From the NCBI GenBank assembly GCA_947567625.1, contig CANONN010000011.1:1-64000 (forward strand): DNA of 64,000 nucleotides, given 5' to 3'. A program made the position numbers and the translations under genes. Numbering within the stretch: position 1 is the stretch's first letter; each line of letters begins with the position of its first letter. Under the pieces are notes generated by a model. That model was not told the origin of the DNA, did not search any database, and saw only the letters and a list, made by a program, of their open reading frames with translations. The stretch comes from an uncultured Roseburia sp. (GTDB lineage Bacteria; Bacillota; Clostridia; Lachnospirales; Lachnospiraceae). Shown here one piece after another: positions 1 to 64,000 of the stretch.

Positions 1-2
1 AA

Positions 3-152
3 ATACATCAAAAAGCCTATGAGGTTTATTTGCCGTTGGTTGAAGATGTGTGTAGTAGAATTGTGTCAGAGGTTGAATTATCGCATTTGCTTGATTATCT
101 ACTGGATTTTGCATGTAATGTAAAAATATTGGGGTTGTATAAAAAAGTGTGA
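3..152 (+). CDS. 3' end of an unknown protein (partial)
   Basis: An open frame enters from the left edge and ends at a TGA at 150-152. The 49 visible residues are a plausible, leucine-rich helical C-terminus containing YEVYLPLVEDV and HLLDYLLDF. I do not recognise the family. The first part of the gene lies outside the window. Codon use looks coding rather than random, but the piece is short. Confidence 0.45.
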   Translation: MHQKAYEVYLPLVEDVCSRIVSEVELSHLLDYLLDFACNVKILGLYKKV

Positions 153-444
153 AGAAGATATTATAATGTATATCCCAGGTGCATCAAATTTTATATTGAA
201 GCGTATCGGGAGATGTGGGAAATTGAAAACAAATGACTATTCGGCAGAATATATCTAGGAGAAGTAACGTGATAATGCTTGAGAAAGTTTGTGATATTAT
301 AACAGGAGGAACAGTGTGAAAAATAATTAAGGATACAATTCATGCAAATGGGATAGATATTGGTATTGATGTTGTATCATCTTAGTTGACACCTTATACC
401 AAAGATTTGTCGTATAATCAAAGAGAAATAAGGAGGCAACTACA
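153..444. other. Degenerate intergenic stretch upstream of IS remnant
   Basis: No intact gene is visible in these 292 bases. A good ribosome binding site (AGGAGG, 304-309) precedes a GTG at 316. Shifting frame by one base after it gives KIIKDTIHANGIDIGIDVVS up to a TAG before 390. This resembles the N-terminus of KilA-N-type proteins, so the stretch may be a gene start broken by a frameshift and cut off by the adjacent insertion sequence. That identification is an inference from a short match. Confidence 0.25.
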
Positions 445-773
445 ATGGCCAAAAAACACCGGAAATACGACATGGAATACAATATACAAGCCGTAAAGCT
501 TTCAAAAGAACTTGGCGGTGCAAAGGCAGCTTCCGAACGGGGTATCCTTGAAAATATTCTGTATGCTTGAATGAAGACTGCAAGGGAGGGACGGCTGGAT
601 GTCGGTCCCGGCTCGCACGCGCCACAGACAGCACTGAATCTCGCAGAGGAACTGACAGCCCTGCGCAGGCAGGTCAAGGAGCAGGTAAAAGAAATCCGCC
701 GCCTGAAAGAAGAAAATGAATTTCTGGAGGAAGCAAGAGCTTTTTTGCCGCCAGCCGTCGGAAGTCTGCAAAA
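445..773 (+). mobile_element. IS3-family orfA transposase remnant (pseudogene)
   Basis: The frame opens with ATG at 445 behind an AGGAGG site and encodes an IS3/IS150-type OrfA: a basic helix-turn-helix start (MAKKHRKYDMEYNIQAVKLS), then the leucine-zipper-like segment with EEIRRLKEENEFLEEA-type residues. It is broken in three ways. A TGA at 568-570 stands where the family has Trp. One T is missing from the T run near 743, which shifts the frame out of the usual FFAASRRKSAK ending. Finally the sequence stops matching near 773, where it abuts the stop codon of the ABC ATPase. No orfB is present. It is a dead fragment left by a past insertion. Confidence 0.8.
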
Positions 774-776
774 TGC

Positions 777-1538
777 TTACCATCCCAATTCCAACAGCCA
801 GTTATTTAGTAATCTTTCCCTATCCTTCTCTTTGATTTCCAAGTCTTTCGGACTGATATACTCGCCCTTGATGTTGCCATCTACAATATACAGCACTCTG
901 GAACACTTTGCGGCTACCTTTGCATCATGGGTTACCATCATAATCGTTGTCCCTTCTTCGTTTAACTTCACCAGTTCCGCCATTACCTCATTTGACGATG
1001 TTCTGTTTAAAGCTCCGGTCGGTTCATCCGCAAATAGAACCCTGGGCATATTCATCATACTTCTGCAGATGCAAGCTCTCTGAAGCTGTCCTCCCGAAAC
1101 TTCATTGATGTCGTTATCGGCAATGTCAATAATGCCCAGCTTACGCATTAAGTCCTGTCCGCGTTCTGCCGTTTCCTTGCGAGTTTCGGTGTTCTTCTTA
1201 GATTGTACCGCAGGAAGAATAATATTGTCGAGAACAGTCAGATTTTTCAGCATATACATCTGCTGAAAGATAAAGCCCATTTCATCAAGACGTAAGTCGG
1301 CAAGCTCCTTTTCACCCATTTTTGCAATGTTCTTTTCTAAGAATTTTACTTCGCCTGCGGTAATGGAATCCATGCCCGAAACGGCGTACAGGAGCGTTGA
1401 TTTCCCCGAGCCTGACGGCCCCATAACGGCGACCATTTCGCCTTCAGAAACGGTAAAGTTTACATTTTTCAAAACGTTGTTCTGGCGTTTGTTCACGATA
1501 TATGTTTTGCAGAGGTCCTTTACTTCTAAAATATTCAT
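777..1538 (-). CDS. ABC transporter ATP-binding protein (MacB/BceA type)
   Basis: A 253-residue nucleotide-binding subunit that would power the adjacent permease. Walker A GPSGSGKST is at residues 40-48, the signature VSGGQLQRA starts at 147, and Walker B VLFADEP at 167-173 is followed by TGAL. These are typical of the MacB/LolD/BceA family that exports or senses antimicrobial peptides. It starts 38 bases after the permease stop, behind a good ribosome site, and is the last gene of the minus-strand group regulator, kinase, permease, ATPase. Its 3' end touches the IS3 remnant. Substrate is not deducible; peptide antibiotic detoxification is the usual role for this gene set. Confidence 0.93.
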   Translation of the reverse strand: MNILEVKDLCKTYIVNKRQNNVLKNVNFTVSEGEMVAVMGPSGSGKSTLLYAVSGMDSITAGEVKFLEKNIAKMGEKELADLRLDEMGFIFQQMYMLKNLTVLDNIILPAVQSKKNTETRKETAERGQDLMRKLGIIDIADNDINEVSGGQLQRACICRSMMNMPRVLFADEPTGALNRTSSNEVMAELVKLNEEGTTIMMVTHDAKVAAKCSRVLYIVDGNIKGEYISPKDLEIKEKDRERLLNNWLLELGW

Positions 1539-1576
1539 AATCGTTTCCTTTCTTATTTTTGATCTTATTTAATATG

Positions 1577-3943
1577 TTATTCCATGTTGGCAGTGCCGGA
1601 GGACTTGATTTTTCTTGTGTAAAGCGAGGTCAGGAATGCACTTGCGGTGGTTGTAACAAGAATGACTACGGGGAAGATCACATACATTTCAACAGGATTG
1701 ATCACGTAGTCAACCGCAAGCTCCATACCCATCATTTTAAAGATCGGGTCAATGCACAGGTGCGTAAGGGGCATTGCGAAAATTTCGCCGATCATCACCG
1801 CAATCATTCCCACAAATAAAAATCTGAACGCGTGGTATGCATAGATTTTTCCGTTTCGTGTGCCTACGGCTTTCATGAGTGCAATTTCTCCCTGCTCCTT
1901 TGCGATAAAAGAGCGCTCCATAAGTACGGTTATGAGTGTGGTTAAAACGATTGACAAAACAACTACAAAGGATTTTACTGCGCCAAGAGTATCCGTAATA
2001 CCGAGCATATCTGCTAATTTTTCGGCGCAGGTTTCTATATTGTCATAATCGGGAAAAATCCTCTGAATTTCTTCCATTCTCCGTTCGATTTCCTTGCTGC
2101 CAGGATGATCTGTAAAGGTAATCTGCGTATCGAGACCGCCGGATGCCTGAACATAATTTATATACTCATCATTGTGAAGTCTGATACCGCTGCCCTGCAT
2201 ATTCATAGACTGGAAAAACGCTGAAATGATATATTCCTTATCTCCGTCCATGGTTTTTATAGTAACAGTATCACCAATATTTGCGTTCAGCTTATCCGCA
2301 TCAATCCGTGTTATTGCAATTTCATCGGTATTCTGCGGCGATATTCCTGCTGTGTATTCGTACATATCCATTGTGGAGCCTGTGCCTTGATAAATAGGGA
2401 TATTGTTCTCGTTTTCTCCAAAAGATACGGGCAGGATAAATAGCATTTCCTGATAGCATTTTGCGGGAATACCATGTTCTGCAAGAGTCTGTTCCATTTG
2501 GTCAAGGTGCTTTTCTAGTTTTTCGTGTCCGTCTTCCAACATACATTCCGCAAGTATTTTACTGTCCAGATAAACATCGCAATCTGCCCATCCAAATGCT
2601 GTGGCAAGACTGTTGCTGTTCATAGTAGAAACCGTTGCCGAAAGCATAAGCAAAAGAGCAAGACAGAGGAAAAATGTAAGTGTGATAATGCTGTAACGCC
2701 TGGGGCTGCTTACAATATCATTCAGTGCAAGGAAAGGCGTCATCGGAAGCCTGGATTTACTTAAACTCATAAGACTCTTTTTACGGAAGCGTTCACCGGT
2801 CTGCCCGTTTCTGATCGCGTCAATGGGCGTCAATTTCTTAACCTTGCCTGTACAGCCATAGCAGAACAGTAAAATAACTGCGATGACAAGAACAGCACAA
2901 AGAATGTTTACCAAAAATGGACTCTGATTTCTGATAATAATTGTCTGCGAGGAAACACCCATGAGCATTTTACCGAAGGGGAAGCTAAGAGCAAGACCAA
3001 TAGCTGCGCCGATTATGGAAAGCCCCATATATTTCACAAGGTATAAGCCCCTAATTCTAAAATTGCCGATACCAATGGCTTTCATTACGCCGATTTCACG
3101 GAATTCCTCGGAAAGTGTAAAGGAAATGGTAAAACGCAAAACTACAAATGCAATCATTATCAGAATAATGCTTACCACAAGCAGAATACCTACCACGATC
3201 ATATCAAAAATATAAAAGAATTTCATAAAGGCTCTGTCCATTGTGAAGGCACTGTTATCTACAAGCGGTTTTATCTGCGGCAGAGCCGTTTCCATATTGG
3301 AAGAATATAGGTAGACAAGCGTACCGCCGTAATATTCCTCCGTGTTTTCTGGGGAAAGGAAACAATTAAAATCCTCCTCGCTTATGATATAACGGGTGAT
3401 AGAGAACTGGTTTGAGCCGAAAAGCGCGTCCTTTATTTTGTCTGCAAGAACTAATTCACGGCGCACACCGTTTAATTCTATGATAAGCTTATCGCCCACA
3501 TCAACACCGAGAGCGTTCGCCTTACCCTCTGCCATATAAAACTCGCCCTGTTTGACCGTTTCTAGGATACTGCCGTCGGAAAGAAAATAATTCATACATA
3601 TGCCGCTGTGAACCAGATTCGTACCCTCGATAACGATATCCTCGTCCTCAAAGATAAAATTGTTGGACGATAAAAACAATACGTCTTCCGTCGCATAACG
3701 GTCTACCGCACTTGCCGAGCGTATCGTTTCATCAATGTCAACGGCAATTGTTTTATTCATGGTAGCCGCAAAATAATCAGGCGCGTTTGCCATTTGAAAA
3801 TAACTGTCCAGTGCCGTGGTAACATTTATAATGTTGTTTACACTGGACGACACAAACATTGTGGCAAGAATAATAAATAATAGAAGAATCAGATTCATTG
3901 CCCTTTTTCGTTTTAAGTCTTTTTTCAGTATGTTTCGATACAT
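1577..3943 (-). CDS. FtsX-type ABC transporter permease
   Basis: A 788-residue membrane protein with an N-terminal membrane helix (about residues 17-37), a large extracytoplasmic domain (about 40-235), and two FtsX-like blocks of three helices (about 245-370 and 660-775). Each block has the conserved charged turn REIGVMKAIG or GEIALMKAVG just after a helix. This is the layout of MacB/YknZ-like and antimicrobial-peptide permeases carrying two FtsX modules. It works with the ATPase encoded immediately downstream. A stem-loop at 4021-4048 separates it from the kinase gene, so the transporter genes probably have their own promoter in 3944-4020, which is AT-rich. Confidence 0.92.
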   Translation of the reverse strand: MYRNILKKDLKRKRAMNLILLLFIILATMFVSSSVNNIINVTTALDSYFQMANAPDYFAATMNKTIAVDIDETIRSASAVDRYATEDVLFLSSNNFIFEDEDIVIEGTNLVHSGICMNYFLSDGSILETVKQGEFYMAEGKANALGVDVGDKLIIELNGVRRELVLADKIKDALFGSNQFSITRYIISEEDFNCFLSPENTEEYYGGTLVYLYSSNMETALPQIKPLVDNSAFTMDRAFMKFFYIFDMIVVGILLVVSIILIMIAFVVLRFTISFTLSEEFREIGVMKAIGIGNFRIRGLYLVKYMGLSIIGAAIGLALSFPFGKMLMGVSSQTIIIRNQSPFLVNILCAVLVIAVILLFCYGCTGKVKKLTPIDAIRNGQTGERFRKKSLMSLSKSRLPMTPFLALNDIVSSPRRYSIITLTFFLCLALLLMLSATVSTMNSNSLATAFGWADCDVYLDSKILAECMLEDGHEKLEKHLDQMEQTLAEHGIPAKCYQEMLFILPVSFGENENNIPIYQGTGSTMDMYEYTAGISPQNTDEIAITRIDADKLNANIGDTVTIKTMDGDKEYIISAFFQSMNMQGSGIRLHNDEYINYVQASGGLDTQITFTDHPGSKEIERRMEEIQRIFPDYDNIETCAEKLADMLGITDTLGAVKSFVVVLSIVLTTLITVLMERSFIAKEQGEIALMKAVGTRNGKIYAYHAFRFLFVGMIAVMIGEIFAMPLTHLCIDPIFKMMGMELAVDYVINPVEMYVIFPVVILVTTTASAFLTSLYTRKIKSSGTANME

Positions 3944-4020
3944 TCCTTAACTCCCTTCTGAATGGATTCTACAGGAGATATACTAACGCCAAAATTATTA
4001 AATAATCCTTAAATACAAAA

Positions 4021-4048
4021 CTTCAGGGTTACAAATATAACCCTGAAG
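4021..4048 (-). terminator. Intrinsic terminator after the histidine kinase gene
   Basis: A perfect 10-bp stem (CTTCAGGGTT with AACCCTGAAG) closes an 8-base loop. On the minus strand it is followed by TTTTGTATTT. It lies 12 bases past the kinase stop and about 78 bases before the permease start, so it should end or reduce transcription between the two-component genes and the transporter genes. Confidence 0.75.
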
Positions 4049-4060
4049 CTTTCATCCCCA

Positions 4061-5296
4061 TTACGCTTTTCTAACGACTATCGTCACACAAAAAATATCG
4101 TCCTTCATCTCGGCAAAGATTTCACCATCCATTTTACGCATCAATGTTTCACAAATATAAAGTCCCAGACCATTACCTTTCATCCCGGTACTATTGCTTC
4201 CACGATAAAAGGAATCGAAAAGATTGGGGAGCTCTTCTTTTTTCAGACGGCACCCCGAGTTTTTGATCTGCACTAATTTACAGTCCTCTTCCTCCCCAAA
4301 CGAAATGCAAATTTTCTTGCCATCGCCATATTTTATGGCATTTTCCATAACATTTTGCAGGACCTCGACCATACGGTTCTGATCCCCTTTGACAAGACAT
4401 TCCGAAATTTCATCCACTTGAAATTCGGTGTGAATGATTGACAGCTTATCCCTATAATAACTTTCTGTGACTTTCATAACCTCTGAAAGGTAATATTCTC
4501 CTATATGCACTTCCAAATTCAGAAAATCTTCTCTGGATGCTGTTACAATTTCATTCACGTACCCCTTTATTTCATTCACATTCCTAGCAATGCCCTGTAA
4601 AGCGGCGTCCTTTCTCTCCTGTGTGTCATACAAATCCTCCGACAATGCTTTGGAATACAATTCAATGGAAGAAAGCGGCGTTTTGATATCATGGGATAAA
4701 GAAAGGATCAATGCCTTCCGCTCCTTTTGAAATGCAAGCTCTTTCTCCCGGTTATCCTCCAGCTGTTCGCGAAGCATGTTCATCCCCCATAGGAAACGCC
4801 CAAACAGCTTACTTTTTTCTTCTTTTACAGGCATGGACAAATTGCCTTTCGCCAGCTCATAAGATAAATTACTCATATCCTGAAAGGGCTTTAAGACTTT
4901 ATGATACACATACATGAGCACGATAAATGTCACCACCATCATACCCAGCAACGAGATATTAATATACAAAGGTAATCGTGGACTCCTCTCCTGCACATAT
5001 TCGATCCGATATAGTTTACCGGCTATTTCTTCCACTAAATAATCGTAATCACAGGCTTCTCCGGCAACAAACTCTCTGATTCCTACGATCGTCTTATATT
5101 GATTGAAACGCATTGCTTCTATTTCGGAAGCCTCTGGTTTTTGTTCTTCTATTACCTTCATTACACGCCGTGCTTCCACAAGATATAGTTTTCCGTCACT
5201 GTCATGGTGTTGATAAAAATACAGTATATTAATCGACAGTATAAGCAATAGCTCAACAATGACAATCCAACGGATAAAAATTTTAAACTTATTCAA
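4061..5296 (-). CDS. Sensor histidine kinase
   Basis: A 411-residue membrane kinase. Two membrane helices (about 8-28 and 110-130) enclose an 80-residue extracytoplasmic sensor. A HAMP-like linker follows, then the dimerisation box LSLSHDIKTPLSS with the phospho-acceptor His202. The catalytic domain carries N-box ENAIKYG and G-box GNGLGLYICE near the C-terminus. Its start overlaps the regulator stop by 8 bases, so the two genes are translationally coupled. With the adjacent transporter it forms a sensing and response module, probably for a cell-envelope antibiotic. The external sensor is larger than in BceS-type kinases, which nearly lack one. Confidence 0.93.
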   Translation of the reverse strand: MNKFKIFIRWIVIVELLLILSINILYFYQHHDSDGKLYLVEARRVMKVIEEQKPEASEIEAMRFNQYKTIVGIREFVAGEACDYDYLVEEIAGKLYRIEYVQERSPRLPLYINISLLGMMVVTFIVLMYVYHKVLKPFQDMSNLSYELAKGNLSMPVKEEKSKLFGRFLWGMNMLREQLEDNREKELAFQKERKALILSLSHDIKTPLSSIELYSKALSEDLYDTQERKDAALQGIARNVNEIKGYVNEIVTASREDFLNLEVHIGEYYLSEVMKVTESYYRDKLSIIHTEFQVDEISECLVKGDQNRMVEVLQNVMENAIKYGDGKKICISFGEEEDCKLVQIKNSGCRLKKEELPNLFDSFYRGSNSTGMKGNGLGLYICETLMRKMDGEIFAEMKDDIFCVTIVVRKA

Positions 5297-5951
5297 ACCG
5301 ATACCCTACTCCCCACTCTGTAATAATGTGCCTGGGCTTTTTGGGTTCTTCTTCTATTTTTTCCCTAAGCCACTTAATATGTACCGTCAGTGTTTGAATC
5401 TCCGAATCACTGTCACTTCCCCAAACGGTATTGAACAAATACTCTTTCTTCATCGTTACATTCTTATTCTCGATGAGCAGCTTTAACAGTGCAAACTCCT
5501 TTTCGGTGGCTTCTTTTTTCTGTCCATCTACATAGATCGTCTGCTGCACCGTATTCAATCGGATATTCCCCTCTACAATCTCTGCCTGCCCATACTTTCT
5601 TTTAAATATGCCATTAATCTTGGCAATTAAAATGTCTACATCATAAGGTTTCTCAATGTAATCGTCTGCACCAAGATTTAAGCCTTTTAATTGATCATTC
5701 TTTTCGACCTTGGCACTGGCTATTAAAATATGGGTATTGGAAGTCTCCCGAATCTTAGAACAGACCGCAAATCCATTTATTCCGGGAAGCATGATATCCA
5801 GCACAATCACTTTAGCCCCATATTTTTCATACAACTCCAAAGCCTTTTCACCGGTCTGGGCTACACTAACCGTGTAATTCTCCTTACGCAAAAAATCACA
5901 CAACAAAGTACCTATTTCTTTGTTATCTTCTACTATTAATATATCCAGCAT
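5289..5951 (-). CDS. OmpR-family response regulator
   Basis: A 220-residue two-domain regulator. The receiver domain has the acidic pocket VEDN and phospho-acceptor Asp52 in VLDIMLPG, with conserved Lys in KPYD. The winged-helix DNA-binding domain covers about residues 125-220 and ends with WGVGYRFE, the usual family ending. It is the first gene of the minus-strand group and is followed with overlap by its kinase. The likely targets are its own operon and the transporter promoter between 3944 and 4020. It starts at ATG with a purine-rich ribosome site (GAAAGAAAG) just upstream. Confidence 0.93.
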   Translation of the reverse strand: MLDILIVEDNKEIGTLLCDFLRKENYTVSVAQTGEKALELYEKYGAKVIVLDIMLPGINGFAVCSKIRETSNTHILIASAKVEKNDQLKGLNLGADDYIEKPYDVDILIAKINGIFKRKYGQAEIVEGNIRLNTVQQTIYVDGQKKEATEKEFALLKLLIENKNVTMKKEYLFNTVWGSDSDSEIQTLTVHIKWLREKIEEEPKKPRHIITEWGVGYRFE

Positions 5952-6225
5952 CTTTCTTTCCTTAAGCTTCCTTACGCTTCTTACATCTCAGGCGAGAATT
6001 CAAGTTTTCACGCTCCATTATACCATGTAATAAGCCTGAATTCCATTCATAATTTTCTCCATGTCTGCGCTGCTTTTTGCGCATATCGAGTTTGTGTAAG
6101 CCATAAATGGCTTTGCAGCGCGCAGACACAAATCTCGCGATTGAAAATTTTAATTTTCAATCTTATCACTTCAACCACTACATCTGGAGATATTTTGGAG
6201 GAAAGTAATTTCCGAAACAAATGAT
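5952..6225. other. Intergenic region with hairpins and a dispersed repeat
   Basis: This divergent intergenic region holds three visible structures. A copy of the dispersed repeat with core TGCGCAAAAAGCAGCGCAGA (minus strand) lies at about 6058-6082. An imperfect hairpin is formed by GTCTGCGCTGC near 6063 and GCAGCGCGCAGAC near 6117. A near-perfect AT-rich palindrome of two 11-base arms (GATTGAAAATT and AATTTTCAATC) lies at 6139-6162. A TATAAT-like box is present on the minus strand near 6020, which may serve the response regulator. No gene is supported. Confidence 0.5.
6139..6162. repeat. 24-bp AT-rich palindrome
   Basis: Arms GATTGAAAATT (6139-6149) and AATTTTCAATC (6152-6162) are exact reverse complements around a TT centre. 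It lies between the regulator start and the restriction locus. It could be an operator or a weak bidirectional terminator. Only the symmetry is seen. Confidence 0.55.
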
Positions 6226-6414
6226 ATGTGGTACAATATCCTAGACGCTATCAACAGGATAGTTGCAGAGGAATATGCATTTTTATGGGCCACTCATGGC
6301 ATCCAGAATGTGTCATGGGAATACAACGGAAACATATCTAAAACCCGATCTTTTCAGCAGTTTTATGAACATTTTGCAGTGGAGGATAGGACGGGTGCCG
6401 GAATAAGAAGATAG
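6226..6414 (+). CDS. Small unknown ORF before the restriction locus
   Basis: A 62-codon frame starting MWYNILDAINRIVAEEYAFL. I do not recognise it. A GGAGG at 6197-6201 is too far (about 25 bases) from the ATG to serve it. The open frame continues upstream without a start, so this may be the remains of a longer gene rather than an intact one. It lies directly before the decayed hsdM. Confidence 0.25.
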   Translation: MWYNILDAINRIVAEEYAFLWATHGIQNVSWEYNGNISKTRSFQQFYEHFAVEDRTGAGIRR

Positions 6415-6458
6415 CAGACTTGTGGGAGTGGAAGAGCGACGGACACAAATGGGAAAGG

Positions 6459-8084
6459 ATGAAAACTAAATTGGCAAAGAAAAAAACGGCTGAAAAAGCA
6501 AGTAAAATAGATAATATTTTGTTTAATTGTAGAGATATTCTGCGTGCGGCACGTAATTCAGGCTCATTTTTTGAAAAGAGAGATATGATGCTCACGCTTG
6601 TTTTCCTGCGTTTTATCGGTGAAGAAATACGAAGACGGAACCGAAAAACTCCGTCAGACTTTGATCGATCAAGGACTCGATCCTGAAGATGAAAATATCA
6701 GAGCAGCTTTCTTTGATGATGCAACCTTTACGGATGGCACGTATAATTTGGCGAAAGAAGCGAGATGGTCAACCATCATCCAGACACCTGCACCGGGACT
6801 TAATGTTGCGCTTGATACGGCGCTTCACAGTATTGCGACGGGCTCAAAGGATTTGAAGGGCTGTTTTATTGAAGGAACATTTACAAACCGTAATCTTGCG
6901 CCGAACGACATAAAAAAGCTTGTGGATGAAGTGAATAAAATCAGCCACAAGACTTTTGGCGAAGAAAAAGATTTAATCGGACATGTGTATGAATATTTTC
7001 TCAAGGAATTTGCAGTCAACGCGACAAAGGAAGAGGGAGAATTTTATACGCCGCATGACGTAGTACAATTGATTGCATCTATGATTGAGCCCTATGACGG
7101 TACGCTATACGATCCCTGCTGTGGCTCCGGCGGTATGTTTATCCAGAGCGCCGCTCTTGTGAAATCAAAGCAGGGTGACATCAATCGCATCAATATTTAT
7201 GGACAGGAAAAGGATGCGGCTACCTATCGCCTTGCAAAAATGAACCTTGCACTTCGTGGCCTCAGTCACAATCTGGGTGCAACAAACGATTCTTCCTTTA
7301 CGCATGATTTGCATAAGGGTTTGTATTTCAACTACATAATGGCTAACTCGCCCTTTAACCTGAAAGGCTGGTATGACGAAAATCTCAAAAATGACCCTCG
7401 ATGGGCTGATTATCAAACGCCGCCTGTAGGCAACGCAAATTATGCCTGGATTTTGCACATACTTTCACATTTAAAGCATACGGATGGCGTCGCAGGATTT
7501 TTGCTTGCGAATGGTGCATTGAATGATAGCGATACTTTGGAAATCCGTAAAAACTGATTCAGAAAGACAAGATCGAAGCGATCATTGTTTTGCCAAGAGA
7601 ATTATTTATCACTACGGATATTAGCGTTACTCTTTGGGTATTAAACCAGAATAAAAAAGGAGGGGATTATCACGGAAGAAAACTCCGCAATCGTGCGTAT
7701 GAAATACTGTTTATAGATTTGCGTCAATGGAGAGAACATCCGGTCAAAGGTGAAAACAAAAAGAAAGTATGTTTCATAACGGAACAGATAGAAAAAGCCG
7801 CTGACATATATCACACTTGGCAGAGCCAGGGAACGGACGGAGCAAAATATGAAGAACCTGAGCTTTATCGCAGTGTGCGTATTGCTGAGATGGCAAACAA
7901 GGGCTGGACGCTTACTCCGAGCAAATATATTGAGTTTATCGACCACGATTTGGATATTGACTATGACAAAGAAATGCTTCGTATTCAGAAAGAAATGAAA
8001 GAAGTTATGAAGCGGGAAAAAAAGTCGCAGCAAATGCTGGAAGAAGCATTCAGGGGGATTGGATATGGGATTGACGGAATATAA
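6459..8084 (+). pseudogene. hsdM: Type I restriction-modification methyltransferase HsdM, broken
   Basis: The frame begins MKTKLAKKKTAEKASKIDNI at 6459 and encodes a type I N6-adenine methyltransferase. It is interrupted twice. One extra base near 6621-6624 throws the reading from RFIGEE into a new frame that continues KYEDGTEKLRQTL. One missing base near 7551 ends the second piece at a TGA (7555-7557), and the reading continues LIQKDKIEAIIVLPRELF in the third frame. The AdoMet motif DPCCGSGGMF is intact, but the catalytic motif reads NSPF (IMANSPFNLKGW, about 7339-7374) where active enzymes have NPPF. Both indels sit in A-rich runs, so sequencing error must be excluded, but the NSPF change and the broken hsdR argue for true decay. 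The 3' end overlaps hsdS. Confidence 0.88.
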
Positions 8085-9198
8085 ACTCGGGGATTTGATT
8101 GAATTATGCGGCGCGACAAATGATAGTTTACAGTATGGCATAGAAGATGTAAAAGGTATTTCGTTTCAGAAGATTTTTATAGAAACAAAAGCCGATATGA
8201 CCGGTGTATCACTAAGACCGTATTATTTGGTACAACCGGATGATTTCGCTTACATAACTGTCACTTCCCGCAATGGCGAGAAGCTTACAATCGCTCACAA
8301 TACGACCGTTGACACCTATATTATTTCTTCATCGTATGTTGTTTTTCGTGTCAAAGAAACCAATTTGCTTCTTTCTGATTTTTTGTTTATATATTTTAAT
8401 CACCCTGAATTTGACCGTTATTCGCGTTTTCATTCGTGGGGTTCAGCGAGAGAGACATTTTGCTGGGAAGATATGTGCGATATAGATATTGCATTACCGC
8501 CTATCGAAATTCAGCAGAAGTACGTGTCTGTGTACCGTGCCATGCTTGAGAATCAGCAAAGCTATGAGCGTGGGTTGGAGGATTTGAAACTGGTCTGTGA
8601 TGCGTATATTGAGGATTTAAGACGCAAAATACCATGCGAGCCTATAGGACCGTATCTTGAACCGTATGATGTGAGAAATGGCCCTGACGGAACAAAAAAT
8701 GTTATGGGGGTCAGTACATCAAAGGAGTTTCGAGAAGCCACTTCAAAAGTAAAGCGAAATGAACTGGCTAATTACAAAGTAGTGAAGCCTCGCCAAATTA
8801 GTTTTGTACAGACAACGCACAACGAAAAGGTTTTTGCATATGCGCTTAATAATACAAATGAGGACATTGTTGTCACATCGGTCAACGAAGTGTTTTCGGT
8901 CAATGAAGATAAATTATTACCGGAATATTTATCAATGTTCTTTAATCGTACAGAATTTGATAGATATGCAAGATTTCATTCGTGGGGTTCAGCAAGAGAA
9001 ACATTTACCTGGGATGATTTAATAAAAGTTAAAATATCTATTGCGGATATCACCGTTCAGAGGTCGATTGTCGATATTTATACAGTATATAAAGAACGAA
9101 AGGAAATCAATGAAAAACTAAAATCGCAAATAAAAGACATTTGTCCGATACTTATAAAAGGTGCTAACGAGGAGGGCAAAAAAACAAAGGAGGTGTAG
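8065..9198 (+). CDS. hsdS: Type I restriction-modification specificity subunit HsdS
   Basis: An intact frame of about 377 residues that would choose the DNA target of the complex. It has the usual two halves, each a target recognition domain followed by a helical spacer. The two halves share a near-identical stretch: FDRYSRFHSWGSARETFCW (about residues 118-136) and FDRYARFHSWGSARETFTW. This shows the internal duplication typical of HsdS and recombination between halves. The ATG at 8065 has GGGGG seven bases upstream; a TTG at 8059 is less likely. It overlaps the hsdM end by 20 bases. It is the only unbroken gene of the locus, and without working M and R subunits it probably has no role now. 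Confidence 0.87.
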   Translation: MGLTEYKLGDLIELCGATNDSLQYGIEDVKGISFQKIFIETKADMTGVSLRPYYLVQPDDFAYITVTSRNGEKLTIAHNTTVDTYIISSSYVVFRVKETNLLLSDFLFIYFNHPEFDRYSRFHSWGSARETFCWEDMCDIDIALPPIEIQQKYVSVYRAMLENQQSYERGLEDLKLVCDAYIEDLRRKIPCEPIGPYLEPYDVRNGPDGTKNVMGVSTSKEFREATSKVKRNELANYKVVKPRQISFVQTTHNEKVFAYALNNTNEDIVVTSVNEVFSVNEDKLLPEYLSMFFNRTEFDRYARFHSWGSARETFTWDDLIKVKISIADITVQRSIVDIYTVYKERKEINEKLKSQIKDICPILIKGANEEGKKTKEV

Positions 9199-9201
9199 TT
9201 T

Positions 9202-12200
9202 ATGGCAAAGCTAAAAAATTACAACGGCCGCTATTGTGAATCCGATTATGAATATGCGTTCATTGGATTTTTGGAGGCGGAAGGCTGGGAGTATTCTTCG
9301 GGCAGCAAGATCTCCCGCGTAACCAAACGAGATGTGCTGATTGCTGACGATTTTAAGAAATTTCTTTCAGACACAAATGCTGATTTGACGGGAGATGAGG
9401 TCGCTCAGATTTTTGACAAAGTGCGTCTTGCAGGCAGCGAAAGCGACTTTGCTACGTTGCACAAGGTTTATGGCTGGATGGTCGACGGTATTCAGTTTAC
9501 ATTGCAAAATGGACTGACGAGAATGATACCGCTCATTGATTTTGATCATACGAACAAGAATATATTCCGCGTGGTGAATCAGTTTACAGTCGAATATACA
9601 AACAATGGTCAGCGGGAAAATCGCAGACCGGATGTGATTTTGTTCGTAAACGGTATGCCGCTGTGCGTCATTGAACTGAAAAATCCTGCGAGCGCTGACG
9701 CTACCATTTATGGCGCATGGGAGCAGATTACGATTCGCTATTGGAGAGATATTCCGCATTTATTGCATTACTGTCCTCTTGCTTGTATATCGGACGGTGT
9801 GAAGACAAGACTTGGCACGGTTCGCACTCCCTATGAACATTTCTATGCTTGGCGCCGTGTAAATGAAAGTGATCAGATATCTACACTGCCTTTTGCTGAA
9901 ACAGAAACGATGATAAAGGGCGTATATAGTCCTGCTCGTTTCCTTGAAATCTTCAGAGATTACATTTATTTTCAGGATAGCATTTATGATCGTTCCGAGG
10001 TTGAAATCGTGTGTCGCTATCCGCAGTTTTTTGCGGCAAGGTTATTAAAGCAGAGCATCATAAATTCTATTGTTGAAAAAAGGAGTAAAGGCGGAACATA
10101 TTTCGGTGCGACAGGGTGCGGCAAAACGTATACAATGGCTTTTCTGGCCCGTCAGCTTGCCCTTCGCTGTACGGATATTCCACAGATTGGTTCGCCGACC
10201 ATTATTCTGATTGTTGATCGTGATGAACTTCAGAAGCAGGGGGCAAAGCTTTTTACCAAGAGTGAGGAATTTTTGAATCTTGGTGAAGTTTGTGTGGTAA
10301 AAAACAGAGCAGAGCTAAGGCAGGAGCTGGGAGCAAGATAAAGCGGCGGTTTCTATATCTGTACCATTCAGAAGTTCTGTGACCGTGAAAATGATAAAAT
10401 AGGCCTTATCAACGATCGTCAAAATATTATATGCTTTTCCGATGAAGCGCACAGAACCCAGCTGGAACATTCCAGAAAGATTCAATTCAGCAAGGACGCT
10501 GATAAAAATATGAAAGCTATGGTGTCAAAGCCGTACGCAAAAGTATTGAAAGAAGCATTTCCACAGGCAGTTTTTGTAGGTTTTACCGGAACGCCGATTG
10601 CAGAAACATATCAGACTTTTGGTGATGAAATTGACCGATATACCATGGATCAGGCAGTTGCTGACGGATTAACGGTATCTATCATGTATCATCCCCGTAT
10701 CGCAAAGGTTTTATTGGATAAAGAAAAAGTAAGGCAGATTGAGGATTACTATAAAAAATGTGCCGACGACGGTGCGACACCGGAGGATGTCGAAGCCAGC
10801 AAAAATGCAATGAGTGACATGGAGGTCATTCTAGGAGAACCGTCACGCTTGGAGCGTCTTGCCGTGGATATTCATGATCACTATGTTTCTTCCTGTGCAG
10901 GCGACCCAGATAGAATCCAGAAAGCCATGATAATCTGTTCAAACAGAAAAATAGCATATGCTTTATTGCAAAAATTCAAGGCCAAATATCCGGAATGGTT
11001 TGAAGAAAAGAAAATTTGTGACGGAGTATTTGTCACAGAGGCAGAACGCAAAGAACTAAAGCCAGTGCCTTTTATTGCTATGGTATCGAGTGTCGGTCGC
11101 AACGACGAGGCTGAGATGTACAATTATCTCGGCGGCGCCCGCAATGATAAGCGATCGGAAGAACTGGACGCAGCGTTCAAACAGGAAAAATCAAATTTTC
11201 ATATTGTTATTGTTGTTGATATGTGGATCACAGGATTTGATGTGCCATGTCTTACCTATTTATACAACGACAAACCGCTGAAGAAACATTTGTTGATTCA
11301 AACAATCAGCCGGGTAAACAGGAAATATCCCGGAAAAGAGTATGGTATGGTTGTCGACTATATTGGGATTCGTGACAATATGCGCGAAGCCATGAAGATT
11401 TATGGTGGTGACACTTCTGTCGCGCCCACATCTGATGATGTTGAGCAGGCAGCTTCCGTATTTAGAGAAGAGCTGGAAATCTTAAAAACATTGTTTGTGA
11501 GTCATGATTTGACGCCTTTTTTGAATCCGGGCTGCGAACCGGTCGAGCGCTATAGACTTCTTGCAAAGGCTGCTGAACATGTATTTGTATCAACACAGGA
11601 ATTACAGATGGAAGGAAACAGAGGAGCGCAGAAGGTTTCGTTTAAGACATATTTCTTACGGACAGTAAAGAGGATGAGAACGGCTTTTGATATTTGTCAG
11701 CCTTCTGGAAATCTCGATGAAGAAGAAACGGCACTTGCACAGTGCTTTATGGCGATAGCAGGCTTTGTTCGCAAAATGAGCGGAACAAGCGATGTGGATA
11801 CCGACACGATGAATCGTGCAGTTTCCCAAATGGTTGAGGAGGCGCTCAAGTACAATCAGGTAGAAAGCGTTCTGGAAAGCGGAGAGGAAGAAGATATCTT
11901 TTCGCCGGAATATTTTGAAAAATTATCTGATGTGAAAATGCCTGCAACCAAATTGGAACTTCTTGTGAAAATGCTTCGTAAGCAGATTAAGGAATACGGA
12001 AAAGTCAATCAGTTGGCGGCAAAGACTTTCCAGGAAATGCTGGAAAAGACGATTGCAGAATATCATGAAAGACGCAGGTATCTGGATGCTGAACAAGGTA
12101 CAAAAGTGCAGGAGCAGGCATCGGAGGATATGATTCTGGCTGCAACCGAACAGGCTTTGGCAATTTTGCGTCAGATGAACGAAAGCAGAGAAAGTTTTCG

Positions 12201-12531
12201 TAAGATCGGCTTAACTTTTGAAGAAAAAACTTTTTATGATATTGTGATCGCCTTGCGTGACCAGTACAACTTTGAATATGGAACCGATAAAGAAGTAGAT
12301 GGCATCGTGATCAACGACAAGTGCAAAGCCCTGGCTAAAAAGGTAAAGGAGAAAATTGATACAAAATCGTCTTTTGTTGATTGGCTCAATAATACAAACG
12401 TCCGTAATCAGTTAAAACTTGATATCAAAATTTGTCTGGTGAAAAATGGTTATCCGCCGCAGTACAGTCCTGAAGTATTCAAAAAGGTTATGGAACAGGT
12501 TGAAAATTTTGAAGCGTACTCTGCTGAATAA
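9202..12531 (+). pseudogene. hsdR: Type I restriction endonuclease HsdR, split by one stop codon
   Basis: A frame of 1,110 codons behind AAAGGAGG, interrupted by a single in-frame TAA at 10339-10341. Before it lie the nuclease domain (RPDVILFVNGMPLCVIELKN, the D...E-x-K pattern) and Walker A GATGCGKTYT. After it the frame continues without any shift through SGGFYICTIQKF, the DEAH box (SDEAHRTQ), the helicase motifs GFTGTPI and the C-terminal region that binds HsdM. An AAA to TAA change explains the stop. The second part has an internal ATG at 10510 but no good ribosome site. Together with the broken hsdM this indicates a dead system, unless the stop is read through or is a sequencing error. 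Confidence 0.88.
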
Positions 12532-12704
12532 GAAAGAGAGATAGAACAATGCCTATTTCAGCCGCTAAAAGAAAGAATAAGAAAATGCTGTGGGAAAGCG
12601 GCGTTATAGGGTACTCAATTGGTACAAGCGCCGGATAAAAGGAGCTTGAGAGGGCGGCCGATGTTCTGGATTTATCACGAGAAAGGAATTCTTCTAAAAT
12701 CAAT
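12532..12704 (+). other. Spacer with short fragments, no supported gene
   Basis: A short frame at 12549 reads MPISAAKRKNKKMLWESGVI and stops within 30 codons. It is preceded by AGAAAGAGAG, which could serve as a ribosome site. I see no family match. The piece is probably a remnant or a leader. Confidence 0.3.
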
Positions 12705-12950
12705 ATGGATAATGAATTGCGAAAAAATTTAGATCAACTGCACACGACCGAATTAGGCGTAGAACGCATCAAAAGAAATCTGTCTTTGGATACAGATGAT
12801 GTGGTTGACTGGTGCAAATCGAAAATAAATTCTCCCAATGCTGCTATTTCGCGGAAAGGGAAGAATTGGTACGTGAGAGTAGACAATTGTATCCTCACGG
12901 TAAATGCGTATAGTTATACAATTATTACGGCACATAAGGAAAAGAAATGA
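12705..12950 (+). CDS. DUF3781 family small protein
   Basis: An 81-residue protein matching the DUF3781 pattern: LHTTELGVERIKRNL, DTDDVVDWCKSKI, GKNWYVRVDN, and the ending TVNAYSYTIITAH. The family has no known function and occurs widely in Clostridia and Bacilli, often near mobile or defence genes. It is small and probably cytoplasmic. The ribosome site is weak (GAAAGGAATT, some 20 bases upstream). It lies alone after the decayed restriction locus. Confidence 0.75.
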   Translation: MDNELRKNLDQLHTTELGVERIKRNLSLDTDDVVDWCKSKINSPNAAISRKGKNWYVRVDNCILTVNAYSYTIITAHKEKK

Positions 12951-13046
12951 GCGCTGGATGAATCAAAAACTATCGTCAAGGAAGGGACTTTGTCTCGTAA
13001 GCAAAGTTAGGTCTGCTGTAATTTGACGATCATTGGATTGCGGCAT

Positions 13047-14396
13047 CTACGGCATTTCGGCCGGAATCAGCCGCTTCCGGTTTAATAGATAGTACAGCAG
13101 TCCGGCTGCATCGGCCAGTCCCCAGCCGATGGGAATGGACCACCAGATTCCCACGACTCCGATGGAAGGCAGCGCGGACAGCGTGTAGGACAGAGCGACG
13201 CGCGTGCCAAGCGAGACGACGGTCAGCACGACCGAGACGGCGGGCCGCCCAAGCGCGCGGTATAGTCCGTAAAATAAAAACAGGCATCCGATTCCGCAGT
13301 AAAGAGGGCCGACAATATGCAGGTAACGTACACCCTCCGCAACGATGGCGGTTTCATCCGGGCTGATAAAAATCAGCATGAGCGGCTCGGCCAGGAACCA
13401 CAGAATGAAAGACGACAGCAGACAGTAGGAGACGACGGTCAGCACCGCGTAGCGGATTCCCTGCACAATTCGTTTCGGCTTTTTGGCGCCGACATTTTGT
13501 GCGATAAAGGTGGAAAATGCGTTGCCGTATTCCTGTGCCGGCATGTAAGTAAAGGCGTCTATTTTGACGGCCGCCGCAAATGCCGCCATCACGGAGGTGC
13601 CAAAACTGTTTACAAGACCCTGCACCATGAGAATGCCGAGATTCATGACGGACTGCTGTACACAGGTGAGCACAGAGAAGCCGGCGATTTCCCGGAGGCT
13701 GGATCCGTTTATCGCAAAATGGCGGAAGGAAGAACGTATGCTGTGGTTTTTGAACCAGGTATAAATACCGATTCCGGCTGCGGATACATATTGTGATATG
13801 ACAGTCGCCAGCGCAGCCCCCGCGGTGCCCTGGCGAAGTACGGCGACCAAAAGGAGATCCAAGCCGACATTCAGTAACGTGGAAATCCCCAAAAAGAGCA
13901 GCGGGGCCATAGAATTGCCGAGAGCTTTTAAATATGCCCCAAAAAAGTTGTAGAGCGCGATAGCCGGTATGCCGCAAAAAACAAGAATCAAATAATCTTT
14001 TGTGATGTCGGTAATTTCCGATGGAATGTTCATCCACATAATAATCCGGTCGACGCCCAAAAGCGAGAGCGCGGTGAGCAGGGCGGCGGTTGCCGCTGTC
14101 AGCAGAGAGGAGGCGCAGACACTGTTTTTCAAGGATGCCTCATCCTGTCTGCCAAAGCACATAGAAAAAACGATGCCGCTGCCCATGCAAAGCCCGAGCA
14201 GCACGGAAGTCAAAAAAGTCATCAGCGCAAACGCCGACCCTACGGCGGCCAGGGCAGCGGAACCTGCAAATTGTCCTACAACCCAGGTATCAACGATATT
14301 GTATCCCTGCTGTAAGATATTCCCCAATATCATCGGCAGGGAAAAGAAAAACATCGTGGTAAATACGGAGCCTGTCGTCAAATCTTTTTGTCTCAT
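13047..14396 (-). CDS. MATE-family multidrug efflux transporter
   Basis: A 449-residue membrane protein with about twelve hydrophobic segments. The N-terminus (DLTTGSVFTTMFFFSLPMIL) and the segment NIVDTWVVGQFAGSAALAAVG are standard for the MATE family, which exports cationic drugs using ion gradients. A good AGGAGG precedes the ATG. It stands alone on the minus strand, divergent from the VOC gene. The substrate cannot be told from sequence. Confidence 0.93.
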   Translation of the reverse strand: MRQKDLTTGSVFTTMFFFSLPMILGNILQQGYNIVDTWVVGQFAGSAALAAVGSAFALMTFLTSVLLGLCMGSGIVFSMCFGRQDEASLKNSVCASSLLTAATAALLTALSLLGVDRIIMWMNIPSEITDITKDYLILVFCGIPAIALYNFFGAYLKALGNSMAPLLFLGISTLLNVGLDLLLVAVLRQGTAGAALATVISQYVSAAGIGIYTWFKNHSIRSSFRHFAINGSSLREIAGFSVLTCVQQSVMNLGILMVQGLVNSFGTSVMAAFAAAVKIDAFTYMPAQEYGNAFSTFIAQNVGAKKPKRIVQGIRYAVLTVVSYCLLSSFILWFLAEPLMLIFISPDETAIVAEGVRYLHIVGPLYCGIGCLFLFYGLYRALGRPAVSVVLTVVSLGTRVALSYTLSALPSIGVVGIWWSIPIGWGLADAAGLLYYLLNRKRLIPAEMP

Positions 14397-14610
14397 ATGT
14401 CCTCCTCTGTGGTTATTATTTGTTGCCTCGCTTGTCCCGGGAGATCATTTCTATCATGGCAAGTGCCGTGTGCAGGTTAGGCGCATCCTAATAATCGCGG
14501 GCTTATTAATTTCACATAACGCGACAATTATAACATATTTTGTGGAAAGCTTACAGGCGGTATGATAAAATAAGTTGAATGAAATAAGTCGATGAGGTAG
14601 AGAAGAATAG

Positions 14611-14976
14611 ATGAGATTAAGAAATTTTTTGATCGCAGTCCGTGATATAGAACGTTCCAGACAGTTTTATCAGGAATTATTTGATATGACCGTTTTAAAG
14701 GATTTCGGAGACAATGTGATATTGGCGGGAGGGCTGGTGCTGCAGGAGCGCAGCCAGTGGGAGCAGCTGACAGGAAAAGAAAGTGTTCCGGGATATGATG
14801 GAGAATTGTTTTTTGAGACGGGCAATCTGGATGGATTTTTACAGAAGTTAGACGCTTGCGGTGGGGCTGTGACGGTTTTGCGAGAGGTCAGAGTGAACGC
14901 ATGGGGGAGAAGAGCCGTTTTGTTGGCGGACCCGGACGGACATGTGATAGAGGTGGCGGATGATTACAGCAACTAA
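14611..14976 (+). CDS. VOC/glyoxalase-fold protein
   Basis: A 121-residue single-domain protein of the vicinal oxygen chelate superfamily. The pattern is FLIAVRDIERSRQFYQELF at the start, a central beta-alpha-beta repeat, and the ending LLADPDGHVIEVADD. The His-x-x-Glu of the last strand fits a metal or substrate ligand. Members include glyoxalase I, dioxygenases and antibiotic-binding resistance proteins; the exact role is open. It ends 19 bases from the convergent LytTR gene. Confidence 0.85.
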   Translation: MRLRNFLIAVRDIERSRQFYQELFDMTVLKDFGDNVILAGGLVLQERSQWEQLTGKESVPGYDGELFFETGNLDGFLQKLDACGGAVTVLREVRVNAWGRRAVLLADPDGHVIEVADDYSN

Positions 14977-14995
14977 ATTTTATAATGTGTGAACG

Positions 14996-15742
14996 TCAGG
15001 TGCCGCGCCGCGCGGGCTGGCGGTTGCTTATGCGTTTCAAGTGGTATTCGCGCACGGACTGCTCGATTTGGCTGCGGTCGCGTATGCGGATGGGAAAGCG
15101 CGTACCGTTTTTCATTACACAGCAGTTATTTTCAATGGAGACGATATCGTCAGCGTTCAAGGCAATTCCTTTATTAATGAGAAGAAAGCGTGGGTCATGC
15201 TCGGTCAGCTCCAAAAATTGCGTCATGGTCATGCGGCTTCGCGTCGCAGTACCGTCTGCCAGTCCGATGTCGAGATAGTGCGCGTCGGTGACGACTGAGG
15301 TGATATCAGATAGGAACAGGGGGATATTGGACGTTCTGCCGCTGGAAATCGTGATATATTTCGAGGAGACGGGGAGCATTTGTATGGCATCCTGCAATAC
15401 ACGTTCTACGCGGTGAAAATAAAACGGTTTGGTAATATATTCAAACGCGTGGCATGAAAAGGCTTCCGGCATAAACTCCTCACTGGAAGTCAGGAATACG
15501 AGCAGGCAGTGACTGTCTTTTTCTCTCATTTTCTCCGCTGTGGAAATGCCGTCCATGCCGTCCATATAAATGTCGAGAAAGACGATGGAAAAGGCGTTTT
15601 CTTCAAAAGCTTCCAGGAAAGCTTCTCCGCTGGAAAAAGGCACGGTTTCCAGATTGTAGTGATGCTGAATGGCAAAATCATGGCAGAGCTTAGCCATTTG
15701 GCGCAGATAGATGGGTTCGTCATCGACTAAAGCAATGTTCAT
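14996..15742 (-). CDS. LytTR-family response regulator
   Basis: A 248-residue regulator with a receiver domain (VDDEP pocket, phospho-acceptor Asp57 in VFLDIYMDG, Lys in TKPF) and a C-terminal LytTR DNA-binding domain (about 145-245). I place the start at MNIALVDDEP; the frame is open for 22 codons further upstream, but those residues do not belong to the receiver fold, and AGGAGATC precedes the chosen ATG. No kinase gene is adjacent, so it is an orphan or pairs with a distant GHKL kinase. Confidence 0.88.
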   Translation of the reverse strand: MNIALVDDEPIYLRQMAKLCHDFAIQHHYNLETVPFSSGEAFLEAFEENAFSIVFLDIYMDGMDGISTAEKMREKDSHCLLVFLTSSEEFMPEAFSCHAFEYITKPFYFHRVERVLQDAIQMLPVSSKYITISSGRTSNIPLFLSDITSVVTDAHYLDIGLADGTATRSRMTMTQFLELTEHDPRFLLINKGIALNADDIVSIENNCCVMKNGTRFPIRIRDRSQIEQSVREYHLKRISNRQPARRGT

Positions 15743-15968
15743 TGTTGATCTCCTGTTATTCTGTGAAACATAATTGGGCGAATAGGGATTTGCGCAGGCT
15801 AACGCCAAAAGCGCGCAATCACTTTAGGAAATATAATATTTATAACATAAAAACAGGATGATTTCAAATTCTTTCTGTGCGAATCCAGGAAAACCAGTAA
15901 CGATTCCAACCGATATGCGTTCTTGCGGACTTTACAGCGAGTGCAAAGTCCTGGGCTGAATACGAAAA

Positions 15969-15991
15969 CCAGACGGCTTTGAGGCGTCTGG
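15969..15991. terminator. Possible intrinsic terminator (stem CCAGACG)
   Basis: A 7-bp stem with a 9-base loop, with AAATTTTT on the plus side and TTTTCG on the minus side. It could insulate the ECF promoter just downstream. The stem is short, so this is tentative. Confidence 0.35.
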
Positions 15992-16010
15992 AAATTTTTG
16001 CGCAAAATAG

Positions 16011-16040
16011 TGAAACAAAAGCCGCTCTTTTTTCGTCTAA
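16011..16040 (+). promoter_or_regulatory. ECF sigma-factor promoter (probable autoregulation)
   Basis: TGAAAC at 16011-16016, a 17-base spacer, then CGTCTAA at 16034-16040. This fits the GAAAC...CGTC pattern of Gram-positive ECF promoters. It sits upstream of an ECF sigma gene, so the factor probably drives its own operon. The same CGTCTAA box occurs before the second ECF gene at 57224. Confidence 0.75.
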
Positions 16041-16160
16041 TAAGTGTAAGGCGCAAGCGTGCAGGTCAAAATGCGCGGAATGTGCCGATACAAAAGCTGC
16101 CTGACTAGGTACCGGGAAGGCACAAAAAGATGCTTATGCGGCGGAATGGAGGAATCATGC

Positions 16161-16658
16161 ATGAATACGTTGATAAAACGTGCGCAGGAGGGTGATGCAG
16201 ATGCGTTTACCAGACTGATGCAGGCGCAGATGCAAAATATGTACAAGACTGCGAGGGCGCTTCTTAGCAATGATGAAGATGTAGCGGATGCCATCGCGGA
16301 TACGATACTTGTCTGTTGGGAGAAAATGGGGCAGTTAAAAAAACCCCAGTTTTTCCGCACCTGGATGACGCGAATACTAATCAATAAATGTAATGATATA
16401 TTGCGGAAGAAAAAAGACGTGTACTATACAGACGAGCTGGAGGAGGAGGCGGTCACATACGAGGGGGACTATGATAATGTGGAGTGGCTGGAAGCCATGA
16501 ACAGCCTTGATGAGAAATACCGCATGATTATGATGCTCCACTATGTTCATGGATTTAAGGCGGCGGAAATCAGCTCCATGCTGCATATACCGGCAAGCAC
16601 CGTGCGTACCAGGCTTTTGCGGGGCAGAAATCAGATGGCTTTGATTTATGACATGTAG
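16161..16658 (+). CDS. ECF-type RNA polymerase sigma factor
   Basis: A sigma factor of 165 residues from the ATG at 16161, chosen because GGAGGA lies six bases upstream; the open frame runs further upstream but crosses the likely transcription start. Region 2 (ARALLSNDEDVADAIADTILVCW) binds core polymerase and the -10 box; region 4 (AAEISSMLHIPASTVRTRLLRGR) is the helix-turn-helix for the -35 box. It is followed after 20 bases by a DUF4179 membrane protein that probably acts as its anti-sigma factor. Two ECF-like boxes at 16011 suggest self-activation. Confidence 0.93.
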   Translation: MNTLIKRAQEGDADAFTRLMQAQMQNMYKTARALLSNDEDVADAIADTILVCWEKMGQLKKPQFFRTWMTRILINKCNDILRKKKDVYYTDELEEEAVTYEGDYDNVEWLEAMNSLDEKYRMIMMLHYVHGFKAAEISSMLHIPASTVRTRLLRGRNQMALIYDM

Positions 16659-16678
16659 ACAGGAAGGAGAGAGAGCCA

Positions 16679-17836
16679 ATGAGGGATAGTCAGATAATTA
16701 GAAATTTGCAGGGAGAAGTCAAGATACCGCAGATCGTACAGGAAAAGGCGGAGTGGGCATTTGCGCAGATCCGAGAAGAGCGCGGAGGAGACAAGAAAAT
16801 GGATAAAAGAAGCGTGCGTTTGAAAACCATGCGGATAGCGGCTGCGTGTGCGACGCTTGTATTCGGGACCGTAACGGTATGTGCGGCAGCCTATATGCAC
16901 TGGAGCAGCGGTATGGAGGCAGAGTTTTCTGCGACGGAGGAACAGAAAATCTATTTAGAGCAGCAGGAGATGGCGGCGCCGTTACATGAAAGTGATATAC
17001 AGGGAAATATTACGGTTACGGCACAGCAGAGCATTGTCGACCGGCATTTCGCCCATCTTTCTTTTAAGGTGGAGGGATATGACTTACAAGAGGGATTGGA
17101 ACCTGCGTTTGAGGATATCCGTATTTTTGTGGACGGCAGCAGTGATTTTTCGTGGAGCGGCAGGTTTTTTAACGGATGGATGATGGATGACAATGGAAAC
17201 ACTGCATACGCAGACGGCCGGCCGTGGGACGAGGATGCAGTCGAGGTGTTTGTGGACGAAGATGGAAGCATGGAATTTGATCTTACGATCAACGGCGGCG
17301 AAACGGCTGGCCGGCTGATCGGAGCGCCGATTCATCTGGAATTTGAGAATTTGGGAACCGTTCATAAAGCGGTATATACGCCGGATGTGACGGGAACATG
17401 GACGCTTGACTTTACATTACAGGGGTCCGATGCGATACGGACGGCCACATTGTCAAAAGAGCTCGGAACGAGCGGCTGCATCGTGACAGAGGCCGAAATT
17501 TCACCGATCTCTCTGGATGTAACGTATAAGATGCCGGTGGTGCTCGAGGATATCGAGGGAGTGGACGAAAACGGCGCTCCGGTGGTGGCACATGCTTATC
17601 AGGAGCCGCCGAGCCTGGCAGGCGTGCGGCTTACCGACGGCACTATGCTTCCGTATATCACAAACGGTGGTTCCGAGGGGTTTGAGGATTTGGAAAATGG
17701 TATCTATAAGGCCACATTTGCCGTAAACCGCATCCTGGATACCGAGCAGGTGGATGCATTGCTGTTTATCAAATCAAGCCCCGCAGGGGAAGAAACATTG
17801 AAAGAAGAAAATTTGTATATTGTGCCGTTGAACTAG
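16679..17836 (+). CDS. DUF4179 membrane protein, probable anti-sigma factor
   Basis: A 385-residue protein with a cytoplasmic N-terminus (about 1-55), one membrane helix (about 56-75, IAAACATLVFGTVTVCAAAY), and an extracytoplasmic DUF4179-type domain (about 80-260), followed by a further beta-rich domain. DUF4179 proteins are regularly encoded next to ECF sigma genes and are thought to hold the sigma factor at the membrane. AGGAGAGAGAG precedes the ATG. A terminator-like hairpin lies about 75 bases past its stop, closing the two-gene operon. The external signal is unknown. Confidence 0.87.
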   Translation: MRDSQIIRNLQGEVKIPQIVQEKAEWAFAQIREERGGDKKMDKRSVRLKTMRIAAACATLVFGTVTVCAAAYMHWSSGMEAEFSATEEQKIYLEQQEMAAPLHESDIQGNITVTAQQSIVDRHFAHLSFKVEGYDLQEGLEPAFEDIRIFVDGSSDFSWSGRFFNGWMMDDNGNTAYADGRPWDEDAVEVFVDEDGSMEFDLTINGGETAGRLIGAPIHLEFENLGTVHKAVYTPDVTGTWTLDFTLQGSDAIRTATLSKELGTSGCIVTEAEISPISLDVTYKMPVVLEDIEGVDENGAPVVAHAYQEPPSLAGVRLTDGTMLPYITNGGSEGFEDLENGIYKATFAVNRILDTEQVDALLFIKSSPAGEETLKEENLYIVPLN

Positions 17837-18163
17837 CAACATGAAAATAAGCGGTTAAATCTTTCCGGTGGTTGTGTTGCGAGCATATGATGCATTTTGC
17901 CAGTATATTGCAGGGCGTGTCTGAACATAATCGTTCGACACGCTCTGATCTTGTTTTTATGTATTGTACAATTACTTATAGATTGGGGTGATGCACGCCG
18001 GCAATTTTCCCGTCTTCCAGGCAAAATATCCCGGCAACGTCGAACTTTTGGATAGAACATGCTAAAATAAATGAAAAACTGCACTTATTTGTCATTCAGG
18101 AATCAGGGCGTGCCCGAAAGAAGTGCTGTAAGAGAAACGTAAGAAAAGGCAGGTTAGCAAAAT
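17837..18163. other. Intergenic region before the first chemoreceptor
   Basis: Holds the terminator at 17911-17947 and then about 215 bases without a clear gene. I could not assign a convincing promoter for the downstream chemoreceptor, and found no motif of a known riboswitch class. Confidence 0.5.
17911..17947 (+). terminator. Intrinsic terminator after the ECF/DUF4179 operon
   Basis: A long stem, CAGGGCGTGTCTGAAC pairing with GTTCGACACGCTCTG around a 6-base loop with one bulged T and one G-T pair, followed by ATCTTGTTTTTATG. It lies about 75 bases after the DUF4179 stop. Confidence 0.65.
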
Positions 18164-20167
18164 ATGGCGAGAACGATTAAAGGAAAGCTTACGATCAGTG
18201 TTATACTTATTGTAATTGCGATTATTGTACTGATGACAACGGGAATCATCGGAGCTTCCGGCAGCTATTTTTTAAAGAGTGAACGCACACAGATGCAGTT
18301 GCAGGCCGATAAGTATGCCAGAGAGATTGATACATGGATGGAAAATGAAAAAATGCTTGTGGAGGGAACGGCAGACAGCGTTACCGTAGGCGGGGATTTT
18401 TCGGAAGCGTATCTGATGAAGACGGTAGCGACGTTTGCACGGGGCAGAGAGGAGCTCTTAAATCTTTACTGCGGAACGGATCAGAAAGGTTTTTACCAGT
18501 CAAATACAGAAGCCGGGATACCGCAAGGGTATGACCCGACAGAGCGCGGTTGGTATAAGGCGGCGGCAGCGCAGGGGACAACGATCGTCACCGATCCCTA
18601 TGTGGATGCGATTACCGGGCAGATGTGTGCGACGATCGCGACGCCGGTTGTCGTGGAGGGGCAGGTACGGGCTGTGATCGGTGCAGACGTAGAGCTTGTA
18701 ACGGTTATGGAGCTTGTCAATGCGATACAGTATGATGCCGGTGTGTACGGTTATCTGCTGGACAGCAGCGACCAGTATGTTGTACATAAAAATCAAAGTT
18801 TTAATCCCGCCGGAGAACAGGCGGTGGCGCTGCGCGATGTCATGCCCGGCCTCTCTGCGTCCTTGGAGAACGTCGGTGAAGTGGTTGCAAGAGATAAGGA
18901 CTACGACGGCAGGCGCTGCTATTTTGCATTTTCTCTGATTGAGAGCTGCCAGTGGAAGATCGGTGTGGTAGTGCCGGCTGCGAATGTGACGCGGGCGCTG
19001 TTCACGATGCTGTTTGTGGCCGTTGTTATTGCGGTCGTTGCGATGATACTTACAATCGTGATTATGATGCGGATGATCGGGCATATGCTGGCCCCGATTC
19101 AGACGCTCAAGCAGTTCGCTTCCGGTGATTTTTCCGAAAATGGCGCTCCGGTTGCTCTGGATATTCCAAAAGAGTACAAAAATGAGACGGAACAGATTAC
19201 GGTGGCGACGGCAAGTGTGAAGGAGCAGATCAGAGGCATTATCTTAAAGACAAAAGAGGATGTTGGAGAGATCGATCAGATCACGGAAAGTACTTACGGG
19301 AATATGGCCGGATTAAATGCGGGTATTTCACAGATTATCAGCTCGATCGAGAAAGTGGCGGAGCAGACCGGACAGACAAATGAAATGATGGCGTGTGCGA
19401 GAGAGAGCTGCAATGAAATCGGAGATGCCGTCAGTTCTCTGGCCAAGAAAGCTGGCGCCACAGCGGAGCAGTCGGAAAGCATCCGGGCGAGAGCGGAAGA
19501 ATTGTACCGGACTTCGGTGGTCTCTAAGGAGCGGACGAACCATATGTATCAAACTACGAGAGAAAAGCTGCAAATTGCCATTGATGACAGCCGCAAGGTA
19601 GACCAGATTGCCGTTTTGACGGAGGAGATCGTAGAAATCAGTTCCAATGTTAATCTATTGGCGCTGAATGCATCGATCGAAGCGGCAAGGGCGGGGGATG
19701 CCGGTAAGGGATTCGCAGTGGTAGCCGAAGAAATTCGTCAGTTGGCGGATAATACGATGATGACAGTGGACAAAATAAAAAAGGTAACGCAAATGATTAT
19801 TTCCAGTGTAGATACTTTGTCTGATCAGTCCAGGATGCTGCTCGGTTTCGTGAACGATAAAGTGATGGCGGATTATGATCAGTTGACCGATATCGCCCAG
19901 CAATATGAGCAGGATGCGGCGCTCTTTAGCGACGTCGCCGCTGATATCGGCGTTTCCACCGGGGAAATGAGCACGGGCATGTCGGGTGTCAACGATGTGA
20001 TCGGCACGGTAGCAGATCAGAACAACAGAATAACCGAGTTGATGGGTGAGATACAGGATGCGGTTGCCAATTCCAATACAAATTCCCAGGAGGTACTCAT
20101 ACAATTGCAGCGGTTATCGGAGCTGAGCAGTGAATTGAGCACGACCGTTGATGGGTTTCGCGTATAG
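18164..20167 (+). CDS. Methyl-accepting chemotaxis protein with Cache sensor
   Basis: A 667-residue chemoreceptor. A membrane helix (about 10-32) is followed by a large extracytoplasmic double-Cache-like domain (about 40-280; the [13 protein letters not shown] and [11 protein letters not shown] segments are typical), a second helix (about 285-310), and a long cytoplasmic coiled coil. The signalling tip reads [20 protein letters not shown] with [15 protein letters not shown]. Such Cache domains often bind amino acids or other small molecules. The ribosome site is weak. It is followed 93 bases later by a LytTR regulator. No che or flagellar genes occur in the window. Confidence 0.92.
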
Positions 20168-20260
20168 GCATCGGCCATATGTCTGCTGTTGGGGCAGATA
20201 GAATGATTGTGCAAATGATAGTATCAAGATGTGGCGTGGGAATGACGGCTATGAGAGGAA

Positions 20261-20989
20261 ATGCGGAATATGTTTGAGATTGCTTTATGTGATGACGAGT
20301 CGACGGAACTCGAGAAAATAGAAAATCTGCTGTCACTGTATCAACAGGAACGCAATGACAGCATGCAGTATAAAATCGCAAAATTTGAGAGTGCCGAGGA
20401 GCTGCTCGCGCAGGTGCGCCAAAAAGGTTATCGTCCCAATCTGCTGCTCTTGGATATTTTTATGACGGGAAAAACCGGGATGGAAGCGGCGGATGAACTG
20501 CGCAAAGAAAAATGCGATGTGCCGATCGTTTTTTTGACGGCATCCACCGAATATGCACTCGAAGCATATGAGCTGGATGCATTGCAGTATCTTGTAAAGC
20601 CTTTTGGAAAAGAAAAGTTTTTTCATGCGATGGACATTGCCTTTGATAAGGTATGGAAAAAAGAGGAGCCGCTTGTCATCAAGGTCGCCGGCGGGGTATG
20701 CCAGATGCAGCCGGATGATATTTTCTACTGTGAGACACAGAAGAACTATCAGATTTTATATACGCGCTCAGAAAATCTCAGGGTGAGAATGACGGCCGGT
20801 AACTTATATGCGATATTGCAGCGCTTTCCACAGTTTCAAAAGTGCGGCAGCTCCTATATCTTGAACATGAATCATATTGTCGCCCTGCATAAAGACGAAG
20901 TAAAGATGGATAACGGCAGAAAAATATTTATCCCGAGCAGCAAGGCGGCAGAATTTAAGAAAGCCTATTTTGCCTATTATTTTGATTGA
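20261..20989 (+). CDS. LytTR-family response regulator
   Basis: A regulator of 242 residues (or 239 from ATG 20270, MFEIALCDDE; AGAGG spacing suits the second start better). The receiver domain has CDDE, the phospho-acceptor Asp in LLLDIFMTG and Lys in VKPFG. The LytTR DNA-binding domain covers about 140-238. There is no adjacent kinase; the upstream neighbour is a chemoreceptor and the downstream one an XRE regulator. Confidence 0.88.
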   Translation: MRNMFEIALCDDESTELEKIENLLSLYQQERNDSMQYKIAKFESAEELLAQVRQKGYRPNLLLLDIFMTGKTGMEAADELRKEKCDVPIVFLTASTEYALEAYELDALQYLVKPFGKEKFFHAMDIAFDKVWKKEEPLVIKVAGGVCQMQPDDIFYCETQKNYQILYTRSENLRVRMTAGNLYAILQRFPQFQKCGSSYILNMNHIVALHKDEVKMDNGRKIFIPSSKAAEFKKAYFAYYFD

Positions 20990-21130
20990 GTGCGTATTTT
21001 CCGTATCATTCCAGTTCATTCTCGCAGGGTGTCGTGCACTTTTTTGCGCGATTCCGGGCACTTCCCGCATCGCGTCGTAGACTTTATGGTTAGCAAATGC
21101 TATTCTGTCTGTGAAAGGAGGAAATGCCAA

Positions 21131-21640
21131 ATGGACCAAAAGAAAATTGGTGTGTTTCTGAAAGAACTTCGCAGGGAGAAAAATCTGACACAGGAACAGC
21201 TGGCACAGATCTTCGGTGTCACCAATCGAAGCGTCTCAAGGTGGGAAAACGGCGTCAATATGCCGGATTTTGATTTGGTGATTGAGATTGCCAAATATTA
21301 TGAGATCAGTATCGAAGAATTTTTGGACGGTGAAAGGAAGGATGAGAATATGGATAAGCGGGAAGAAGAGAGAGTGTTAAAAGTGGCTGAATATGAGAAC
21401 GCAGAAAAGATCAAAATGACAAAGAGAATAAGATGGCTCTTTTTGGCTGCTATCGCAGCATTTGGGGTATACGGCGTCATAGATCTGCAGGGGCTGGCAT
21501 CCACAGGCGTGTACGAGAATATCGCCTCGTGTGCGCTGGGGTTTGTATTTGGTATGCTGCTGTTTGGCTTTTTCGCCACGACTCGTTATATGGCGAAGGT
21601 GAGAGCGTTCAAGCAGAGACTGTTTTCCAGGGCAAAATAA
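21131..21640 (+). CDS. XRE-family regulator with membrane anchor
   Basis: A 169-residue protein starting at MDQKKIGVFLKEL, with GGAGG ten bases upstream; the open frame extends upstream but without a fitting start. An N-terminal Cro/XRE helix-turn-helix (about 5-60, containing NLTQEQLAQIFGVTNRSVSR) is followed by a charged linker and two predicted membrane helices (about 100-120 and 128-148). Membrane-attached XRE regulators of this shape are common in Lachnospiraceae. The gene ends just before a very strong terminator. Confidence 0.9.
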   Translation: MDQKKIGVFLKELRREKNLTQEQLAQIFGVTNRSVSRWENGVNMPDFDLVIEIAKYYEISIEEFLDGERKDENMDKREEERVLKVAEYENAEKIKMTKRIRWLFLAAIAAFGVYGVIDLQGLASTGVYENIASCALGFVFGMLLFGFFATTRYMAKVRAFKQRLFSRAK

Positions 21641-21650
21641 TCGTGGCGTT

Positions 21651-21699
21651 ATCAGGCAACAAAAAACCGGACATCATGTCCGGTTTTTTGTTGCCTGAT
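21651..21699. terminator. Strong bidirectional intrinsic terminator
   Basis: A perfect 23-bp inverted repeat around a 3-base centre. The arms contain A6 and T6 runs next to CCGGACA/TGTCCGG, so the structure works as a terminator in both directions. It serves the XRE gene on the plus strand and the chemoreceptor ending at 21738 on the minus strand. Confidence 0.9.
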
Positions 21700-21737
21700 T
21701 TGCTGTAAATCTAAAATATGATATTCCGGCAAATCCC

Positions 21738-23489
21738 TTAGTCCAGATTTATCTTGTTCCCGGGTGTCTGTGAATAGTTAGAACCGTTATTCATCGTATA
21801 ATTTCCGGAAGCATACTCTTCGCGAAGAACAAATTTGGAGACAAGATTTTTGAGTTTCGCTGCCTGGCTGGAAAGCTCTTCACTGGCAGAAGCACTCTGT
21901 ACGGCTGTGGCAGAATTGTTCTGTACAACGCAGGAGATCTGCTCTACACCCAGTGTAACCTGCTCTACGGAGCTTGCCTGATCTTTGGCGGCGTCTGCGA
22001 TCTTGTCCACCTTTGTGGCTGCCATGTTTACCTGCTCTCTTACCGTAATCATGGACTGTGCCGTCAGATCTGCAATCTGTGTGCCGTCGGCAACTGCCTT
22101 GATTGCGCTTTCGATCAACTCGGCGGTATCCTTGGAAGCGATGGTACTCTTGCTTGCGAGGGTGCGGACCTCATCTGCAACTACGGCAAATCCCTTGCCC
22201 GCGGTGCCGGCCCGCGATGCCTCTACGGCTGCATTGAGCGCCAGGATGTTGGTCTGGAATGCGATATCCTCAATTGTCTTAATAATCTTACTGATCTCGT
22301 TGGCCGCGCGGGTGATTTTTTCCATAGCGTCCATCATATCGCGCATCTGCCCGTTGCACTGTTCCACTTTGCTGCCGGCCGTATTGGACTGATTTTTGGC
22401 CTCAAGTGCGTTGTCGGCGGTTTCTTTGATCTGCTGTGAGATATCAGAAATCGTAGCGGCAAGCTCTTCCACGGCTGCGGCCTGTTCGGTAGCTCCCTGT
22501 GAAAGCGTCTGGGAACCGTCGGAAACCTGATCGGATCTCGAAGCGACCTGATCGGCGCTCTGGTTGATCTGACCCAGTGTTACGCTCAGATCGCGGTTTA
22601 ACTTGCGGATGGATTGTAACAGTCCCTGGAAGCTTCCGACATATCTCTCCTCGGCTCTCGTGCGCACGTCGAAATTGCCGTCCGCCATCTCGCTTAAGAG
22701 CCTTGAAGCATCGGAGATCACGGTTTCTAAGATAACCGTCATATTGCGGAACGCATTGGCCAGGCTGCCCAATTCGTCCTTGGATTTATAGCTGATGGCA
22801 ATATCGAAATTGCCGTGAACAATTTTCTCTGCGGATTTCTCGAGTTCGTGGAGCGGTCGGGTGATGGAGCGCGTCAAATACAGAGATAATATCAATGTGA
22901 TAAACAGTGCGCCTCCCGCCATGCCCAGCTGTATTCTGATCAAGGTCTCCTGTGAGGCGGAGTTTTCTTCATAATTCTTGGTTGCGCTCTCTTCCGCTAT
23001 ATTGCTGATCTGAATCAGTGTGTTGACAGCTTCTTCCACCAATGGCTGGTATTGGTTGAGCAGCATGTCCTGTGCGGATGCCAGATTGACATCTGACGTT
23101 TCGATGATGGTCTCCTGCATATCGATCGCAGTTTGTACATTAGTTGAAAACGCATCCAACAGCTCGGAGTTGTCTGTAAAATGTTCAAAGACCCAGGTCG
23201 CATTCTCTTCCAATGCCGCCAGTTCCTTATGTAAGTCATCCAGATAGGTTGCTTTTCTTGCCTGATCTTCGTCAATCGTGATAAACGTAAGATCTTTTAC
23301 AATAATCTGCAGCCCGCGGCGCATATTCATGATGCGGTTAGTGATCTGATATTCGACGTTGTAGAACTCCGAATACTTGTCGGCGTTTTGTTTTAACCCC
23401 GTGACTGCGATTACGACTGTCCCACAGAACAGTACGATAATCAGCATGAAAGTTATTAAGAGTTTTGCCCAGATTTTTAAGTTTTTCAT
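21738..23489 (-). CDS. Methyl-accepting chemotaxis protein with 4HB sensor
   Basis: A 583-residue chemoreceptor from [17 protein letters not shown] lies six bases before this ATG, so the longer frame (to 23549) is not used. Order: membrane helix (about 8-28), four-helix-bundle sensor (about 30-185), second helix (about 190-210), HAMP domain (about 212-265), and methyl-accepting coiled coil with tip [20 protein letters not shown]. The C-terminal tail is polar. A TAGACA-17-TATAAT promoter on the minus strand at 23612-23640 fits this gene. Confidence 0.92.
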
Positions 23490-23611
23490 TTTCATCCTCC
23501 TATGCTCTGTATCTGAAACCATTCCAGCATATGGTTTTAGATTCCTCATTCAGTCTGTGCAAGACTGTCCATTTTGAATATCTTGAGCTTAAATCTAAAG
23601 ATATTATTTAA

Positions 23612-23640
23612 ATTATAAACTATAAATTGCGATCTGTCTA
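23612..23640 (-). promoter_or_regulatory. Sigma-A-type promoter for the chemoreceptor
   Basis: On the minus strand TAGACA (23640-23635), a 17-base spacer and TATAAT (23617-23612). This matches the housekeeping consensus with one mismatch and leads to an untranslated leader of about 115 bases before the start at 23489. Confidence 0.6.
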
Positions 23641-23682
23641 CTCTGCTTTTGAAAACTGTCACTTTAAATTAATTGCCAAATT

Positions 23683-23711
23683 TTGTCAGGCGTTTTTGTG
23701 GAAAATATATA
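23683..23711 (+). promoter_or_regulatory. Sigma-A-type promoter for the BIG2 protein
   Basis: TTGTCA (23683-23688), a 17-base spacer, TATATA (23706-23711). A plausible housekeeping promoter with a leader of about 140 bases before the start at 23857. Confidence 0.5.
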
Positions 23712-23856
23712 AAAACTTAATCGTTTGTTCGATTTACATCTGTAAATTGTTGTGCTATGTTAAAAGCGGGTGTAAAAAGGAAGATAACATCGGCTGTCTT
23801 CTCTTACAATCCCCTGATTTGCCGTGACATATCCGCCGTCTCAATGGAGGAAGTCT

Positions 23857-24882
23857 ATGTCACATAAAAGTATTTTCTTGCGGACAGCGTTGGCTGTCTT
23901 CTGTATGTTTTCTATAATTTTTCATGTCAACTGTAACCCCCAGCATATATATGCATCCGGCGGCTATGAATTTGTGATTCTTGGTACTTACCAGGCGACG
24001 ATGAAGATAGGGGATACCTTCTATCTGGCCGCGGTCACTACGAACGGGAAAAAACCGAGTTATTCGTCCAGTAATTCTTCCGTGGCGTCAGTCAATACAT
24101 ACGGTAAGATCACTGCCAAATCGGCGGGGACGGCTCTGATTACCGCCAAGATCAAAAATGGGGAGGCCAGCTGCAAAATTACGGTGCGAAAAACGGTGAT
24201 TGCGCTCAACCAAAAGAGCCTGACACTCGAAAACGGTTATGGCGCCGTTTTGACGGCAAATGTCTCCACCGGCCATCCGGTCAAGTGGAAGTCCAGCAAA
24301 AAAAGTGTCGCCACGGTGGATGAATACGGAAATGTGCTGGCGAAAAAGCCCGGAAGCACGACGATTACCGCCACGGCCGACAAAACGTCGGCAAGCTGCA
24401 AGGTCACAGTCAAAAAGCCCAGGGTAAAATTAAACAAAACCAAAGTGTCCCTGTACCGCAGGGGAAAGTTCAAGCTCGCAGTTACTGCATCCTCAAAGAG
24501 TATGCCAAAGTGGAAAAGCAATAAAAAGAGCGTAGCCACGGTGGATGACGAGGGGAATGTGACGGCTGTAAAGAACGGCAGCGCCCTCATCACAGTGACC
24601 GTGGACGGCGTGAGCAGGACATGTGAGGTTTTGGTGAAAAAGCCAGTGATTCGCTTCGCGCAGGATACGGTCGCACTATCTGTCGGAGAGCGTTATCAGC
24701 TTAAGGTGCAGGTATCTTCCGGCAACCAGCCGACCTATTCCAGCTCCAATACGAGTATCGCGCAGGTTGATGAAAATGGCGTCGTCTGCGGAAAAAATCC
24801 CGGAAGAGCCTATATCTATGCCAGCGAGGACGGAACGAAGGAGCGGGTGACGGTCACGGTGAGGCAGCCGCCTGCACCGTAA
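23857..24882 (+). CDS. Secreted protein of four BIG2 (Ig-like) repeats
   Basis: A 341-residue exported protein starting MSHKSIFLRTALAVFCMF behind GGAGGA. A signal peptide (about 1-32) precedes four bacterial Ig-like group 2 domains of about 75 residues each. The repeated pattern is SxxxSVATVDEYGNVxAKxxGxxxITA followed by CKVTVKKP. The repeats are lysine-rich. BIG2 arrays usually form stalks on the cell surface; here no catalytic or anchoring domain follows, so it is either secreted or bound non-covalently. It ends at PPAP. Confidence 0.9.
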   Translation: MSHKSIFLRTALAVFCMFSIIFHVNCNPQHIYASGGYEFVILGTYQATMKIGDTFYLAAVTTNGKKPSYSSSNSSVASVNTYGKITAKSAGTALITAKIKNGEASCKITVRKTVIALNQKSLTLENGYGAVLTANVSTGHPVKWKSSKKSVATVDEYGNVLAKKPGSTTITATADKTSASCKVTVKKPRVKLNKTKVSLYRRGKFKLAVTASSKSMPKWKSNKKSVATVDDEGNVTAVKNGSALITVTVDGVSRTCEVLVKKPVIRFAQDTVALSVGERYQLKVQVSSGNQPTYSSSNTSIAQVDENGVVCGKNPGRAYIYASEDGTKERVTVTVRQPPAP

Positions 24883-24956
24883 CCATTTTTTTGTAGATCT
24901 ATAAAAATATCTAAGGCGGAATGGAACGGCAAATCTTTGACAAAAACAGATCGGCA

Positions 24957-26315
24957 TTATGAGGCGGATAGATGCTCCGTCCCGCGCCTGTTTGACGTTT
25001 GCATATGGTATATGACGGCGGCAGCGGCAGCGGAGACAAATTCCGCGAAGCAGAAGGCATACCATACGCCGTTTGCGCCGAACCGTCTGCTAAACAGATA
25101 CGCTGCCGGCATGATTACAATCACATAGCGCAGCAGAGAAATGACCAGAGACTGTGTTCCTTTGCCCAAACCTTCCAGAGCGCCTGAGCAGGTGATGGAC
25201 ACGGCCGATACCACAAAACCGCAGCTGATGATATGCAGCGCGGTGACGCCGATGTCAATGGTTTCGGCGCTGTCCGTAAAGAGGCCGATCAGCTGCCTTG
25301 GCACTGCCCAGGAAGCGATCATGCCGATGGCCATGATCGCGGCGTTTAACGCCAAAGACGTGTGGTATATTTTTTTGACGCGGCCGTATTCTTTCGCGCC
25401 GTAATTGTAACCCATCAGCGGTCGTATGCCCTGGATAATGCCGTTGGCTGTCAGATAGATAAAGGTCTGTAATTTGTAATAGACGCCGAGAACCAGAACA
25501 TATTTTTCCGAGAAAGCCGCCAGCAAACCGTTTAAGACCGAGATTAAAAATGAGGGAAGCGCCAGCGTTAAGGTCGCCGAGATGCCCACGGAATACATTT
25601 TTTTGATAATTGTTATATCAGGTTTTAAGAATCCGGGGCTGATGGCGACCGGGGCGCTGCCTAAGAACCAGAACAACAGATAGGCAAGGAGCGTGATACA
25701 TTGTCCGATTCCGGTCGCGTAGGCGGCTCCGGCGATGCCCAGGGCGGGAAAGGGGCCGATGCCAAAGATCATCACCGGGTCGAGCAGTATATTGGCCACA
25801 CAGCCGCACATCATGCAGAACATAGAAACTTTCATTCTGCCGACGGCCTGAAATATTTTTTCAAACGACAGGCTAAGGGCGATCACGGGTGAGAACAGAA
25901 AGACCCTGTTTGCGTATGTGAGTGCCAGGCCGGTAATCTCACTGTCGGCTGAAAAACTGCGCAAAAAGAAGGGCATGACTGCCAGACAGCCTGCGGTCAG
26001 CAGTGCGCCGTGCACGAAACTAAAAGCCATTCCCTGCGTGGCGGTCCGGTTGGCGCGCGTCTGGTCGCCGGCGCCCAGAAAAAATGCGATGCCGGCGTTG
26101 ATACCGATGCCGAAGCCAATCGCGATAGCGTTGATGAAATTTTGTACCGGGAAGACGAGCGCCAATGCCGTCATGGCGTCTTCGCTCACTTTGGCTACAA
26201 AATAACTGTCGATGATGTTGTACAGTGCGTTGACTGCCATGGAAATGACCATAGGCAGCGACATGGCCAACACCAGCGGTAAAATTTTGCGTTCTTTCAT
26301 AAATGTCTGTTCCAT
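24957..26315 (-). CDS. MATE-family efflux transporter
   Basis: A 452-residue transporter with about twelve membrane segments. The start (ERKILPLVLAMSLPMVISMAVNALYNIIDSYF) and the internal repeat around residue 240 are typical of the MATE family, DinF/NorM type. GGAGG lies seven bases before the ATG. It differs clearly from the MATE gene at 13047, so it is not a recent duplicate. Its leader contains an intrinsic terminator (26389-26425) below a good promoter, suggesting control by attenuation. Confidence 0.92.
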   Translation of the reverse strand: MEQTFMKERKILPLVLAMSLPMVISMAVNALYNIIDSYFVAKVSEDAMTALALVFPVQNFINAIAIGFGIGINAGIAFFLGAGDQTRANRTATQGMAFSFVHGALLTAGCLAVMPFFLRSFSADSEITGLALTYANRVFLFSPVIALSLSFEKIFQAVGRMKVSMFCMMCGCVANILLDPVMIFGIGPFPALGIAGAAYATGIGQCITLLAYLLFWFLGSAPVAISPGFLKPDITIIKKMYSVGISATLTLALPSFLISVLNGLLAAFSEKYVLVLGVYYKLQTFIYLTANGIIQGIRPLMGYNYGAKEYGRVKKIYHTSLALNAAIMAIGMIASWAVPRQLIGLFTDSAETIDIGVTALHIISCGFVVSAVSITCSGALEGLGKGTQSLVISLLRYVIVIMPAAYLFSRRFGANGVWYAFCFAEFVSAAAAAVIYHMQTSNRRGTEHLSAS

Positions 26316-26388
26316 AATAATCCTCCATTCCGATCACGTTTGCGCTCGAGGAACCGCAGTAATTTTCTATTTTTTCACGCGCACACAT

Positions 26389-26425
26389 AAAAAAGCCACA
26401 CAATTACCGGAAGTAACTGTGTGGC
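26389..26425 (-). terminator. Leader terminator (possible attenuator) of the MATE gene
   Basis: On the minus strand the stem GCCACACAGTTAC/GTAATTGTGTGGC (one mismatch, 5-base loop) is followed directly by TTTTTT. It lies downstream of the promoter at 26480-26508 and about 75 bases before the MATE start, so it is inside the transcript leader. Conditional read-through would control the pump. Confidence 0.65.
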
Positions 26426-26479
26426 GAAAAAAGATCACTCTTGAAAAATCCACGCCTCGAGAGAGGTTTTATGTCATAT

Positions 26480-26508
26480 TATATATCATAAATTGCCTCA
26501 TAGGTCAA
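26480..26508 (-). promoter_or_regulatory. Sigma-A-type promoter for the MATE leader
   Basis: On the minus strand TTGACC (26508-26503), then a 17-base spacer and TATATA (26485-26480); an overlapping TATAAT gives spacing 19. No minus-strand gene lies close upstream, so this promoter must feed the MATE gene. Confidence 0.55.
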
Positions 26509-26518
26509 CTGGCATAAA

Positions 26519-26569
26519 TAAAAAATCCACTGCATAGATTGTAAAAACAGTTGTTACAGGGGATTTTTT
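26519..26569 (+). promoter_or_regulatory. Inverted repeat covering the spoIIID ribosome site
   Basis: AAAAAATCC near 26519 is an exact reverse complement of GGATTTTTT just before the spoIIID start. The only candidate ribosome site (AGGGG) is inside the right arm. The structure could hide the site or act as a terminator of upstream transcription. Only the symmetry is seen. Confidence 0.45.
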
Positions 26570-26570
26570 T

Positions 26571-26825
26571 GTGAAAAGCTATATTGAAGAACGCGCTATG
26601 GAAATTGCTAAGTATATTATTGATAATAACACGACCGTGCGGCAGGCGGCAAAGCATTTTGGCATCAGTAAGAGCACGGTACATAAGGATTGCACCGAGC
26701 GCCTTGCGCAGGTCAGCCCTGGCCTTGCCGCCGAAGTGCGCAAGGTGTTGGATGTCAATAAATCCGAGCGCCATATCCGCGGCGGCATGGCGACAAAAGA
26801 AAAATATGCGCATCAGCACGTTTAA
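26571..26825 (+). CDS. spoIIID: Sporulation transcription factor SpoIIID
   Basis: An 84-residue DNA-binding protein. It aligns along its length with SpoIIID: YIEERAMEIAKYII, the helix-turn-helix TVRQAAKHFGISKSTVHKD (about 22-41), then ERL...NPxLA-type spacer and the basic tail KSERHIRGGMATKEKY. SpoIIID controls mother-cell genes in mid-sporulation. The start is GTG, supported by alignment of the first residues with the family. It lies seven bases from the convergent HprK-like gene. Its presence shows an endospore-forming lineage. Confidence 0.95.
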   Translation: MKSYIEERAMEIAKYIIDNNTTVRQAAKHFGISKSTVHKDCTERLAQVSPGLAAEVRKVLDVNKSERHIRGGMATKEKYAHQHV

Positions 26826-26832
26826 GAGCAGT

Positions 26833-27996
26833 TTATGTGGGCAACGAATCAATGGCAGCCCGCATCACCTCCGCAGCGTGGTCTTGCTTGGTGCATTGCA
26901 GATGAAAGAGCGTGGTTTGGTCTGAAAGAAGCTCGGCGAAAGAGACATTGCGCGCTAAAAGCTCCGCCGTCCAGGACGGGGAGATCAAGCGCTGCATCAG
27001 CCGAAGCGCGCCGTCCTGGGGCGGGAGCACGCGGAGGGTGTCAGTCAAAGCCTGCTGCAAAAATGTAATGCCGCCCAGCGGGTAGGTTTTGGCTGTGAAC
27101 AGATGGGACGTACCGCACCACGGCAGGCCGTAGACGATCGGCAGGCCCTGTTCGACTGCCAGAAGATTTAAGTCGCCGTTTAATACCTCTGTGTGGTAGA
27201 GCTTTTGCCAGAGGGCGGTGTGTGTGGATTTGCCGGTGCCGGAGGGGCCGGAAAACAGCCATGCTCTGTCGCGGTAGAGTATAGAGGCGGAGTGTACGGC
27301 AAAACAGCCCATGCGCTGCGCCAGGATCAGGTATGCAAAGCGCACCGCGTGAAACAACTTCTCGCGCAGATCAAAAGACGGCGGAGCGTCACAGAAAAAA
27401 ACAGCGGCGGAGCCGTCTATGGCGACTTTGGCCTCCAGGATACCATATCCGATAGGGTAGAGGAAGAGAAAATAATCATCGGCTCTGCAAATCGTCAGTT
27501 CCTCTGTGCGGATTAAAATATCGCCGACGGCACGGCAATCCGGCGCGCACATGGAAACGTAGAGCATTAAATCCGGGCAAGTGCGCCCTTTTGGCAGGTC
27601 CGGTTTTACTGCGAAAGCTTGAAAAGACGGGTGCAGCAGTTCGACCGGTCCGTGATAGCCGATGACGGCGGGACCGATTTGAAAATAATGTTCGGCGTCG
27701 GCGGGATCGTTGGGCAGCGTGTGCTCGAGCATATGAAAATGGTCCATCTGCGCCAGAAATGAGGAGATGTCCGCTTCCAGCACGGGGATATCTTCTTTGG
27801 CTGCCTGACAGTGCTCCGCTAACAGAGCCAACAGCTCCGCGCGGTCTGTCCCGCGCGCAAGCGGTTCATAAAACAGCAGCGTGGCATCGTTTAACCGCAT
27901 ACTGTGGCGGTGTTCTGCAATATTCTGTCCATACGGAAGCAGGTAATGCGTTCCCTTGATCTGATAGAGTGAAAACCCTTTCTTTAATTTAATCAT
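26833..27996 (-). CDS. HprK-like kinase with PqqD-like N-terminus
   Basis: A 387-residue protein from MIKLKKGFSLYQIKGTHYLLP (the frame is open 11 codons further). Residues 1-90 resemble a PqqD-type peptide-binding domain. The C-terminal half has the fold markers of the HPr kinase C-terminal domain: AVHSASILYRDRAWLFSG, Walker A GPSGTGKS (250-257), NGDLNLLAVE, and GLPWCGTS. Relatives (HPr-related kinase systems, TIGR04352-type) occur with PqqD-like, nucleotidyltransferase and peptidase genes, as here. True HPr phosphorylation is unlikely; the substrate is unknown. The dispersed repeat lies directly at its ribosome site. Divergent from the S26 peptidase across a palindromic promoter. Confidence 0.75.
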   Translation of the reverse strand: MIKLKKGFSLYQIKGTHYLLPYGQNIAEHRHSMRLNDATLLFYEPLARGTDRAELLALLAEHCQAAKEDIPVLEADISSFLAQMDHFHMLEHTLPNDPADAEHYFQIGPAVIGYHGPVELLHPSFQAFAVKPDLPKGRTCPDLMLYVSMCAPDCRAVGDILIRTEELTICRADDYFLFLYPIGYGILEAKVAIDGSAAVFFCDAPPSFDLREKLFHAVRFAYLILAQRMGCFAVHSASILYRDRAWLFSGPSGTGKSTHTALWQKLYHTEVLNGDLNLLAVEQGLPIVYGLPWCGTSHLFTAKTYPLGGITFLQQALTDTLRVLPPQDGALRLMQRLISPSWTAELLARNVSFAELLSDQTTLFHLQCTKQDHAAEVMRAAIDSLPT

Positions 27997-28003
27997 ACGA
28001 ATC

Positions 28004-28034
28004 CCCATTTCTGCGCTGCTTTTGCGCACTCTCC
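28004..28034 (-). repeat. Dispersed repeat copy at the HprK-like start
   Basis: On the minus strand GTGCGCAAAAGCAGCGCAGA followed by AATGGGG, ending eight bases before the ATG at 27996. The same element occurs at 6058-6082 and in tandem at 47951-48018, there also directly before a start codon. Confidence 0.6.
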
Positions 28035-28060
28035 AAAATGTGAGTGTTTTTACAAATCTT

Positions 28061-28093
28061 ATTATAGCATTTTATGTCATGAAATGCTATAAT
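28061..28093. promoter_or_regulatory. Palindromic divergent promoter
   Basis: Two exact 12-base arms, ATTATAGCATTT and AAATGCTATAAT, around 9 bases. Each arm contains an extended -10 box TGCTATAAT pointing outwards, so one palindrome supplies the -10 elements for the HprK-like gene (minus) and the S26 peptidase/Pel operon (plus). A dimeric regulator binding here would control both. Confidence 0.55.
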
Positions 28094-28145
28094 AGTTAGA
28101 ACATGGGAAAGTGTGCGCTGAAATATAGTTGTTTTCACACCCACT

Positions 28146-28222
28146 TCAATCACGCCGCTGGTTGGCGTGGAGCCAATAAAGTTATGGGGCCAGAGGGACT
28201 GTCCCTCGCCGCAGGCGTGAAT
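28146..28222 (+). promoter_or_regulatory. Structured leader before the S26 peptidase
   Basis: CACGCC (near 28152) can pair with GGCGTG near 28165 or with GGCGTG near 28213, so two exclusive folds are possible. Between them lies the 15-base odd palindrome GAGGGACTGTCCCTC. This is the kind of layout expected for a switchable leader, but it matches no riboswitch class I can recognise. Confidence 0.4.
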
Positions 28223-28246
28223 TTGTAACCAATAGGGTGGTATCAG

Positions 28247-28687
28247 ATGGAGTCCAAAGTAGATATTGAACAGTTATTGCGGGACGGGCAGTCCATTCAA
28301 ATGACGGTCAACGGATATAGTATGTATCCAATGCTGACACCCGGCCGGGATATGGTGATTCTGTCGCCGCTGCCCGCGCGCAGGCTGCGGCGCGGCGATG
28401 TCGTATTGTTCCGGAGAGAGAACAGCATATTGGTGCTGCACCGGGTACACCGGGCAGCAGCCGAAGGGCTTTATATGGTGGGGGATAACCAGACAGAGGT
28501 CGAGGGGCCGCTCGCCTACAGCCAGGCGCGCGCTATTTTGACGGCGTTTGTGAGAAAGGGGAAAAAGATATCGGTGCGCCAGCCGATATATCGGTTTGTC
28601 AGCCGCATCTGGCTTTTGATGCGGCCGTTTCGCCACAGGCTCGCCGTGCTGGCGCATAAAATTAAGGTGATGTTTCGAGGCGTGTGA
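28247..28687 (+). CDS. S24/S26-family signal-peptidase-like protease
   Basis: A 146-residue protein. The catalytic serine is Ser25 in VNGYSMYPML, and the second dyad residue appears to be His65 in VLHRVHR, as in SipW/ER-type signal peptidases; the Lys of the classical type is absent (RRGDVVLFRRE). There is no clear N-terminal membrane helix; a basic, moderately hydrophobic C-terminus follows. Its family members sit beside PqqD-like and HprK-like genes and may process an exported peptide. It starts the plus-strand operon leading into the PqqD-like and Pel-like genes. Confidence 0.8.
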   Translation: MESKVDIEQLLRDGQSIQMTVNGYSMYPMLTPGRDMVILSPLPARRLRRGDVVLFRRENSILVLHRVHRAAAEGLYMVGDNQTEVEGPLAYSQARAILTAFVRKGKKISVRQPIYRFVSRIWLLMRPFRHRLAVLAHKIKVMFRGV

Positions 28688-28998
28688 CGGCAGGCGCAAG
28701 GAACAAAGCTAGAAGCTGCGCAGAAATGAGGGTAAGGATGGACGGGAAGAGATATCGGCTGCGCGCGGCAGCGGGGAGCTATTGGCTGCTCGATCTGTGG
28801 CAGGACGGCAGGGCGGCAAAGCCGCCGGTGGAGTTAAATGAGAGCGGTGCCATGTTTTGGGAGCTGATAGAGCAGGGTATGGACCTGCAGGAGATGGCGC
28901 TTTTTGTGAGTGATCATTACGGCATTGCGGCACAGGAGGCGAAGCTGGATGCCGAACAATTTATGGAAGGGTTAAAATCGGCGGGTATTGTGCTGTAA
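28684..28998 (+). CDS. PqqD-like peptide-binding protein
   Basis: A 104-residue frame overlapping the peptidase stop by four bases; an ATG at 28726 or 28738 (GGGTAAGG before MDGKRYRLRA) may be the real start. The remaining about 87 residues have the PqqD pattern: YWLLDLWQDGRAAKPPVELNESGAMFWELIEQGMDLQEMA, then a helix ending LKSAGIVL. PqqD-type domains present precursor peptides to modifying enzymes. No precursor is evident nearby. Its 3' end forms the first unit of a 38-base tandem repeat. Confidence 0.75.
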   Translation: MTAGARNKARSCAEMRVRMDGKRYRLRAAAGSYWLLDLWQDGRAAKPPVELNESGAMFWELIEQGMDLQEMALFVSDHYGIAAQEAKLDAEQFMEGLKSAGIVL

Positions 28999-29110
28999 GG
29001 ATAGAAAGACCAGAAGCGGCGGGTAATGCGCTGTAAGGATGGAAAGACCAGAAGCGGTGGGTAATGCGCTGTGAAGATGGAAAGACCAGAAACAGCGGGT
29101 AATGCGCGAT
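28983..29110 (+). repeat. 38-bp tandem repeat, about 3.5 units
   Basis: The unit contains GCGGGTAATGCGCTGTAAGG then ATGGAAAGACCAGAA. Copies of AAGGATRGAAAG begin at 28997, 29035 and 29073, an exact 38-base period. The first unit overlaps the last codons and stop of the PqqD-like gene, so the array arose by repeated duplication of that gene end. It fills the gap to the epimerase-PelD gene. Confidence 0.9.
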
Positions 29111-29126
29111 AGTACGGAGGACAGGG

Positions 29127-31322
29127 ATGGAAATATTGTTGGTTGGCAGTGACAACGAGTTGATGCGGTCACTGATTAACAAGCTGAATAAAGAGGGTCA
29201 TCGCCCGTATGTTTTGACCGGAAACAAAAATCAGGTCGGCGCCTATAAAAATGCCTATGAGAGATATCGTTTTCCCTACGACAGCGATTGTCTGAAAGAG
29301 ATTTTTGACAGTGTAAAGCCCGATGTCACCATATTTTTGGGGGTGTATGACTATAACTTTGACTGGTCGGACCCGAGAAAAGAATCTGTGCGCTTTCTGA
29401 CGGCGCTGCAAAATATATTGACCTCTTTTTCTACCTTAAAAAAAGGCAGATTTATCTATCTATCTTCCGAGGAGGTGTATTCGCAGTCATATCCCAATGA
29501 TATACCGGAGACGGAGGAGACGTCGGCCATCAGCTTTAAGAGCGTGGCGATCACGCAGGGAGAGGAGGTCTGCCGCAATTACAGGCAGACGATGGGAGTC
29601 GACACGGTAATTTTGCGCATGGACCATCTCTATATGCTGCCGGACAAAGACCAGGGGGATAATCCGGTCGTCGTGGAGAGCAATATTTGCAGTAAGATGT
29701 GTGTGGAGGCCGTGCGCACCGGTCATATCCAGGCAAATGCAAACAAAAAGTTTTCGCTGTTGTATGTGGATGATGCGGTGGAAGCTCTCTACAAGGTGGT
29801 AAACGGCGTGGAGCTTAAGCTGGACTTATACCATATCTCCTCGGGTGAGCCGATCGACGAGATGAAGCTGGCCAAGATGATTCAGCGGGAGATGGGAAAC
29901 GGAGTGTCCATCATCGATAATACCGTGGGCAACGTCCTGCGGGTCGTTCTCTCCAATCACGCGTTTGCCAGTGAGTTTGGACTGACCATTTTTCATCATG
30001 TGGGTGACGTGATGGAGAAAATGGTCAGGTATGTTCAGAAGAATAGGAGCAGTTTTGTGCAGCTTGAGGACGTCGGAGAGGGCCGGAGAGGGCAGCTAAA
30101 GCAAAAGCTCCGCGTCATTGTCAATGCGCTGATTCCGTTTATAGAAAATCTCATCTGCTTTATCCCGTTTTTTATGTTAAATAACCGCGCAGTCGGCAGC
30201 CGCTATTTTGCAAATCTGGATTTTTATTTGCTCTATGTGCTGCTTTTTGCGATTGTGCACGGGCAGCAGCAGGCGACGGTTTCCGCCGTGCTCGCGGTTG
30301 CGGGTTATATTTTCCGTCAGATGTACCACCGCACCGGCTTGGAAGTATTGCTGGACTACAATACCTATGTGTGGATTGCCCAGCTCTTTATCCTGGGGCT
30401 TGTCGTCGGCTATATGAAAGACCGACTGCGCACCATACGCAATGAAACCAAGAACGAGGTCAAATATATGGAAAGCCAGCTCGACGATATCCAGGATATC
30501 AACACCAGCAACGTCCGCATCAAGAATATGCTGGAGGTACAGCTGGTCAACCAGAATGACAGTTTCGGCAAGCTGTATGAAATTACCTCCAGCCTCGACC
30601 AGTATGAACCGTCGGAGGTGCTGTTCTACGCCGCAGAGATATTGGCCAAGCTGATCGACAGCCGGGATGTGGCAATCTATACCGTCGCCAATCGCTCTTA
30701 CGCCCGCCTGTTTTCGGCGACGTCGCCAAGGGCCCGCGAGCTTGGCAACTCCATCGAGTACACGAAGATGGAAGATATGTACAATCTGATCAAAGAAAAG
30801 CGGGTCTATATCAATCGCAGCATGGACGCCAGGTATCCGCTGATGGCGGACGCCATTTTTGCGGAAGATGAAATGCAGCTGATTCTCATGGTGTGGGGTA
30901 TTCCGTGGGAGCGCATGACGCTCAGCCAGGCCAATATGCTGGTGATCATCGGCTATCTGATACAAAATGCGGTGCTGCGCGCCAACCGCTATCTGGAGGC
31001 GCTGGAGAATCAGCGCTACTTAGAGGGCACGCGGGTGCTCGGCGAGGAGGCGTTTTGCTCACTGGTCAAGGCTTATCTTACCGCCCGCAACAAAGGGCTT
31101 ACCGAGTGTACGTTCCTGAAAGTGGACATCGGCGCGCATGACATCGAAGAAGCCGGGACACAGCTGACAAAATTGATGCGGCAGTCCGATTACATCGGGC
31201 AGATGCAGGGAACTATTTATGTGCTGCTCTGCAATACCAATGCCGCAGATGCAGATTTTGTTATGAAGCGTTTTGCGAATATCGGTTATCAGGGTTATAT
31301 TCAGGAGGAGATGAATGTATGA
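29127..31322 (+). CDS. SDR epimerase fused to PelD-like c-di-GMP receptor
   Basis: A 731-residue protein behind GGAGGACAGG. Residues 1-290 form an extended SDR epimerase/dehydratase-like domain (start MEILLVGSDNELMRSL; YLSSEEVYSQSY), although the usual GxxGxxG and YxxxK motifs are not clearly kept. About 335-440 are four membrane helices, followed by a coiled coil, a GAF-like domain (about 470-630), and a degenerate GGDEF domain. There RQSD (685-688) matches the c-di-GMP inhibitory-site RxxD and QGTIY (694-698) replaces GGDEF. This is PelD architecture with an added epimerase. It should switch on polymer synthesis when c-di-GMP is bound. The next gene overlaps by four bases. Confidence 0.85.
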   Translation: MEILLVGSDNELMRSLINKLNKEGHRPYVLTGNKNQVGAYKNAYERYRFPYDSDCLKEIFDSVKPDVTIFLGVYDYNFDWSDPRKESVRFLTALQNILTSFSTLKKGRFIYLSSEEVYSQSYPNDIPETEETSAISFKSVAITQGEEVCRNYRQTMGVDTVILRMDHLYMLPDKDQGDNPVVVESNICSKMCVEAVRTGHIQANANKKFSLLYVDDAVEALYKVVNGVELKLDLYHISSGEPIDEMKLAKMIQREMGNGVSIIDNTVGNVLRVVLSNHAFASEFGLTIFHHVGDVMEKMVRYVQKNRSSFVQLEDVGEGRRGQLKQKLRVIVNALIPFIENLICFIPFFMLNNRAVGSRYFANLDFYLLYVLLFAIVHGQQQATVSAVLAVAGYIFRQMYHRTGLEVLLDYNTYVWIAQLFILGLVVGYMKDRLRTIRNETKNEVKYMESQLDDIQDINTSNVRIKNMLEVQLVNQNDSFGKLYEITSSLDQYEPSEVLFYAAEILAKLIDSRDVAIYTVANRSYARLFSATSPRARELGNSIEYTKMEDMYNLIKEKRVYINRSMDARYPLMADAIFAEDEMQLILMVWGIPWERMTLSQANMLVIIGYLIQNAVLRANRYLEALENQRYLEGTRVLGEEAFCSLVKAYLTARNKGLTECTFLKVDIGAHDIEEAGTQLTKLMRQSDYIGQMQGTIYVLLCNTNAADADFVMKRFANIGYQGYIQEEMNV

Positions 31323-32374
31323 GGAAAGTGATTTTCTTTTTCCTGATTTTGTTTTTCAACGCCCTGATTGCATTTCTTTATCTTATTTTCGGGCTTTTGC
31401 GGGCCGGAAAACGAAAGAAGAAGAGACGGGGAACCGGGGGTGTGCCCGCCGCAGCGGAAGGATTGGCGGAGACGCAGGATGGGGAAGGAGAGGACAGCAG
31501 GCAGAAAGCCGCGGACGGGCGGAAAATCAAGCAGGAAGCCGCGGACGGGGACAAGCGTGAGGGCAGGGCGGCGTATGTGATACGTTTTGTTGTGATGCTG
31601 TTGTGCCCGGTGGTGGGGATTCTGTTTTTTGGCGTCGGCCATCTGATGTATCTGTTTGTATTCCGAAAGGATGTGAACCTGGAGGATGTCGTGTTCAGCA
31701 AGGAGCGGGTGAAAACCAATGAGCGCGCCGACGAAGAGCGCGAGCGCAATATGGCCCCGCTTGAGGAGGCGATTGCGGTCAGCGACAAAGAGAGTCTTCG
31801 CAATCTGATGCTCAATGTCATCCGCGGTGATATCCAGAATTCGCTGGCAGCCATCTCACTGGCGCTCAATAGCCCGGATTCCGAGACTTCCCACTATGCG
31901 GCGTCCGTCCTTCAGGATGAGCTGAACAATTTCCGCGTCAATGTGCAGAAGCTGAGGCGGGAGATCGAAAAAGAAGAGGATGATGAGACGGATTGCGAAA
32001 AAACGCTGATTCCCTATATGAATAATGTGCTTGAACAGCGCGTTTTTACCGAAATGGAGCAGAAAAATATGGTGGAGCAGTTCGTGGAGACCGGGGAAGC
32101 GCTGTATCACAAGAACCGCTATCAATTGACGAGCCAGTATTATGAGTGGATATGCCTGCGCCTTCTGGATATCAGGGATTTTTCAAGGATGGAGCAGTGG
32201 TGCATCCGCGCGGCGGAGCAATATCCCGACGAGCTGTCAAGCTACACCTGTAAGTTAAAGCTTTACTTTACGGCGCAGCAGAGGGAGAAATTTTTTGAGA
32301 CGCTCGATGATTTAAAGCAGTCGAGCATTGTCATAGACAGAGAAACATTAGAATTGATACGAACCTTTAGTTGA
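31319..32374 (+). CDS. PelE-like membrane protein
   Basis: A 351-residue protein. Two membrane helices (about 4-25 and 86-110) flank a basic, repetitive loop. A cytoplasmic helical part (about 140-351) with TPR-like helix pairs follows (NSLAAISLALNSPDSETSHYA; HKNRYQLTSQYYEWICLRLL). Position directly after PelD, the start overlapping by ATGA, and the membrane-plus-TPR layout fit PelE, which joins PelD and the glycosyltransferase PelF at the membrane. Sequence similarity alone would be weak; the context carries the call. Confidence 0.78.
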   Translation: MRKVIFFFLILFFNALIAFLYLIFGLLRAGKRKKKRRGTGGVPAAAEGLAETQDGEGEDSRQKAADGRKIKQEAADGDKREGRAAYVIRFVVMLLCPVVGILFFGVGHLMYLFVFRKDVNLEDVVFSKERVKTNERADEERERNMAPLEEAIAVSDKESLRNLMLNVIRGDIQNSLAAISLALNSPDSETSHYAASVLQDELNNFRVNVQKLRREIEKEEDDETDCEKTLIPYMNNVLEQRVFTEMEQKNMVEQFVETGEALYHKNRYQLTSQYYEWICLRLLDIRDFSRMEQWCIRAAEQYPDELSSYTCKLKLYFTAQQREKFFETLDDLKQSSIVIDRETLELIRTFS

Positions 32375-32404
32375 GGTGACAGAGGACGCAGGGAGGTGAA
32401 GACA

Positions 32405-35029
32405 ATGTCCATGAATGTACTGACGATATTACAATTTTTGCAGATTTTGACCGTGTATCTGATTATGACGCTGCTGCTGCCGTCGGTGCTTCTATATTCC
32501 CACATCAAAAAGCTGAAATTTTCGGCCCGCTTTATGGTGTATCAGATGGTGGGGAATTTTTATATGATGAGCATTGTTTTCCTGTTGCAGCTGCTGCATA
32601 TCTCAAACCGCGTCACACTGATTTTGTTCACAGCCGTGCCTTACGGCGTGGCTTATGTGGTGCTCAAAAAAAGGCATCCGGTGAAGATGGCAAAAAAAGC
32701 GCTCAACAATGCCGAGCGCCTTGCGGGCGGCCAGTTTGGCAAACGCCTGTTTATGCGCCGCGTGAGGACGAAAGCGTTCCGGTCTCTTCGGCGCATGGGC
32801 AGGCGCTGGCTTAGAAGTCTCGGGAGAAATTTTTTCGATCTTGTGCTGGTGGCGGCCCTGACGGCCGGCCTGTGCTATGCCTATGGCTCGAATCTGCTCT
32901 TCCACTACGGCTATTGCGAATCCGATCTGCCGGTGCACAATTACTGGATCAATTATCTGAGCCAAAATAAAATATTTGTCGCCGGTATCTATCCGTTTGG
33001 ATTCCACTGCGTGATCTATTACCTGCACGAGGTGTTCGGCATTGCCACCTTTGTGCTGCTGCGCGTTTTTTGCTTTGTGCAGACGATCATGATTCACTAT
33101 ATGCTGCTGGCGTTTACCAAGAGCTGCTGCAAATCAAAATTTGCGCCCTATGTGGGCGTGTATATATACACGATGCTTGGCATTTTCGGCGAGAACACCT
33201 ATATCCGCTACCACGCGACGCTGCCGCAGGAGTACGGCATGTTGTTCATTCTGCCGTCGATTTATTTCCTGTTTGCCTTTTTTGAGAAGCGTGGGAAAAG
33301 AGAGAAAGAAGATTTCTGGTATCTGGCGGGTTTTGCCGTCAGCTTCAGTATGACGTTGTCAGCGCATTTTTACGATACGATGATAGCCGGGCTATTGTGT
33401 GTCGGCGTGGCGGTGGGCTATTGTTTTCGCCTGTTCCGCAGAAAATACTTTGGCAAGGTGATGCTGGCGGGCTTTTTGGCGATCGTGATCGCCGTCTTTC
33501 CCATGGGAGTGGCGTTTGCCATGGGAACGCCGCTTCAGGGGTCGCTCGGCTGGGGCCTAAACGTTATCATGGGCAGGAACAATAAAACCAACACCACGAC
33601 CACTACTACCACGGAGCGCGTGGAGGAGGACAGCGTGGAGGAGGACACGCAGGCCGGGGGCGCGGACACAGAAGCGGGGAGCGAGGTCATAGAGCCAGCG
33701 GAGAGTACAAAAGCAGGAAACCGGAGTGAGAATTCGCCGGAGGGAGAGAAGAGCGGAAGAAGCGAGCCGGCGGAGAGTTTAGAAGCGGACAGCCAAGCGG
33801 AGAGTACAGAAGCAGGAGATCAGAGTGAGAATTCGCCGGAGGGAGAGAAAAGCGGAAGAAGCGAGCCGGCGGAGAGCACGGAAGCGGACAGCCGACCGGA
33901 GAATACAAAAGCAGGAGCCCGGAGTGAGAATTTGCCGGAGGAGGACAGCACACAGAAAACGGCGCGAGCGGAATCGGAAAGCAAGCCCGGGGGTTCTGGG
34001 GCGGCAGCCCTCTCAGCGAAAGGGGCCGGAGTGCTTGTGGCGGCCGGGGGCGCGTCCTTTCCGCAGAAGATAGGAAATGTGCTAAGGCGCGCCTACCGGG
34101 GGTTCTGGGACGCTATGCGCATCTATGTAATCGGCGACAGTTATCCGGTATTTCAGTATGCGGTGCCGCTTTCTATGGCATTGCTGGCGCTGCTTGCAGC
34201 TATCTTCTTTTTGTTGCGGCGGACAGACTATGCGGCTCGTTTCCTCTCCATGAGCGCGGGGCTTGTGATGCTTGCCATATTGCAGGGCTCCTCGCGCATG
34301 GGGCTGCCGACCTTGATGGATGCGATTCGGACCTGTATCTTTTTCTCCTATGTCCTTGCGGCAGTGTGGGGAATGTGCGCGGACGGCATATTAGAGCTGA
34401 TTTTCGGCTGGTTCAAAAAAAAGTGGATGTTGCATCTTGCTTCTATGGCAGTGCTTGCGGCATTGATTGTCACGACGAGCCGGGCGGGGCTTTTGCGCCC
34501 TCTGCCTGACCGCAAAGCATTGCAGACCAATGATGCGATCCTTTGCCTGACGAATATTTTGCACGACAACGAAGATTTTACCTGGACGATCTGTTCGGCG
34601 AATGACGAGCTGCGCATGGGCGAAGATTACGGTTACCATTATGAGGTGCACACATTTTTAAAGGAAATGGAAAATAAAGGGTCGAGCGGAAAAATTATCA
34701 TTCCAACGCCCAGGGTGTACTTTTTTATCGAAAAAGTCCCGGTTACGTTCGCCAGGGCTTACGAGGGCGGCGAGCCCGTTGTGAGCGTGGATGCGGCGAC
34801 GATGCGTCTGCCGCTTAGCGTCGGTATCAGTATGTATAAAGGGAATAACCGATGGATTGAGATGTCCAGATTATATTATTGGGCGCAGAAATTTATGGAA
34901 ATATACCCCAATGAAATGACCGTATATTATGAGTCCGACAATTTTGTGTGTTACTGCGTGGAGCAGGATATGTACAGCCTGTTTAATTTCTCAATTGATT
35001 ACGGTTACAATATGCTGGGTACGCAGTAG
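32405..35029 (+). CDS. Large polytopic membrane protein with repeat insert (GT-C-like?)
   Basis: An 874-residue protein from the ATG at 32405 (GGGAGG eight bases before). It has about 14 predicted membrane helices, with a first loop containing CESDLPVHNYWI, an acidic motif reminiscent of GT-C glycosyltransferases. A soluble extracellular domain lies at the C-terminus. Between helices, about residues 395-555 form a low-complexity insert: a run of threonines, then Glu/Ser-rich repeats of 33 residues. I do not recognise the family with certainty. It sits between the PelE-like and DUF2194-like genes, where the known Gram-positive pel order has no such gene. Confidence 0.7.
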   Translation: MSMNVLTILQFLQILTVYLIMTLLLPSVLLYSHIKKLKFSARFMVYQMVGNFYMMSIVFLLQLLHISNRVTLILFTAVPYGVAYVVLKKRHPVKMAKKALNNAERLAGGQFGKRLFMRRVRTKAFRSLRRMGRRWLRSLGRNFFDLVLVAALTAGLCYAYGSNLLFHYGYCESDLPVHNYWINYLSQNKIFVAGIYPFGFHCVIYYLHEVFGIATFVLLRVFCFVQTIMIHYMLLAFTKSCCKSKFAPYVGVYIYTMLGIFGENTYIRYHATLPQEYGMLFILPSIYFLFAFFEKRGKREKEDFWYLAGFAVSFSMTLSAHFYDTMIAGLLCVGVAVGYCFRLFRRKYFGKVMLAGFLAIVIAVFPMGVAFAMGTPLQGSLGWGLNVIMGRNNKTNTTTTTTTERVEEDSVEEDTQAGGADTEAGSEVIEPAESTKAGNRSENSPEGEKSGRSEPAESLEADSQAESTEAGDQSENSPEGEKSGRSEPAESTEADSRPENTKAGARSENLPEEDSTQKTARAESESKPGGSGAAALSAKGAGVLVAAGGASFPQKIGNVLRRAYRGFWDAMRIYVIGDSYPVFQYAVPLSMALLALLAAIFFLLRRTDYAARFLSMSAGLVMLAILQGSSRMGLPTLMDAIRTCIFFSYVLAAVWGMCADGILELIFGWFKKKWMLHLASMAVLAALIVTTSRAGLLRPLPDRKALQTNDAILCLTNILHDNEDFTWTICSANDELRMGEDYGYHYEVHTFLKEMENKGSSGKIIIPTPRVYFFIEKVPVTFARAYEGGEPVVSVDAATMRLPLSVGISMYKGNNRWIEMSRLYYWAQKFMEIYPNEMTVYYESDNFVCYCVEQDMYSLFNFSIDYGYNMLGTQ
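33698..33950 (+). repeat. 99-bp in-frame tandem repeat
   Basis: GCGGAGAGTAC-type unit starts lie at 33698, 33797 and 33896, an exact 99-base period (33 codons), with about 2.6 units. Each unit encodes AESTxAGxxSENSPEGEKSG followed by RSEPAES. It encodes the acidic disordered insert of the large membrane protein and could change length by slippage or recombination without breaking the frame. Confidence 0.88.
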
Positions 35030-35046
35030 CCGGTTAATGGGGGTGG

Positions 35047-36903
35047 ATGATGGTATCCCGTAGAAATTTTTTCACGATCACGGTGATTATGCTGGTGATT
35101 GTCTTTATGTTTCAGATTCCCGAGGTCGTAAAAGACAAGGTGAATCATTACGATAAAAATGAATATGAAGAATTGGATGTCAGTGGTTTGGACAAGGCAA
35201 ACGCCCACAATGCGACCGCGGTTTCGGTAGAGCGGACGGGGAGATTTGTCGTTTTTATCGGCAGGCGCACGGACGGGGCGGGCGCCCTGGTGGGCGACTG
35301 GTGCGATTACACCAAGCGCTATGTGGAATATTACGATAAGGTTTCAGATTATAGACCCAGGGAAAACTTACAGCCGGAGGTGATACTGGTTGATGCGGAG
35401 GCGTTGCATGGAAGCGAGGACAGCCGCAATCTGCTGCAGCTGGCGGAGGACGGCAACGATTTGATTTTTTGCACGCTGCCCGACGTGGAAGAGCTTCAGA
35501 CCGATCAGGTGATGCGTAAACTTTTGGGGATACGTGAGATCGTTAAAAAAGAGGTAACGGTCGGTGGGATACGGCTGCTCGGCGGTTTCCTTTTGGGCGG
35601 GCAGAAAGACTACCAGCTCGGCGCCTCCACGGAGGAGACACAGCAGGATTTGGATTTGACGATGCCTTGGTATCGCGTATCTTCGGGCACAAAAAGTTAT
35701 ATGATGGGGCTGCTTGCGGAAAGCCCCAGTGACACAGAGTATGGGACGGAGGCCGACACGGAGGAGGAGTTAAAAAATGAAGACCTGCCGGCGATTATCT
35801 GGCGCAATAATGTAAACGGCTGTAAGGTTTTTGTAGTCAACGGTAATTATCTTAAGGACAATACGGGGCTGGGTTTTTTGAACGCCATGATGTCGGAGTT
35901 AAAGGCGTATGACATTTATCCTGTGATTAACGCCCAGAATCTGGTGGTGATCAATTTTCCTGATCTGGCGGACGAAAACGCCGGAGGGATGATGGAGCGT
36001 TACAGCCAGAGACTGAAAGCGGTTTACCGTGATATCGTGTGGCCGGGGCTGGTATCCGTAGCGCAGCAAAACTCGTTAAAGCTATCTCTGATGATTATGC
36101 CGCAGATGGATTATACGGATGATGTGGAGCCCGAGGGCGACACACTGATTTATTATATGAAGCTGTTTCAGGAGCAGGGAGCCGAGACCGGTCTTTCCGG
36201 CGTCTATGAGCAGGACAGCAGTCTCGATATCAAGCTGCGCATCGACACCTCCTTTTTTGGCGAGGTCGTGCCTGATTATGCGATCCTGTCGTTTTATCAG
36301 GGCAATATGACCAAAGAGGAAGTTGACGACGCCCTAGAGCGTGATATGCTTGCCAAAGTGCGGACCGTATTTACCGACTATCAGGCGACCCGCCCCCTGA
36401 TTTCCTATTGGAATCAATCGGTTCTAAGACAGAGCGGCATCACGGACGGCTACAACCATACCTTTGGGGACAACCTTAGGATGACAAGCATACAGACGGC
36501 GCTCGGCTATTCGACGATACAGGTGGACGTCAACCCCGTGGCATATCCGAGCAGCGACGGGGAGACATGGGAGAAATTGTCCAAGAAATTTGCCAGCAAT
36601 ACGGGAACTTATTGGAAGAACTATTCCTGTTTTGACAAAACGACGCTCGCCGAAAGCGACCTTAAGGTGCGGCGTTTTCTCGCGCTGGATTATGTGCAGA
36701 GGAGAGAGGGAAACGAAATACAGTTGGAGCTTCGCAATTTTGATCAACAGGCGAGCTTTATTTTAAGGACGCACGGCGAGGTGTTAGCGTCCGCGCAGGG
36801 AGCCTCCTTTGTAAAGATTGAGGATGGCGCTTATCTGATTGAAGCCGAGACAAACCGGGTGACGCTCAAACTGGAAGAGGAGTCGCACAGAACGTATTAT
36901 TAG
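35047..36903 (+). CDS. DUF2194-like protein in the PelA-deacetylase position
   Basis: A 618-residue protein with one N-terminal membrane anchor (about 7-26) and a large extracytoplasmic region. The middle part (WRNNVNGCKVFVVNGNYLKD...GLGFLNAMMSEL) is typical of DUF2194 proteins, which I recall next to pelF and pelG in Clostridia. In Gram-positive pel operons this position holds the PelA-type deacetylase. I do not see the TFDDG and HxxxH motifs of CE4 deacetylases, so either the enzyme is diverged or it only binds polymer. Starts at 35047 or 35050, behind GGGGGTGG. Confidence 0.65.
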   Translation: MMVSRRNFFTITVIMLVIVFMFQIPEVVKDKVNHYDKNEYEELDVSGLDKANAHNATAVSVERTGRFVVFIGRRTDGAGALVGDWCDYTKRYVEYYDKVSDYRPRENLQPEVILVDAEALHGSEDSRNLLQLAEDGNDLIFCTLPDVEELQTDQVMRKLLGIREIVKKEVTVGGIRLLGGFLLGGQKDYQLGASTEETQQDLDLTMPWYRVSSGTKSYMMGLLAESPSDTEYGTEADTEEELKNEDLPAIIWRNNVNGCKVFVVNGNYLKDNTGLGFLNAMMSELKAYDIYPVINAQNLVVINFPDLADENAGGMMERYSQRLKAVYRDIVWPGLVSVAQQNSLKLSLMIMPQMDYTDDVEPEGDTLIYYMKLFQEQGAETGLSGVYEQDSSLDIKLRIDTSFFGEVVPDYAILSFYQGNMTKEEVDDALERDMLAKVRTVFTDYQATRPLISYWNQSVLRQSGITDGYNHTFGDNLRMTSIQTALGYSTIQVDVNPVAYPSSDGETWEKLSKKFASNTGTYWKNYSCFDKTTLAESDLKVRRFLALDYVQRREGNEIQLELRNFDQQASFILRTHGEVLASAQGASFVKIEDGAYLIEAETNRVTLKLEEESHRTYY

Positions 36904-36960
36904 GCAGGAGATTTGGCGAAGCGACAGATCGGGGTTCGCCGTGCGGAAACGAGGATAGAG

Positions 36961-38418
36961 ATGGCAGGTTATTTAAAGGTCTGCATTGTGGCAGAGGGAT
37001 GTTATCCATATGTGGTGGGCGGCGTTTCCAGTTGGATTCACAGCCTGATTAAATCGTTCCCGGAAGTGGAGTTTATCTTGCTCACGATCGTGGCAAACCG
37101 CTCCTACCGCGGAAAATTCGTGTACGAGCTGCCGGAAAATCTGCTTGAGGTGCATGAGCTGTATCTGGAGGACGAGGACTGGTGCGCAGCCCGCAAAGAG
37201 AAGGGAAAACGATTTAAGTTAAACGAAAAAGAATACCAGGCGATGCGCAGCCTGATCTTGAATCAGGAAATCGATTGGCGCACGCTGTTTAAATTTTTCC
37301 GCAAGCCGGGTCTGTCGCTGAATGATCTGCTGATGGGCGAGGATTTCTTTAAGATTGTGTTGGATTGTTACAATTTAAATTATAGCCAGGTGGTATTTTC
37401 AGACTTTTTGTGGACGCTGCGTTCTATTTATCTGCCGTTGTTTCATACCTTAAAAATGGATGTCCCCAAGGCGGATCTCTACCACTGTGTCGCCACCGGA
37501 TACGCCGGGGTGCTCGGCAGTATGGCAAATTACCGCCATGGAAGCAGGCTGTTGATATCCGAGCACGGAATCTATACCAGAGAGCGCGAGGAAGAGCTGA
37601 TCAAGGCCAAGTGGGTAAAAGGAATCTACAAGAATATCTGGATTGAGCAGTTTCGCAAGATGTCGAAGCTTGCCTACGACAAGGCGGATGTGGTGACCAG
37701 TCTTTACGAGCACGCAAGAGAATTGCAGATTGAGCTGGGATGCCCGGAGGAAAAGACCGTGGTGACGCCAAACGGCATCAATGTGGAGCGGTTCGACGAG
37801 CTGGCGCCCAAGACAGAGGAGGACGAGGGGTATATCAATATCGGCGCGGTGCTGCGCGTCACGCCGATCAAGGACGTCAAGACGATGATTCAGGCATTTG
37901 GCTATGCCAAGGCCAGGCAGAAGAAATTAAAGCTCTGGATTATGGGGCCATATGATGAGGATGAAGAATATGCCGCAGAGTGTTTCGATCTGGTGGAAAC
38001 CATGCAGATTCGGGACGTGGTGTTCACCGGCAGGATTGACGTCAAGGACTACCTCGGCAGGATGGATATGACGATACTCACGAGCATCAGCGAGGGACAG
38101 CCCCTGACCATTTTAGAGAGCTATGCGGCGCATAAGCCGGTGATTGCCACGGATGTGGGCAACTGCCGCGGCTTGATCTACGGGGAGGGGGACGAGTTCG
38201 GGGCGGCGGGTATCCTGACCCACATTATGAATATTGAAGAGATCTCACATGCCATTTTAGAGCTTGCCAACAACACGGAGCAGCGCTTGCGCATGGGGGA
38301 GAACGGCTATCAGCGTTTAATGACAAAATATAAAATATCGGATATGAAAAAGACATATGACAAGATATACACCGATTTTGAGGAGGGGCTGGCGCGCAAC
38401 TGGGCCGAGGACTGGTAA
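36961..38418 (+). CDS. pelF: GT4 glycosyltransferase PelF
   Basis: A 485-residue cytoplasmic glycosyltransferase from MAGYLKVCIVAEG; the frame is open to a TTG at 36913, but family members begin a few residues before VAEGCYPYVVGGVSSWIH, which supports 36961. The N-terminal half has the PelF hallmark segment just cited and SEHGIYTREREEEL. The C-terminal GT-B half has NGINVERF, VLRVTPIKDVKTMI and the sugar-nucleotide site SEGQPLTILESYA. PelF polymerises the Pel chain from UDP-GalNAc in known systems. It lies between the DUF2194-like gene and pelG. Confidence 0.93.
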   Translation: MAGYLKVCIVAEGCYPYVVGGVSSWIHSLIKSFPEVEFILLTIVANRSYRGKFVYELPENLLEVHELYLEDEDWCAARKEKGKRFKLNEKEYQAMRSLILNQEIDWRTLFKFFRKPGLSLNDLLMGEDFFKIVLDCYNLNYSQVVFSDFLWTLRSIYLPLFHTLKMDVPKADLYHCVATGYAGVLGSMANYRHGSRLLISEHGIYTREREEELIKAKWVKGIYKNIWIEQFRKMSKLAYDKADVVTSLYEHARELQIELGCPEEKTVVTPNGINVERFDELAPKTEEDEGYINIGAVLRVTPIKDVKTMIQAFGYAKARQKKLKLWIMGPYDEDEEYAAECFDLVETMQIRDVVFTGRIDVKDYLGRMDMTILTSISEGQPLTILESYAAHKPVIATDVGNCRGLIYGEGDEFGAAGILTHIMNIEEISHAILELANNTEQRLRMGENGYQRLMTKYKISDMKKTYDKIYTDFEEGLARNWAEDW

Positions 38419-38508
38419 GTCCCCAAGTGGCATGAGGTGTGAAAAATAATTGTCTGCTTTGCGGGCAGGGATAAAAATTGGTTTTGCGACAGGAAAGGAG
38501 TAGAGGAC

Positions 38509-40011
38509 ATGGCTGGAATAGGGGTGAGACTGAACCAGATATTTGAAAAGAATTCGCTGATTTCCGATTTGATCGGCTTTGGCTACAGCACCGTGGTCAC
38601 GGTGGCGCCGATGTTTCTGGTAATCGGAGATATTCTTTTGATGGGAAAGGTGCTGGGATTGTCCGATGTCAGTTATGCGCCGCGCGAGCTGTTTTCCTGC
38701 ACGATATTGTATATTTTTATTTTTTCCCTGCTGACGGCGGCGCCCTTTAATGCGGTGCTCTCCCGCTATATGTCGGATACGATTTATGAGGACCGCTATG
38801 AGGATATTATGCCCTGCTTTTATATGGGCCTGCTGATGAACGTGGTGACGGCGTTTCTTTTGGGTGTGCCGTTCTGCCTGCATGAGGTTTTCGTCGGCAA
38901 GCTGGGCGTGCTCTATGTGTTTACCGGTTTTTGCGGCTATATGGCGCTCGTGCTCGTGTTCTATTCCATGCTCTACCTCTCGATCTGTAAGGACTATAAG
39001 AAAATCTCGGCGTTTTTCTTTGTCGGGATGGCGGTCGCCTTTTGCGTCGCCCTGTTTTTGCGCCTGGTATGCGCGCTTCCGGTCACGGATTCTATGCTCG
39101 CGGGGCTGGTCGCGGGATTTATTATGATCGCCTGCGAGGAGATTGCGATGATCAAGCGCTATTTTAAAAAGAACAGCGGCAGGTATCGGCCGGTGCTTAC
39201 CTATTTTAGAAAGTATTGGATGCTGATTGTCACGAATTTCTTTTATATATTGGGACTTTATGTACACAACTTTGTATTTTGGACCACAGATCTGAAAATG
39301 GTGGTGGCGAGCAGTTTTGTCTGCGCGCCGTCCTATGATTTGGCGAGCTGTATCGCTATGTTTACCAATATTTCCGCCACGGTAATTTTGATTTCAAGGC
39401 TGGAGATGAATTTTCATGAAAAATATAAGGGCTACTCGGAGGCCGTGATCGGAGGGCGGGGACTTGATATCCGCACCGCGCAAAAGCGCATGTTCCGACA
39501 GTTGGCGAGCGAGCTGATGACTTTGGCGCGCATACAGTTTATCATCTCCGTTGTAGTATTTTTGCTGTGTGTGGTATTTTTGCCGCAGTATGGTTTTTCG
39601 GGTCTGGTGATGCAGATTTATCCTTGTCTGGCAGCAGGTTATTTCAGCCTGTTTCTGATGTATTCGGCCATCATCTTTTTGTACTACTACAATGATCTGA
39701 CGGGTGCGCTCATGACCGCGACAATCTTTGTGGGCACGACGTTTGCGGTGAGCATCGTCGCCACAAGACTGCCGGAGGCTTGGTATGGCGTGGGTGTTGT
39801 CGCGGGTTCTCTGCTCGGCTGGTGCGTGGCGTATTTCCGTCTTCGCTGGGTGGAACGGAATATGGATGTGCATGTATTTTGTCAGGGAAGGCTGATTGAC
39901 TATGGCAAGGGAATCCCGGAGCCGTCGAAAGTCTACGATGTCAGAGAGGCGCGCAGGGAGGCCAGAAAAAGAGAGCGGGAAGCGGAAAGGATGGCGGAGA
40001 GCAGAAGATGA
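38509..40011 (+). CDS. pelG: Pel polysaccharide transporter PelG
   Basis: A 500-residue membrane protein with about twelve helices, related to the MATE/flippase fold. The start MAGIGVRLNQIFEKNSLISD followed by LIGFGYSTVVTVAPMFLVI is characteristic of PelG. It would carry the growing polymer across the membrane, together with PelD, PelE and PelF. AGGAAAGGAG precedes the ATG. The C-terminus is a charged coil. The next gene overlaps by four bases (ATGA). Confidence 0.93.
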   Translation: MAGIGVRLNQIFEKNSLISDLIGFGYSTVVTVAPMFLVIGDILLMGKVLGLSDVSYAPRELFSCTILYIFIFSLLTAAPFNAVLSRYMSDTIYEDRYEDIMPCFYMGLLMNVVTAFLLGVPFCLHEVFVGKLGVLYVFTGFCGYMALVLVFYSMLYLSICKDYKKISAFFFVGMAVAFCVALFLRLVCALPVTDSMLAGLVAGFIMIACEEIAMIKRYFKKNSGRYRPVLTYFRKYWMLIVTNFFYILGLYVHNFVFWTTDLKMVVASSFVCAPSYDLASCIAMFTNISATVILISRLEMNFHEKYKGYSEAVIGGRGLDIRTAQKRMFRQLASELMTLARIQFIISVVVFLLCVVFLPQYGFSGLVMQIYPCLAAGYFSLFLMYSAIIFLYYYNDLTGALMTATIFVGTTFAVSIVATRLPEAWYGVGVVAGSLLGWCVAYFRLRWVERNMDVHVFCQGRLIDYGKGIPEPSKVYDVREARREARKREREAERMAESRR

Positions 40012-40382
40012 CAGTGGCAGGCATTTTACGGTTGGTTGTTGTGGCGGAGGGAATGATATTGTTGATGATGGCGTTTTTGTCCTTTGTTTACCGAAAAATG
40101 ACAGAGGGCATAGCCTTAAGCTGGGGAGGCTTCGCCGCCATTTTGATATTGGCGGGGGCGGTGCCGGCCTTTGCGGGCTGGAGCAGTTCGATTCCCCCGG
40201 GGGCGGTGCCGGCCTTTGTGATTGTCACGGCCGCCACGCTGCTCGGCGTGTTTTATTTAAGCTGTGCCGTTTCGCAGCTGATTCGCAAGAATCAGGAGCT
40301 TGCGATGCATGTATCCCTGCTGAATCAGGAGAATGAGAGCATATTGGAAGAGCTACAGGCGATAAGGGAACGGGAGAAATGA
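40008..40382 (+). CDS. DUF2304-like small membrane protein
   Basis: A 124-residue protein with three hydrophobic segments (about 5-28, 36-58, 64-90) and a C-terminal coiled coil (IRKNQELAMHVSLLNQENES). The layout matches DUF2304 proteins, which often sit beside glycosyltransferases in surface-polysaccharide loci. It overlaps both neighbours by four bases, so it is translationally coupled. Function unknown. A short internal duplication of GGGCGGTGCCGGCCTTTG occurs at 40157 and 40201. Confidence 0.7.
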   Translation: MTVAGILRLVVVAEGMILLMMAFLSFVYRKMTEGIALSWGGFAAILILAGAVPAFAGWSSSIPPGAVPAFVIVTAATLLGVFYLSCAVSQLIRKNQELAMHVSLLNQENESILEELQAIREREK

Positions 40383-41581
40383 AAAAAAGTGTGCTGTTTG
40401 TGATCAATACATTGGGGCGTGCGGGCGCCGAGACGGCGATGCTGGAGCTATTGCGCCAATTCCCGAAAGAGCGCTATGAGGTGTCTTTGTATGTGATGTT
40501 GGGGCAGGGGGAGCTGGCGGCGGAACTGCCCGCGCATGTACATCTGCTGAATCCGACATTTTTGCAGACGTCGGTGCTCTCGGCCGAGGGGCGGCGTTTT
40601 ATGATGCGCACCGTGCGCAAAAGTTTTTTCCACAACGGCGGTATCGGGAAAAAGCTTGCAGGGCTGCTTTGCAATGGCTTTGATATGTTGCGCAAGAAGA
40701 GGGTGCAGTTGGATAAACTGCTCTGGCGCACCGTTTCGGACGGGGCGGATTACCCCGCGGAAGAATATGATCTGGCGATCGCCTTTTTGGAGGGAGCCGC
40801 GACTTATTTTGTGGCGGATCATGTGAGGGCCAAAAAGAAGGCCGCGTTTGTCCATATTGATTATTTGAGCGCCGGATATACCAGAAAGCTTGATCGGGGG
40901 TGCTATGACGTTTATGACCGAATCTTCGCCGTATCGCAGGAGGTGAGGGAGAGCTTTTTAGAATTTTACCCGGAATATAAAGACAAGACGGGAATCTTTC
41001 ACAATATCATCAACGCAGACCGGGTGAAGCGGGAGGCTTTGGAGGGGGAAGGGTTTACGGATGATTATGCGGGCGCCCGCCTTTTGACCGTGGGGCGGTT
41101 AAATTATCAAAAAGGTTACGACATTGCATTGCTGGCGTTAAAGCAGGTGAAAGAAAGGGGCTATGACGTGCGCTGGTATGTGCTGGGAGAGGGAGAAGAG
41201 CGGGAGAACATCGAGCGCCAGAGAAAAGCGCTGGGGCTGGAAACGGATTTTGTGCTCTGCGGAGCCAAAGAAAATCCCTATCCGTATTACAGAGAGTGCG
41301 ATATCTATGTGCATGCGTCGCGTTTTGAGGGGAAGAGCATTGCCATAGAGGAGGCCCAGATGCTGGGCTGTACGGTGATCGCTTCGGATTGTACCGGCAA
41401 CCGCGAGCAGGTTGTGCACGGGGAGGACGGCGTCCTGTGCGCGCTCTCTGCGGGGGCGGTCGCGGAAAGTATCATGAAGCTGCTTACGGATGCGTCTCTT
41501 CGGCAAAAGCTTGGGCGCGCGGCGGCGGGGAAACAGAGAAACAGGGAGAACGAAATGCATTTGCTGCTGGAATTAATGTAA
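40379..41581 (+). CDS. GT4-family glycosyltransferase
   Basis: A 400-residue GT-B enzyme. The N-terminal half opens with VLFVINTLGRAGAETAMLELL, a typical acceptor-binding loop. The C-terminal half has LLTVGRLNYQKGYDIALLAL and the donor site ASRFEGKSIAIEEAQMLG with the paired glutamates. It probably adds a sugar to a lipid-linked or polymer acceptor on the cytoplasmic side. It follows the DUF2304-like gene with a four-base overlap and precedes the GT2 gene by 14 bases. Sugar specificity cannot be told. Confidence 0.92.
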   Translation: MKKSVLFVINTLGRAGAETAMLELLRQFPKERYEVSLYVMLGQGELAAELPAHVHLLNPTFLQTSVLSAEGRRFMMRTVRKSFFHNGGIGKKLAGLLCNGFDMLRKKRVQLDKLLWRTVSDGADYPAEEYDLAIAFLEGAATYFVADHVRAKKKAAFVHIDYLSAGYTRKLDRGCYDVYDRIFAVSQEVRESFLEFYPEYKDKTGIFHNIINADRVKREALEGEGFTDDYAGARLLTVGRLNYQKGYDIALLALKQVKERGYDVRWYVLGEGEERENIERQRKALGLETDFVLCGAKENPYPYYRECDIYVHASRFEGKSIAIEEAQMLGCTVIASDCTGNREQVVHGEDGVLCALSAGAVAESIMKLLTDASLRQKLGRAAAGKQRNRENEMHLLLELM

Positions 41582-41595
41582 GGGGTGTCTTACTT

Positions 41596-42387
41596 ATGAG
41601 CGAGAGAAAACAAAAGGAAGTATTGATCATTATACCTGCCTATAATGAGGAAAAGAATATCACACATGTGCTGGAACAGTTGGAAAGCCCAGAGATTCAG
41701 TCGTTTGCAGATGTGCTGGTGATGAATGACGCCTCCTACGACAGGACCAACTGGATTGTCAAGGACCGCAAACATGTGCTGGTAACGCATGTGTTTAATC
41801 TGGGATACGGCAGTGCGCTGCAGCTGGGATATAAGTATGCCATCCGGCGCAATTACAGATATGTCATTCAGATGGATGCCGACGGGCAGCATGATGTGTG
41901 CAATATTCCCAAACTGTATGAGGCGCTTCGGGCGGCGGATGATGCGGGGAACACCCCGGATATCGTGCTGGCTTCCCGCTTTATGAAGGGAAGCTCGGCC
42001 TACCATACTTCCGGGGTAAAACGCTTTGCCTATCAGCTCTTTCGGCTCATGATACGCGTCGTCACGGGCAGGCACATCACGGACCCGACGACCGGGCTGC
42101 AGGGGCTCAACCGCCGCACGGTGCTCTACTATTCCAAATATAACCACTATGACGACAAATACCCTGACGCCAACATGATTATGCAGATGCTTCTGCTGGG
42201 ACTTGATATCAGGGAAATCCCGGCGGTGATGCATCCGCGCACCCAGGGAGTCAGTATGCATTCCGGGCTAAAACCGGTGATGTATATGATGCGGATGTTT
42301 TTCAGCGTTTTAGCGGTAATCTTCCGCATTAAAATATTTAAGATTGACACGAAGGAAAGTATATCGGATGAGCTTCATGAAACGTAA
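41596..42387 (+). CDS. GT2-family glycosyltransferase
   Basis: A 263-residue single-domain GT-A enzyme from the ATG at 41596 (AAGGGG about ten bases upstream); the longer open frame reads through the previous gene and is not real. Motifs: VLIIIPAYNEEKNITHVLEQL, NDASYDRT, and the metal-binding DADGQHD. It resembles dolichol-phosphate mannose synthase-like enzymes, which load sugars onto polyprenyl phosphate. That would supply a GT-C enzyme, and the large membrane protein at 32405 is a candidate user. The next gene overlaps its end by 20 bases. Confidence 0.92.
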   Translation: MSERKQKEVLIIIPAYNEEKNITHVLEQLESPEIQSFADVLVMNDASYDRTNWIVKDRKHVLVTHVFNLGYGSALQLGYKYAIRRNYRYVIQMDADGQHDVCNIPKLYEALRAADDAGNTPDIVLASRFMKGSSAYHTSGVKRFAYQLFRLMIRVVTGRHITDPTTGLQGLNRRTVLYYSKYNHYDDKYPDANMIMQMLLLGLDIREIPAVMHPRTQGVSMHSGLKPVMYMMRMFFSVLAVIFRIKIFKIDTKESISDELHET

Positions 42388-43765
42388 AAGTAAGCGGGAG
42401 TTTTTGGCAGCGCCGTTTGCCGAGAGCAGGGCGGTTCTTGACAACCCCTCGCGCGGCTGGTATCAGATTCACACTTTTTTGCTGGAGCGGGAGGTGGATT
42501 TTGACGAGCTGACATGGTCGCTTCAAAAGGAGGACAGACTGGCGCTTGTTTTTTTGCAGATCGGCGCCTTTCGCACGGCGCCGATCTCCGCAGAGGCGTT
42601 GGAGAGGCTGGCGAAAATCCTGTCATTTTTCAGAGAACATAACAAAGAGATGATCATAAGAGTCGCCTACGACAACGAGGGAAACGGCATCACGGCGGAG
42701 CCGGATTTTTTGGCGGAAATCGAGGGACATATGAACAGCATAGGCCCTTGTATCCGGCAGTTTGCGGACAGCATACTGGTGGCGCAGGGGCTTTTTGTCG
42801 GCAGCTGGGGGGAAATGCACGATTCTAAGTTTCTGGCGCAGGATAAGCTGAAGAGACTGGCAAGGACTTGGCGGCTGGCGCTTGGGGAGCAGATACCGGT
42901 CGCGGTGCGCACGCCGGGACAGTGGCGGCTGCTGTATCCGCCGGGGCAGGAGGCGGCGCAGACGAACACGGGCCTGTTTGACGACGGGATGTTTGCGAGT
43001 GTCAGCCATCTGGGCACATTTGGCGTCAAGTCCAGGGAGGAGGCGGCGTGGGAGGAACCCTGGAGCCCTGCTGTGGAGAGAGGCTTTGTGGCTGCGCTTG
43101 CCAGACATGTGCCCTACGGCGGGGAGGCGCTTGCGGCCGCGGATGAGACGGCAAAGCAGTATGACGCGCCAGCCGGCGTCGTGGAGGAAATGCGCGCGCT
43201 CGGCGTATCGTATTTGAATCGGGTCCATGACGCCCGAAGAATCGGGATGTGGAGAGAGCAAATCTGCCAGGCCGCCGATTTGGCGGCGGCTGGGCAGCAG
43301 AGTGAGTTGTGGCAGGGCGTTTCTGTTTTTGATTATATCGGCGCTCATCTGGGATACCGCTATGTCGTGCGCGGAGCGGTTTTTGTGGAGAAGAGAGAGC
43401 CGTATGTTTCCCTGCGCATAGAGAATACGGGTTTTGCGCCGTGCACGAGGGCGCTGGACCTCTATCTGGTGTTTGCGGAGGAACAAACGGCGGTTGGATT
43501 CGATGACGTTTCGCACGATGCGTCTGTGCTGGAGTTATGCGAAAGCGGGCAGATTGCAGGGACATACACGCCGGTTCCAGGAGAGCTGCATCGGCTTGGG
43601 CAAGGCTTAGAGACCACGCTGGAAGCGCCGCTGCCCAAGCTTGGCCCGGGAACCTATCGTCTATACCTGGCGCTGCGCCAAAAGGAAAGCGGGCAAACGA
43701 TTTATTTTGGCAACGAGCCCGTTGCCAGGCAAGTATATCTGGGGCGGCTTATTTTGCGACTGTGA
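42368..43765 (+). CDS. DUF4874/DUF4832 protein (cytoplasmic form)
   Basis: A 465-residue protein from MSFMKRKSKREF. The N-terminal block (RAVLDNPSRGWYQIHTF ... LVFLQIGAF) matches DUF4874 and the later block (SVSHLGTFG ... GAHLGYRYVV) DUF4832. The predicted fold is a TIM barrel similar to glycoside hydrolases, followed by a beta-sandwich. There is no signal peptide here, unlike its paralogue encoded on the other strand. The two genes are convergent and their ends overlap by 17 bases. A carbohydrate-related role is suggested by context only. Confidence 0.78.
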   Translation: MSFMKRKSKREFLAAPFAESRAVLDNPSRGWYQIHTFLLEREVDFDELTWSLQKEDRLALVFLQIGAFRTAPISAEALERLAKILSFFREHNKEMIIRVAYDNEGNGITAEPDFLAEIEGHMNSIGPCIRQFADSILVAQGLFVGSWGEMHDSKFLAQDKLKRLARTWRLALGEQIPVAVRTPGQWRLLYPPGQEAAQTNTGLFDDGMFASVSHLGTFGVKSREEAAWEEPWSPAVERGFVAALARHVPYGGEALAAADETAKQYDAPAGVVEEMRALGVSYLNRVHDARRIGMWREQICQAADLAAAGQQSELWQGVSVFDYIGAHLGYRYVVRGAVFVEKREPYVSLRIENTGFAPCTRALDLYLVFAEEQTAVGFDDVSHDASVLELCESGQIAGTYTPVPGELHRLGQGLETTLEAPLPKLGPGTYRLYLALRQKESGQTIYFGNEPVARQVYLGRLILRL

Positions 43766-45176
43766 ATGATAAGATCAGATAACCGTTTTCGGAGAGGCGC
43801 AGTGTGTTGGATAGCTTGATGTGGCGGCCTAGCGTCTCATCATACAATTGAAAATAGATATAATAACGGCCTTCCCCCAGAGCGCGGATGTCGATGGGAG
43901 CGTTTAAAGTGACGGTTTCGCCCGGCAGCCATGTCCTGGTGTCCGTTTCAAAGGGATAGGAGCCCAAAAGCCCGCCGGATGCGGATACGATGAAAGCCGT
44001 GGGAGTAAACGCGCGGTAGCCTGCCGAAAAGCCGCTGTTTTGCAGGGTCAGGGACAGATTGGCAGTCTTGTCGTGGAAGGTGTCAAAGCTCAGGGCGGCG
44101 GACAGCAGATCGTAGCGGTAACCCATGTGGCTGCCGATATAATCGTAGCCGTTTGTGCCCGCAAAACAGTCGTCCCCTTCGTAGGTGGAGGCGCGCCATT
44201 TGTCGAGCACGGCGGCGTCGTAGCCGCAGTCGAGATAGGAGACGTGCATGGCGGCAAGGTCTGTGACGGCATTGGCAAAGTCATTCAAGGGATTGTCGAG
44301 CACGACTTCGCCGCCGTTGGGCACATAGTTGCAGAGTGTATTCTGGAACGCGATCTCTTCCTCGCGCGTTCCCTTGTCGGTCAGTTTTTCGGCCATTTTG
44401 ATGGAGTTTTCCCCGTAAGTGCCAAGGTCGCTTGCGGAGCCCAGCATGCCGTCGTTAAATAGTCCAAGGCGCGCGGAGACGGAACCGGAAAAAGCCTCCT
44501 CCTCTTTTAGCGCCTCATAGGTGCCGCTTATGGCGCGCCAGTGGGCGGGTGTGCGCACGGAAAGAAAGATGGCGGGGTCCGTGACAGCGGCCAGATGTTC
44601 GGCCAGCATACACATGGTTTCCGCTGCCATGTAGTTGGAATTGTTCATCTCCCCGCAGTTTCCCACATAGATGCCCTGCAGGAGGTAGACGCAGTCTGTG
44701 TATTGATTGACGACGGCGGCGGTCTGGTCCATGTGCTGCAAAATGACCGACACGTCGGAAGGCTCCGTCTCTTTGGCCTTGCCGTTCCAGTCATAGAGGA
44801 AACGCAGAATCAGTTGATTGCCGTGCGACTGCCAGAGGGAGAGGATATCGGAGAGCTGTGTGAGGCCCTGCTCGCTGATGGCGGAGGCATTGTAGTCGCG
44901 CAGATTGATTTCCAACAGCACGAGCTCGTGGGGATACGCTGCCGCAGTCCGTTCCATGGCGTTAAGATCGGGCGGCGTCTCGTCGGAGAGCGCGTAGCCA
45001 AAGATCTGATACCATCCCTGATAGGGGTTGTCTAAGGCGCGGTCCGTGGCGCCAAAGCGCTCCGGCTCGACCGTCAGCGTAAAATAATAGCGTTGATAGA
45101 GAAAAAAGACGACGCCGCTGACGGCGGCAAGCAGCACGATTATCGACAAAATAAGAATAACGGATTTTTTTTTCAT
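43749..45176 (-). CDS. DUF4874/DUF4832 protein (membrane-anchored form)
   Basis: A 475-residue paralogue of the preceding protein. It begins with a membrane anchor (about 5-27, VILILSIIVLLAAVSGVVFFL), then DUF4874 (RALDNPYQGWYQIFGY ... LVLLEINLRDY) and DUF4832 (ASDLGTYG ... GSHMGYRYDLLSA). So one form faces the outside and one stays inside or is not exported by a signal peptide. It is the only minus-strand gene within the polysaccharide locus and has its own promoter: an extended -10 TGCTATAAT lies on the minus strand near 45226. Confidence 0.8.
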   Translation of the reverse strand: MKKKSVILILSIIVLLAAVSGVVFFLYQRYYFTLTVEPERFGATDRALDNPYQGWYQIFGYALSDETPPDLNAMERTAAAYPHELVLLEINLRDYNASAISEQGLTQLSDILSLWQSHGNQLILRFLYDWNGKAKETEPSDVSVILQHMDQTAAVVNQYTDCVYLLQGIYVGNCGEMNNSNYMAAETMCMLAEHLAAVTDPAIFLSVRTPAHWRAISGTYEALKEEEAFSGSVSARLGLFNDGMLGSASDLGTYGENSIKMAEKLTDKGTREEEIAFQNTLCNYVPNGGEVVLDNPLNDFANAVTDLAAMHVSYLDCGYDAAVLDKWRASTYEGDDCFAGTNGYDYIGSHMGYRYDLLSAALSFDTFHDKTANLSLTLQNSGFSAGYRAFTPTAFIVSASGGLLGSYPFETDTRTWLPGETVTLNAPIDIRALGEGRYYIYFQLYDETLGRHIKLSNTLRLSENGYLILSFTVAK

Positions 45177-45355
45177 AGGGGCCTCGCTTGTGGTATACTG
45201 TAATCATAGATGGATAATCCATTATAGCATATTTTAAATCTTTCTGTAGACCAATTTTAAGGGATTTTGTGTTGCCAGATCTGAAAGAATGGGGGGTTCA
45301 TGTCCTGGTTAATGTTTGACGGCAGGGTGAACGGTGACAGGAAAAGGAGACGGAT

Positions 45356-46366
45356 ATGTCGAGAGAACAGGAACGTATTGATTTTGTCATGCCCTGGGTG
45401 GATGGCGCCGACCCGGCGTGGCTCGCGGAAAAAAGAAAGTACGACCCAAACGGCGCGCTCGGCGCGGCCTGTGAGCGTTTCCGCGATTGGGACAATCTAA
45501 AATACTGGTTCCGCGGCGTGGAAACGTTTGCGCCCTGGGTGGGTATGATTCATTTCATCACCTGGGGGCATCTGCCAACGTGGCTGAACACAGCGCATCC
45601 GAAACTTCATATCGTGCGTCACGAGGATTATATACCGGCTCCATATCTGCCCTGTTTCAGCAGCCATCCGATCGAGCTGAATATGCACCGCATTGCGGGG
45701 CTTGCGGAGCAGTTTGTCTATTTCAACGACGACTTTTTTCTGCTGCGCAGCGTTGCCCCCGAAGATTTTTTTGTGGGCGGCCTGCCCTGCGATATGCTCG
45801 CCTTTCAGCCGGTAGTGGCCAATCCGGCCAATCCTTTGATGTCGCATATCTATTTGAATAATACGCTGGCGCTGTGCAGGCATTTTGGCAAGCGGGAAAA
45901 TGTAAGAAAGCAGCCGGGCAGTTATTTTAAGATCGGATATCCGCCGCTTTACTTTTTCTATAATCTGCTGGAGCTTGCGTTTCCGCTCTATACGGGATTT
46001 TATACGGTTCACGGGCCGTCTTCATTTTTGAAGGGGACATTTGACGAGGTTTGGGGGAAAGAGGGGGAACTGCTCGATCGGACCTGCCGCCACAGGTTCC
46101 GCGACAAAGAGGACGTCAGCCAGTATCTGCTCAGGGAATGGCAGAAGCTAAGCGGCAGATTCCGGGCGAAAAATATTACCGGAGAGTTCGGCTATTTTAA
46201 TGTGGAGAGCCGCAATCCGAAGCTGGTGCGTACCATTTTAAAGCGTAAAAAGAAAATCATATGCGCGAATGACGCCAATAGGCCGATTGATTTTGAGGGC
46301 GCTAAGACAGAGATAAACGCTGCCCTAGAGCAGATATTGCCGGAGAAATCGGCATTTGAGAAATGA
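45356..46366 (+). CDS. Stealth-family sugar-phosphate transferase
   Basis: A 336-residue protein with the Stealth conserved regions in order: CR1 IDFVMPWVDGADPAW (about 8-22), CR2 with HFITWGHLPTWLN and RHEDYIP, then QFVYFNDDFFLLRSV, and CR3/CR4 in the second half. Stealth proteins transfer sugar-1-phosphate units to build capsule-type polymers or to modify glycans. AAGGAGA precedes the ATG. It opens a plus-strand group with the flippase (four-base overlap) and the nucleotidyltransferase. It implies phosphodiester-linked sugars in the surface polymer. Confidence 0.93.
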   Translation: MSREQERIDFVMPWVDGADPAWLAEKRKYDPNGALGAACERFRDWDNLKYWFRGVETFAPWVGMIHFITWGHLPTWLNTAHPKLHIVRHEDYIPAPYLPCFSSHPIELNMHRIAGLAEQFVYFNDDFFLLRSVAPEDFFVGGLPCDMLAFQPVVANPANPLMSHIYLNNTLALCRHFGKRENVRKQPGSYFKIGYPPLYFFYNLLELAFPLYTGFYTVHGPSSFLKGTFDEVWGKEGELLDRTCRHRFRDKEDVSQYLLREWQKLSGRFRAKNITGEFGYFNVESRNPKLVRTILKRKKKIICANDANRPIDFEGAKTEINAALEQILPEKSAFEK

Positions 46367-47919
46367 CTATGAATCACAGAGTAAAACCGGAAATCAAAAC
46401 GAGAACTGAATATTCGGCGCGCAATACAACGGTGGCGCTCATCTCGCGTCTGACTGCGATCGTCATGGGCTATCTGCTGCGCGTGGTGTTTACCCATACG
46501 CTCAGCGAGAGCTATGTGGGGGTAAACGGCCTTTTCATCGACATCATCAACGTGCTTTCGCTCTCGGAAATGGGGATTGGAACGGCGATCACCTACGCGC
46601 TCTACCGCCCGATTGCGAGGGGGGATATCGAAAAGCAAAAATCCCTGATGCGGCTGTTTCAAAAGTTTTACCGTCTGGTGGCAGTGCTTGTGGCGCTCGC
46701 GGGACTTTCGCTGATTCCTTTTATGGATATTTTGATCAAGGACTATGAGAATGTGCCGCACCTGACGCTGATTTACCTATTGTATCTCTTAAATACCATC
46801 TGTTCCTATCTTCTGGTATACAAAAAGACGTTGATGGACGCCCACCAGCTTTTGTATGTGGGCACTTTTTATCAGACGCTCTCGTGGGCCGTGCAGGATA
46901 TTTTAAAGATGGCTGTGCTTGTGATCTGGCATGACTTTATTTTGTTTTTGCTGATCGGCATTTTATCGACCGTGGTCTGCAATCTCTGTATTTCCGTCAG
47001 CGCCAACAGGCGTTATCCCTTTTTGAGGGACAGGGACGTTTTGCCCCTGCCGAAGAAGGAAAAGAAAAAGATTTTTGCCGATATCCGTGCCATGCTGATG
47101 CACAAGGCGGGCACCGTGATCGTCAACAATACCGATAATCTGCTGCTCTCAGCCTTTGTGGGCCTTGCCAGCGTGGGAAGCTACTCGAACTATTACCTGG
47201 TGATCGGCTCGATTCGCCAGCTTTTGAACCAGGTGTACCAGGGAATCACCGCCAGCGTGGGCAATCTCGGCGCGACGGAGGAGGAAGGGCACATCCGGCG
47301 GGTGTTTGAGGCGGCGACATTTGTGGGACAGTGGATGTACGGGTTTTCTTTTATCTGCCTGTTTGAGCTGTTAAATCCGTTTATTGAGATCAGTTTTGGA
47401 GCGCAGTTTTTGTTTCCCAAAGAGATTGTCTTTATCCTGTGCTTAAACTTTTTTTTGAACGGTATGCGAAACGCCGCCATCACCTTTCGGGATTCCATGG
47501 GGCTGTTTTGGCATGACCGCTATAAGGCCATCGTCGAGGCGGTGCTCAATCTGGTAATCTCCCTGCTGCTCGTGCGGCAGATGGGAATCATGGGTGTATT
47601 TTTGGGCACGCTCTTTAGTATGCTGCTCACGTCGTGTTGGGTCGAGCCGTATGTGCTCTACAAGCACGGATTTCACAGCTCATGCCTGCCCTATTTTGGC
47701 AGATGCCTGCTCTACTTCGCATGGATTGCCATCGTCTGGTGTGTGACCGATCAAATCTGCATCCGGGCGACGGCGGCCGTGGCGAGTATATGGGGCGTGT
47801 TCCTGCTGCGCTTTCTGTTTTGTATGCTGGTGCCGAACCTGATGTTTTTCCTGCTCTATTTTAGAACCCAGGATTTTCGTTATGTGATAAAGAAAGCATG
47901 GGGCTTGCTGCACAGATAA
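46363..47919 (+). CDS. Polysaccharide flippase (Wzx/MATE-like)
   Basis: A 518-residue membrane protein with about 12-14 helices. The start (EYSARNTTVALISRLTAIVMGYLLRVVFTHTL) and VGVNGLFIDIINVLSLSEMGIGTAITYALY are typical of lipid-linked oligosaccharide flippases of the polysaccharide transport family. It overlaps the Stealth gene by four bases. Together with PelG this gives the locus two export routes, so two different polymers, or a polymer and a modifying unit, may be made here. Confidence 0.92.
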   Translation: MTMNHRVKPEIKTRTEYSARNTTVALISRLTAIVMGYLLRVVFTHTLSESYVGVNGLFIDIINVLSLSEMGIGTAITYALYRPIARGDIEKQKSLMRLFQKFYRLVAVLVALAGLSLIPFMDILIKDYENVPHLTLIYLLYLLNTICSYLLVYKKTLMDAHQLLYVGTFYQTLSWAVQDILKMAVLVIWHDFILFLLIGILSTVVCNLCISVSANRRYPFLRDRDVLPLPKKEKKKIFADIRAMLMHKAGTVIVNNTDNLLLSAFVGLASVGSYSNYYLVIGSIRQLLNQVYQGITASVGNLGATEEEGHIRRVFEAATFVGQWMYGFSFICLFELLNPFIEISFGAQFLFPKEIVFILCLNFFLNGMRNAAITFRDSMGLFWHDRYKAIVEAVLNLVISLLLVRQMGIMGVFLGTLFSMLLTSCWVEPYVLYKHGFHSSCLPYFGRCLLYFAWIAIVWCVTDQICIRATAAVASIWGVFLLRFLFCMLVPNLMFFLLYFRTQDFRYVIKKAWGLLHR

Positions 47920-47950
47920 TGCAGACTGTTTGGTTATTCATGCGCAGAGG

Positions 47951-48018
47951 CAGCGCAGCAATTTGTGCGCAAAAGCAGCGCAGCAATTTGTGCGCAAAAG
48001 CGGCGCAGAAATGGAGAA
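47951..48018 (+). repeat. 25-bp tandem repeat (dispersed repeat family)
   Basis: Units CAGCGCAGCAATTTGTGCGC plus AAAAG begin at 47951, 47976 and, changed, 48001. The last copy continues GCGCAGAAATGGAGAAAA and provides the GGAG ribosome site of the next gene. It belongs to the same family as the copies at 6058 and 28004. Confidence 0.75.
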
Positions 48019-48022
48019 AACG

Positions 48023-49216
48023 ATGAAGAGAGAGGAAGCGGAATTACTCGAACAGTTACAATATGCGCTGCAAGCGCCGCCCATACCGTCGGACGGTTTC
48101 TTTTGCCTGCAAGAGCCGGAAGAGATGCTTGCGCTTGCGCGCGAACACGCCGTGATGCCGCTGCTCTATCACTTATGCGAGGTGCCTGGCAATCTGACAG
48201 ACGCGCAGCGGACGGCGATTCAGACGGCGGCCAAAACCGCGGTGCGCACCAATTACCGTCTGCTGTTTGTCACGAAATTTGTGACCGAATATCTGCGGGA
48301 GCACGGAATCTGTGCCATCGTGCTTAAGGGTGTGGCGACGGCCTCCTATTATCCGGTGCCGGAGCTGCGCAAGTCCGGGGATGTCGATCTGCTGATTCCG
48401 GGAGAAGCAGATTTTGCAAGAGCCATAGAGCTGTTGCGGCAGGCGGATTTTGAGCCCTGCGAAAAGCAGGACGCTCTGCATCACCTGGAGTTAAAAAACA
48501 AAGAGGGAATCTGTGTGGAGGTGCACCGCATCCTGGCGGAGCCCTTCGAGAGCAAAAAGGTGAACGCCTACCTGGAGAGCCTTTTGCCGGAGTATGGCAG
48601 GGAGGTGGCGGAAAATGATGCCTGGGGATTTCCTTTTTGTCAGCCCGCGGACGGCTGTCACGCGTTTTATCTTATTCTTCATATGTTACAGCATTTTCTG
48701 CGCGCCGGTTTCGGGCTTAAGTTTCTGTGCGACTGGGTGGTATTTTGGAACCGCCCGGTGGAGGAGCCGCAAAAACAGACATTTCTCCGTTTGGTGGAGG
48801 GGAGCCGTACCGGAGGCTTTGTCGGTATTATGACCGCGGCGTGCGTAAGATATCTGGGACTGCCGGGGGAGCGGGTGGCGTTCATTCTCGAAACGTATCC
48901 GGCCGACGGGGAAGTCGAAGCGTTTATGGAGGAGATCTTTGGTGCGGGGGAGTTCGGGCATGTGCGCGAAAACCGCATGGTCGCCATGCGAACGGGAGGA
49001 ATCCTCTCCTATGCGCGGGAGTTTCATCATCAGATGCATTTAAATTATCCAAGGGCCGGAAAGATTTTTTTATTGTGGCCGGCGCTCTGGTGCGCGACGC
49101 TGGCGCGGTTTTTGTACAACAATCATGCCGTGCGCGGCGTAAAAAGCACGGAAATCCTGCGGGAGGCCGGAAAGAGAAGCCGTCTGGTGGAAAAAATGAA
49201 GCTTTTTTCACCGTAG
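48023..49216 (+). CDS. Nucleotidyltransferase-fold protein (NTP_transf_5 type)
   Basis: A 397-residue protein from MKREEAELLEQL; GGAG lies seven bases upstream within the repeat. The central part shows the pattern of the uncharacterised nucleotidyltransferase family PF14907: VLKGVATASYYPVPELRKSGDVDLLI, followed by VEVHRIL and a helical C-terminal region (about 210-395). The two acidic residues in GDVDLL fit catalytic metal ligands. Family members accompany HprK-like and PqqD-like genes in other genomes, which supports a link with the genes at 26833-28998. Substrate unknown. Confidence 0.83.
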   Translation: MKREEAELLEQLQYALQAPPIPSDGFFCLQEPEEMLALAREHAVMPLLYHLCEVPGNLTDAQRTAIQTAAKTAVRTNYRLLFVTKFVTEYLREHGICAIVLKGVATASYYPVPELRKSGDVDLLIPGEADFARAIELLRQADFEPCEKQDALHHLELKNKEGICVEVHRILAEPFESKKVNAYLESLLPEYGREVAENDAWGFPFCQPADGCHAFYLILHMLQHFLRAGFGLKFLCDWVVFWNRPVEEPQKQTFLRLVEGSRTGGFVGIMTAACVRYLGLPGERVAFILETYPADGEVEAFMEEIFGAGEFGHVRENRMVAMRTGGILSYAREFHHQMHLNYPRAGKIFLLWPALWCATLARFLYNNHAVRGVKSTEILREAGKRSRLVEKMKLFSP

Positions 49217-49246
49217 TTAGCGTTTCCTAAAAGGTTAGAATGAATC

Positions 49247-52200
49247 ATGAATACAGTCAGTCGGGAGTTGTTCGCCGCTATCCATGAAGATAAGTGGCTG
49301 AGTATAGAATATAAAAATAAAGAAGAGGAAATTACGAAGTACTGGATTGGAATTCGGGCCGTACAGCCCAAGCAGCGCCGTCTTACGGTGGAGGGGTTTC
49401 ATCTGACAAGGTATACGACGCAGGAGCTGTTTATCTATCTGGACGCGATCGTTTCGGCCCATGTGGTAGACGGCTCCTACTACCCTGTGCCGCGGGAACT
49501 CAAGGAGGAGCTTTATCTGCATCCCGAGCGCTATGCGTCGGTCTTTTCACAGACGGCCAATCTGAAAATATTAAACTATCTGGCGGACTGCAACCGGCTG
49601 GATGGGACGCCTTATAAAACGGATTATGCGCTGATTGATAAACTGGACGCGGATGTGATCGGCAGGGAAGGGGTGTACCTGACCAAAGAGCAGTTCGGTG
49701 CGATTGTGCGCCAGTTCCAGATGGCCGCAAGGAGCACGGGCGCGCGCTTAAAGCTCAAGCAGCTTGCGCTCAATGTGCTTAGCATCCCGACCAGGCAGGG
49801 GCTGTATGTGCTGCTGCACCGCAAACTGCGGCTGGATGTAAAGAACTGCCGACTGATACCGGCGGAAGAGATCACGGTCTGCACGGAGTTTACCATAAAC
49901 GGCGCAAGACAGAGTGTCCGCCGTTTTTTGGACGCCCAGGATTATGAGCTGTTGGAGGACCCAGAGGCGCACCTGGAGCAGATAAAAAACTGTATTACCG
50001 CGTCCAATCCGCAGATAAGCGGTGTGGACGACAGGCCGTATCTGATTGCGCTGGGGATGGAGATGCTGGTCGATTTACAGAGCGAATACGCCTATATCGC
50101 AAAGCTGTTCGAGATCGGGCAGCCCACCGTGCCGCTGTCAGCGTTTTTCGGCGGCCTGCTAAAGCGGCCGGGCAGGCGCAAAAATCTGCCCATTGCGCTG
50201 CTCTTTGGCAGCGTCAATCTCGATCAGCTTCTGGCAATCCACAATGCCATGAAATACCCGCTGACCTATGTGCAGGGGCCTCCGGGAACCGGTAAGACGA
50301 GCACGATTGTCAATACGCTGGTGACGGCGTTTTTTAACGAAAAGACAGTGCTCTTTTCCTCTTACAATAATCATCCGATCGACGGCGTCTGCGAAAAGCT
50401 GACGCGGATACCGTATCAGGGAAAAGAGATTCCGTTCCCAATCATCCGCCTGGGGAATGACGATAAGGTAAAGGAAGCGCTGCTTACGATGCGAAGGCTT
50501 TATGAGGAAACGCAGAACGTCAAGATTTTTCCCAATACCTTAGACCGCAGAAAGGATAAGAGAATCGACCAGACGAGGGCGCTCACCGCGCTGCTTTTGC
50601 GCCATGAGGAGAAATTAGATCTGATGGAGCGAAAAGAGGCTTTGCAAAAATTGTGGGAGGAGAATCAAAAATACCTTCAATTTCAGACCTATCTCACCGG
50701 CGTACAGCTTTGTGCGATCGACGAAAAGCTGAAACGTCTAGGTGAGGTGACTGAGGAGGAGGCGCTAAAACTCGTGCTTTCCGACGAGGAGGAGTTCAAA
50801 CAATATCTCTATTATGCCTCGGCCAGATGTATCAAGCGGCTCGGAGAGCCCAAGTATGAAGACCTGCGCAAAATTATCTACCATGAAAAGGAGAGCGAGC
50901 GGGTAAAGCTGTTTCATGAGTATTTGAGCAGGGCGGAGAACGTCAGGAAATTTTTGCGCATTTTTCCGATCGTGGCGACAACCTCGATCTCCGCGCACCG
51001 GATAGGGGAACCGGACACCTACTTTGATATGACCGTCATGGATGAGGCGAGCCAGGGAAATCTCGCGATTTCGCTTTTACCGATACTGCGCGGGAAAAAC
51101 CTGCTGCTGGTCGGCGATCCGCAGCAGCTTAGCCCCGTGATTTTGCTCGACCCAAAAGACAACGCAAAGCTGCGCAAGATTTATCATGTGCCGCAGGAGT
51201 ATGACTATATCAAAAATTCCATCTATAAAACGTATCTCGCCTGCGACGCCGTCAGCGAGGAAATCCTCTTAAGCCACCACTACCGCTGCGACCGAAAGAT
51301 TATTGAATTTAATAACCGCAAGTATTATCATGGCAAGCTGGTGGTGGAAACAAAGGCCCGCAGCGAGAATCCGCTGGTGTTCTGGGATATGGCGGAGGAC
51401 GTGAGCCCCTACAAAAATACGGCGCCCAAGGAGGCGGCAGAGGTGGTGGAGTTTATTCTTAATAACCGGGAAAAAAGCATCGGCGTCATCACGCCGTTTA
51501 CCAACCAGAAAGAATACCTCAATCTGCTGCTGCGCAGGCAGGGCATCGAGGATGTGACATGTGGGACGGTACACGCGTTTCAGGGAGATGAAAAGGATAT
51601 TATCTTATTTTCTCTTGCGCTCACGGACAAGACCCATCCCAAGACTTACGGCTGGCTGAAAAATAATAAAGAACTGATCAATGTCGCGACGTCCCGCGCC
51701 AAGGAACAGTTGATTGTGATATCCAGCCGCAAAGAGCTCGAACGCCTTCACGCGGGGACTGTGGGGAGCGGCCAGTGCGATGCTTCGGCGGGAAAGGAAG
51801 AGGGAAAGCGGGGAGAATGCACGGGACGGGCGGATGTGGATGTTGCGGGAGAGCTGCCGGAGAGGCTGGAGACGGACGATATGTATGAGCTGGTGCAGTA
51901 TGTGGAGAGCAACGGAACCTCAAAGATTACCGCCAGAATCAGCGATTCGAGGGCGTTGGGCATCAAGCCTTACAGTGAGACGACGGAGCGCGTGTTCTTT
52001 GACACGCTCAATCATGCGCTCGGCAATGTGCTCAACACCGAGCAGAAGTGTGAAGTGAAAAGGGATGTGGACATTGCCGATATTCTGCCGGGGCAGGGGC
52101 CGGCCAAGACGCTGTTCGCCGGCGGTCATTTTGATTTTGTGGTCTATGAAAAAGAGGCGAAGAGCGAGGGCCGGCCGGTGCTCGCCATCGAATTGCAGGG

Positions 52201-52360
52201 CCGGCAGCCGTTTGACGAGGAATATGTCGCGGCGCGCAGCAGGAAAAAAGAGGAGCTTTGCAGAGAAAGCGGCCTGGAGCTGATTCATATTGAGCATTCC
52301 TATGCCAGGCGTTACCAGTATATCAAGGAGATTTTGATCAATTATTTTCAGCATATTTAA
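49247..52360 (+). CDS. SF1 (DNA2/NAM7-type) helicase with WYL-like and DUF2726-like domains
   Basis: A 1,037-residue protein. The N-terminus (about 1-85; KWLSIEYKNKEEEITKYWIG) looks like a WYL-type beta-barrel. The helicase core has Walker A GPPGTGKT (344-351), motif II DEAS (599-602), GDPQQLSPV, SHHYRCDRKIIEF and the C-terminal motif VATSRAKEQLIVIS. A Gly/Glu-rich linker (about 840-880) leads to a DUF2726-like nuclease-fold domain (about 900-1037; VLAIELQGRQPFDEEY). Such multi-domain helicases may act in DNA repair or phage defence. The gene starts 30 bases after the nucleotidyltransferase gene. Confidence 0.87.
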   Translation: MNTVSRELFAAIHEDKWLSIEYKNKEEEITKYWIGIRAVQPKQRRLTVEGFHLTRYTTQELFIYLDAIVSAHVVDGSYYPVPRELKEELYLHPERYASVFSQTANLKILNYLADCNRLDGTPYKTDYALIDKLDADVIGREGVYLTKEQFGAIVRQFQMAARSTGARLKLKQLALNVLSIPTRQGLYVLLHRKLRLDVKNCRLIPAEEITVCTEFTINGARQSVRRFLDAQDYELLEDPEAHLEQIKNCITASNPQISGVDDRPYLIALGMEMLVDLQSEYAYIAKLFEIGQPTVPLSAFFGGLLKRPGRRKNLPIALLFGSVNLDQLLAIHNAMKYPLTYVQGPPGTGKTSTIVNTLVTAFFNEKTVLFSSYNNHPIDGVCEKLTRIPYQGKEIPFPIIRLGNDDKVKEALLTMRRLYEETQNVKIFPNTLDRRKDKRIDQTRALTALLLRHEEKLDLMERKEALQKLWEENQKYLQFQTYLTGVQLCAIDEKLKRLGEVTEEEALKLVLSDEEEFKQYLYYASARCIKRLGEPKYEDLRKIIYHEKESERVKLFHEYLSRAENVRKFLRIFPIVATTSISAHRIGEPDTYFDMTVMDEASQGNLAISLLPILRGKNLLLVGDPQQLSPVILLDPKDNAKLRKIYHVPQEYDYIKNSIYKTYLACDAVSEEILLSHHYRCDRKIIEFNNRKYYHGKLVVETKARSENPLVFWDMAEDVSPYKNTAPKEAAEVVEFILNNREKSIGVITPFTNQKEYLNLLLRRQGIEDVTCGTVHAFQGDEKDIILFSLALTDKTHPKTYGWLKNNKELINVATSRAKEQLIVISSRKELERLHAGTVGSGQCDASAGKEEGKRGECTGRADVDVAGELPERLETDDMYELVQYVESNGTSKITARISDSRALGIKPYSETTERVFFDTLNHALGNVLNTEQKCEVKRDVDIADILPGQGPAKTLFAGGHFDFVVYEKEAKSEGRPVLAIELQGRQPFDEEYVAARSRKKEELCRESGLELIHIEHSYARRYQYIKEILINYFQHI

Positions 52361-52407
52361 AAACGAAATGGAATTTTGTTGTCAGCCGTAAGAATAAGGA
52401 GATTTCT

Positions 52408-54102
52408 ATGGAACGGACAGTTGGGATTGGGATACAAAGCTTTGACAAGATCATAGAAAATAAATATTTTTATATAGATAAGACTGATTTTATCAGGGAA
52501 TGGTGGGAAAACGGGGATGATGTTACTCTGATTACCCGTCCGCGTCGTTTTGGGAAAACACTTAATATGAGTATGACCGAGCAGTTTTTTTCTATAAAAT
52601 ATGCCGGTCGCAGCGATTTATTTGCAGAATTGTCTATTTGGCGGAATGAGGCGTACAGACGGCTGCAAGGCACCTATCCTGTTATTTCTTTGAGCTTTGC
52701 GAATATAAAGGAAACAAATTATAAGAATACCCGAGATAAAGTTTGTCAAATTCTTACAGAACTTTTCCGAGACCATAATTTCTTATTGAAAAGTGAGGCG
52801 TTAAGCGACGAGGAAAAAGAAGAATTTAAAAAGATATCGGTGGATATGGACGATGTGAGTGCAACATTGGCCTTGCACTGTCTTTCCAAATATCTTTACC
52901 GTTATTACGGAAAGAAAGTTATTATTCTTTTAGATGAATACGATACCCCGATGCAGGAAGCTTATGTAAACGGTTATTGGGAGGAATTGGTATCTTTTAC
53001 CAGAGGTTTGTTTAACGCTGCTTTCAAAACGAATCCTTGGCTGGAGCGTGGTATTATGACCGGGATAACAAGGGTAAGTAAAGAATCTATGTTTTCTGAT
53101 TTAAATAATTTGGAGGTTGTAACGACAACTTCTAAAAAGTATGAAACAGCTTTTGGTTTTACAGAACAGGAAGTATTTACTGCTATGGAAGAGTATGGGC
53201 TTTCGGACAAAAAGGAAGACGTGAAAAGCTGGTACGACGGTTTTACTTTTGGGAAGACAAAAGATATCTATAATCCATGGTCTATTATCAATTATTTAGA
53301 CAAGAAAGAGTTGTCAATTTATTGGGCGAACACTAGCTCCAACCATCTGATTGGCAAATTAATCCGTGAGGGGACGCCGGATATCAAGATGGAAATGGAA
53401 GAACTTTTGCAGGGGAAAATGTATCATACTGTGTTGGATGAACAGATCGTGTTTAATCAGCTCGACGGAGATAATAGAGCTATCTGGAGTTTGCTTCTGG
53501 CAAGTGGTTATTTAAAGGTGGAACGTTATGAGATGAAAAAGGGACGGTTTTATTATAGTTTAAGTTTAACAAATTATGAAGTCCGTTACATGTTTGAAGA
53601 GATAATAGAGGGATGGTTCTCGCGTCCGATACCAAGCTATAACAGTTTTATAAAAGCATTGCTGTCAAATAATTTAAAAGAAATGAATCTATATATGAAT
53701 GAGGTTGCGCTTAAAACGTTCAGCTATTTTGATACGGGAAGCAATCCATCGAGGGCAGAGCCGGAACGTTTTTACCATGGGTTTGTGCTTGGGTTGTTAG
53801 TGGAACTTTCGGATCGTTATATACTGACTTCCAACCGGGAGAGCGGATATGGAAGGTATGATGTTGTACTGGAACCAAAGGGAGAAAAAGATAATGCCTA
53901 TGTCTTAGAGTTCAAAATCCACGATGCGAAAGATGAAAAAAATTTGGAGGATACGGCAGCAGAAGCTTTAAGGCAGATCAAGGAAAAGGATTATGCCACG
54001 GTGTTGCGAACAAAAGGGATTCCCAAAGAGAATATTTATTCTTACGGTTTTGCTTTTGCGGGAAAGAAAGTTCTGATTGGCACGGCTTTTGTACACGATT
54101 AA
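52408..54102 (+). CDS. AAA-ATPase-like protein with PD-(D/E)XK nuclease domain
   Basis: A 564-residue protein. The N-terminal AAA-ATPase-like domain (PF09820 type) has IGIQSFDKIIENKYFYIDKT, the modified Walker A RPRRFGKTLNMSM and Walker B VIILLDEYDTPM. The C-terminal domain has SGYGRYDVVLEP and YVLEFKIHDA, the D...E-x-K pattern of the PD-(D/E)XK nuclease superfamily. These proteins are numerous in gut Clostridia and Bacteroidetes; function unproven. Intact here. AAGGAG precedes the ATG. The gene is more AT-rich than its neighbours, which suggests separate acquisition. Confidence 0.9.
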   Translation: MERTVGIGIQSFDKIIENKYFYIDKTDFIREWWENGDDVTLITRPRRFGKTLNMSMTEQFFSIKYAGRSDLFAELSIWRNEAYRRLQGTYPVISLSFANIKETNYKNTRDKVCQILTELFRDHNFLLKSEALSDEEKEEFKKISVDMDDVSATLALHCLSKYLYRYYGKKVIILLDEYDTPMQEAYVNGYWEELVSFTRGLFNAAFKTNPWLERGIMTGITRVSKESMFSDLNNLEVVTTTSKKYETAFGFTEQEVFTAMEEYGLSDKKEDVKSWYDGFTFGKTKDIYNPWSIINYLDKKELSIYWANTSSNHLIGKLIREGTPDIKMEMEELLQGKMYHTVLDEQIVFNQLDGDNRAIWSLLLASGYLKVERYEMKKGRFYYSLSLTNYEVRYMFEEIIEGWFSRPIPSYNSFIKALLSNNLKEMNLYMNEVALKTFSYFDTGSNPSRAEPERFYHGFVLGLLVELSDRYILTSNRESGYGRYDVVLEPKGEKDNAYVLEFKIHDAKDEKNLEDTAAEALRQIKEKDYATVLRTKGIPKENIYSYGFAFAGKKVLIGTAFVHD

Positions 54103-54293
54103 AAAATAAGATATTCACAACAAAAAAAGGGTGTTTTGCGACAAATTCTTAAAATTGGCGAGATATTTGCCGATTTTAGAAATAGAATTATGTTCATAAT
54201 GAAAGAAAAGAATACCCGGCAGGAATGGATGGGGAAGACATAAGGCGGTTGAGGTTTGATGTCGGATTTTCTGGCAGATGGGAGAGGTGCGCA

Positions 54294-55016
54294 GTGCGAA
54301 TTGGAATATGCGATGATGAGCGAGAGGTTAGAGATTGTCTGGGAGCGTATGCAGCGCGTCTCTGCCGCACGGCGGAGCTTGTATTTTATGAAGACGGCGC
54401 ACAATTGCTCTCAGAGGCAAATATGCCCGATATTTTGTTTTTGGATATACAGATGCCGGGCATGGACGGCATGGAAACGGCGAGACGGCTGCGAAAACGG
54501 CGCTGCGGAGCCGATGTCATCCTCATTTTTGTGACCGCGGCGGAGGACTATGTATTTGACGCGTTTGACGTAGAGGCATTTCAATATCTGGTGAAGCCTT
54601 TTTCCGAGGAAAAATTTGCGCAGGTGCTGGGACGGGCCGCAGCGCGGTACCGGGCAGCGGATGGCAGCCATGAGAAGGAGCGTGAGAAGCCGACGCTGAT
54701 GATCACCGTGGGCGGGGCGCATATCAACGTGCGCATTGCGGATATCATCTATGCGGAGGTATATAACCGCAAAGTCATGCTTCACACCGTGGAGGGCGAT
54801 CTGGAATATTACGGGAGGCTGAAAGATTTGGAAAAGGCGGCGGGAGGCGTGCTGTTTCGCACGCACCGCGCTTATCTGGTAAATTTTGCTTATGTCAAAA
54901 AGTATAATGCGTCCTGTATTGATCTGCAGAGAGGGCAGGCGCAAATAGCAAAACAGCATTACCAGGAGTTTGTAAAGCACTATCTGAGATTCAATCAGCG
55001 CAAAGCAAACGAGTAA
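54294..55016 (+). CDS. LytTR-family response regulator
   Basis: A 240-residue regulator. I choose the GTG at 54294 (VRIGICDDE), with GGGAGAGG upstream; the open frame extends to 54225, but those residues lie outside the receiver fold. The receiver domain has CDDE, the phospho-acceptor Asp in ILFLDIQMPG and Lys in VKPFSEE. The LytTR domain covers about 140-235. It is followed by a GHKL kinase, forming an AgrA/AgrC-like pair. No peptide precursor gene is visible nearby. Confidence 0.9.
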   Translation: MRIGICDDEREVRDCLGAYAARLCRTAELVFYEDGAQLLSEANMPDILFLDIQMPGMDGMETARRLRKRRCGADVILIFVTAAEDYVFDAFDVEAFQYLVKPFSEEKFAQVLGRAAARYRAADGSHEKEREKPTLMITVGGAHINVRIADIIYAEVYNRKVMLHTVEGDLEYYGRLKDLEKAAGGVLFRTHRAYLVNFAYVKKYNASCIDLQRGQAQIAKQHYQEFVKHYLRFNQRKANE

Positions 55017-55094
55017 CGGCGCTTGGTTTGGATAAAAAGGAAGCGGCGCTGGGCGCTGTCAGACATACAAGGAAAGAGAGGGAGCAAAACGCAG

Positions 55095-56519
55095 ATGCAA
55101 TATACCGAAATCTGTTGGGACATGGTGTCATTTGCTTATAAAATCATATATATTGCGATTACGGCAGAGAGCTTTTCCTGCCTGATGAAACCGTTTATCG
55201 AAAAAAAAAGCGCATTAAAAACAGGAGCGGCGTATTTTTGTGTGATGGCGCTGCTTTTAACCATACCCAACGACTTGGGCAATATTGTGGCGTACAGCCT
55301 GGGGATGTGCGCGGCATTGATCGTGATGTGTCAAACGGACCGCAGAAACTATGAGCAGAAATTGTTTCTGGCGGTCACTTTTTATGCGCTGCGGGCGCTC
55401 TCGGCCGCCCTGGTAAATATTTTTTACGCCGGGATGGACAAGTTTATATTAAACAAATTTGCCAACGCGTCGTTGGGCGTAAATTTTTGGGCGTTTTTTG
55501 TCGTAACTGTCATCTATGCCGCGCTGCAATTCGCCGTGCTTCGAGCTGCTGTTATGCTGCTGCTGCGCGTGTATAAAAACAAACGGGAAAATTTGACGAG
55601 GGAAGAAACCGCAATGCTGCTTGTGCCTTCTCTCGTGGCGGTGGCGGGTAACGAGATTCAAAAAAATTATCAGTGGATGTTGGAAGATTCCTTTCACTAC
55701 TGGGAGGACCCGTTTGTGGGATGGAAAGTTTTGTATGCCGTTTTTTCCTTTGTGTCGATTTTTGTGATGACGCTTTTGTTTCAAAAAATAAGGGAGGAGC
55801 GGCAGGAGTCTTTACAGCGCGAACTGTTGTCGCTTCAGCTGGAGCATACCAGGGAGCATATTGCGCAGGTGGAGAGCTTGTATCAGGATATCCGCAGTTT
55901 AAAGCACGATATGGCCAATCATGTGGTCACGCTCGAGAGGCTTTGCGGCAGGGGGGAGAGCGAGGAGGCGAGACGGTATGTGCAACACCTGAAGGAGCAG
56001 TATTTTGAGACAGCGGGCGCAGTTCGGACAGGCCATCCGGTGACCGATGTAATCCTGCGGGAGAAGAGCTGTGAGGCGGCGGTAAAAGGGATAGAATTTT
56101 CATGCGATTTTCACTATCCCAGGGACACCGATGTAGATGCCTTTGACGTCAGTATTATCTTAAACAACGGCCTGCAAAATGCATTCGAGGCAGCCGCGCG
56201 CGAGACCGTGCGAAAGGTTTCGGTCAGCTCTTATTGGAAGAACCATATGTTTATGATCGAAATTGTCAACAGTTTCACCGGGAAATTGGTCCGGGACGCG
56301 GAAAGCGGACTGCCGATCACGACCAAAAAAATAAAGGGGGAACACGGCTACGGCTTGCGCAATATAGAAAAAGTCGCGCAAAAATATTTTGGGGCGATGG
56401 AGATCGAAACGGAGGAGGGCCGCGTTCGGCTGACGGTCATGATGCAGATGCAGGAGGGGCCGGGAAAGCCATTCGCCTGCGATACCGCGCCATGTCATAA
56501 AGAGGAGCGCGATTTGTAA
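55095..56519 (+). CDS. GHKL-domain sensor histidine kinase (AgrC-like)
   Basis: A 474-residue kinase from the ATG at 55095 (MQYTEICWDM). The N-terminal half has six or seven membrane helices, as in AgrC-like receptors. The linker is a coiled coil, with the phospho-acceptor His in DIRSLKHDMANHVVTLE. The C-terminal GHKL ATPase domain has NNGLQNAFEAA and GEHGYGLRNIEKVA. It partners the regulator just upstream. The trigger is likely a peptide or lipid signal at the membrane; none can be named. Confidence 0.9.
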   Translation: MQYTEICWDMVSFAYKIIYIAITAESFSCLMKPFIEKKSALKTGAAYFCVMALLLTIPNDLGNIVAYSLGMCAALIVMCQTDRRNYEQKLFLAVTFYALRALSAALVNIFYAGMDKFILNKFANASLGVNFWAFFVVTVIYAALQFAVLRAAVMLLLRVYKNKRENLTREETAMLLVPSLVAVAGNEIQKNYQWMLEDSFHYWEDPFVGWKVLYAVFSFVSIFVMTLLFQKIREERQESLQRELLSLQLEHTREHIAQVESLYQDIRSLKHDMANHVVTLERLCGRGESEEARRYVQHLKEQYFETAGAVRTGHPVTDVILREKSCEAAVKGIEFSCDFHYPRDTDVDAFDVSIILNNGLQNAFEAAARETVRKVSVSSYWKNHMFMIEIVNSFTGKLVRDAESGLPITTKKIKGEHGYGLRNIEKVAQKYFGAMEIETEEGRVRLTVMMQMQEGPGKPFACDTAPCHKEERDL

Positions 56520-56672
56520 TGTCTGGCTGTGTCTTCCATATAAGTGAGAAGCGAAAATTACCCGATATAGAGAATAGATATCCAAGGTGATGGAGCGCAG
56601 AGAGTGAGAGAAGTCTTTTGCTCCCAAGTAAGCTTGTGATTGTGCAAAGATAGCGCGGAAAGGGAGACAGAT

Positions 56673-57095
56673 ATGGAAGTGGAAAAAAACAAGAAAACGG
56701 AATATGAGGAACGGCAAGAGCACGGCAGGACAAACAGGGCGAGGGATGATTTTGAGGATAGAAGAAGGTTTCAGCGCAAGATCGCGCGCAAGATTTATAA
56801 AAAGGAGCTTATGAAAAAGCAATTATTAAAAAAACAGCGCCAAAAGCTGCTGCTAAAGCAATGGCTCGAACTCAAGCAGCGCAGGGAGAAGATGTTTGCA
56901 GAGAGTGCAAAGTTACGGTGGGAGAATTATGATCGTTTCCTGCGGGAACGCATCGAGTGCAGAGTGGAGGAAAAGCAGCAGGAGTGCGACAGAATCATAA
57001 AGGCTGCCAAGGCCGCTTCGGCATATGAGAAGAACTTCAGGATGGAAGAGGACGAACGTTTCTATCAAAAAAGAAGTCAGACAAAAAGCGATTGA
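56673..57095 (+). CDS. Highly charged coiled-coil protein of unknown function
   Basis: A 140-residue protein, very rich in Lys, Arg, Glu and Gln, predicted as one long alpha-helical coil with no hydrophobic core or membrane segment. The middle part is strongly basic (KKELMKKQLLKKQRQKLLLK). AAGGGAGACAG precedes the ATG, and an intrinsic terminator follows the stop, so it looks like a real transcribed gene. I recognise no family. A nucleic-acid-binding or scaffold role is possible but unsupported. Confidence 0.6.
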   Translation: MEVEKNKKTEYEERQEHGRTNRARDDFEDRRRFQRKIARKIYKKELMKKQLLKKQRQKLLLKQWLELKQRREKMFAESAKLRWENYDRFLRERIECRVEEKQQECDRIIKAAKAASAYEKNFRMEEDERFYQKRSQTKSD

Positions 57096-57119
57096 ACGAA
57101 GCGCAAAGGCAGAGGAAAG

Positions 57120-57163
57120 GAGCCGGGATTGCAAGAGATTCCAGGCTCTTTCTTATTTTTTAC
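57120..57163 (+). terminator. Intrinsic terminator after the coiled-coil gene
   Basis: Stem GAGCCGGGATT/ATTCCAGGCTC (9 of 11 pairs, 7-base loop; 57120-57148), then TTTCTTATTTTTT. It isolates the following ECF promoter from upstream transcription. Confidence 0.7.
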
Positions 57164-57201
57164 GAAAAGAATTATTTTTTCCGGCTGTTGTTAAAATTTT
57201 A

Positions 57202-57230
57202 TGTAACGAAACGGGAGTTTTCCCGTCTAA
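57202..57230 (+). promoter_or_regulatory. ECF sigma-factor promoter (probable autoregulation)
   Basis: TGTAAC at 57202-57207, a 16-base spacer and CGTCTAA at 57224-57230. It fits the ECF pattern and matches the -10 box at 16034. Transcription would start near 57236, so the ATG at 57234 cannot be the start codon of the sigma gene. Confidence 0.75.
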
Positions 57231-57260
57231 TCTATGAAAGCAGGAGGAGGTGATAAGCTT

Positions 57261-57740
57261 GTGTCTATGGAAAAATGGTATTGTGCCTATTACATGGATG
57301 TCTATTCCTTTGCCATGACGATAGTGAAAAATGCCGATCTGGCAGAGGAGATCACACAGGAAACCTTTTATCGCGCTATGAGAAGCCGTTTTTTGGGGAA
57401 GTCAAGCGAATTGACATGGCTGTGTGCGATCGCCAAAAATCTGTGTACGGATGCGCTGCGGGCGGGAAGTAAAACGGAAGAGATCGCGGAGGACATGCAG
57501 GATGGCATGAACGTAGAACAGATGGTCATGGACAAAGCGTCGACGCTTGCCATACATCAGGCGCTTCATGTGATGGAGGAACCTTATAAAGAAGTATTTT
57601 CTCTGCGCATATTTGGGGAGCTGCCATTTGCCGAGATCGGCATGATATTCGGGAAAACGGAAAATTGGGCGAGGGTGACGTACCATCGGGCGAAGCTGAA
57701 GCTGCAGCGTAAGCTACAGCTTGAAAGCGGAGACAGATAA
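57261..57740 (+). CDS. ECF-type RNA polymerase sigma factor
   Basis: A sigma factor of about 159 residues from GTG 57261 (or ATG 57267). AGGAGGAGGTGAT ends seven bases before the GTG. Region 2 is MDVYSFAMTIVKNADLAEEITQETFYRA; region 4 is LPFAEIGMIFGKTENWARVTYHRAK. It is followed after 23 bases by a zinc-type anti-sigma factor. The promoter just upstream has ECF boxes, so the pair should be self-activating once the anti-sigma factor releases it. The signal is unknown. Confidence 0.93.
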   Translation: MSMEKWYCAYYMDVYSFAMTIVKNADLAEEITQETFYRAMRSRFLGKSSELTWLCAIAKNLCTDALRAGSKTEEIAEDMQDGMNVEQMVMDKASTLAIHQALHVMEEPYKEVFSLRIFGELPFAEIGMIFGKTENWARVTYHRAKLKLQRKLQLESGDR

Positions 57741-57763
57741 CCCGGAGGAAAAGGAGGAATGAA

Positions 57764-58756
57764 ATGAAATATCAATGTGATATGATAGAAGATCTGCTGC
57801 CTTTATATCAGGACCACATATGCAGTGAAGCGAGCAGACAAATCGTGGAAGAGCATTTGCAGGAATGTGAACATTGCAGGAGTACCGTTGGGCTTATGCG
57901 GGATGCTTCGCTGGAAAACCAACTGCAAAAAGAGTGCGGCCATGTTTTGGCGGAGCACAGAAAAAGCGAAAACAGAAAGATGATAACGGCCGGCGCTGTG
58001 ACCGCGGCAATCCTGCTTATTCCGGTTATCGTCTGTCTGATCTGCAATCTTGCGGTCGGTCACGGACTGGACTGGTTTTTTATTGTGCTGACCGCGATTT
58101 TGCTGACGGCGTCGCTGCTGGTGGTGCCCATGGTGGCGGCGGAAAAGAAATTATTGTGGACACTTTTGTGCAGCACATGCGCGCTGCTGGCACTGCTGTT
58201 GACCTGCTGTATTTACAGCGGAGGAAATTGGTTCTTTGTGGCGGCGGTGTCCTGTCTGTTCGGCATATCGCTGATCTTTGCGCCCTATGTCGTCCGTGCG
58301 ATTGCTCTGCCCCAAAAGCTGCAAAAACATAAGGCGCTGCTGGTTTATCTGTGGGACAGCCTCTGGCTGTATCTGCTGCTGATCGTCTGCGGCATATTTG
58401 TAGGGGGAGGCCATACTTACTGGAAGGTATCGCTGGCAGTTGCGACGTATTATGTAGTACTGGCATTTTTATGGGTTTTGATACTGCGCTATCTGCGCTG
58501 GAACCGCTGGACGAAAGCAGGGGTTTTGACGATTCTGACGGGCATATGGGGCGGCCTTACCAACGATGTCATCAAGCGCTTTCTTCCCTCGGCAAACGGC
58601 GGATTGGAGCATGTGGATTTGTCGCAGGGATTTTCTGTGCGCGATGTGGATGTGTTTGGGGCCAATATACATTTGACGGTCCTGGTGGTATCCATCCTGG
58701 CAGGTATCGTATGCCTGCTTGTTGGCATCGGCAAAGGAAAAGGGGATAAAGAGTGA
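57764..58756 (+). CDS. Zinc-binding anti-sigma factor, membrane protein
   Basis: A 330-residue protein. The N-terminus is a putative zinc-finger domain with His31, Cys35 and Cys38 (EEHLQECEHC), the HxxxCxxC signature of ZAS anti-sigma factors. It is followed by about eight membrane helices (from residue 72), so it lacks a large external sensor and probably senses changes in the membrane or through a partner. AAAGGAGG precedes the ATG. It is the second gene of the sigma operon. Confidence 0.9.
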   Translation: MKYQCDMIEDLLPLYQDHICSEASRQIVEEHLQECEHCRSTVGLMRDASLENQLQKECGHVLAEHRKSENRKMITAGAVTAAILLIPVIVCLICNLAVGHGLDWFFIVLTAILLTASLLVVPMVAAEKKLLWTLLCSTCALLALLLTCCIYSGGNWFFVAAVSCLFGISLIFAPYVVRAIALPQKLQKHKALLVYLWDSLWLYLLLIVCGIFVGGGHTYWKVSLAVATYYVVLAFLWVLILRYLRWNRWTKAGVLTILTGIWGGLTNDVIKRFLPSANGGLEHVDLSQGFSVRDVDVFGANIHLTVLVVSILAGIVCLLVGIGKGKGDKE

Positions 58757-58812
58757 CGGTTTGGATTAAAGTGTTGCGATATTTGACGGAATGATTGCCG
58801 AGCGCGTTTCTT

Positions 58813-58823
58813 TGTGTTATACT
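58813..58823 (+). promoter_or_regulatory. Extended -10 promoter for the small conserved protein
   Basis: TGTTATACT, an extended -10 box, lies about 45 bases before the ATG at 58867. No clear -35 box is seen. Confidence 0.4.
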
Positions 58824-58866
58824 AAAAAAGTAACATTAACACAATATAATAGGGGAGGAGAAATGA

Positions 58867-59079
58867 ATGTTTCGCAGAAGGATCATTGAGAAGAGGACGT
58901 ACGACAAAGAAAAACTTAAGCCGGTTTTAAAGTGCAGTATCTGCAATGGAGAGCAGGTCGCCGGATTTAAAAACAGACAGACCGGCAAATTCGAGGAAGT
59001 CATGTTCATACGCGACACAAAAGACCTGGCACAATTCCTGGAGATGTATGAGTTGAGTTCCGTTGAGAAAGAGTATTAA
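58867..59079 (+). CDS. Small conserved Lachnospiraceae protein
   Basis: A 70-residue protein of a type common in Lachnospiraceae, with CSICNGEQVAGFKNRQTGKF as its core and an ending of the type EFLEMYEL. The CxxC pair may bind metal, though only one pair is present. Database entries often call such proteins aspartate dehydrogenase, which is impossible for this length. Function unknown. GGGGAGGAG precedes the ATG, and a strong terminator follows, so it is a single-gene transcript. Confidence 0.8.
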   Translation: MFRRRIIEKRTYDKEKLKPVLKCSICNGEQVAGFKNRQTGKFEEVMFIRDTKDLAQFLEMYELSSVEKEY

Positions 59080-59100
59080 AAAACAAAAGCGTAGAATATC

Positions 59101-59155
59101 AAATCCCTTGTCTTGCCCGTCCGGGCACAGACGAGGGATTTGTTTGTTGTTGCTT
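59101..59155 (+). terminator. Intrinsic terminator after the small conserved gene
   Basis: A long stem, AAATCCCTTGTCTTGCCC with GGGCACAGACGAGGGATTT (three interruptions), loop GTCC, then TTTGTTGTTGCTTT. Confidence 0.85.
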
Positions 59156-59256
59156 TGTGTTGCGAAGCGATTCGTTTTCCTTTCATCAACTGTAAGTGTT
59201 TTTGCGAGTGGCACTGTGCTATGATACATTCAGAATCCATAAGGAGGCAGGAAACG

Positions 59257-60030
59257 ATGGAACCTATTCTTGAAATTGAATCGTTAAAGAAATATTATGG
59301 CAAGTCCAAAAACCAGACCAGGGCGCTGGACGGTATTACCTTTCAGGTAATGCCCGGAGAATTTCTGGGCATTATGGGAAGCAGCGGGTCGGGCAAAACG
59401 ACGCTGTTAAACTGTATTGCCACCGTAGTTTGGCCTGACGCCGGAAGTATCGCCATGAACGGCAGGCAGATACAAAAGCTGGAGGGAGCGGCGCTGGCGG
59501 AATACCGCGGAAAAGAGATCGGTTATCTGTTTCAGAACTTTGAATTGCTTGATAACCTGACGGGATATGAAAATATCATGCTTCCGCTGTCTCTTCACGG
59601 CGTGCCGGAGCAGGAAGGAAAACGGCGCCTGGAACAGCTGGCGGCCTATCTGGAAGTAAAAGACGTCCTGCACAAATTTCCGGCGCAGATGTCAGGCGGG
59701 CAGAAGCAGAGGATTGCGGCGGCCAGATCATTGATTTTAAAGCCGGCGGTTATTCTGGCCGATGAGCCGACCGGAGCCCTCGATTCCAAAAACGCGCGGA
59801 CATTGATGGAAAAACTGCTTGGATTAAACCGGGAAGAACAGGCCACTATTTTGATGGTGACGCATGACTGCAATGCCGCCAGTTACTGCCGGCGCGTTCT
59901 ATTTATACAGGACGGCGTAATCTTTCACGAGCTGAGACGCAATATCCCCGATGAGACAGGGCAGGAGTTTTACGCCCGTATTCTGCAGGTGATGGCGCAA
60001 TTGGGAGGTGGCAGTGCAAATGTTCTTTAA
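59257..60030 (+). CDS. ABC transporter ATP-binding protein (BceA-like)
   Basis: A 257-residue ATPase from the ATG at 59257, with AAGGAGG upstream; the longer open frame crosses the likely promoter (extended -10 TGCTATGAT at 59217-59225). Walker A GSSGSGKT is at 41-48, signature MSGGQ at 145-149 and Walker B VILADEP at 165-171. It is the first gene of an ATPase, permease, regulator, kinase operon, the BceAB-BceRS arrangement that senses and resists cell-wall-active peptides. Confidence 0.93.
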   Translation: MEPILEIESLKKYYGKSKNQTRALDGITFQVMPGEFLGIMGSSGSGKTTLLNCIATVVWPDAGSIAMNGRQIQKLEGAALAEYRGKEIGYLFQNFELLDNLTGYENIMLPLSLHGVPEQEGKRRLEQLAAYLEVKDVLHKFPAQMSGGQKQRIAAARSLILKPAVILADEPTGALDSKNARTLMEKLLGLNREEQATILMVTHDCNAASYCRRVLFIQDGVIFHELRRNIPDETGQEFYARILQVMAQLGGGSANVL

Positions 60031-62083
60031 ATTGGTTTCCCGCAACAGCAAAAGGAATCGGAAAGAAAACGGTTTGTTTTTTGGGGCGCTTATGGTCTCG
60101 GTGATTGTATTTTATATTGTATTGTCGCTGTCCCACCAGGATGTGATGGTTTTTTTGGCGCGTATGGAGAGCGATGCGGTGGAGCGGCTGATGGGTATCA
60201 TCCCCGTATTCTATGGACTGACGCTGTTCCTGCTGTTTTTTCTCATCTATTATGCCAGCCGGTTTCAACTGGAACGGCGCAGACACGAGTTCGGCGTTTA
60301 CCTCATGTTTGGTATGCGCCGTATCAAGCTCTTTGCCATGCTGCTGGCGGAAGATCTCCGCAACAGTTTGATTTCCCTGGCGATCGGACTGCCTGTTGCC
60401 GTCTTGCTCTCGGAACTCATCAGTTTGATAACGGCCCGTCTGGTGGGAATCGGCATGATCGGTCATCGGTTCTCATTCTCGCCGCAGGCAGCGCTTTGGA
60501 CCGCAATCGGATTTCTGTCGATCAAATTTATAGCTTTTTTGATATTAAGCGGCAGAATCAGCAGTCAGACCATCGGCGCACTGATGGCCTGGCCGCCGGC
60601 CGGGGTCAAAAGGCAGATGCCGCCGGTTGTCTATGCGGTGTCCATGGTGATTGGCATAGCGGGCCTGGCCGCCGCTTATGTTCTTGCTGTCTATGGCGAT
60701 GCATGGTATGATATCAGGCAGATGGGAATTACTCTTGCACTTGGGACGGCCGGAACTTGGCTGCTGTTTTTTGGTATGCGCTTTGTCATCGGCCTTGCGG
60801 TGCGCTCAGGAAAACATGACCGCAGGCTCCATGTATTTCATTTCCGCCAGATTCAGGAGACGGTCATCCAGCGCTCCGGTACGCTCGCCGTCTGCTCTCT
60901 TTTGATGCTTGCCGCTCTTTGCTGTTTTGGGGCGGGGGTGGCGATCTCACGTTTCTACGGGGAGTCTGAGCCGCATGTGTTGGACTATACGTTTGACGGG
61001 AGTATAAACGGGGACACTCCCGGCCAGATTCGGCAGAAGCTGACCGCGCAGCAGTTGGATGTAGAGTTTTTGGAGCTGTTTGAGATGAGGGTGGGACATA
61101 TCCGCACTGCGGAGGATATCGACCATGCCTTTGCGATGGAGCCGCTTATGGAGGCGCTGCGCCAAAGGAAGCCGTCGAGAGAACGCGACGTACTTTTGAA
61201 TAATCTTTCGTACGCGACGTATCCTTATGTGATCTCACAGAGCGGTTATAACCGGCTATTGGCCGCGGCGGATCTGCCTGCGCTTACCTTGGGAGAAAAG
61301 GAAGCTGCCGTTTATATGGACAGGGAGTTTGCCGATGCCAAAAGATCAGAGATACTCAATGATATTTTAAAGACAGGACCGAAAGCCAGTCTGGACGGAA
61401 CGGAAATTACGCTGACCGGGAGCGTGCAGACGACAAAGCTTGTCACAGACCGCTCGATCACGCTTTCCTTTGCGCTGATTCTCGCGGACGAAGTGTTTGA
61501 CTATTATACGCAGGGTGATTATGATGTTTATCTGAACGGTATTCTTGCAAAACGCGAGTCGGGAAACGGCGGCCTTATGGCTGCGATTTCCGAGATGAAC
61601 CGGAAACTGGATGAAGCCGGCGTTCCCTATGAGAGCTATCTGCAAAATATGGGGCGGCAGCTCTTTTATATGGTGGCGTCCAGCTATATTACCATGTATC
61701 TGGCGATTATTTTTCTGATGATTGCCAATACTGTGATCGGCGTACAATTTTTGATGAACCAGCAGCAGACCGGCCGCCGCTATCTAACGCTGATACGTTT
61801 GGGTGCGACACATGATGTTTTGTGCGGCTCGTCGCGCCGACAGATCAACTGGTATTTTGGCCTTCCCATCGCAGCTGCGGTTTGCAGCAGTATCTTTGGC
61901 GTGTATGCGCTGCTCACCGGGATTTTATCTTCGCGGTCGAGGGGCAGTTTACCCGAAATGATGATCGTCTCTTTTGTGATGATTCTGGTATTGTGCGTGA
62001 TAGAATATTTTTATATTGCAGCGGTAAAGAGGGCCAGCGACCGCTATCTGCTGACGCTCATGGTGCCGGAGCGGGAAGAATAA
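60020..62083 (+). CDS. BceB-like FtsX permease
   Basis: A 687-residue permease from MFFKLVSRNSKRNRKENG (GTG starts at 60008 and 60014 are possible). It has ten predicted helices, with an FtsX block (about 50-190), a large extracytoplasmic domain between helices 7 and 8 (about 310-520), and a final FtsX block. This is the BceB layout, clearly different from the MacB-like permease at 1577. The large outer domain binds the peptide or its complex and helps to control the kinase. It overlaps the ATPase gene by 11 bases. Confidence 0.92.
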   Translation: MFFKLVSRNSKRNRKENGLFFGALMVSVIVFYIVLSLSHQDVMVFLARMESDAVERLMGIIPVFYGLTLFLLFFLIYYASRFQLERRRHEFGVYLMFGMRRIKLFAMLLAEDLRNSLISLAIGLPVAVLLSELISLITARLVGIGMIGHRFSFSPQAALWTAIGFLSIKFIAFLILSGRISSQTIGALMAWPPAGVKRQMPPVVYAVSMVIGIAGLAAAYVLAVYGDAWYDIRQMGITLALGTAGTWLLFFGMRFVIGLAVRSGKHDRRLHVFHFRQIQETVIQRSGTLAVCSLLMLAALCCFGAGVAISRFYGESEPHVLDYTFDGSINGDTPGQIRQKLTAQQLDVEFLELFEMRVGHIRTAEDIDHAFAMEPLMEALRQRKPSRERDVLLNNLSYATYPYVISQSGYNRLLAAADLPALTLGEKEAAVYMDREFADAKRSEILNDILKTGPKASLDGTEITLTGSVQTTKLVTDRSITLSFALILADEVFDYYTQGDYDVYLNGILAKRESGNGGLMAAISEMNRKLDEAGVPYESYLQNMGRQLFYMVASSYITMYLAIIFLMIANTVIGVQFLMNQQQTGRRYLTLIRLGATHDVLCGSSRRQINWYFGLPIAAAVCSSIFGVYALLTGILSSRSRGSLPEMMIVSFVMILVLCVIEYFYIAAVKRASDRYLLTLMVPEREE

Positions 62084-62102
62084 TTGTGAGGAAATGCAGC
62101 AT

Positions 62103-62783
62103 ATGAAACGCATTGCAGTTGTGGAAGACGAACTTTTTATGAGAGAAGAATTATCCGATCTGTTGCGCAAGGCCGGTTATGAGGTCCGGGAGATCACGGA
62201 ATTTTTGGATGTGACGGGTCAGCTTCTTCTGTGTTCCCCCGATTTGATTCTGCTCGATTTGAATTTGCCGGGGGTCAGCGGATTTCAAATTTGCAGGGAA
62301 TTAAAACAAAAAAGCTCCGCGCCGGTTCTGGTGCTGACCTCGCGCGATCAGATGCGGGATGAATTACATGCCCTGAAGCTGGGGGCGGATGAGTATTTGA
62401 CAAAACCGTGCAGGAAAGAGCGGCTTTTGGCCCGCGTGGCCAATGTGATGAAGCGATATGAGGGCCGCCCGAACCTGCTCGAGGGCCCGGGCTTCCTTTT
62501 GGACCGACAGACGTACACGCTGTATATGGACAATCAGTCTGTCATTCTGCCGAAAAATCAGGGAAGGATACTGGAAGTGCTTATGAGCCATGGGGATGAG
62601 GCGGCGACAAAGGAAGAGCTGTGTGTGGCGATCTGGGGAACGACGGAATTTATTGACGAAAATGCGCTCCAGGTCAACCTCACGCGTTTGAAAAAGACGA
62701 TGGCAGGACTTGGGATGCGCCGGCAGATAGTACCAATCCGCGGGGTCGGTTACCGGCTCACGGAGGAGGGAGGCGCGCTATGA
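62103..62783 (+). CDS. OmpR-family response regulator (BceR-like)
   Basis: A 226-residue regulator from MKRIAVVEDE; nine bases further upstream is another ATG, with poorer spacing to GAGG. The receiver domain has VEDE, the phospho-acceptor Asp52 in ILLDLNLPG and Lys in TKPCRKE. The winged-helix domain ends GVGYRLTEEG. It would control the operon's own promoter near 59200. The kinase gene overlaps by four bases. Confidence 0.93.
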   Translation: MKRIAVVEDELFMREELSDLLRKAGYEVREITEFLDVTGQLLLCSPDLILLDLNLPGVSGFQICRELKQKSSAPVLVLTSRDQMRDELHALKLGADEYLTKPCRKERLLARVANVMKRYEGRPNLLEGPGFLLDRQTYTLYMDNQSVILPKNQGRILEVLMSHGDEAATKEELCVAIWGTTEFIDENALQVNLTRLKKTMAGLGMRRQIVPIRGVGYRLTEEGGAL

Positions 62784-63814
62784 AGCAAGGGGTCAGGCGC
62801 ATTTGGCCGTATCTTCCCTGGCTTTTGCTTTTGCTGGGAGTGGACGGGTTTGCGGCATTGCTCTTATGGATTGCCGATGCGCAGGCGTTTTATGCCATGG
62901 CGGCTTTGATCGTGCTGGCGACCGTGTTATTTTTTTCGGGCGTATGTGTTTTGCTGATGCGCCGGGAACAAAAAAGAGAACAGGCATTGATCAATTTTCT
63001 CGACAGCCCGGACGATTATCACGAAGAGCTGCTTATCGGGGCAGTTGCCGCGCCGCACAGAGAATATATCAAACGGCTGGGCAGACTGTTTCGCGCGCAG
63101 CAGTCCGCCCATGCCGGTCTGCAATCGCAGTTAAGCGATTATGAGGAATATGTGGAAGCCTGGGCACATGAGATTAAGACGCCGCTTTCCCTGCTGACGT
63201 TTTTGCTGGACAACCGCAGAGAGGAATTGCCGGCGGCGGTAAGTGTCAAATTAGACTATATCAGAAACCGCCTGCAGGAGTGCGTTGACCAGATGCTGTT
63301 TTATGCACGGCTCGGCGGCACGAGGAAAGATTATCTGTTGGAAAACTTGAGCGTTCGCACATGTGTGGAGGAGGTGCTTTTGGAGTATCAGCCGCTGTTG
63401 GAGGAAAAGGGATTTCAGATCAGCTCCCGATTGTCGGACGACCTGGTTTTTTCGGACCGCAGGGGGCTGCGTTTCCTTTTGGGGCAGATCATTGGCAATT
63501 CTGTCAAATATTGCGGCGGCGAACCGGAGCTATGCTTCCGGACCTTTGAGAAAGACGGCCGTTTTGTTTTGAGTATCGGCGACAATGGCATCGGCGTCCG
63601 CCGCTGTGATCTGCCCTATATTTTTGAAAAAGGCTTTACCGGCGGTTTGGGGGAAGAGAGAAAAAGGGCAACCGGTATGGGACTTTATCTCGCCAAAGAA
63701 ATGGCAAAAGAATTAAACCTTACCCTGTACGCGCAGTCCGACTGGGGGAGTGGGTTTGAGATGCAGATCTCGTTTCCCGTGGTGCAAAAGACGCCCGATC
63801 ATTGCGATTCATAA
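62780..63814 (+). CDS. Intramembrane-sensing histidine kinase (BceS-like)
   Basis: A 344-residue kinase. Two membrane helices (about 11-31 and 38-60) are joined by a very short outer loop, the mark of intramembrane-sensing kinases that read the state of the partner transporter rather than bind the drug. The H-box is AWAHEIKTPLSLL with His130. The ATPase domain has IGNSVKYCG, DNGIGVRRCDL and GMGLYLAKEMA. It is the last gene of the operon and its end overlaps the convergent EamA gene by six bases. Confidence 0.93.
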   Translation: MKQGVRRIWPYLPWLLLLLGVDGFAALLLWIADAQAFYAMAALIVLATVLFFSGVCVLLMRREQKREQALINFLDSPDDYHEELLIGAVAAPHREYIKRLGRLFRAQQSAHAGLQSQLSDYEEYVEAWAHEIKTPLSLLTFLLDNRREELPAAVSVKLDYIRNRLQECVDQMLFYARLGGTRKDYLLENLSVRTCVEEVLLEYQPLLEEKGFQISSRLSDDLVFSDRRGLRFLLGQIIGNSVKYCGGEPELCFRTFEKDGRFVLSIGDNGIGVRRCDLPYIFEKGFTGGLGEERKRATGMGLYLAKEMAKELNLTLYAQSDWGSGFEMQISFPVVQKTPDHCDS

Positions 63815-64000
63815 GACCATGAGCAGAGTTCCCGCACCGATTAACACACAGCCAATCAGGGATTTTGTGGTAAATTCTTCATGAAGAAATACGAAGGCCA
63901 GCACGAGCGTAATCACAACGCTCAGCTTGTCAATCGGCACAACCTTGGACGCCTCGCCCATCTGCAACGCCCGGTAATAACACAGCCATGAGGCGCCGGT
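63809..64000 (-). CDS. EamA-family transporter, C-terminal part (partial)
   Basis: The minus strand from the right edge to a TGA at 63809-63811 encodes 63 residues: SWLCYYRALQMGEASKVVPI, then a membrane helix, HEEFTTKSLIG and a final helix GAGTLLMVL. This is the C-terminal end of the EamA (drug/metabolite transporter) superfamily, matching small four- or five-helix units common in Firmicutes. The start is outside the window. It is convergent with the kinase gene. Confidence 0.88.
   Translation of the reverse strand, partial: TGASWLCYYRALQMGEASKVVPIDKLSVVITLVLAFVFLHEEFTTKSLIGCVLIGAGTLLMVL

Follow-up and report, generated by a model that had tools for sequence, protein, structure and literature searches.

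A pel-derived polysaccharide locus of Roseburia with a DUF2194 protein lacking its active site and an inserted gene predicted to encode a GT-C transferase

In a stretch of DNA from an uncultured Roseburia sp. (contig CANONN010000011.1, positions 1 to 64,000 of the forward strand; this whole 64,000-nucleotide stretch is called the window), a run of pel genes is interrupted by an additional gene and followed by further glycosyltransferase genes. The features of this locus are as follows:

29127..31322, + strand: PelD, with a degenerate SDR part (about residues 1-300), membrane helices, GAF and a degenerate GGDEF
31179..31190, + strand: RQSD, predicted c-di-GMP I-site (PelD codons 685-688; R and D conserved)
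31319..32374, + strand: PelE, assigned by position; 4-base overlap with pelD
32396..35029, + strand: inserted gene, predicted GT-C fold membrane glycosyltransferase (AlphaFold2 and Foldseek)
35047..36903, + strand: DUF2194 protein, PelADA homologue without active site (PF09960, 81.9 bits, cut-off 30.4)
36913..38418, + strand: PelF polymerase (model NF038011, 371 bits, cut-off 100)
38509..40011, + strand: PelG exporter (PF16933, 504 bits, cut-off 29)
40008..40382, + strand: DUF2304, GacJ-like small membrane protein (PF10066, 28.7 bits, cut-off 25.5)
40379..41581, + strand: GT4 glycosyltransferase (Glycos_transf_1, 109.6 bits)
41596..42387, + strand: GT2, resembling polyprenyl-phosphate sugar synthases by its solved-structure relatives
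42344..43765, + strand: DUF4874-DUF4832 protein (Pfam, 145.9 and 126.8 bits)
43749..45176, - strand: second DUF4874-DUF4832 protein (Pfam, 166.9 and 179.4 bits)

Gene order and relatives of the locus

All open reading frames of the original prediction are present at their coordinates on one strand in the window's ORF list, and the gene run extends beyond 29127..40011 to about 43765. The pel genes are real and stand in the Gram-positive order proposed for them. PelF and PelG are members of the Gram-positive pelDEADAFG operon with scores far above the cut-offs, the PelF frame opening at TTG with a likely start 16 codons further in. The model search foreseen for the Pel proteins gave matches for PelF and PelG and none for PelD and PelE: the Pfam PelD model PF16963 finds nothing in this genome, a silence that is uninformative because 14 control genomes are also without a match, and none of the curated models matches 31319..32374, where PelE weakly resembles its positional counterpart in the other locus type.

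Besides the window's own, 56 PelG places were located, of which 48 were fetched; the eight excluded ones (G025, G228, G090, two in G092, two in G214, and G177) lie at contig ends or are fragmentary or weak. The scan of named genomes covered the best 80 of 132 relatives, among them Roseburia porci, Fusicatenibacter saccharivorans, Anaerobutyricum hallii and Blautia luti. Nine PelG stretches were fetched from other bacterial families, eight carrying DUF2194 and one (L194) being too short to tell.

The order PelD, PelE, PelADA homologue, PelF, PelG and an RxxD-bearing PelD are shared with the pelDEADAFG operon of Bacillus cereus ATCC 10987 (PMC7112168, PMC13254593). Compared with that operon, the window's PelD bears an extra degenerate SDR, the PelADA homologue is without an active site, a GT-C gene is inserted, and DUF2304, GT4, GT2 and DUF4832 genes come after. 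Streptococcus and Clostridium pel clusters include CotH, polyphosphate polymerase, DUF4956 and DUF4832 (PMC7112168, PMC12345266); they share the degenerate-SDR PelD and the DUF4832 protein with the window, which has no adjoining CotH set, carries a glycosylation module and, unlike the streptococci, retains the GGDEF part. The Roseburia pel genes placed in larger clusters by the S7 Fig legend of PMC7112168, which lists GT1 and GT2 genes, probably belong to the same kind of locus; the available text of that paper mentions neither a dead deacetylase nor a GT-C enzyme. The locus is best explained as a pel-derived one for polysaccharide synthesis that forms a lineage of its own; it is not classed as a canonical operon because the PelADA homologue is without catalytic residues.

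The SDR part and the predicted c-di-GMP site of PelD

As originally described, PelD is fused to an SDR epimerase-like domain, with a Pfam Epimerase match of 49.1 bits against a cut-off of 20.9. The Epimerase model matches all 60 PelD relatives, and 43 of the 60 show a DUF4118 membrane region. The fusion is already published for clostridia, where the SDR was judged inactive (PMC7112168), and the window's PelD is of the kind reported there and in PMC12345266, keeping the N-terminal fold minus its cofactor and catalytic motifs. Lys138 and Ile142 stand in place of the catalytic Tyr and Lys, and the GxxGxxG motif is absent. Among 130 aligned PelD rows (those of L055, L076 and L145 excluded), the Tyr-Lys pair is kept in two and GxxGxxG in three, all from other bacterial families and including one stand-alone SDR protein (L191:3435-4469). 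Judged from these missing motifs, an active epimerase on PelD is rejected; the suggestion that this domain might supply the UDP-sugar is therefore not supported, and the genome has a real galE at another place (473 bits, cut-off 262).

At the C-terminus, RQSD does occupy residues 685-688 and QGTIY does replace GGDEF. The R and D of RxxD are kept in 127 of the 130 rows (two others are without that region and one has Tyr) and constitute two of the four invariant columns among 37 diverse PelD C-termini. The profile of these 37 matches GGDEF structures, with RxxD falling on the RQSD of 3ign; individually, up to 11 match GAF and six match GGDEF, and the window's own C-terminus has no Pfam match. 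The predicted c-di-GMP site, as first proposed, is thus well supported by profile and conservation, placing a GAF, a degenerate GGDEF and a putative I-site on PelD, which would bind c-di-GMP. The genome encodes c-di-GMP enzymes (22 GGDEF and 11 EAL matches). Rfam at gathering scores has no match anywhere in the window, and hence there is no c-di-GMP riboswitch there.

The DUF2194 protein, the inserted gene and the glycosylation module

DUF2194 is the PelADA deacetylase family. In the window's protein the Asp-Asp pair, HxxxH and the other named zinc and catalytic residues are lost, and on this ground an ordinary deacetylating PelADA of the kind found in the pelDEADAFG operon is rejected. HxxxH and the Asp-Asp pair are absent from 98 of 98 scored copies in loci with the GT-C gene, as read off MAFFT columns, where a column at a diverged site may be out of register and an isolated residue may match the active set by coincidence; H-x-x-x-H occurs within residues 301-420 in none of the 98. 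Where the GT-C gene was not found in the locus, the zinc motif is retained in every scored copy (27 of 27). The 98 copies come from 97 loci and are not 98 independent genomes, because L055 contributes two and six locus pairs across two collections have identical DUF2194 in the compared part. Copies from L087 and L090, being below the similarity threshold, were added by hand, and pieces under 500 residues were left unscored, including both from L075, the first of which carries HGYNH. In L073, L074 and L077, tandem second copies, left out of the DUF2194 set of 117, are also dead and adjoin an active copy, and the GT-C gene is absent from the fetched stretch of these loci. In the phylogenies a single clade is characterised by both the dead deacetylase and the GT-C gene, so their link is one event rather than many. 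The dead protein is under purifying selection, with dN/dS of 0.06-0.18 in 10 of 11 pairs of relatives, the remaining pair not being computable.

The inserted gene is conserved across genera and loci, and a chance or strain-specific insertion is rejected. Its frame opens at GTG, and an ATG a few codons in fits the relatives better. The AlphaFold2 model has a pLDDT of 83 and a pTM of 0.84, and the 19 best Foldseek PDB matches are all GT-C enzymes, at low TM-scores of 0.20-0.35 by query and with two STT3 chains of oligosaccharyltransferases ranked at the top. Since the predicted structure matches GT-C enzymes, the class is settled at the level of the model as a GT-C fold transferase, one that probably attaches extra sugars. 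Residues D177, H181, W184, H204, R271, E279 and H324 are invariant in 64 sequences.

Other assignments fared less well. The YfhO type has no support (probability 1.5), and the similarity to one DUF6541-like protein is weak (probability 14.8, E 0.0018), although the key-loop D and H do line up. In a genome search with DUF6541 the inserted gene is the sole match here, at 18.5 bits under a cut-off of 29, and other genomes carrying the gene (e.g. G011, G012, G019) give none. Profile searches of the PDB with the family were uninformative, and Pfam gave only stray, unshared matches, such as PMT_2 in one of 17 members (E 0.0024).

Downstream, the best solved relative of the GT2 is a dolichol monophosphate mannose synthase (E 1.7e-9), followed by sll0501 (E 1.1e-4), so that by its nearest solved relatives it resembles a polyprenyl-phosphate sugar synthase. 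DUF2304 is typical of GacJ-like proteins (PMC8327497) and is the accessory membrane protein of multi-component transmembrane glycosylation systems; together the two complete a known kind of glycosylation module. GacI-GacJ-GacL and other such systems (PMC8327497, PMC8035078) share with the window a GT2 of the UndP-sugar type, a DUF2304 membrane protein and a GT-C transferase, but the acceptors known for them are wall polymers, teichoic acids and rhamnans among them, rather than a PelF/PelG polymer, and the window's GT-C protein is not called by the PMT_2 or YfhO models. Of 78 well-covered loci, 73 carry both GT2 and DUF2304, whereas neither is present in any of 28 loci with an active-type deacetylase. 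In the fetched stretch the other five of the 78 have the GT-C gene but neither GT2 nor DUF2304; L081/L219 has GT2 and no DUF2304 match, and L095 and L119 have the module and no DUF2194. The DUF4874-DUF4832 protein at 42344..43765 is likely a glycoside hydrolase of the polymer, by analogy with the DUF4832-bearing SIR_1591, an active hydrolase (PMC12345266).

Proposed finishing of the exported polymer

The gene content is read here as a Pel-type synthase gated by c-di-GMP, whose exported polymer would be glycosylated instead of deacetylated, a reading given even odds (a probability of about 0.5). C-di-GMP at the I-site of PelD would switch PelF on, PelF would polymerise a presumed GalNAc-type chain and PelG would export it, with the dead SDR fold kept to serve in binding or assembly. 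On the outer side, the PelADA homologue would no longer deacetylate and would only hold or guide the chain. The GT2 and DUF2304 proteins would load a sugar on undecaprenyl phosphate, a putative flippase would turn the lipid-sugar over, and the GT-C enzyme would add it as a side group to the emerging polymer, presumably a Pel chain, which the DUF4874-DUF4832 proteins may trim or release. That this amounts to a second finishing route, leaving many Lachnospiraceae with a neutral, branched, Pel-derived surface polymer, is put at slightly short of an even chance.

Counting against a decorated Pel are the deacetylase activity that Pel requires in B. cereus (PMC13254593), the dead tandem copies in loci whose fetched stretch is without the GT-C gene, the single origin of the link between dead deacetylase and GT-C gene, the loci with an incomplete module or without DUF2194, and the rank of oligosaccharyltransferases, at low TM-scores, as nearest GT-C folds. 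New here are the loss of the active site in the DUF2194 protein, which the original prediction did not remark on, and the assignment of a formerly unannotated gene, left without a name there, to the GT-C enzymes, providing a concrete enzyme set for assay. A whole gut-bacterial lineage keeps Pel machinery whose deacetylase is dead yet under purifying selection, in contrast to the catalytically active deacetylase reported as required for Pel in Pseudomonas aeruginosa and B. cereus (PMC13254593). This suggests that common gut microbes may finish a surface polysaccharide in another way, and it makes testable a question posed in PMC7112168: are the Roseburia loci functional, and do they produce Pel?

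The top-ranked STT3 matches would suit a polymer of the cell wall or capsule that has no relation to Pel, for which PelF and PelG were recruited with GT4 and GT2 for a heteropolymer and the GT-C protein acts as a ligase or oligosaccharyltransferase joining it to wall, lipid or protein. The additional GT4 and GT2 genes, present in 73 of 78 loci, fit this, as do distant GT-C relatives in other families beside PelF-like genes, where PelD, PelE and DUF2194 were not found, and the capsule or teichoic acid that Whitfield et al. considered for the larger Roseburia clusters (PMC7112168). Nevertheless, PelD, PelE, PelF and PelG are all retained, PelD and PelE being present in every one of the 78 well-covered loci, DUF4832 proteins, the kind that digests S. 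intermedius Pel (PMC12345266), are kept in 76 of 78, and no ligase family is recognised, so that this explanation is regarded as unlikely. An ordinary Pel operon, making partly deacetylated, cationic Pel with a deacetylase encoded elsewhere and the extra genes as mere neighbours, would account for the gene order and the strong PelF and PelG matches, but the deacetylase is dead in every scored copy of this locus type and the adjoining genes are conserved with it across genera, which makes such an operon improbable.

Supply or interconversion of a UDP-sugar by the SDR part of PelD could draw on its good SDR matches, and the PelD of L187, from another family, keeps GxxGxxG and Tyr-Lys, so an active SDR-PelD fusion can exist; the altered motifs in the window and across the rest of its family, the separate galE and the published inactive state nevertheless make it very improbable. 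Faintest of all is a decaying relic, for which two proteins without catalytic residues might speak: the reading frames are intact and, apart from one GT2 value of 0.43 that came from non-matching genes picked for comparison, every gene compared between close pairs has a dN/dS far under 1.

The operon and its relatives

The open reading frames of the Pel-like operon, including the epimerase-PelD fusion, the inserted gene and the DUF2194-like gene, lie on the + strand where the original prediction placed them.

29127..40011, + strand: Pel-like operon
32396..35029, + strand: inserted gene, here called the GT-C gene
35047..36903, + strand: DUF2194 protein, a PelADA homologue without zinc and catalytic residues (dead deacetylase)

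In the profile search of the window, PelF (371 bits) and PelG (504 bits) score far over the curated cut-offs. The gene run continues beyond 40011 to about 43765 through DUF2304, GT4, GT2 and a DUF4874-DUF4832 protein, with 4-base overlaps at pelD/pelE, pelG/DUF2304 and DUF2304/GT4. Just 5' of pelD, a Peptidase_S24-like protein is followed by a PqqD-family protein (28247-28998), a pairing reminiscent of peptide-modification loci. At 23824-24882 lies an apparently secreted protein containing four Big_2 immunoglobulin-like stretches. Past both DUF4832 genes, a Stealth-type protein (CR1 to CR4) occupies 45356-46366; such proteins are usually sugar-phosphate transferases of capsules, and one is also found near some related loci (L051, L066, L067).

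PelG occurs in 53 of 299 Lachnospiraceae genomes, the window's genome counted. The 48 PelG stretches fetched from this family for locus comparison split into two types: the published CotH type and the window type, with the order pelD, pelE, a gene of ~800 codons, DUF2194, pelF, pelG, DUF2304, GT4, GT2 and DUF4832. In some window-type loci, the GT-C gene is located at the locus end instead. The PelG tree separates the 20 CotH-type rows (100/100) from the remaining 29, and the PelF tree gives a matching split. L056 and L220, which are one contig, carry a window-type locus with an acquired CotH gene; here the GT-C gene lies further 3', and GT2 and DUF2304 are missing from the fetched stretch. Whitfield et al. 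described pel genes within larger Roseburia clusters and were unsure if these function or yield a different polymer (PMC7112168).

The two ends of PelD

The SDR-PelD fusion and the I-site are already known. The fusion is published for clostridia, where its cofactor and catalytic residues are altered (PMC7112168), and four PelD groups are split by SDR and GGDEF content (PMC12345266). In the window, the PelD N-terminus scores 49 bits to SDR epimerases, and the family profile of the SDR part matches solved SDRs (E 5.9e-11). The catalytic Tyr is replaced by Lys138 and the Lys by Ile142, and GxxGxxG is missing. Among 130 rows aligned as PelD, Tyr-Lys is kept in two and GxxGxxG in three, all from outside the window's family and one being a separate SDR protein. 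A true galE is encoded elsewhere in the genome (473 bits, cut-off 262). With these residues altered, the motif gone and a separate galE present, the SDR part appears to be a dead fold, leaving the originally proposed supply of UDP-sugar unsupported. In another family of the phylum, the PelD of L187 (6480-8717) retains both GxxGxxG and Tyr-x-x-x-Lys, and that fusion may thus be enzymatically active. The Pfam PelD model PF16963 has no matches in the window's genome or in 14 control genomes; annotation based on it will therefore overlook such PelD proteins. It likewise misses B. cereus PelD (PMC7112168).

The predicted c-di-GMP site at the other end of PelD holds up. RxxD is present in 127 of 130 rows, the exceptions being two without the region and one (L159) with Tyr, and an additional Arg, R715, is kept in 123. 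Four columns are invariant in 37 diverse PelD C-termini, two of them the RxxD Arg and Asp. Against solved structures, the profile of these C-termini matches GGDEF structures (best E 2.3e-5), aligning RxxD with the RQSD of 3ign (E 1.6e-4). The genome holds 22 GGDEF and 11 EAL matches. B. cereus PelD binds c-di-GMP with a KD of 103 nM and requires the RxxD motif (PMC7112168); binding by the window PelD is predicted from sequence.

The inserted gene and the dead deacetylase

DUF2194 corresponds to the PelADA family. PF09960 gives 354-568 bits on five active-type copies; all five match DUF2334 as well, and two of them match Polysacc_deac_1. In total, 117 copies were scored on the residues named for B. 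cereus PelADA (PMC13254593). Across the 96 copies from loci with the inserted gene, HxxxH and the Asp-Asp pair are each kept in none. All eight residues are kept in 19 of the 21 copies with no inserted gene in the fetched stretch; in the two exceptions, L056 and L081, the gene is present further downstream. In other families of the phylum, HGYNH is kept in 8/8 copies, with no inserted gene found nearby. Overall, DUF2194 is dead in 98/98 copies with the inserted gene, and the zinc motif is kept in 27/27 where that gene was not found. With PelF-like proteins as the root, a 61-row PelF tree groups the dead-deacetylase loci into one derived clade (100/99), which indicates a single event rather than many. 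The dead protein is maintained, as among 11 close pairs its dN/dS is 0.06-0.18 in ten and could not be computed for one. A tandem joint duplication at L055 (2091-11438; GT-C, DUF2194, GT-C, DUF2194) suggests that the two proteins work as a pair.

Three CotH-type loci (L073, L074, L077) have an active PelADA and, after it, another DUF2194 copy in which the zinc motif is missing; their PelG lies on an ORF of ~1090 residues that is apparently matched by the CotH profile too. In L095 (4840-7266) and L119 (5769-8345), PelF has a C-terminal tail of more than 300 residues with many repeats of the VNQAVNNAV kind.

No Pfam family is specific to the inserted gene in searches with the protein and its relatives. 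D177, H181, W184, H204, R271, E279 and H324 are invariant in 64 sequences, and D177, W184, R271, E279 and H324 remain so in 17 more distant ones; hydropathy and charge place the D177-H204 loop outside. AlphaFold2 gives a good model (pLDDT 83, pTM 0.84), with residues 397-548 mostly below 50. Its best 19 Foldseek PDB matches are GT-C enzymes (STT3 chains, DPY19, Pmt1-Pmt2, AftA, PglB, AglB), with probabilities of 0.95-1.00, query TM-scores of 0.20-0.35, a best E of 2.8e-4 and two below 0.001; from rank 20 on, probabilities are at most 0.2. We take all 19 to be members of the GT-C superfamily and chain 9n9j_I to be STT3. Both assignments come partly from PMC8035078. Among the best 80 of 132 named loci fetched by the inserted gene, 79 contain pel genes, the exception (L110) being a short contig.

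Among solved structures, GT2 is closest to dolichol monophosphate mannose synthase and sll0501 (GtrB). DUF2304 is typical of GacJ-like proteins (PMC8327497), and GT2, DUF2304 and GT-C together reproduce the composition of GacI, GacJ and GacL. GT2 and DUF2304 are each found in 73 of 78 well-covered window-type loci, both missing from the same five (L056, L065, L156, L158, L170), and in 0 of 28 loci with an active-type deacetylase; in L081/L219, GT2 is found and a DUF2304 match is absent. In other families, distant GT-C relatives have PelF-like and GT2 genes as neighbours; L198 adds a PelG-like protein, and PelD, PelE and DUF2194 were not found beside these relatives. The L198 cluster (2038-18947) comprises PelF-like, DivIVA-like and PelG-like proteins, two GT-C relatives, GT2, a polysaccharide deacetylase, and MurJ-like and HD-domain proteins, and is possibly another PelF/PelG-type system.

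Fate of the exported chain

The best reading is that the exported chain would be glycosylated rather than deacetylated, and that the synthase would remain under c-di-GMP control. Several points count against glycosylation: Pel elsewhere requires deacetylase activity (PMC13254593), the top fold matches transfer whole oligosaccharides, the three second DUF2194 copies are dead with no GT-C gene near, and L095 and L119 have the glycosylation module with DUF2194 absent from the locus. A literature search, covering sources in part, found neither the deacetylase loss nor the GT-C module described, which is no proof of absence. As for the chain that would be glycosylated, DUF4832 proteins are kept in 76 of 78 well-covered window-type loci, and they share this domain with SIR_1591, which actively hydrolyses Pel aggregates of S. 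intermedius (PMC12345266); having the domain in common suggests that the chain remains Pel-like.
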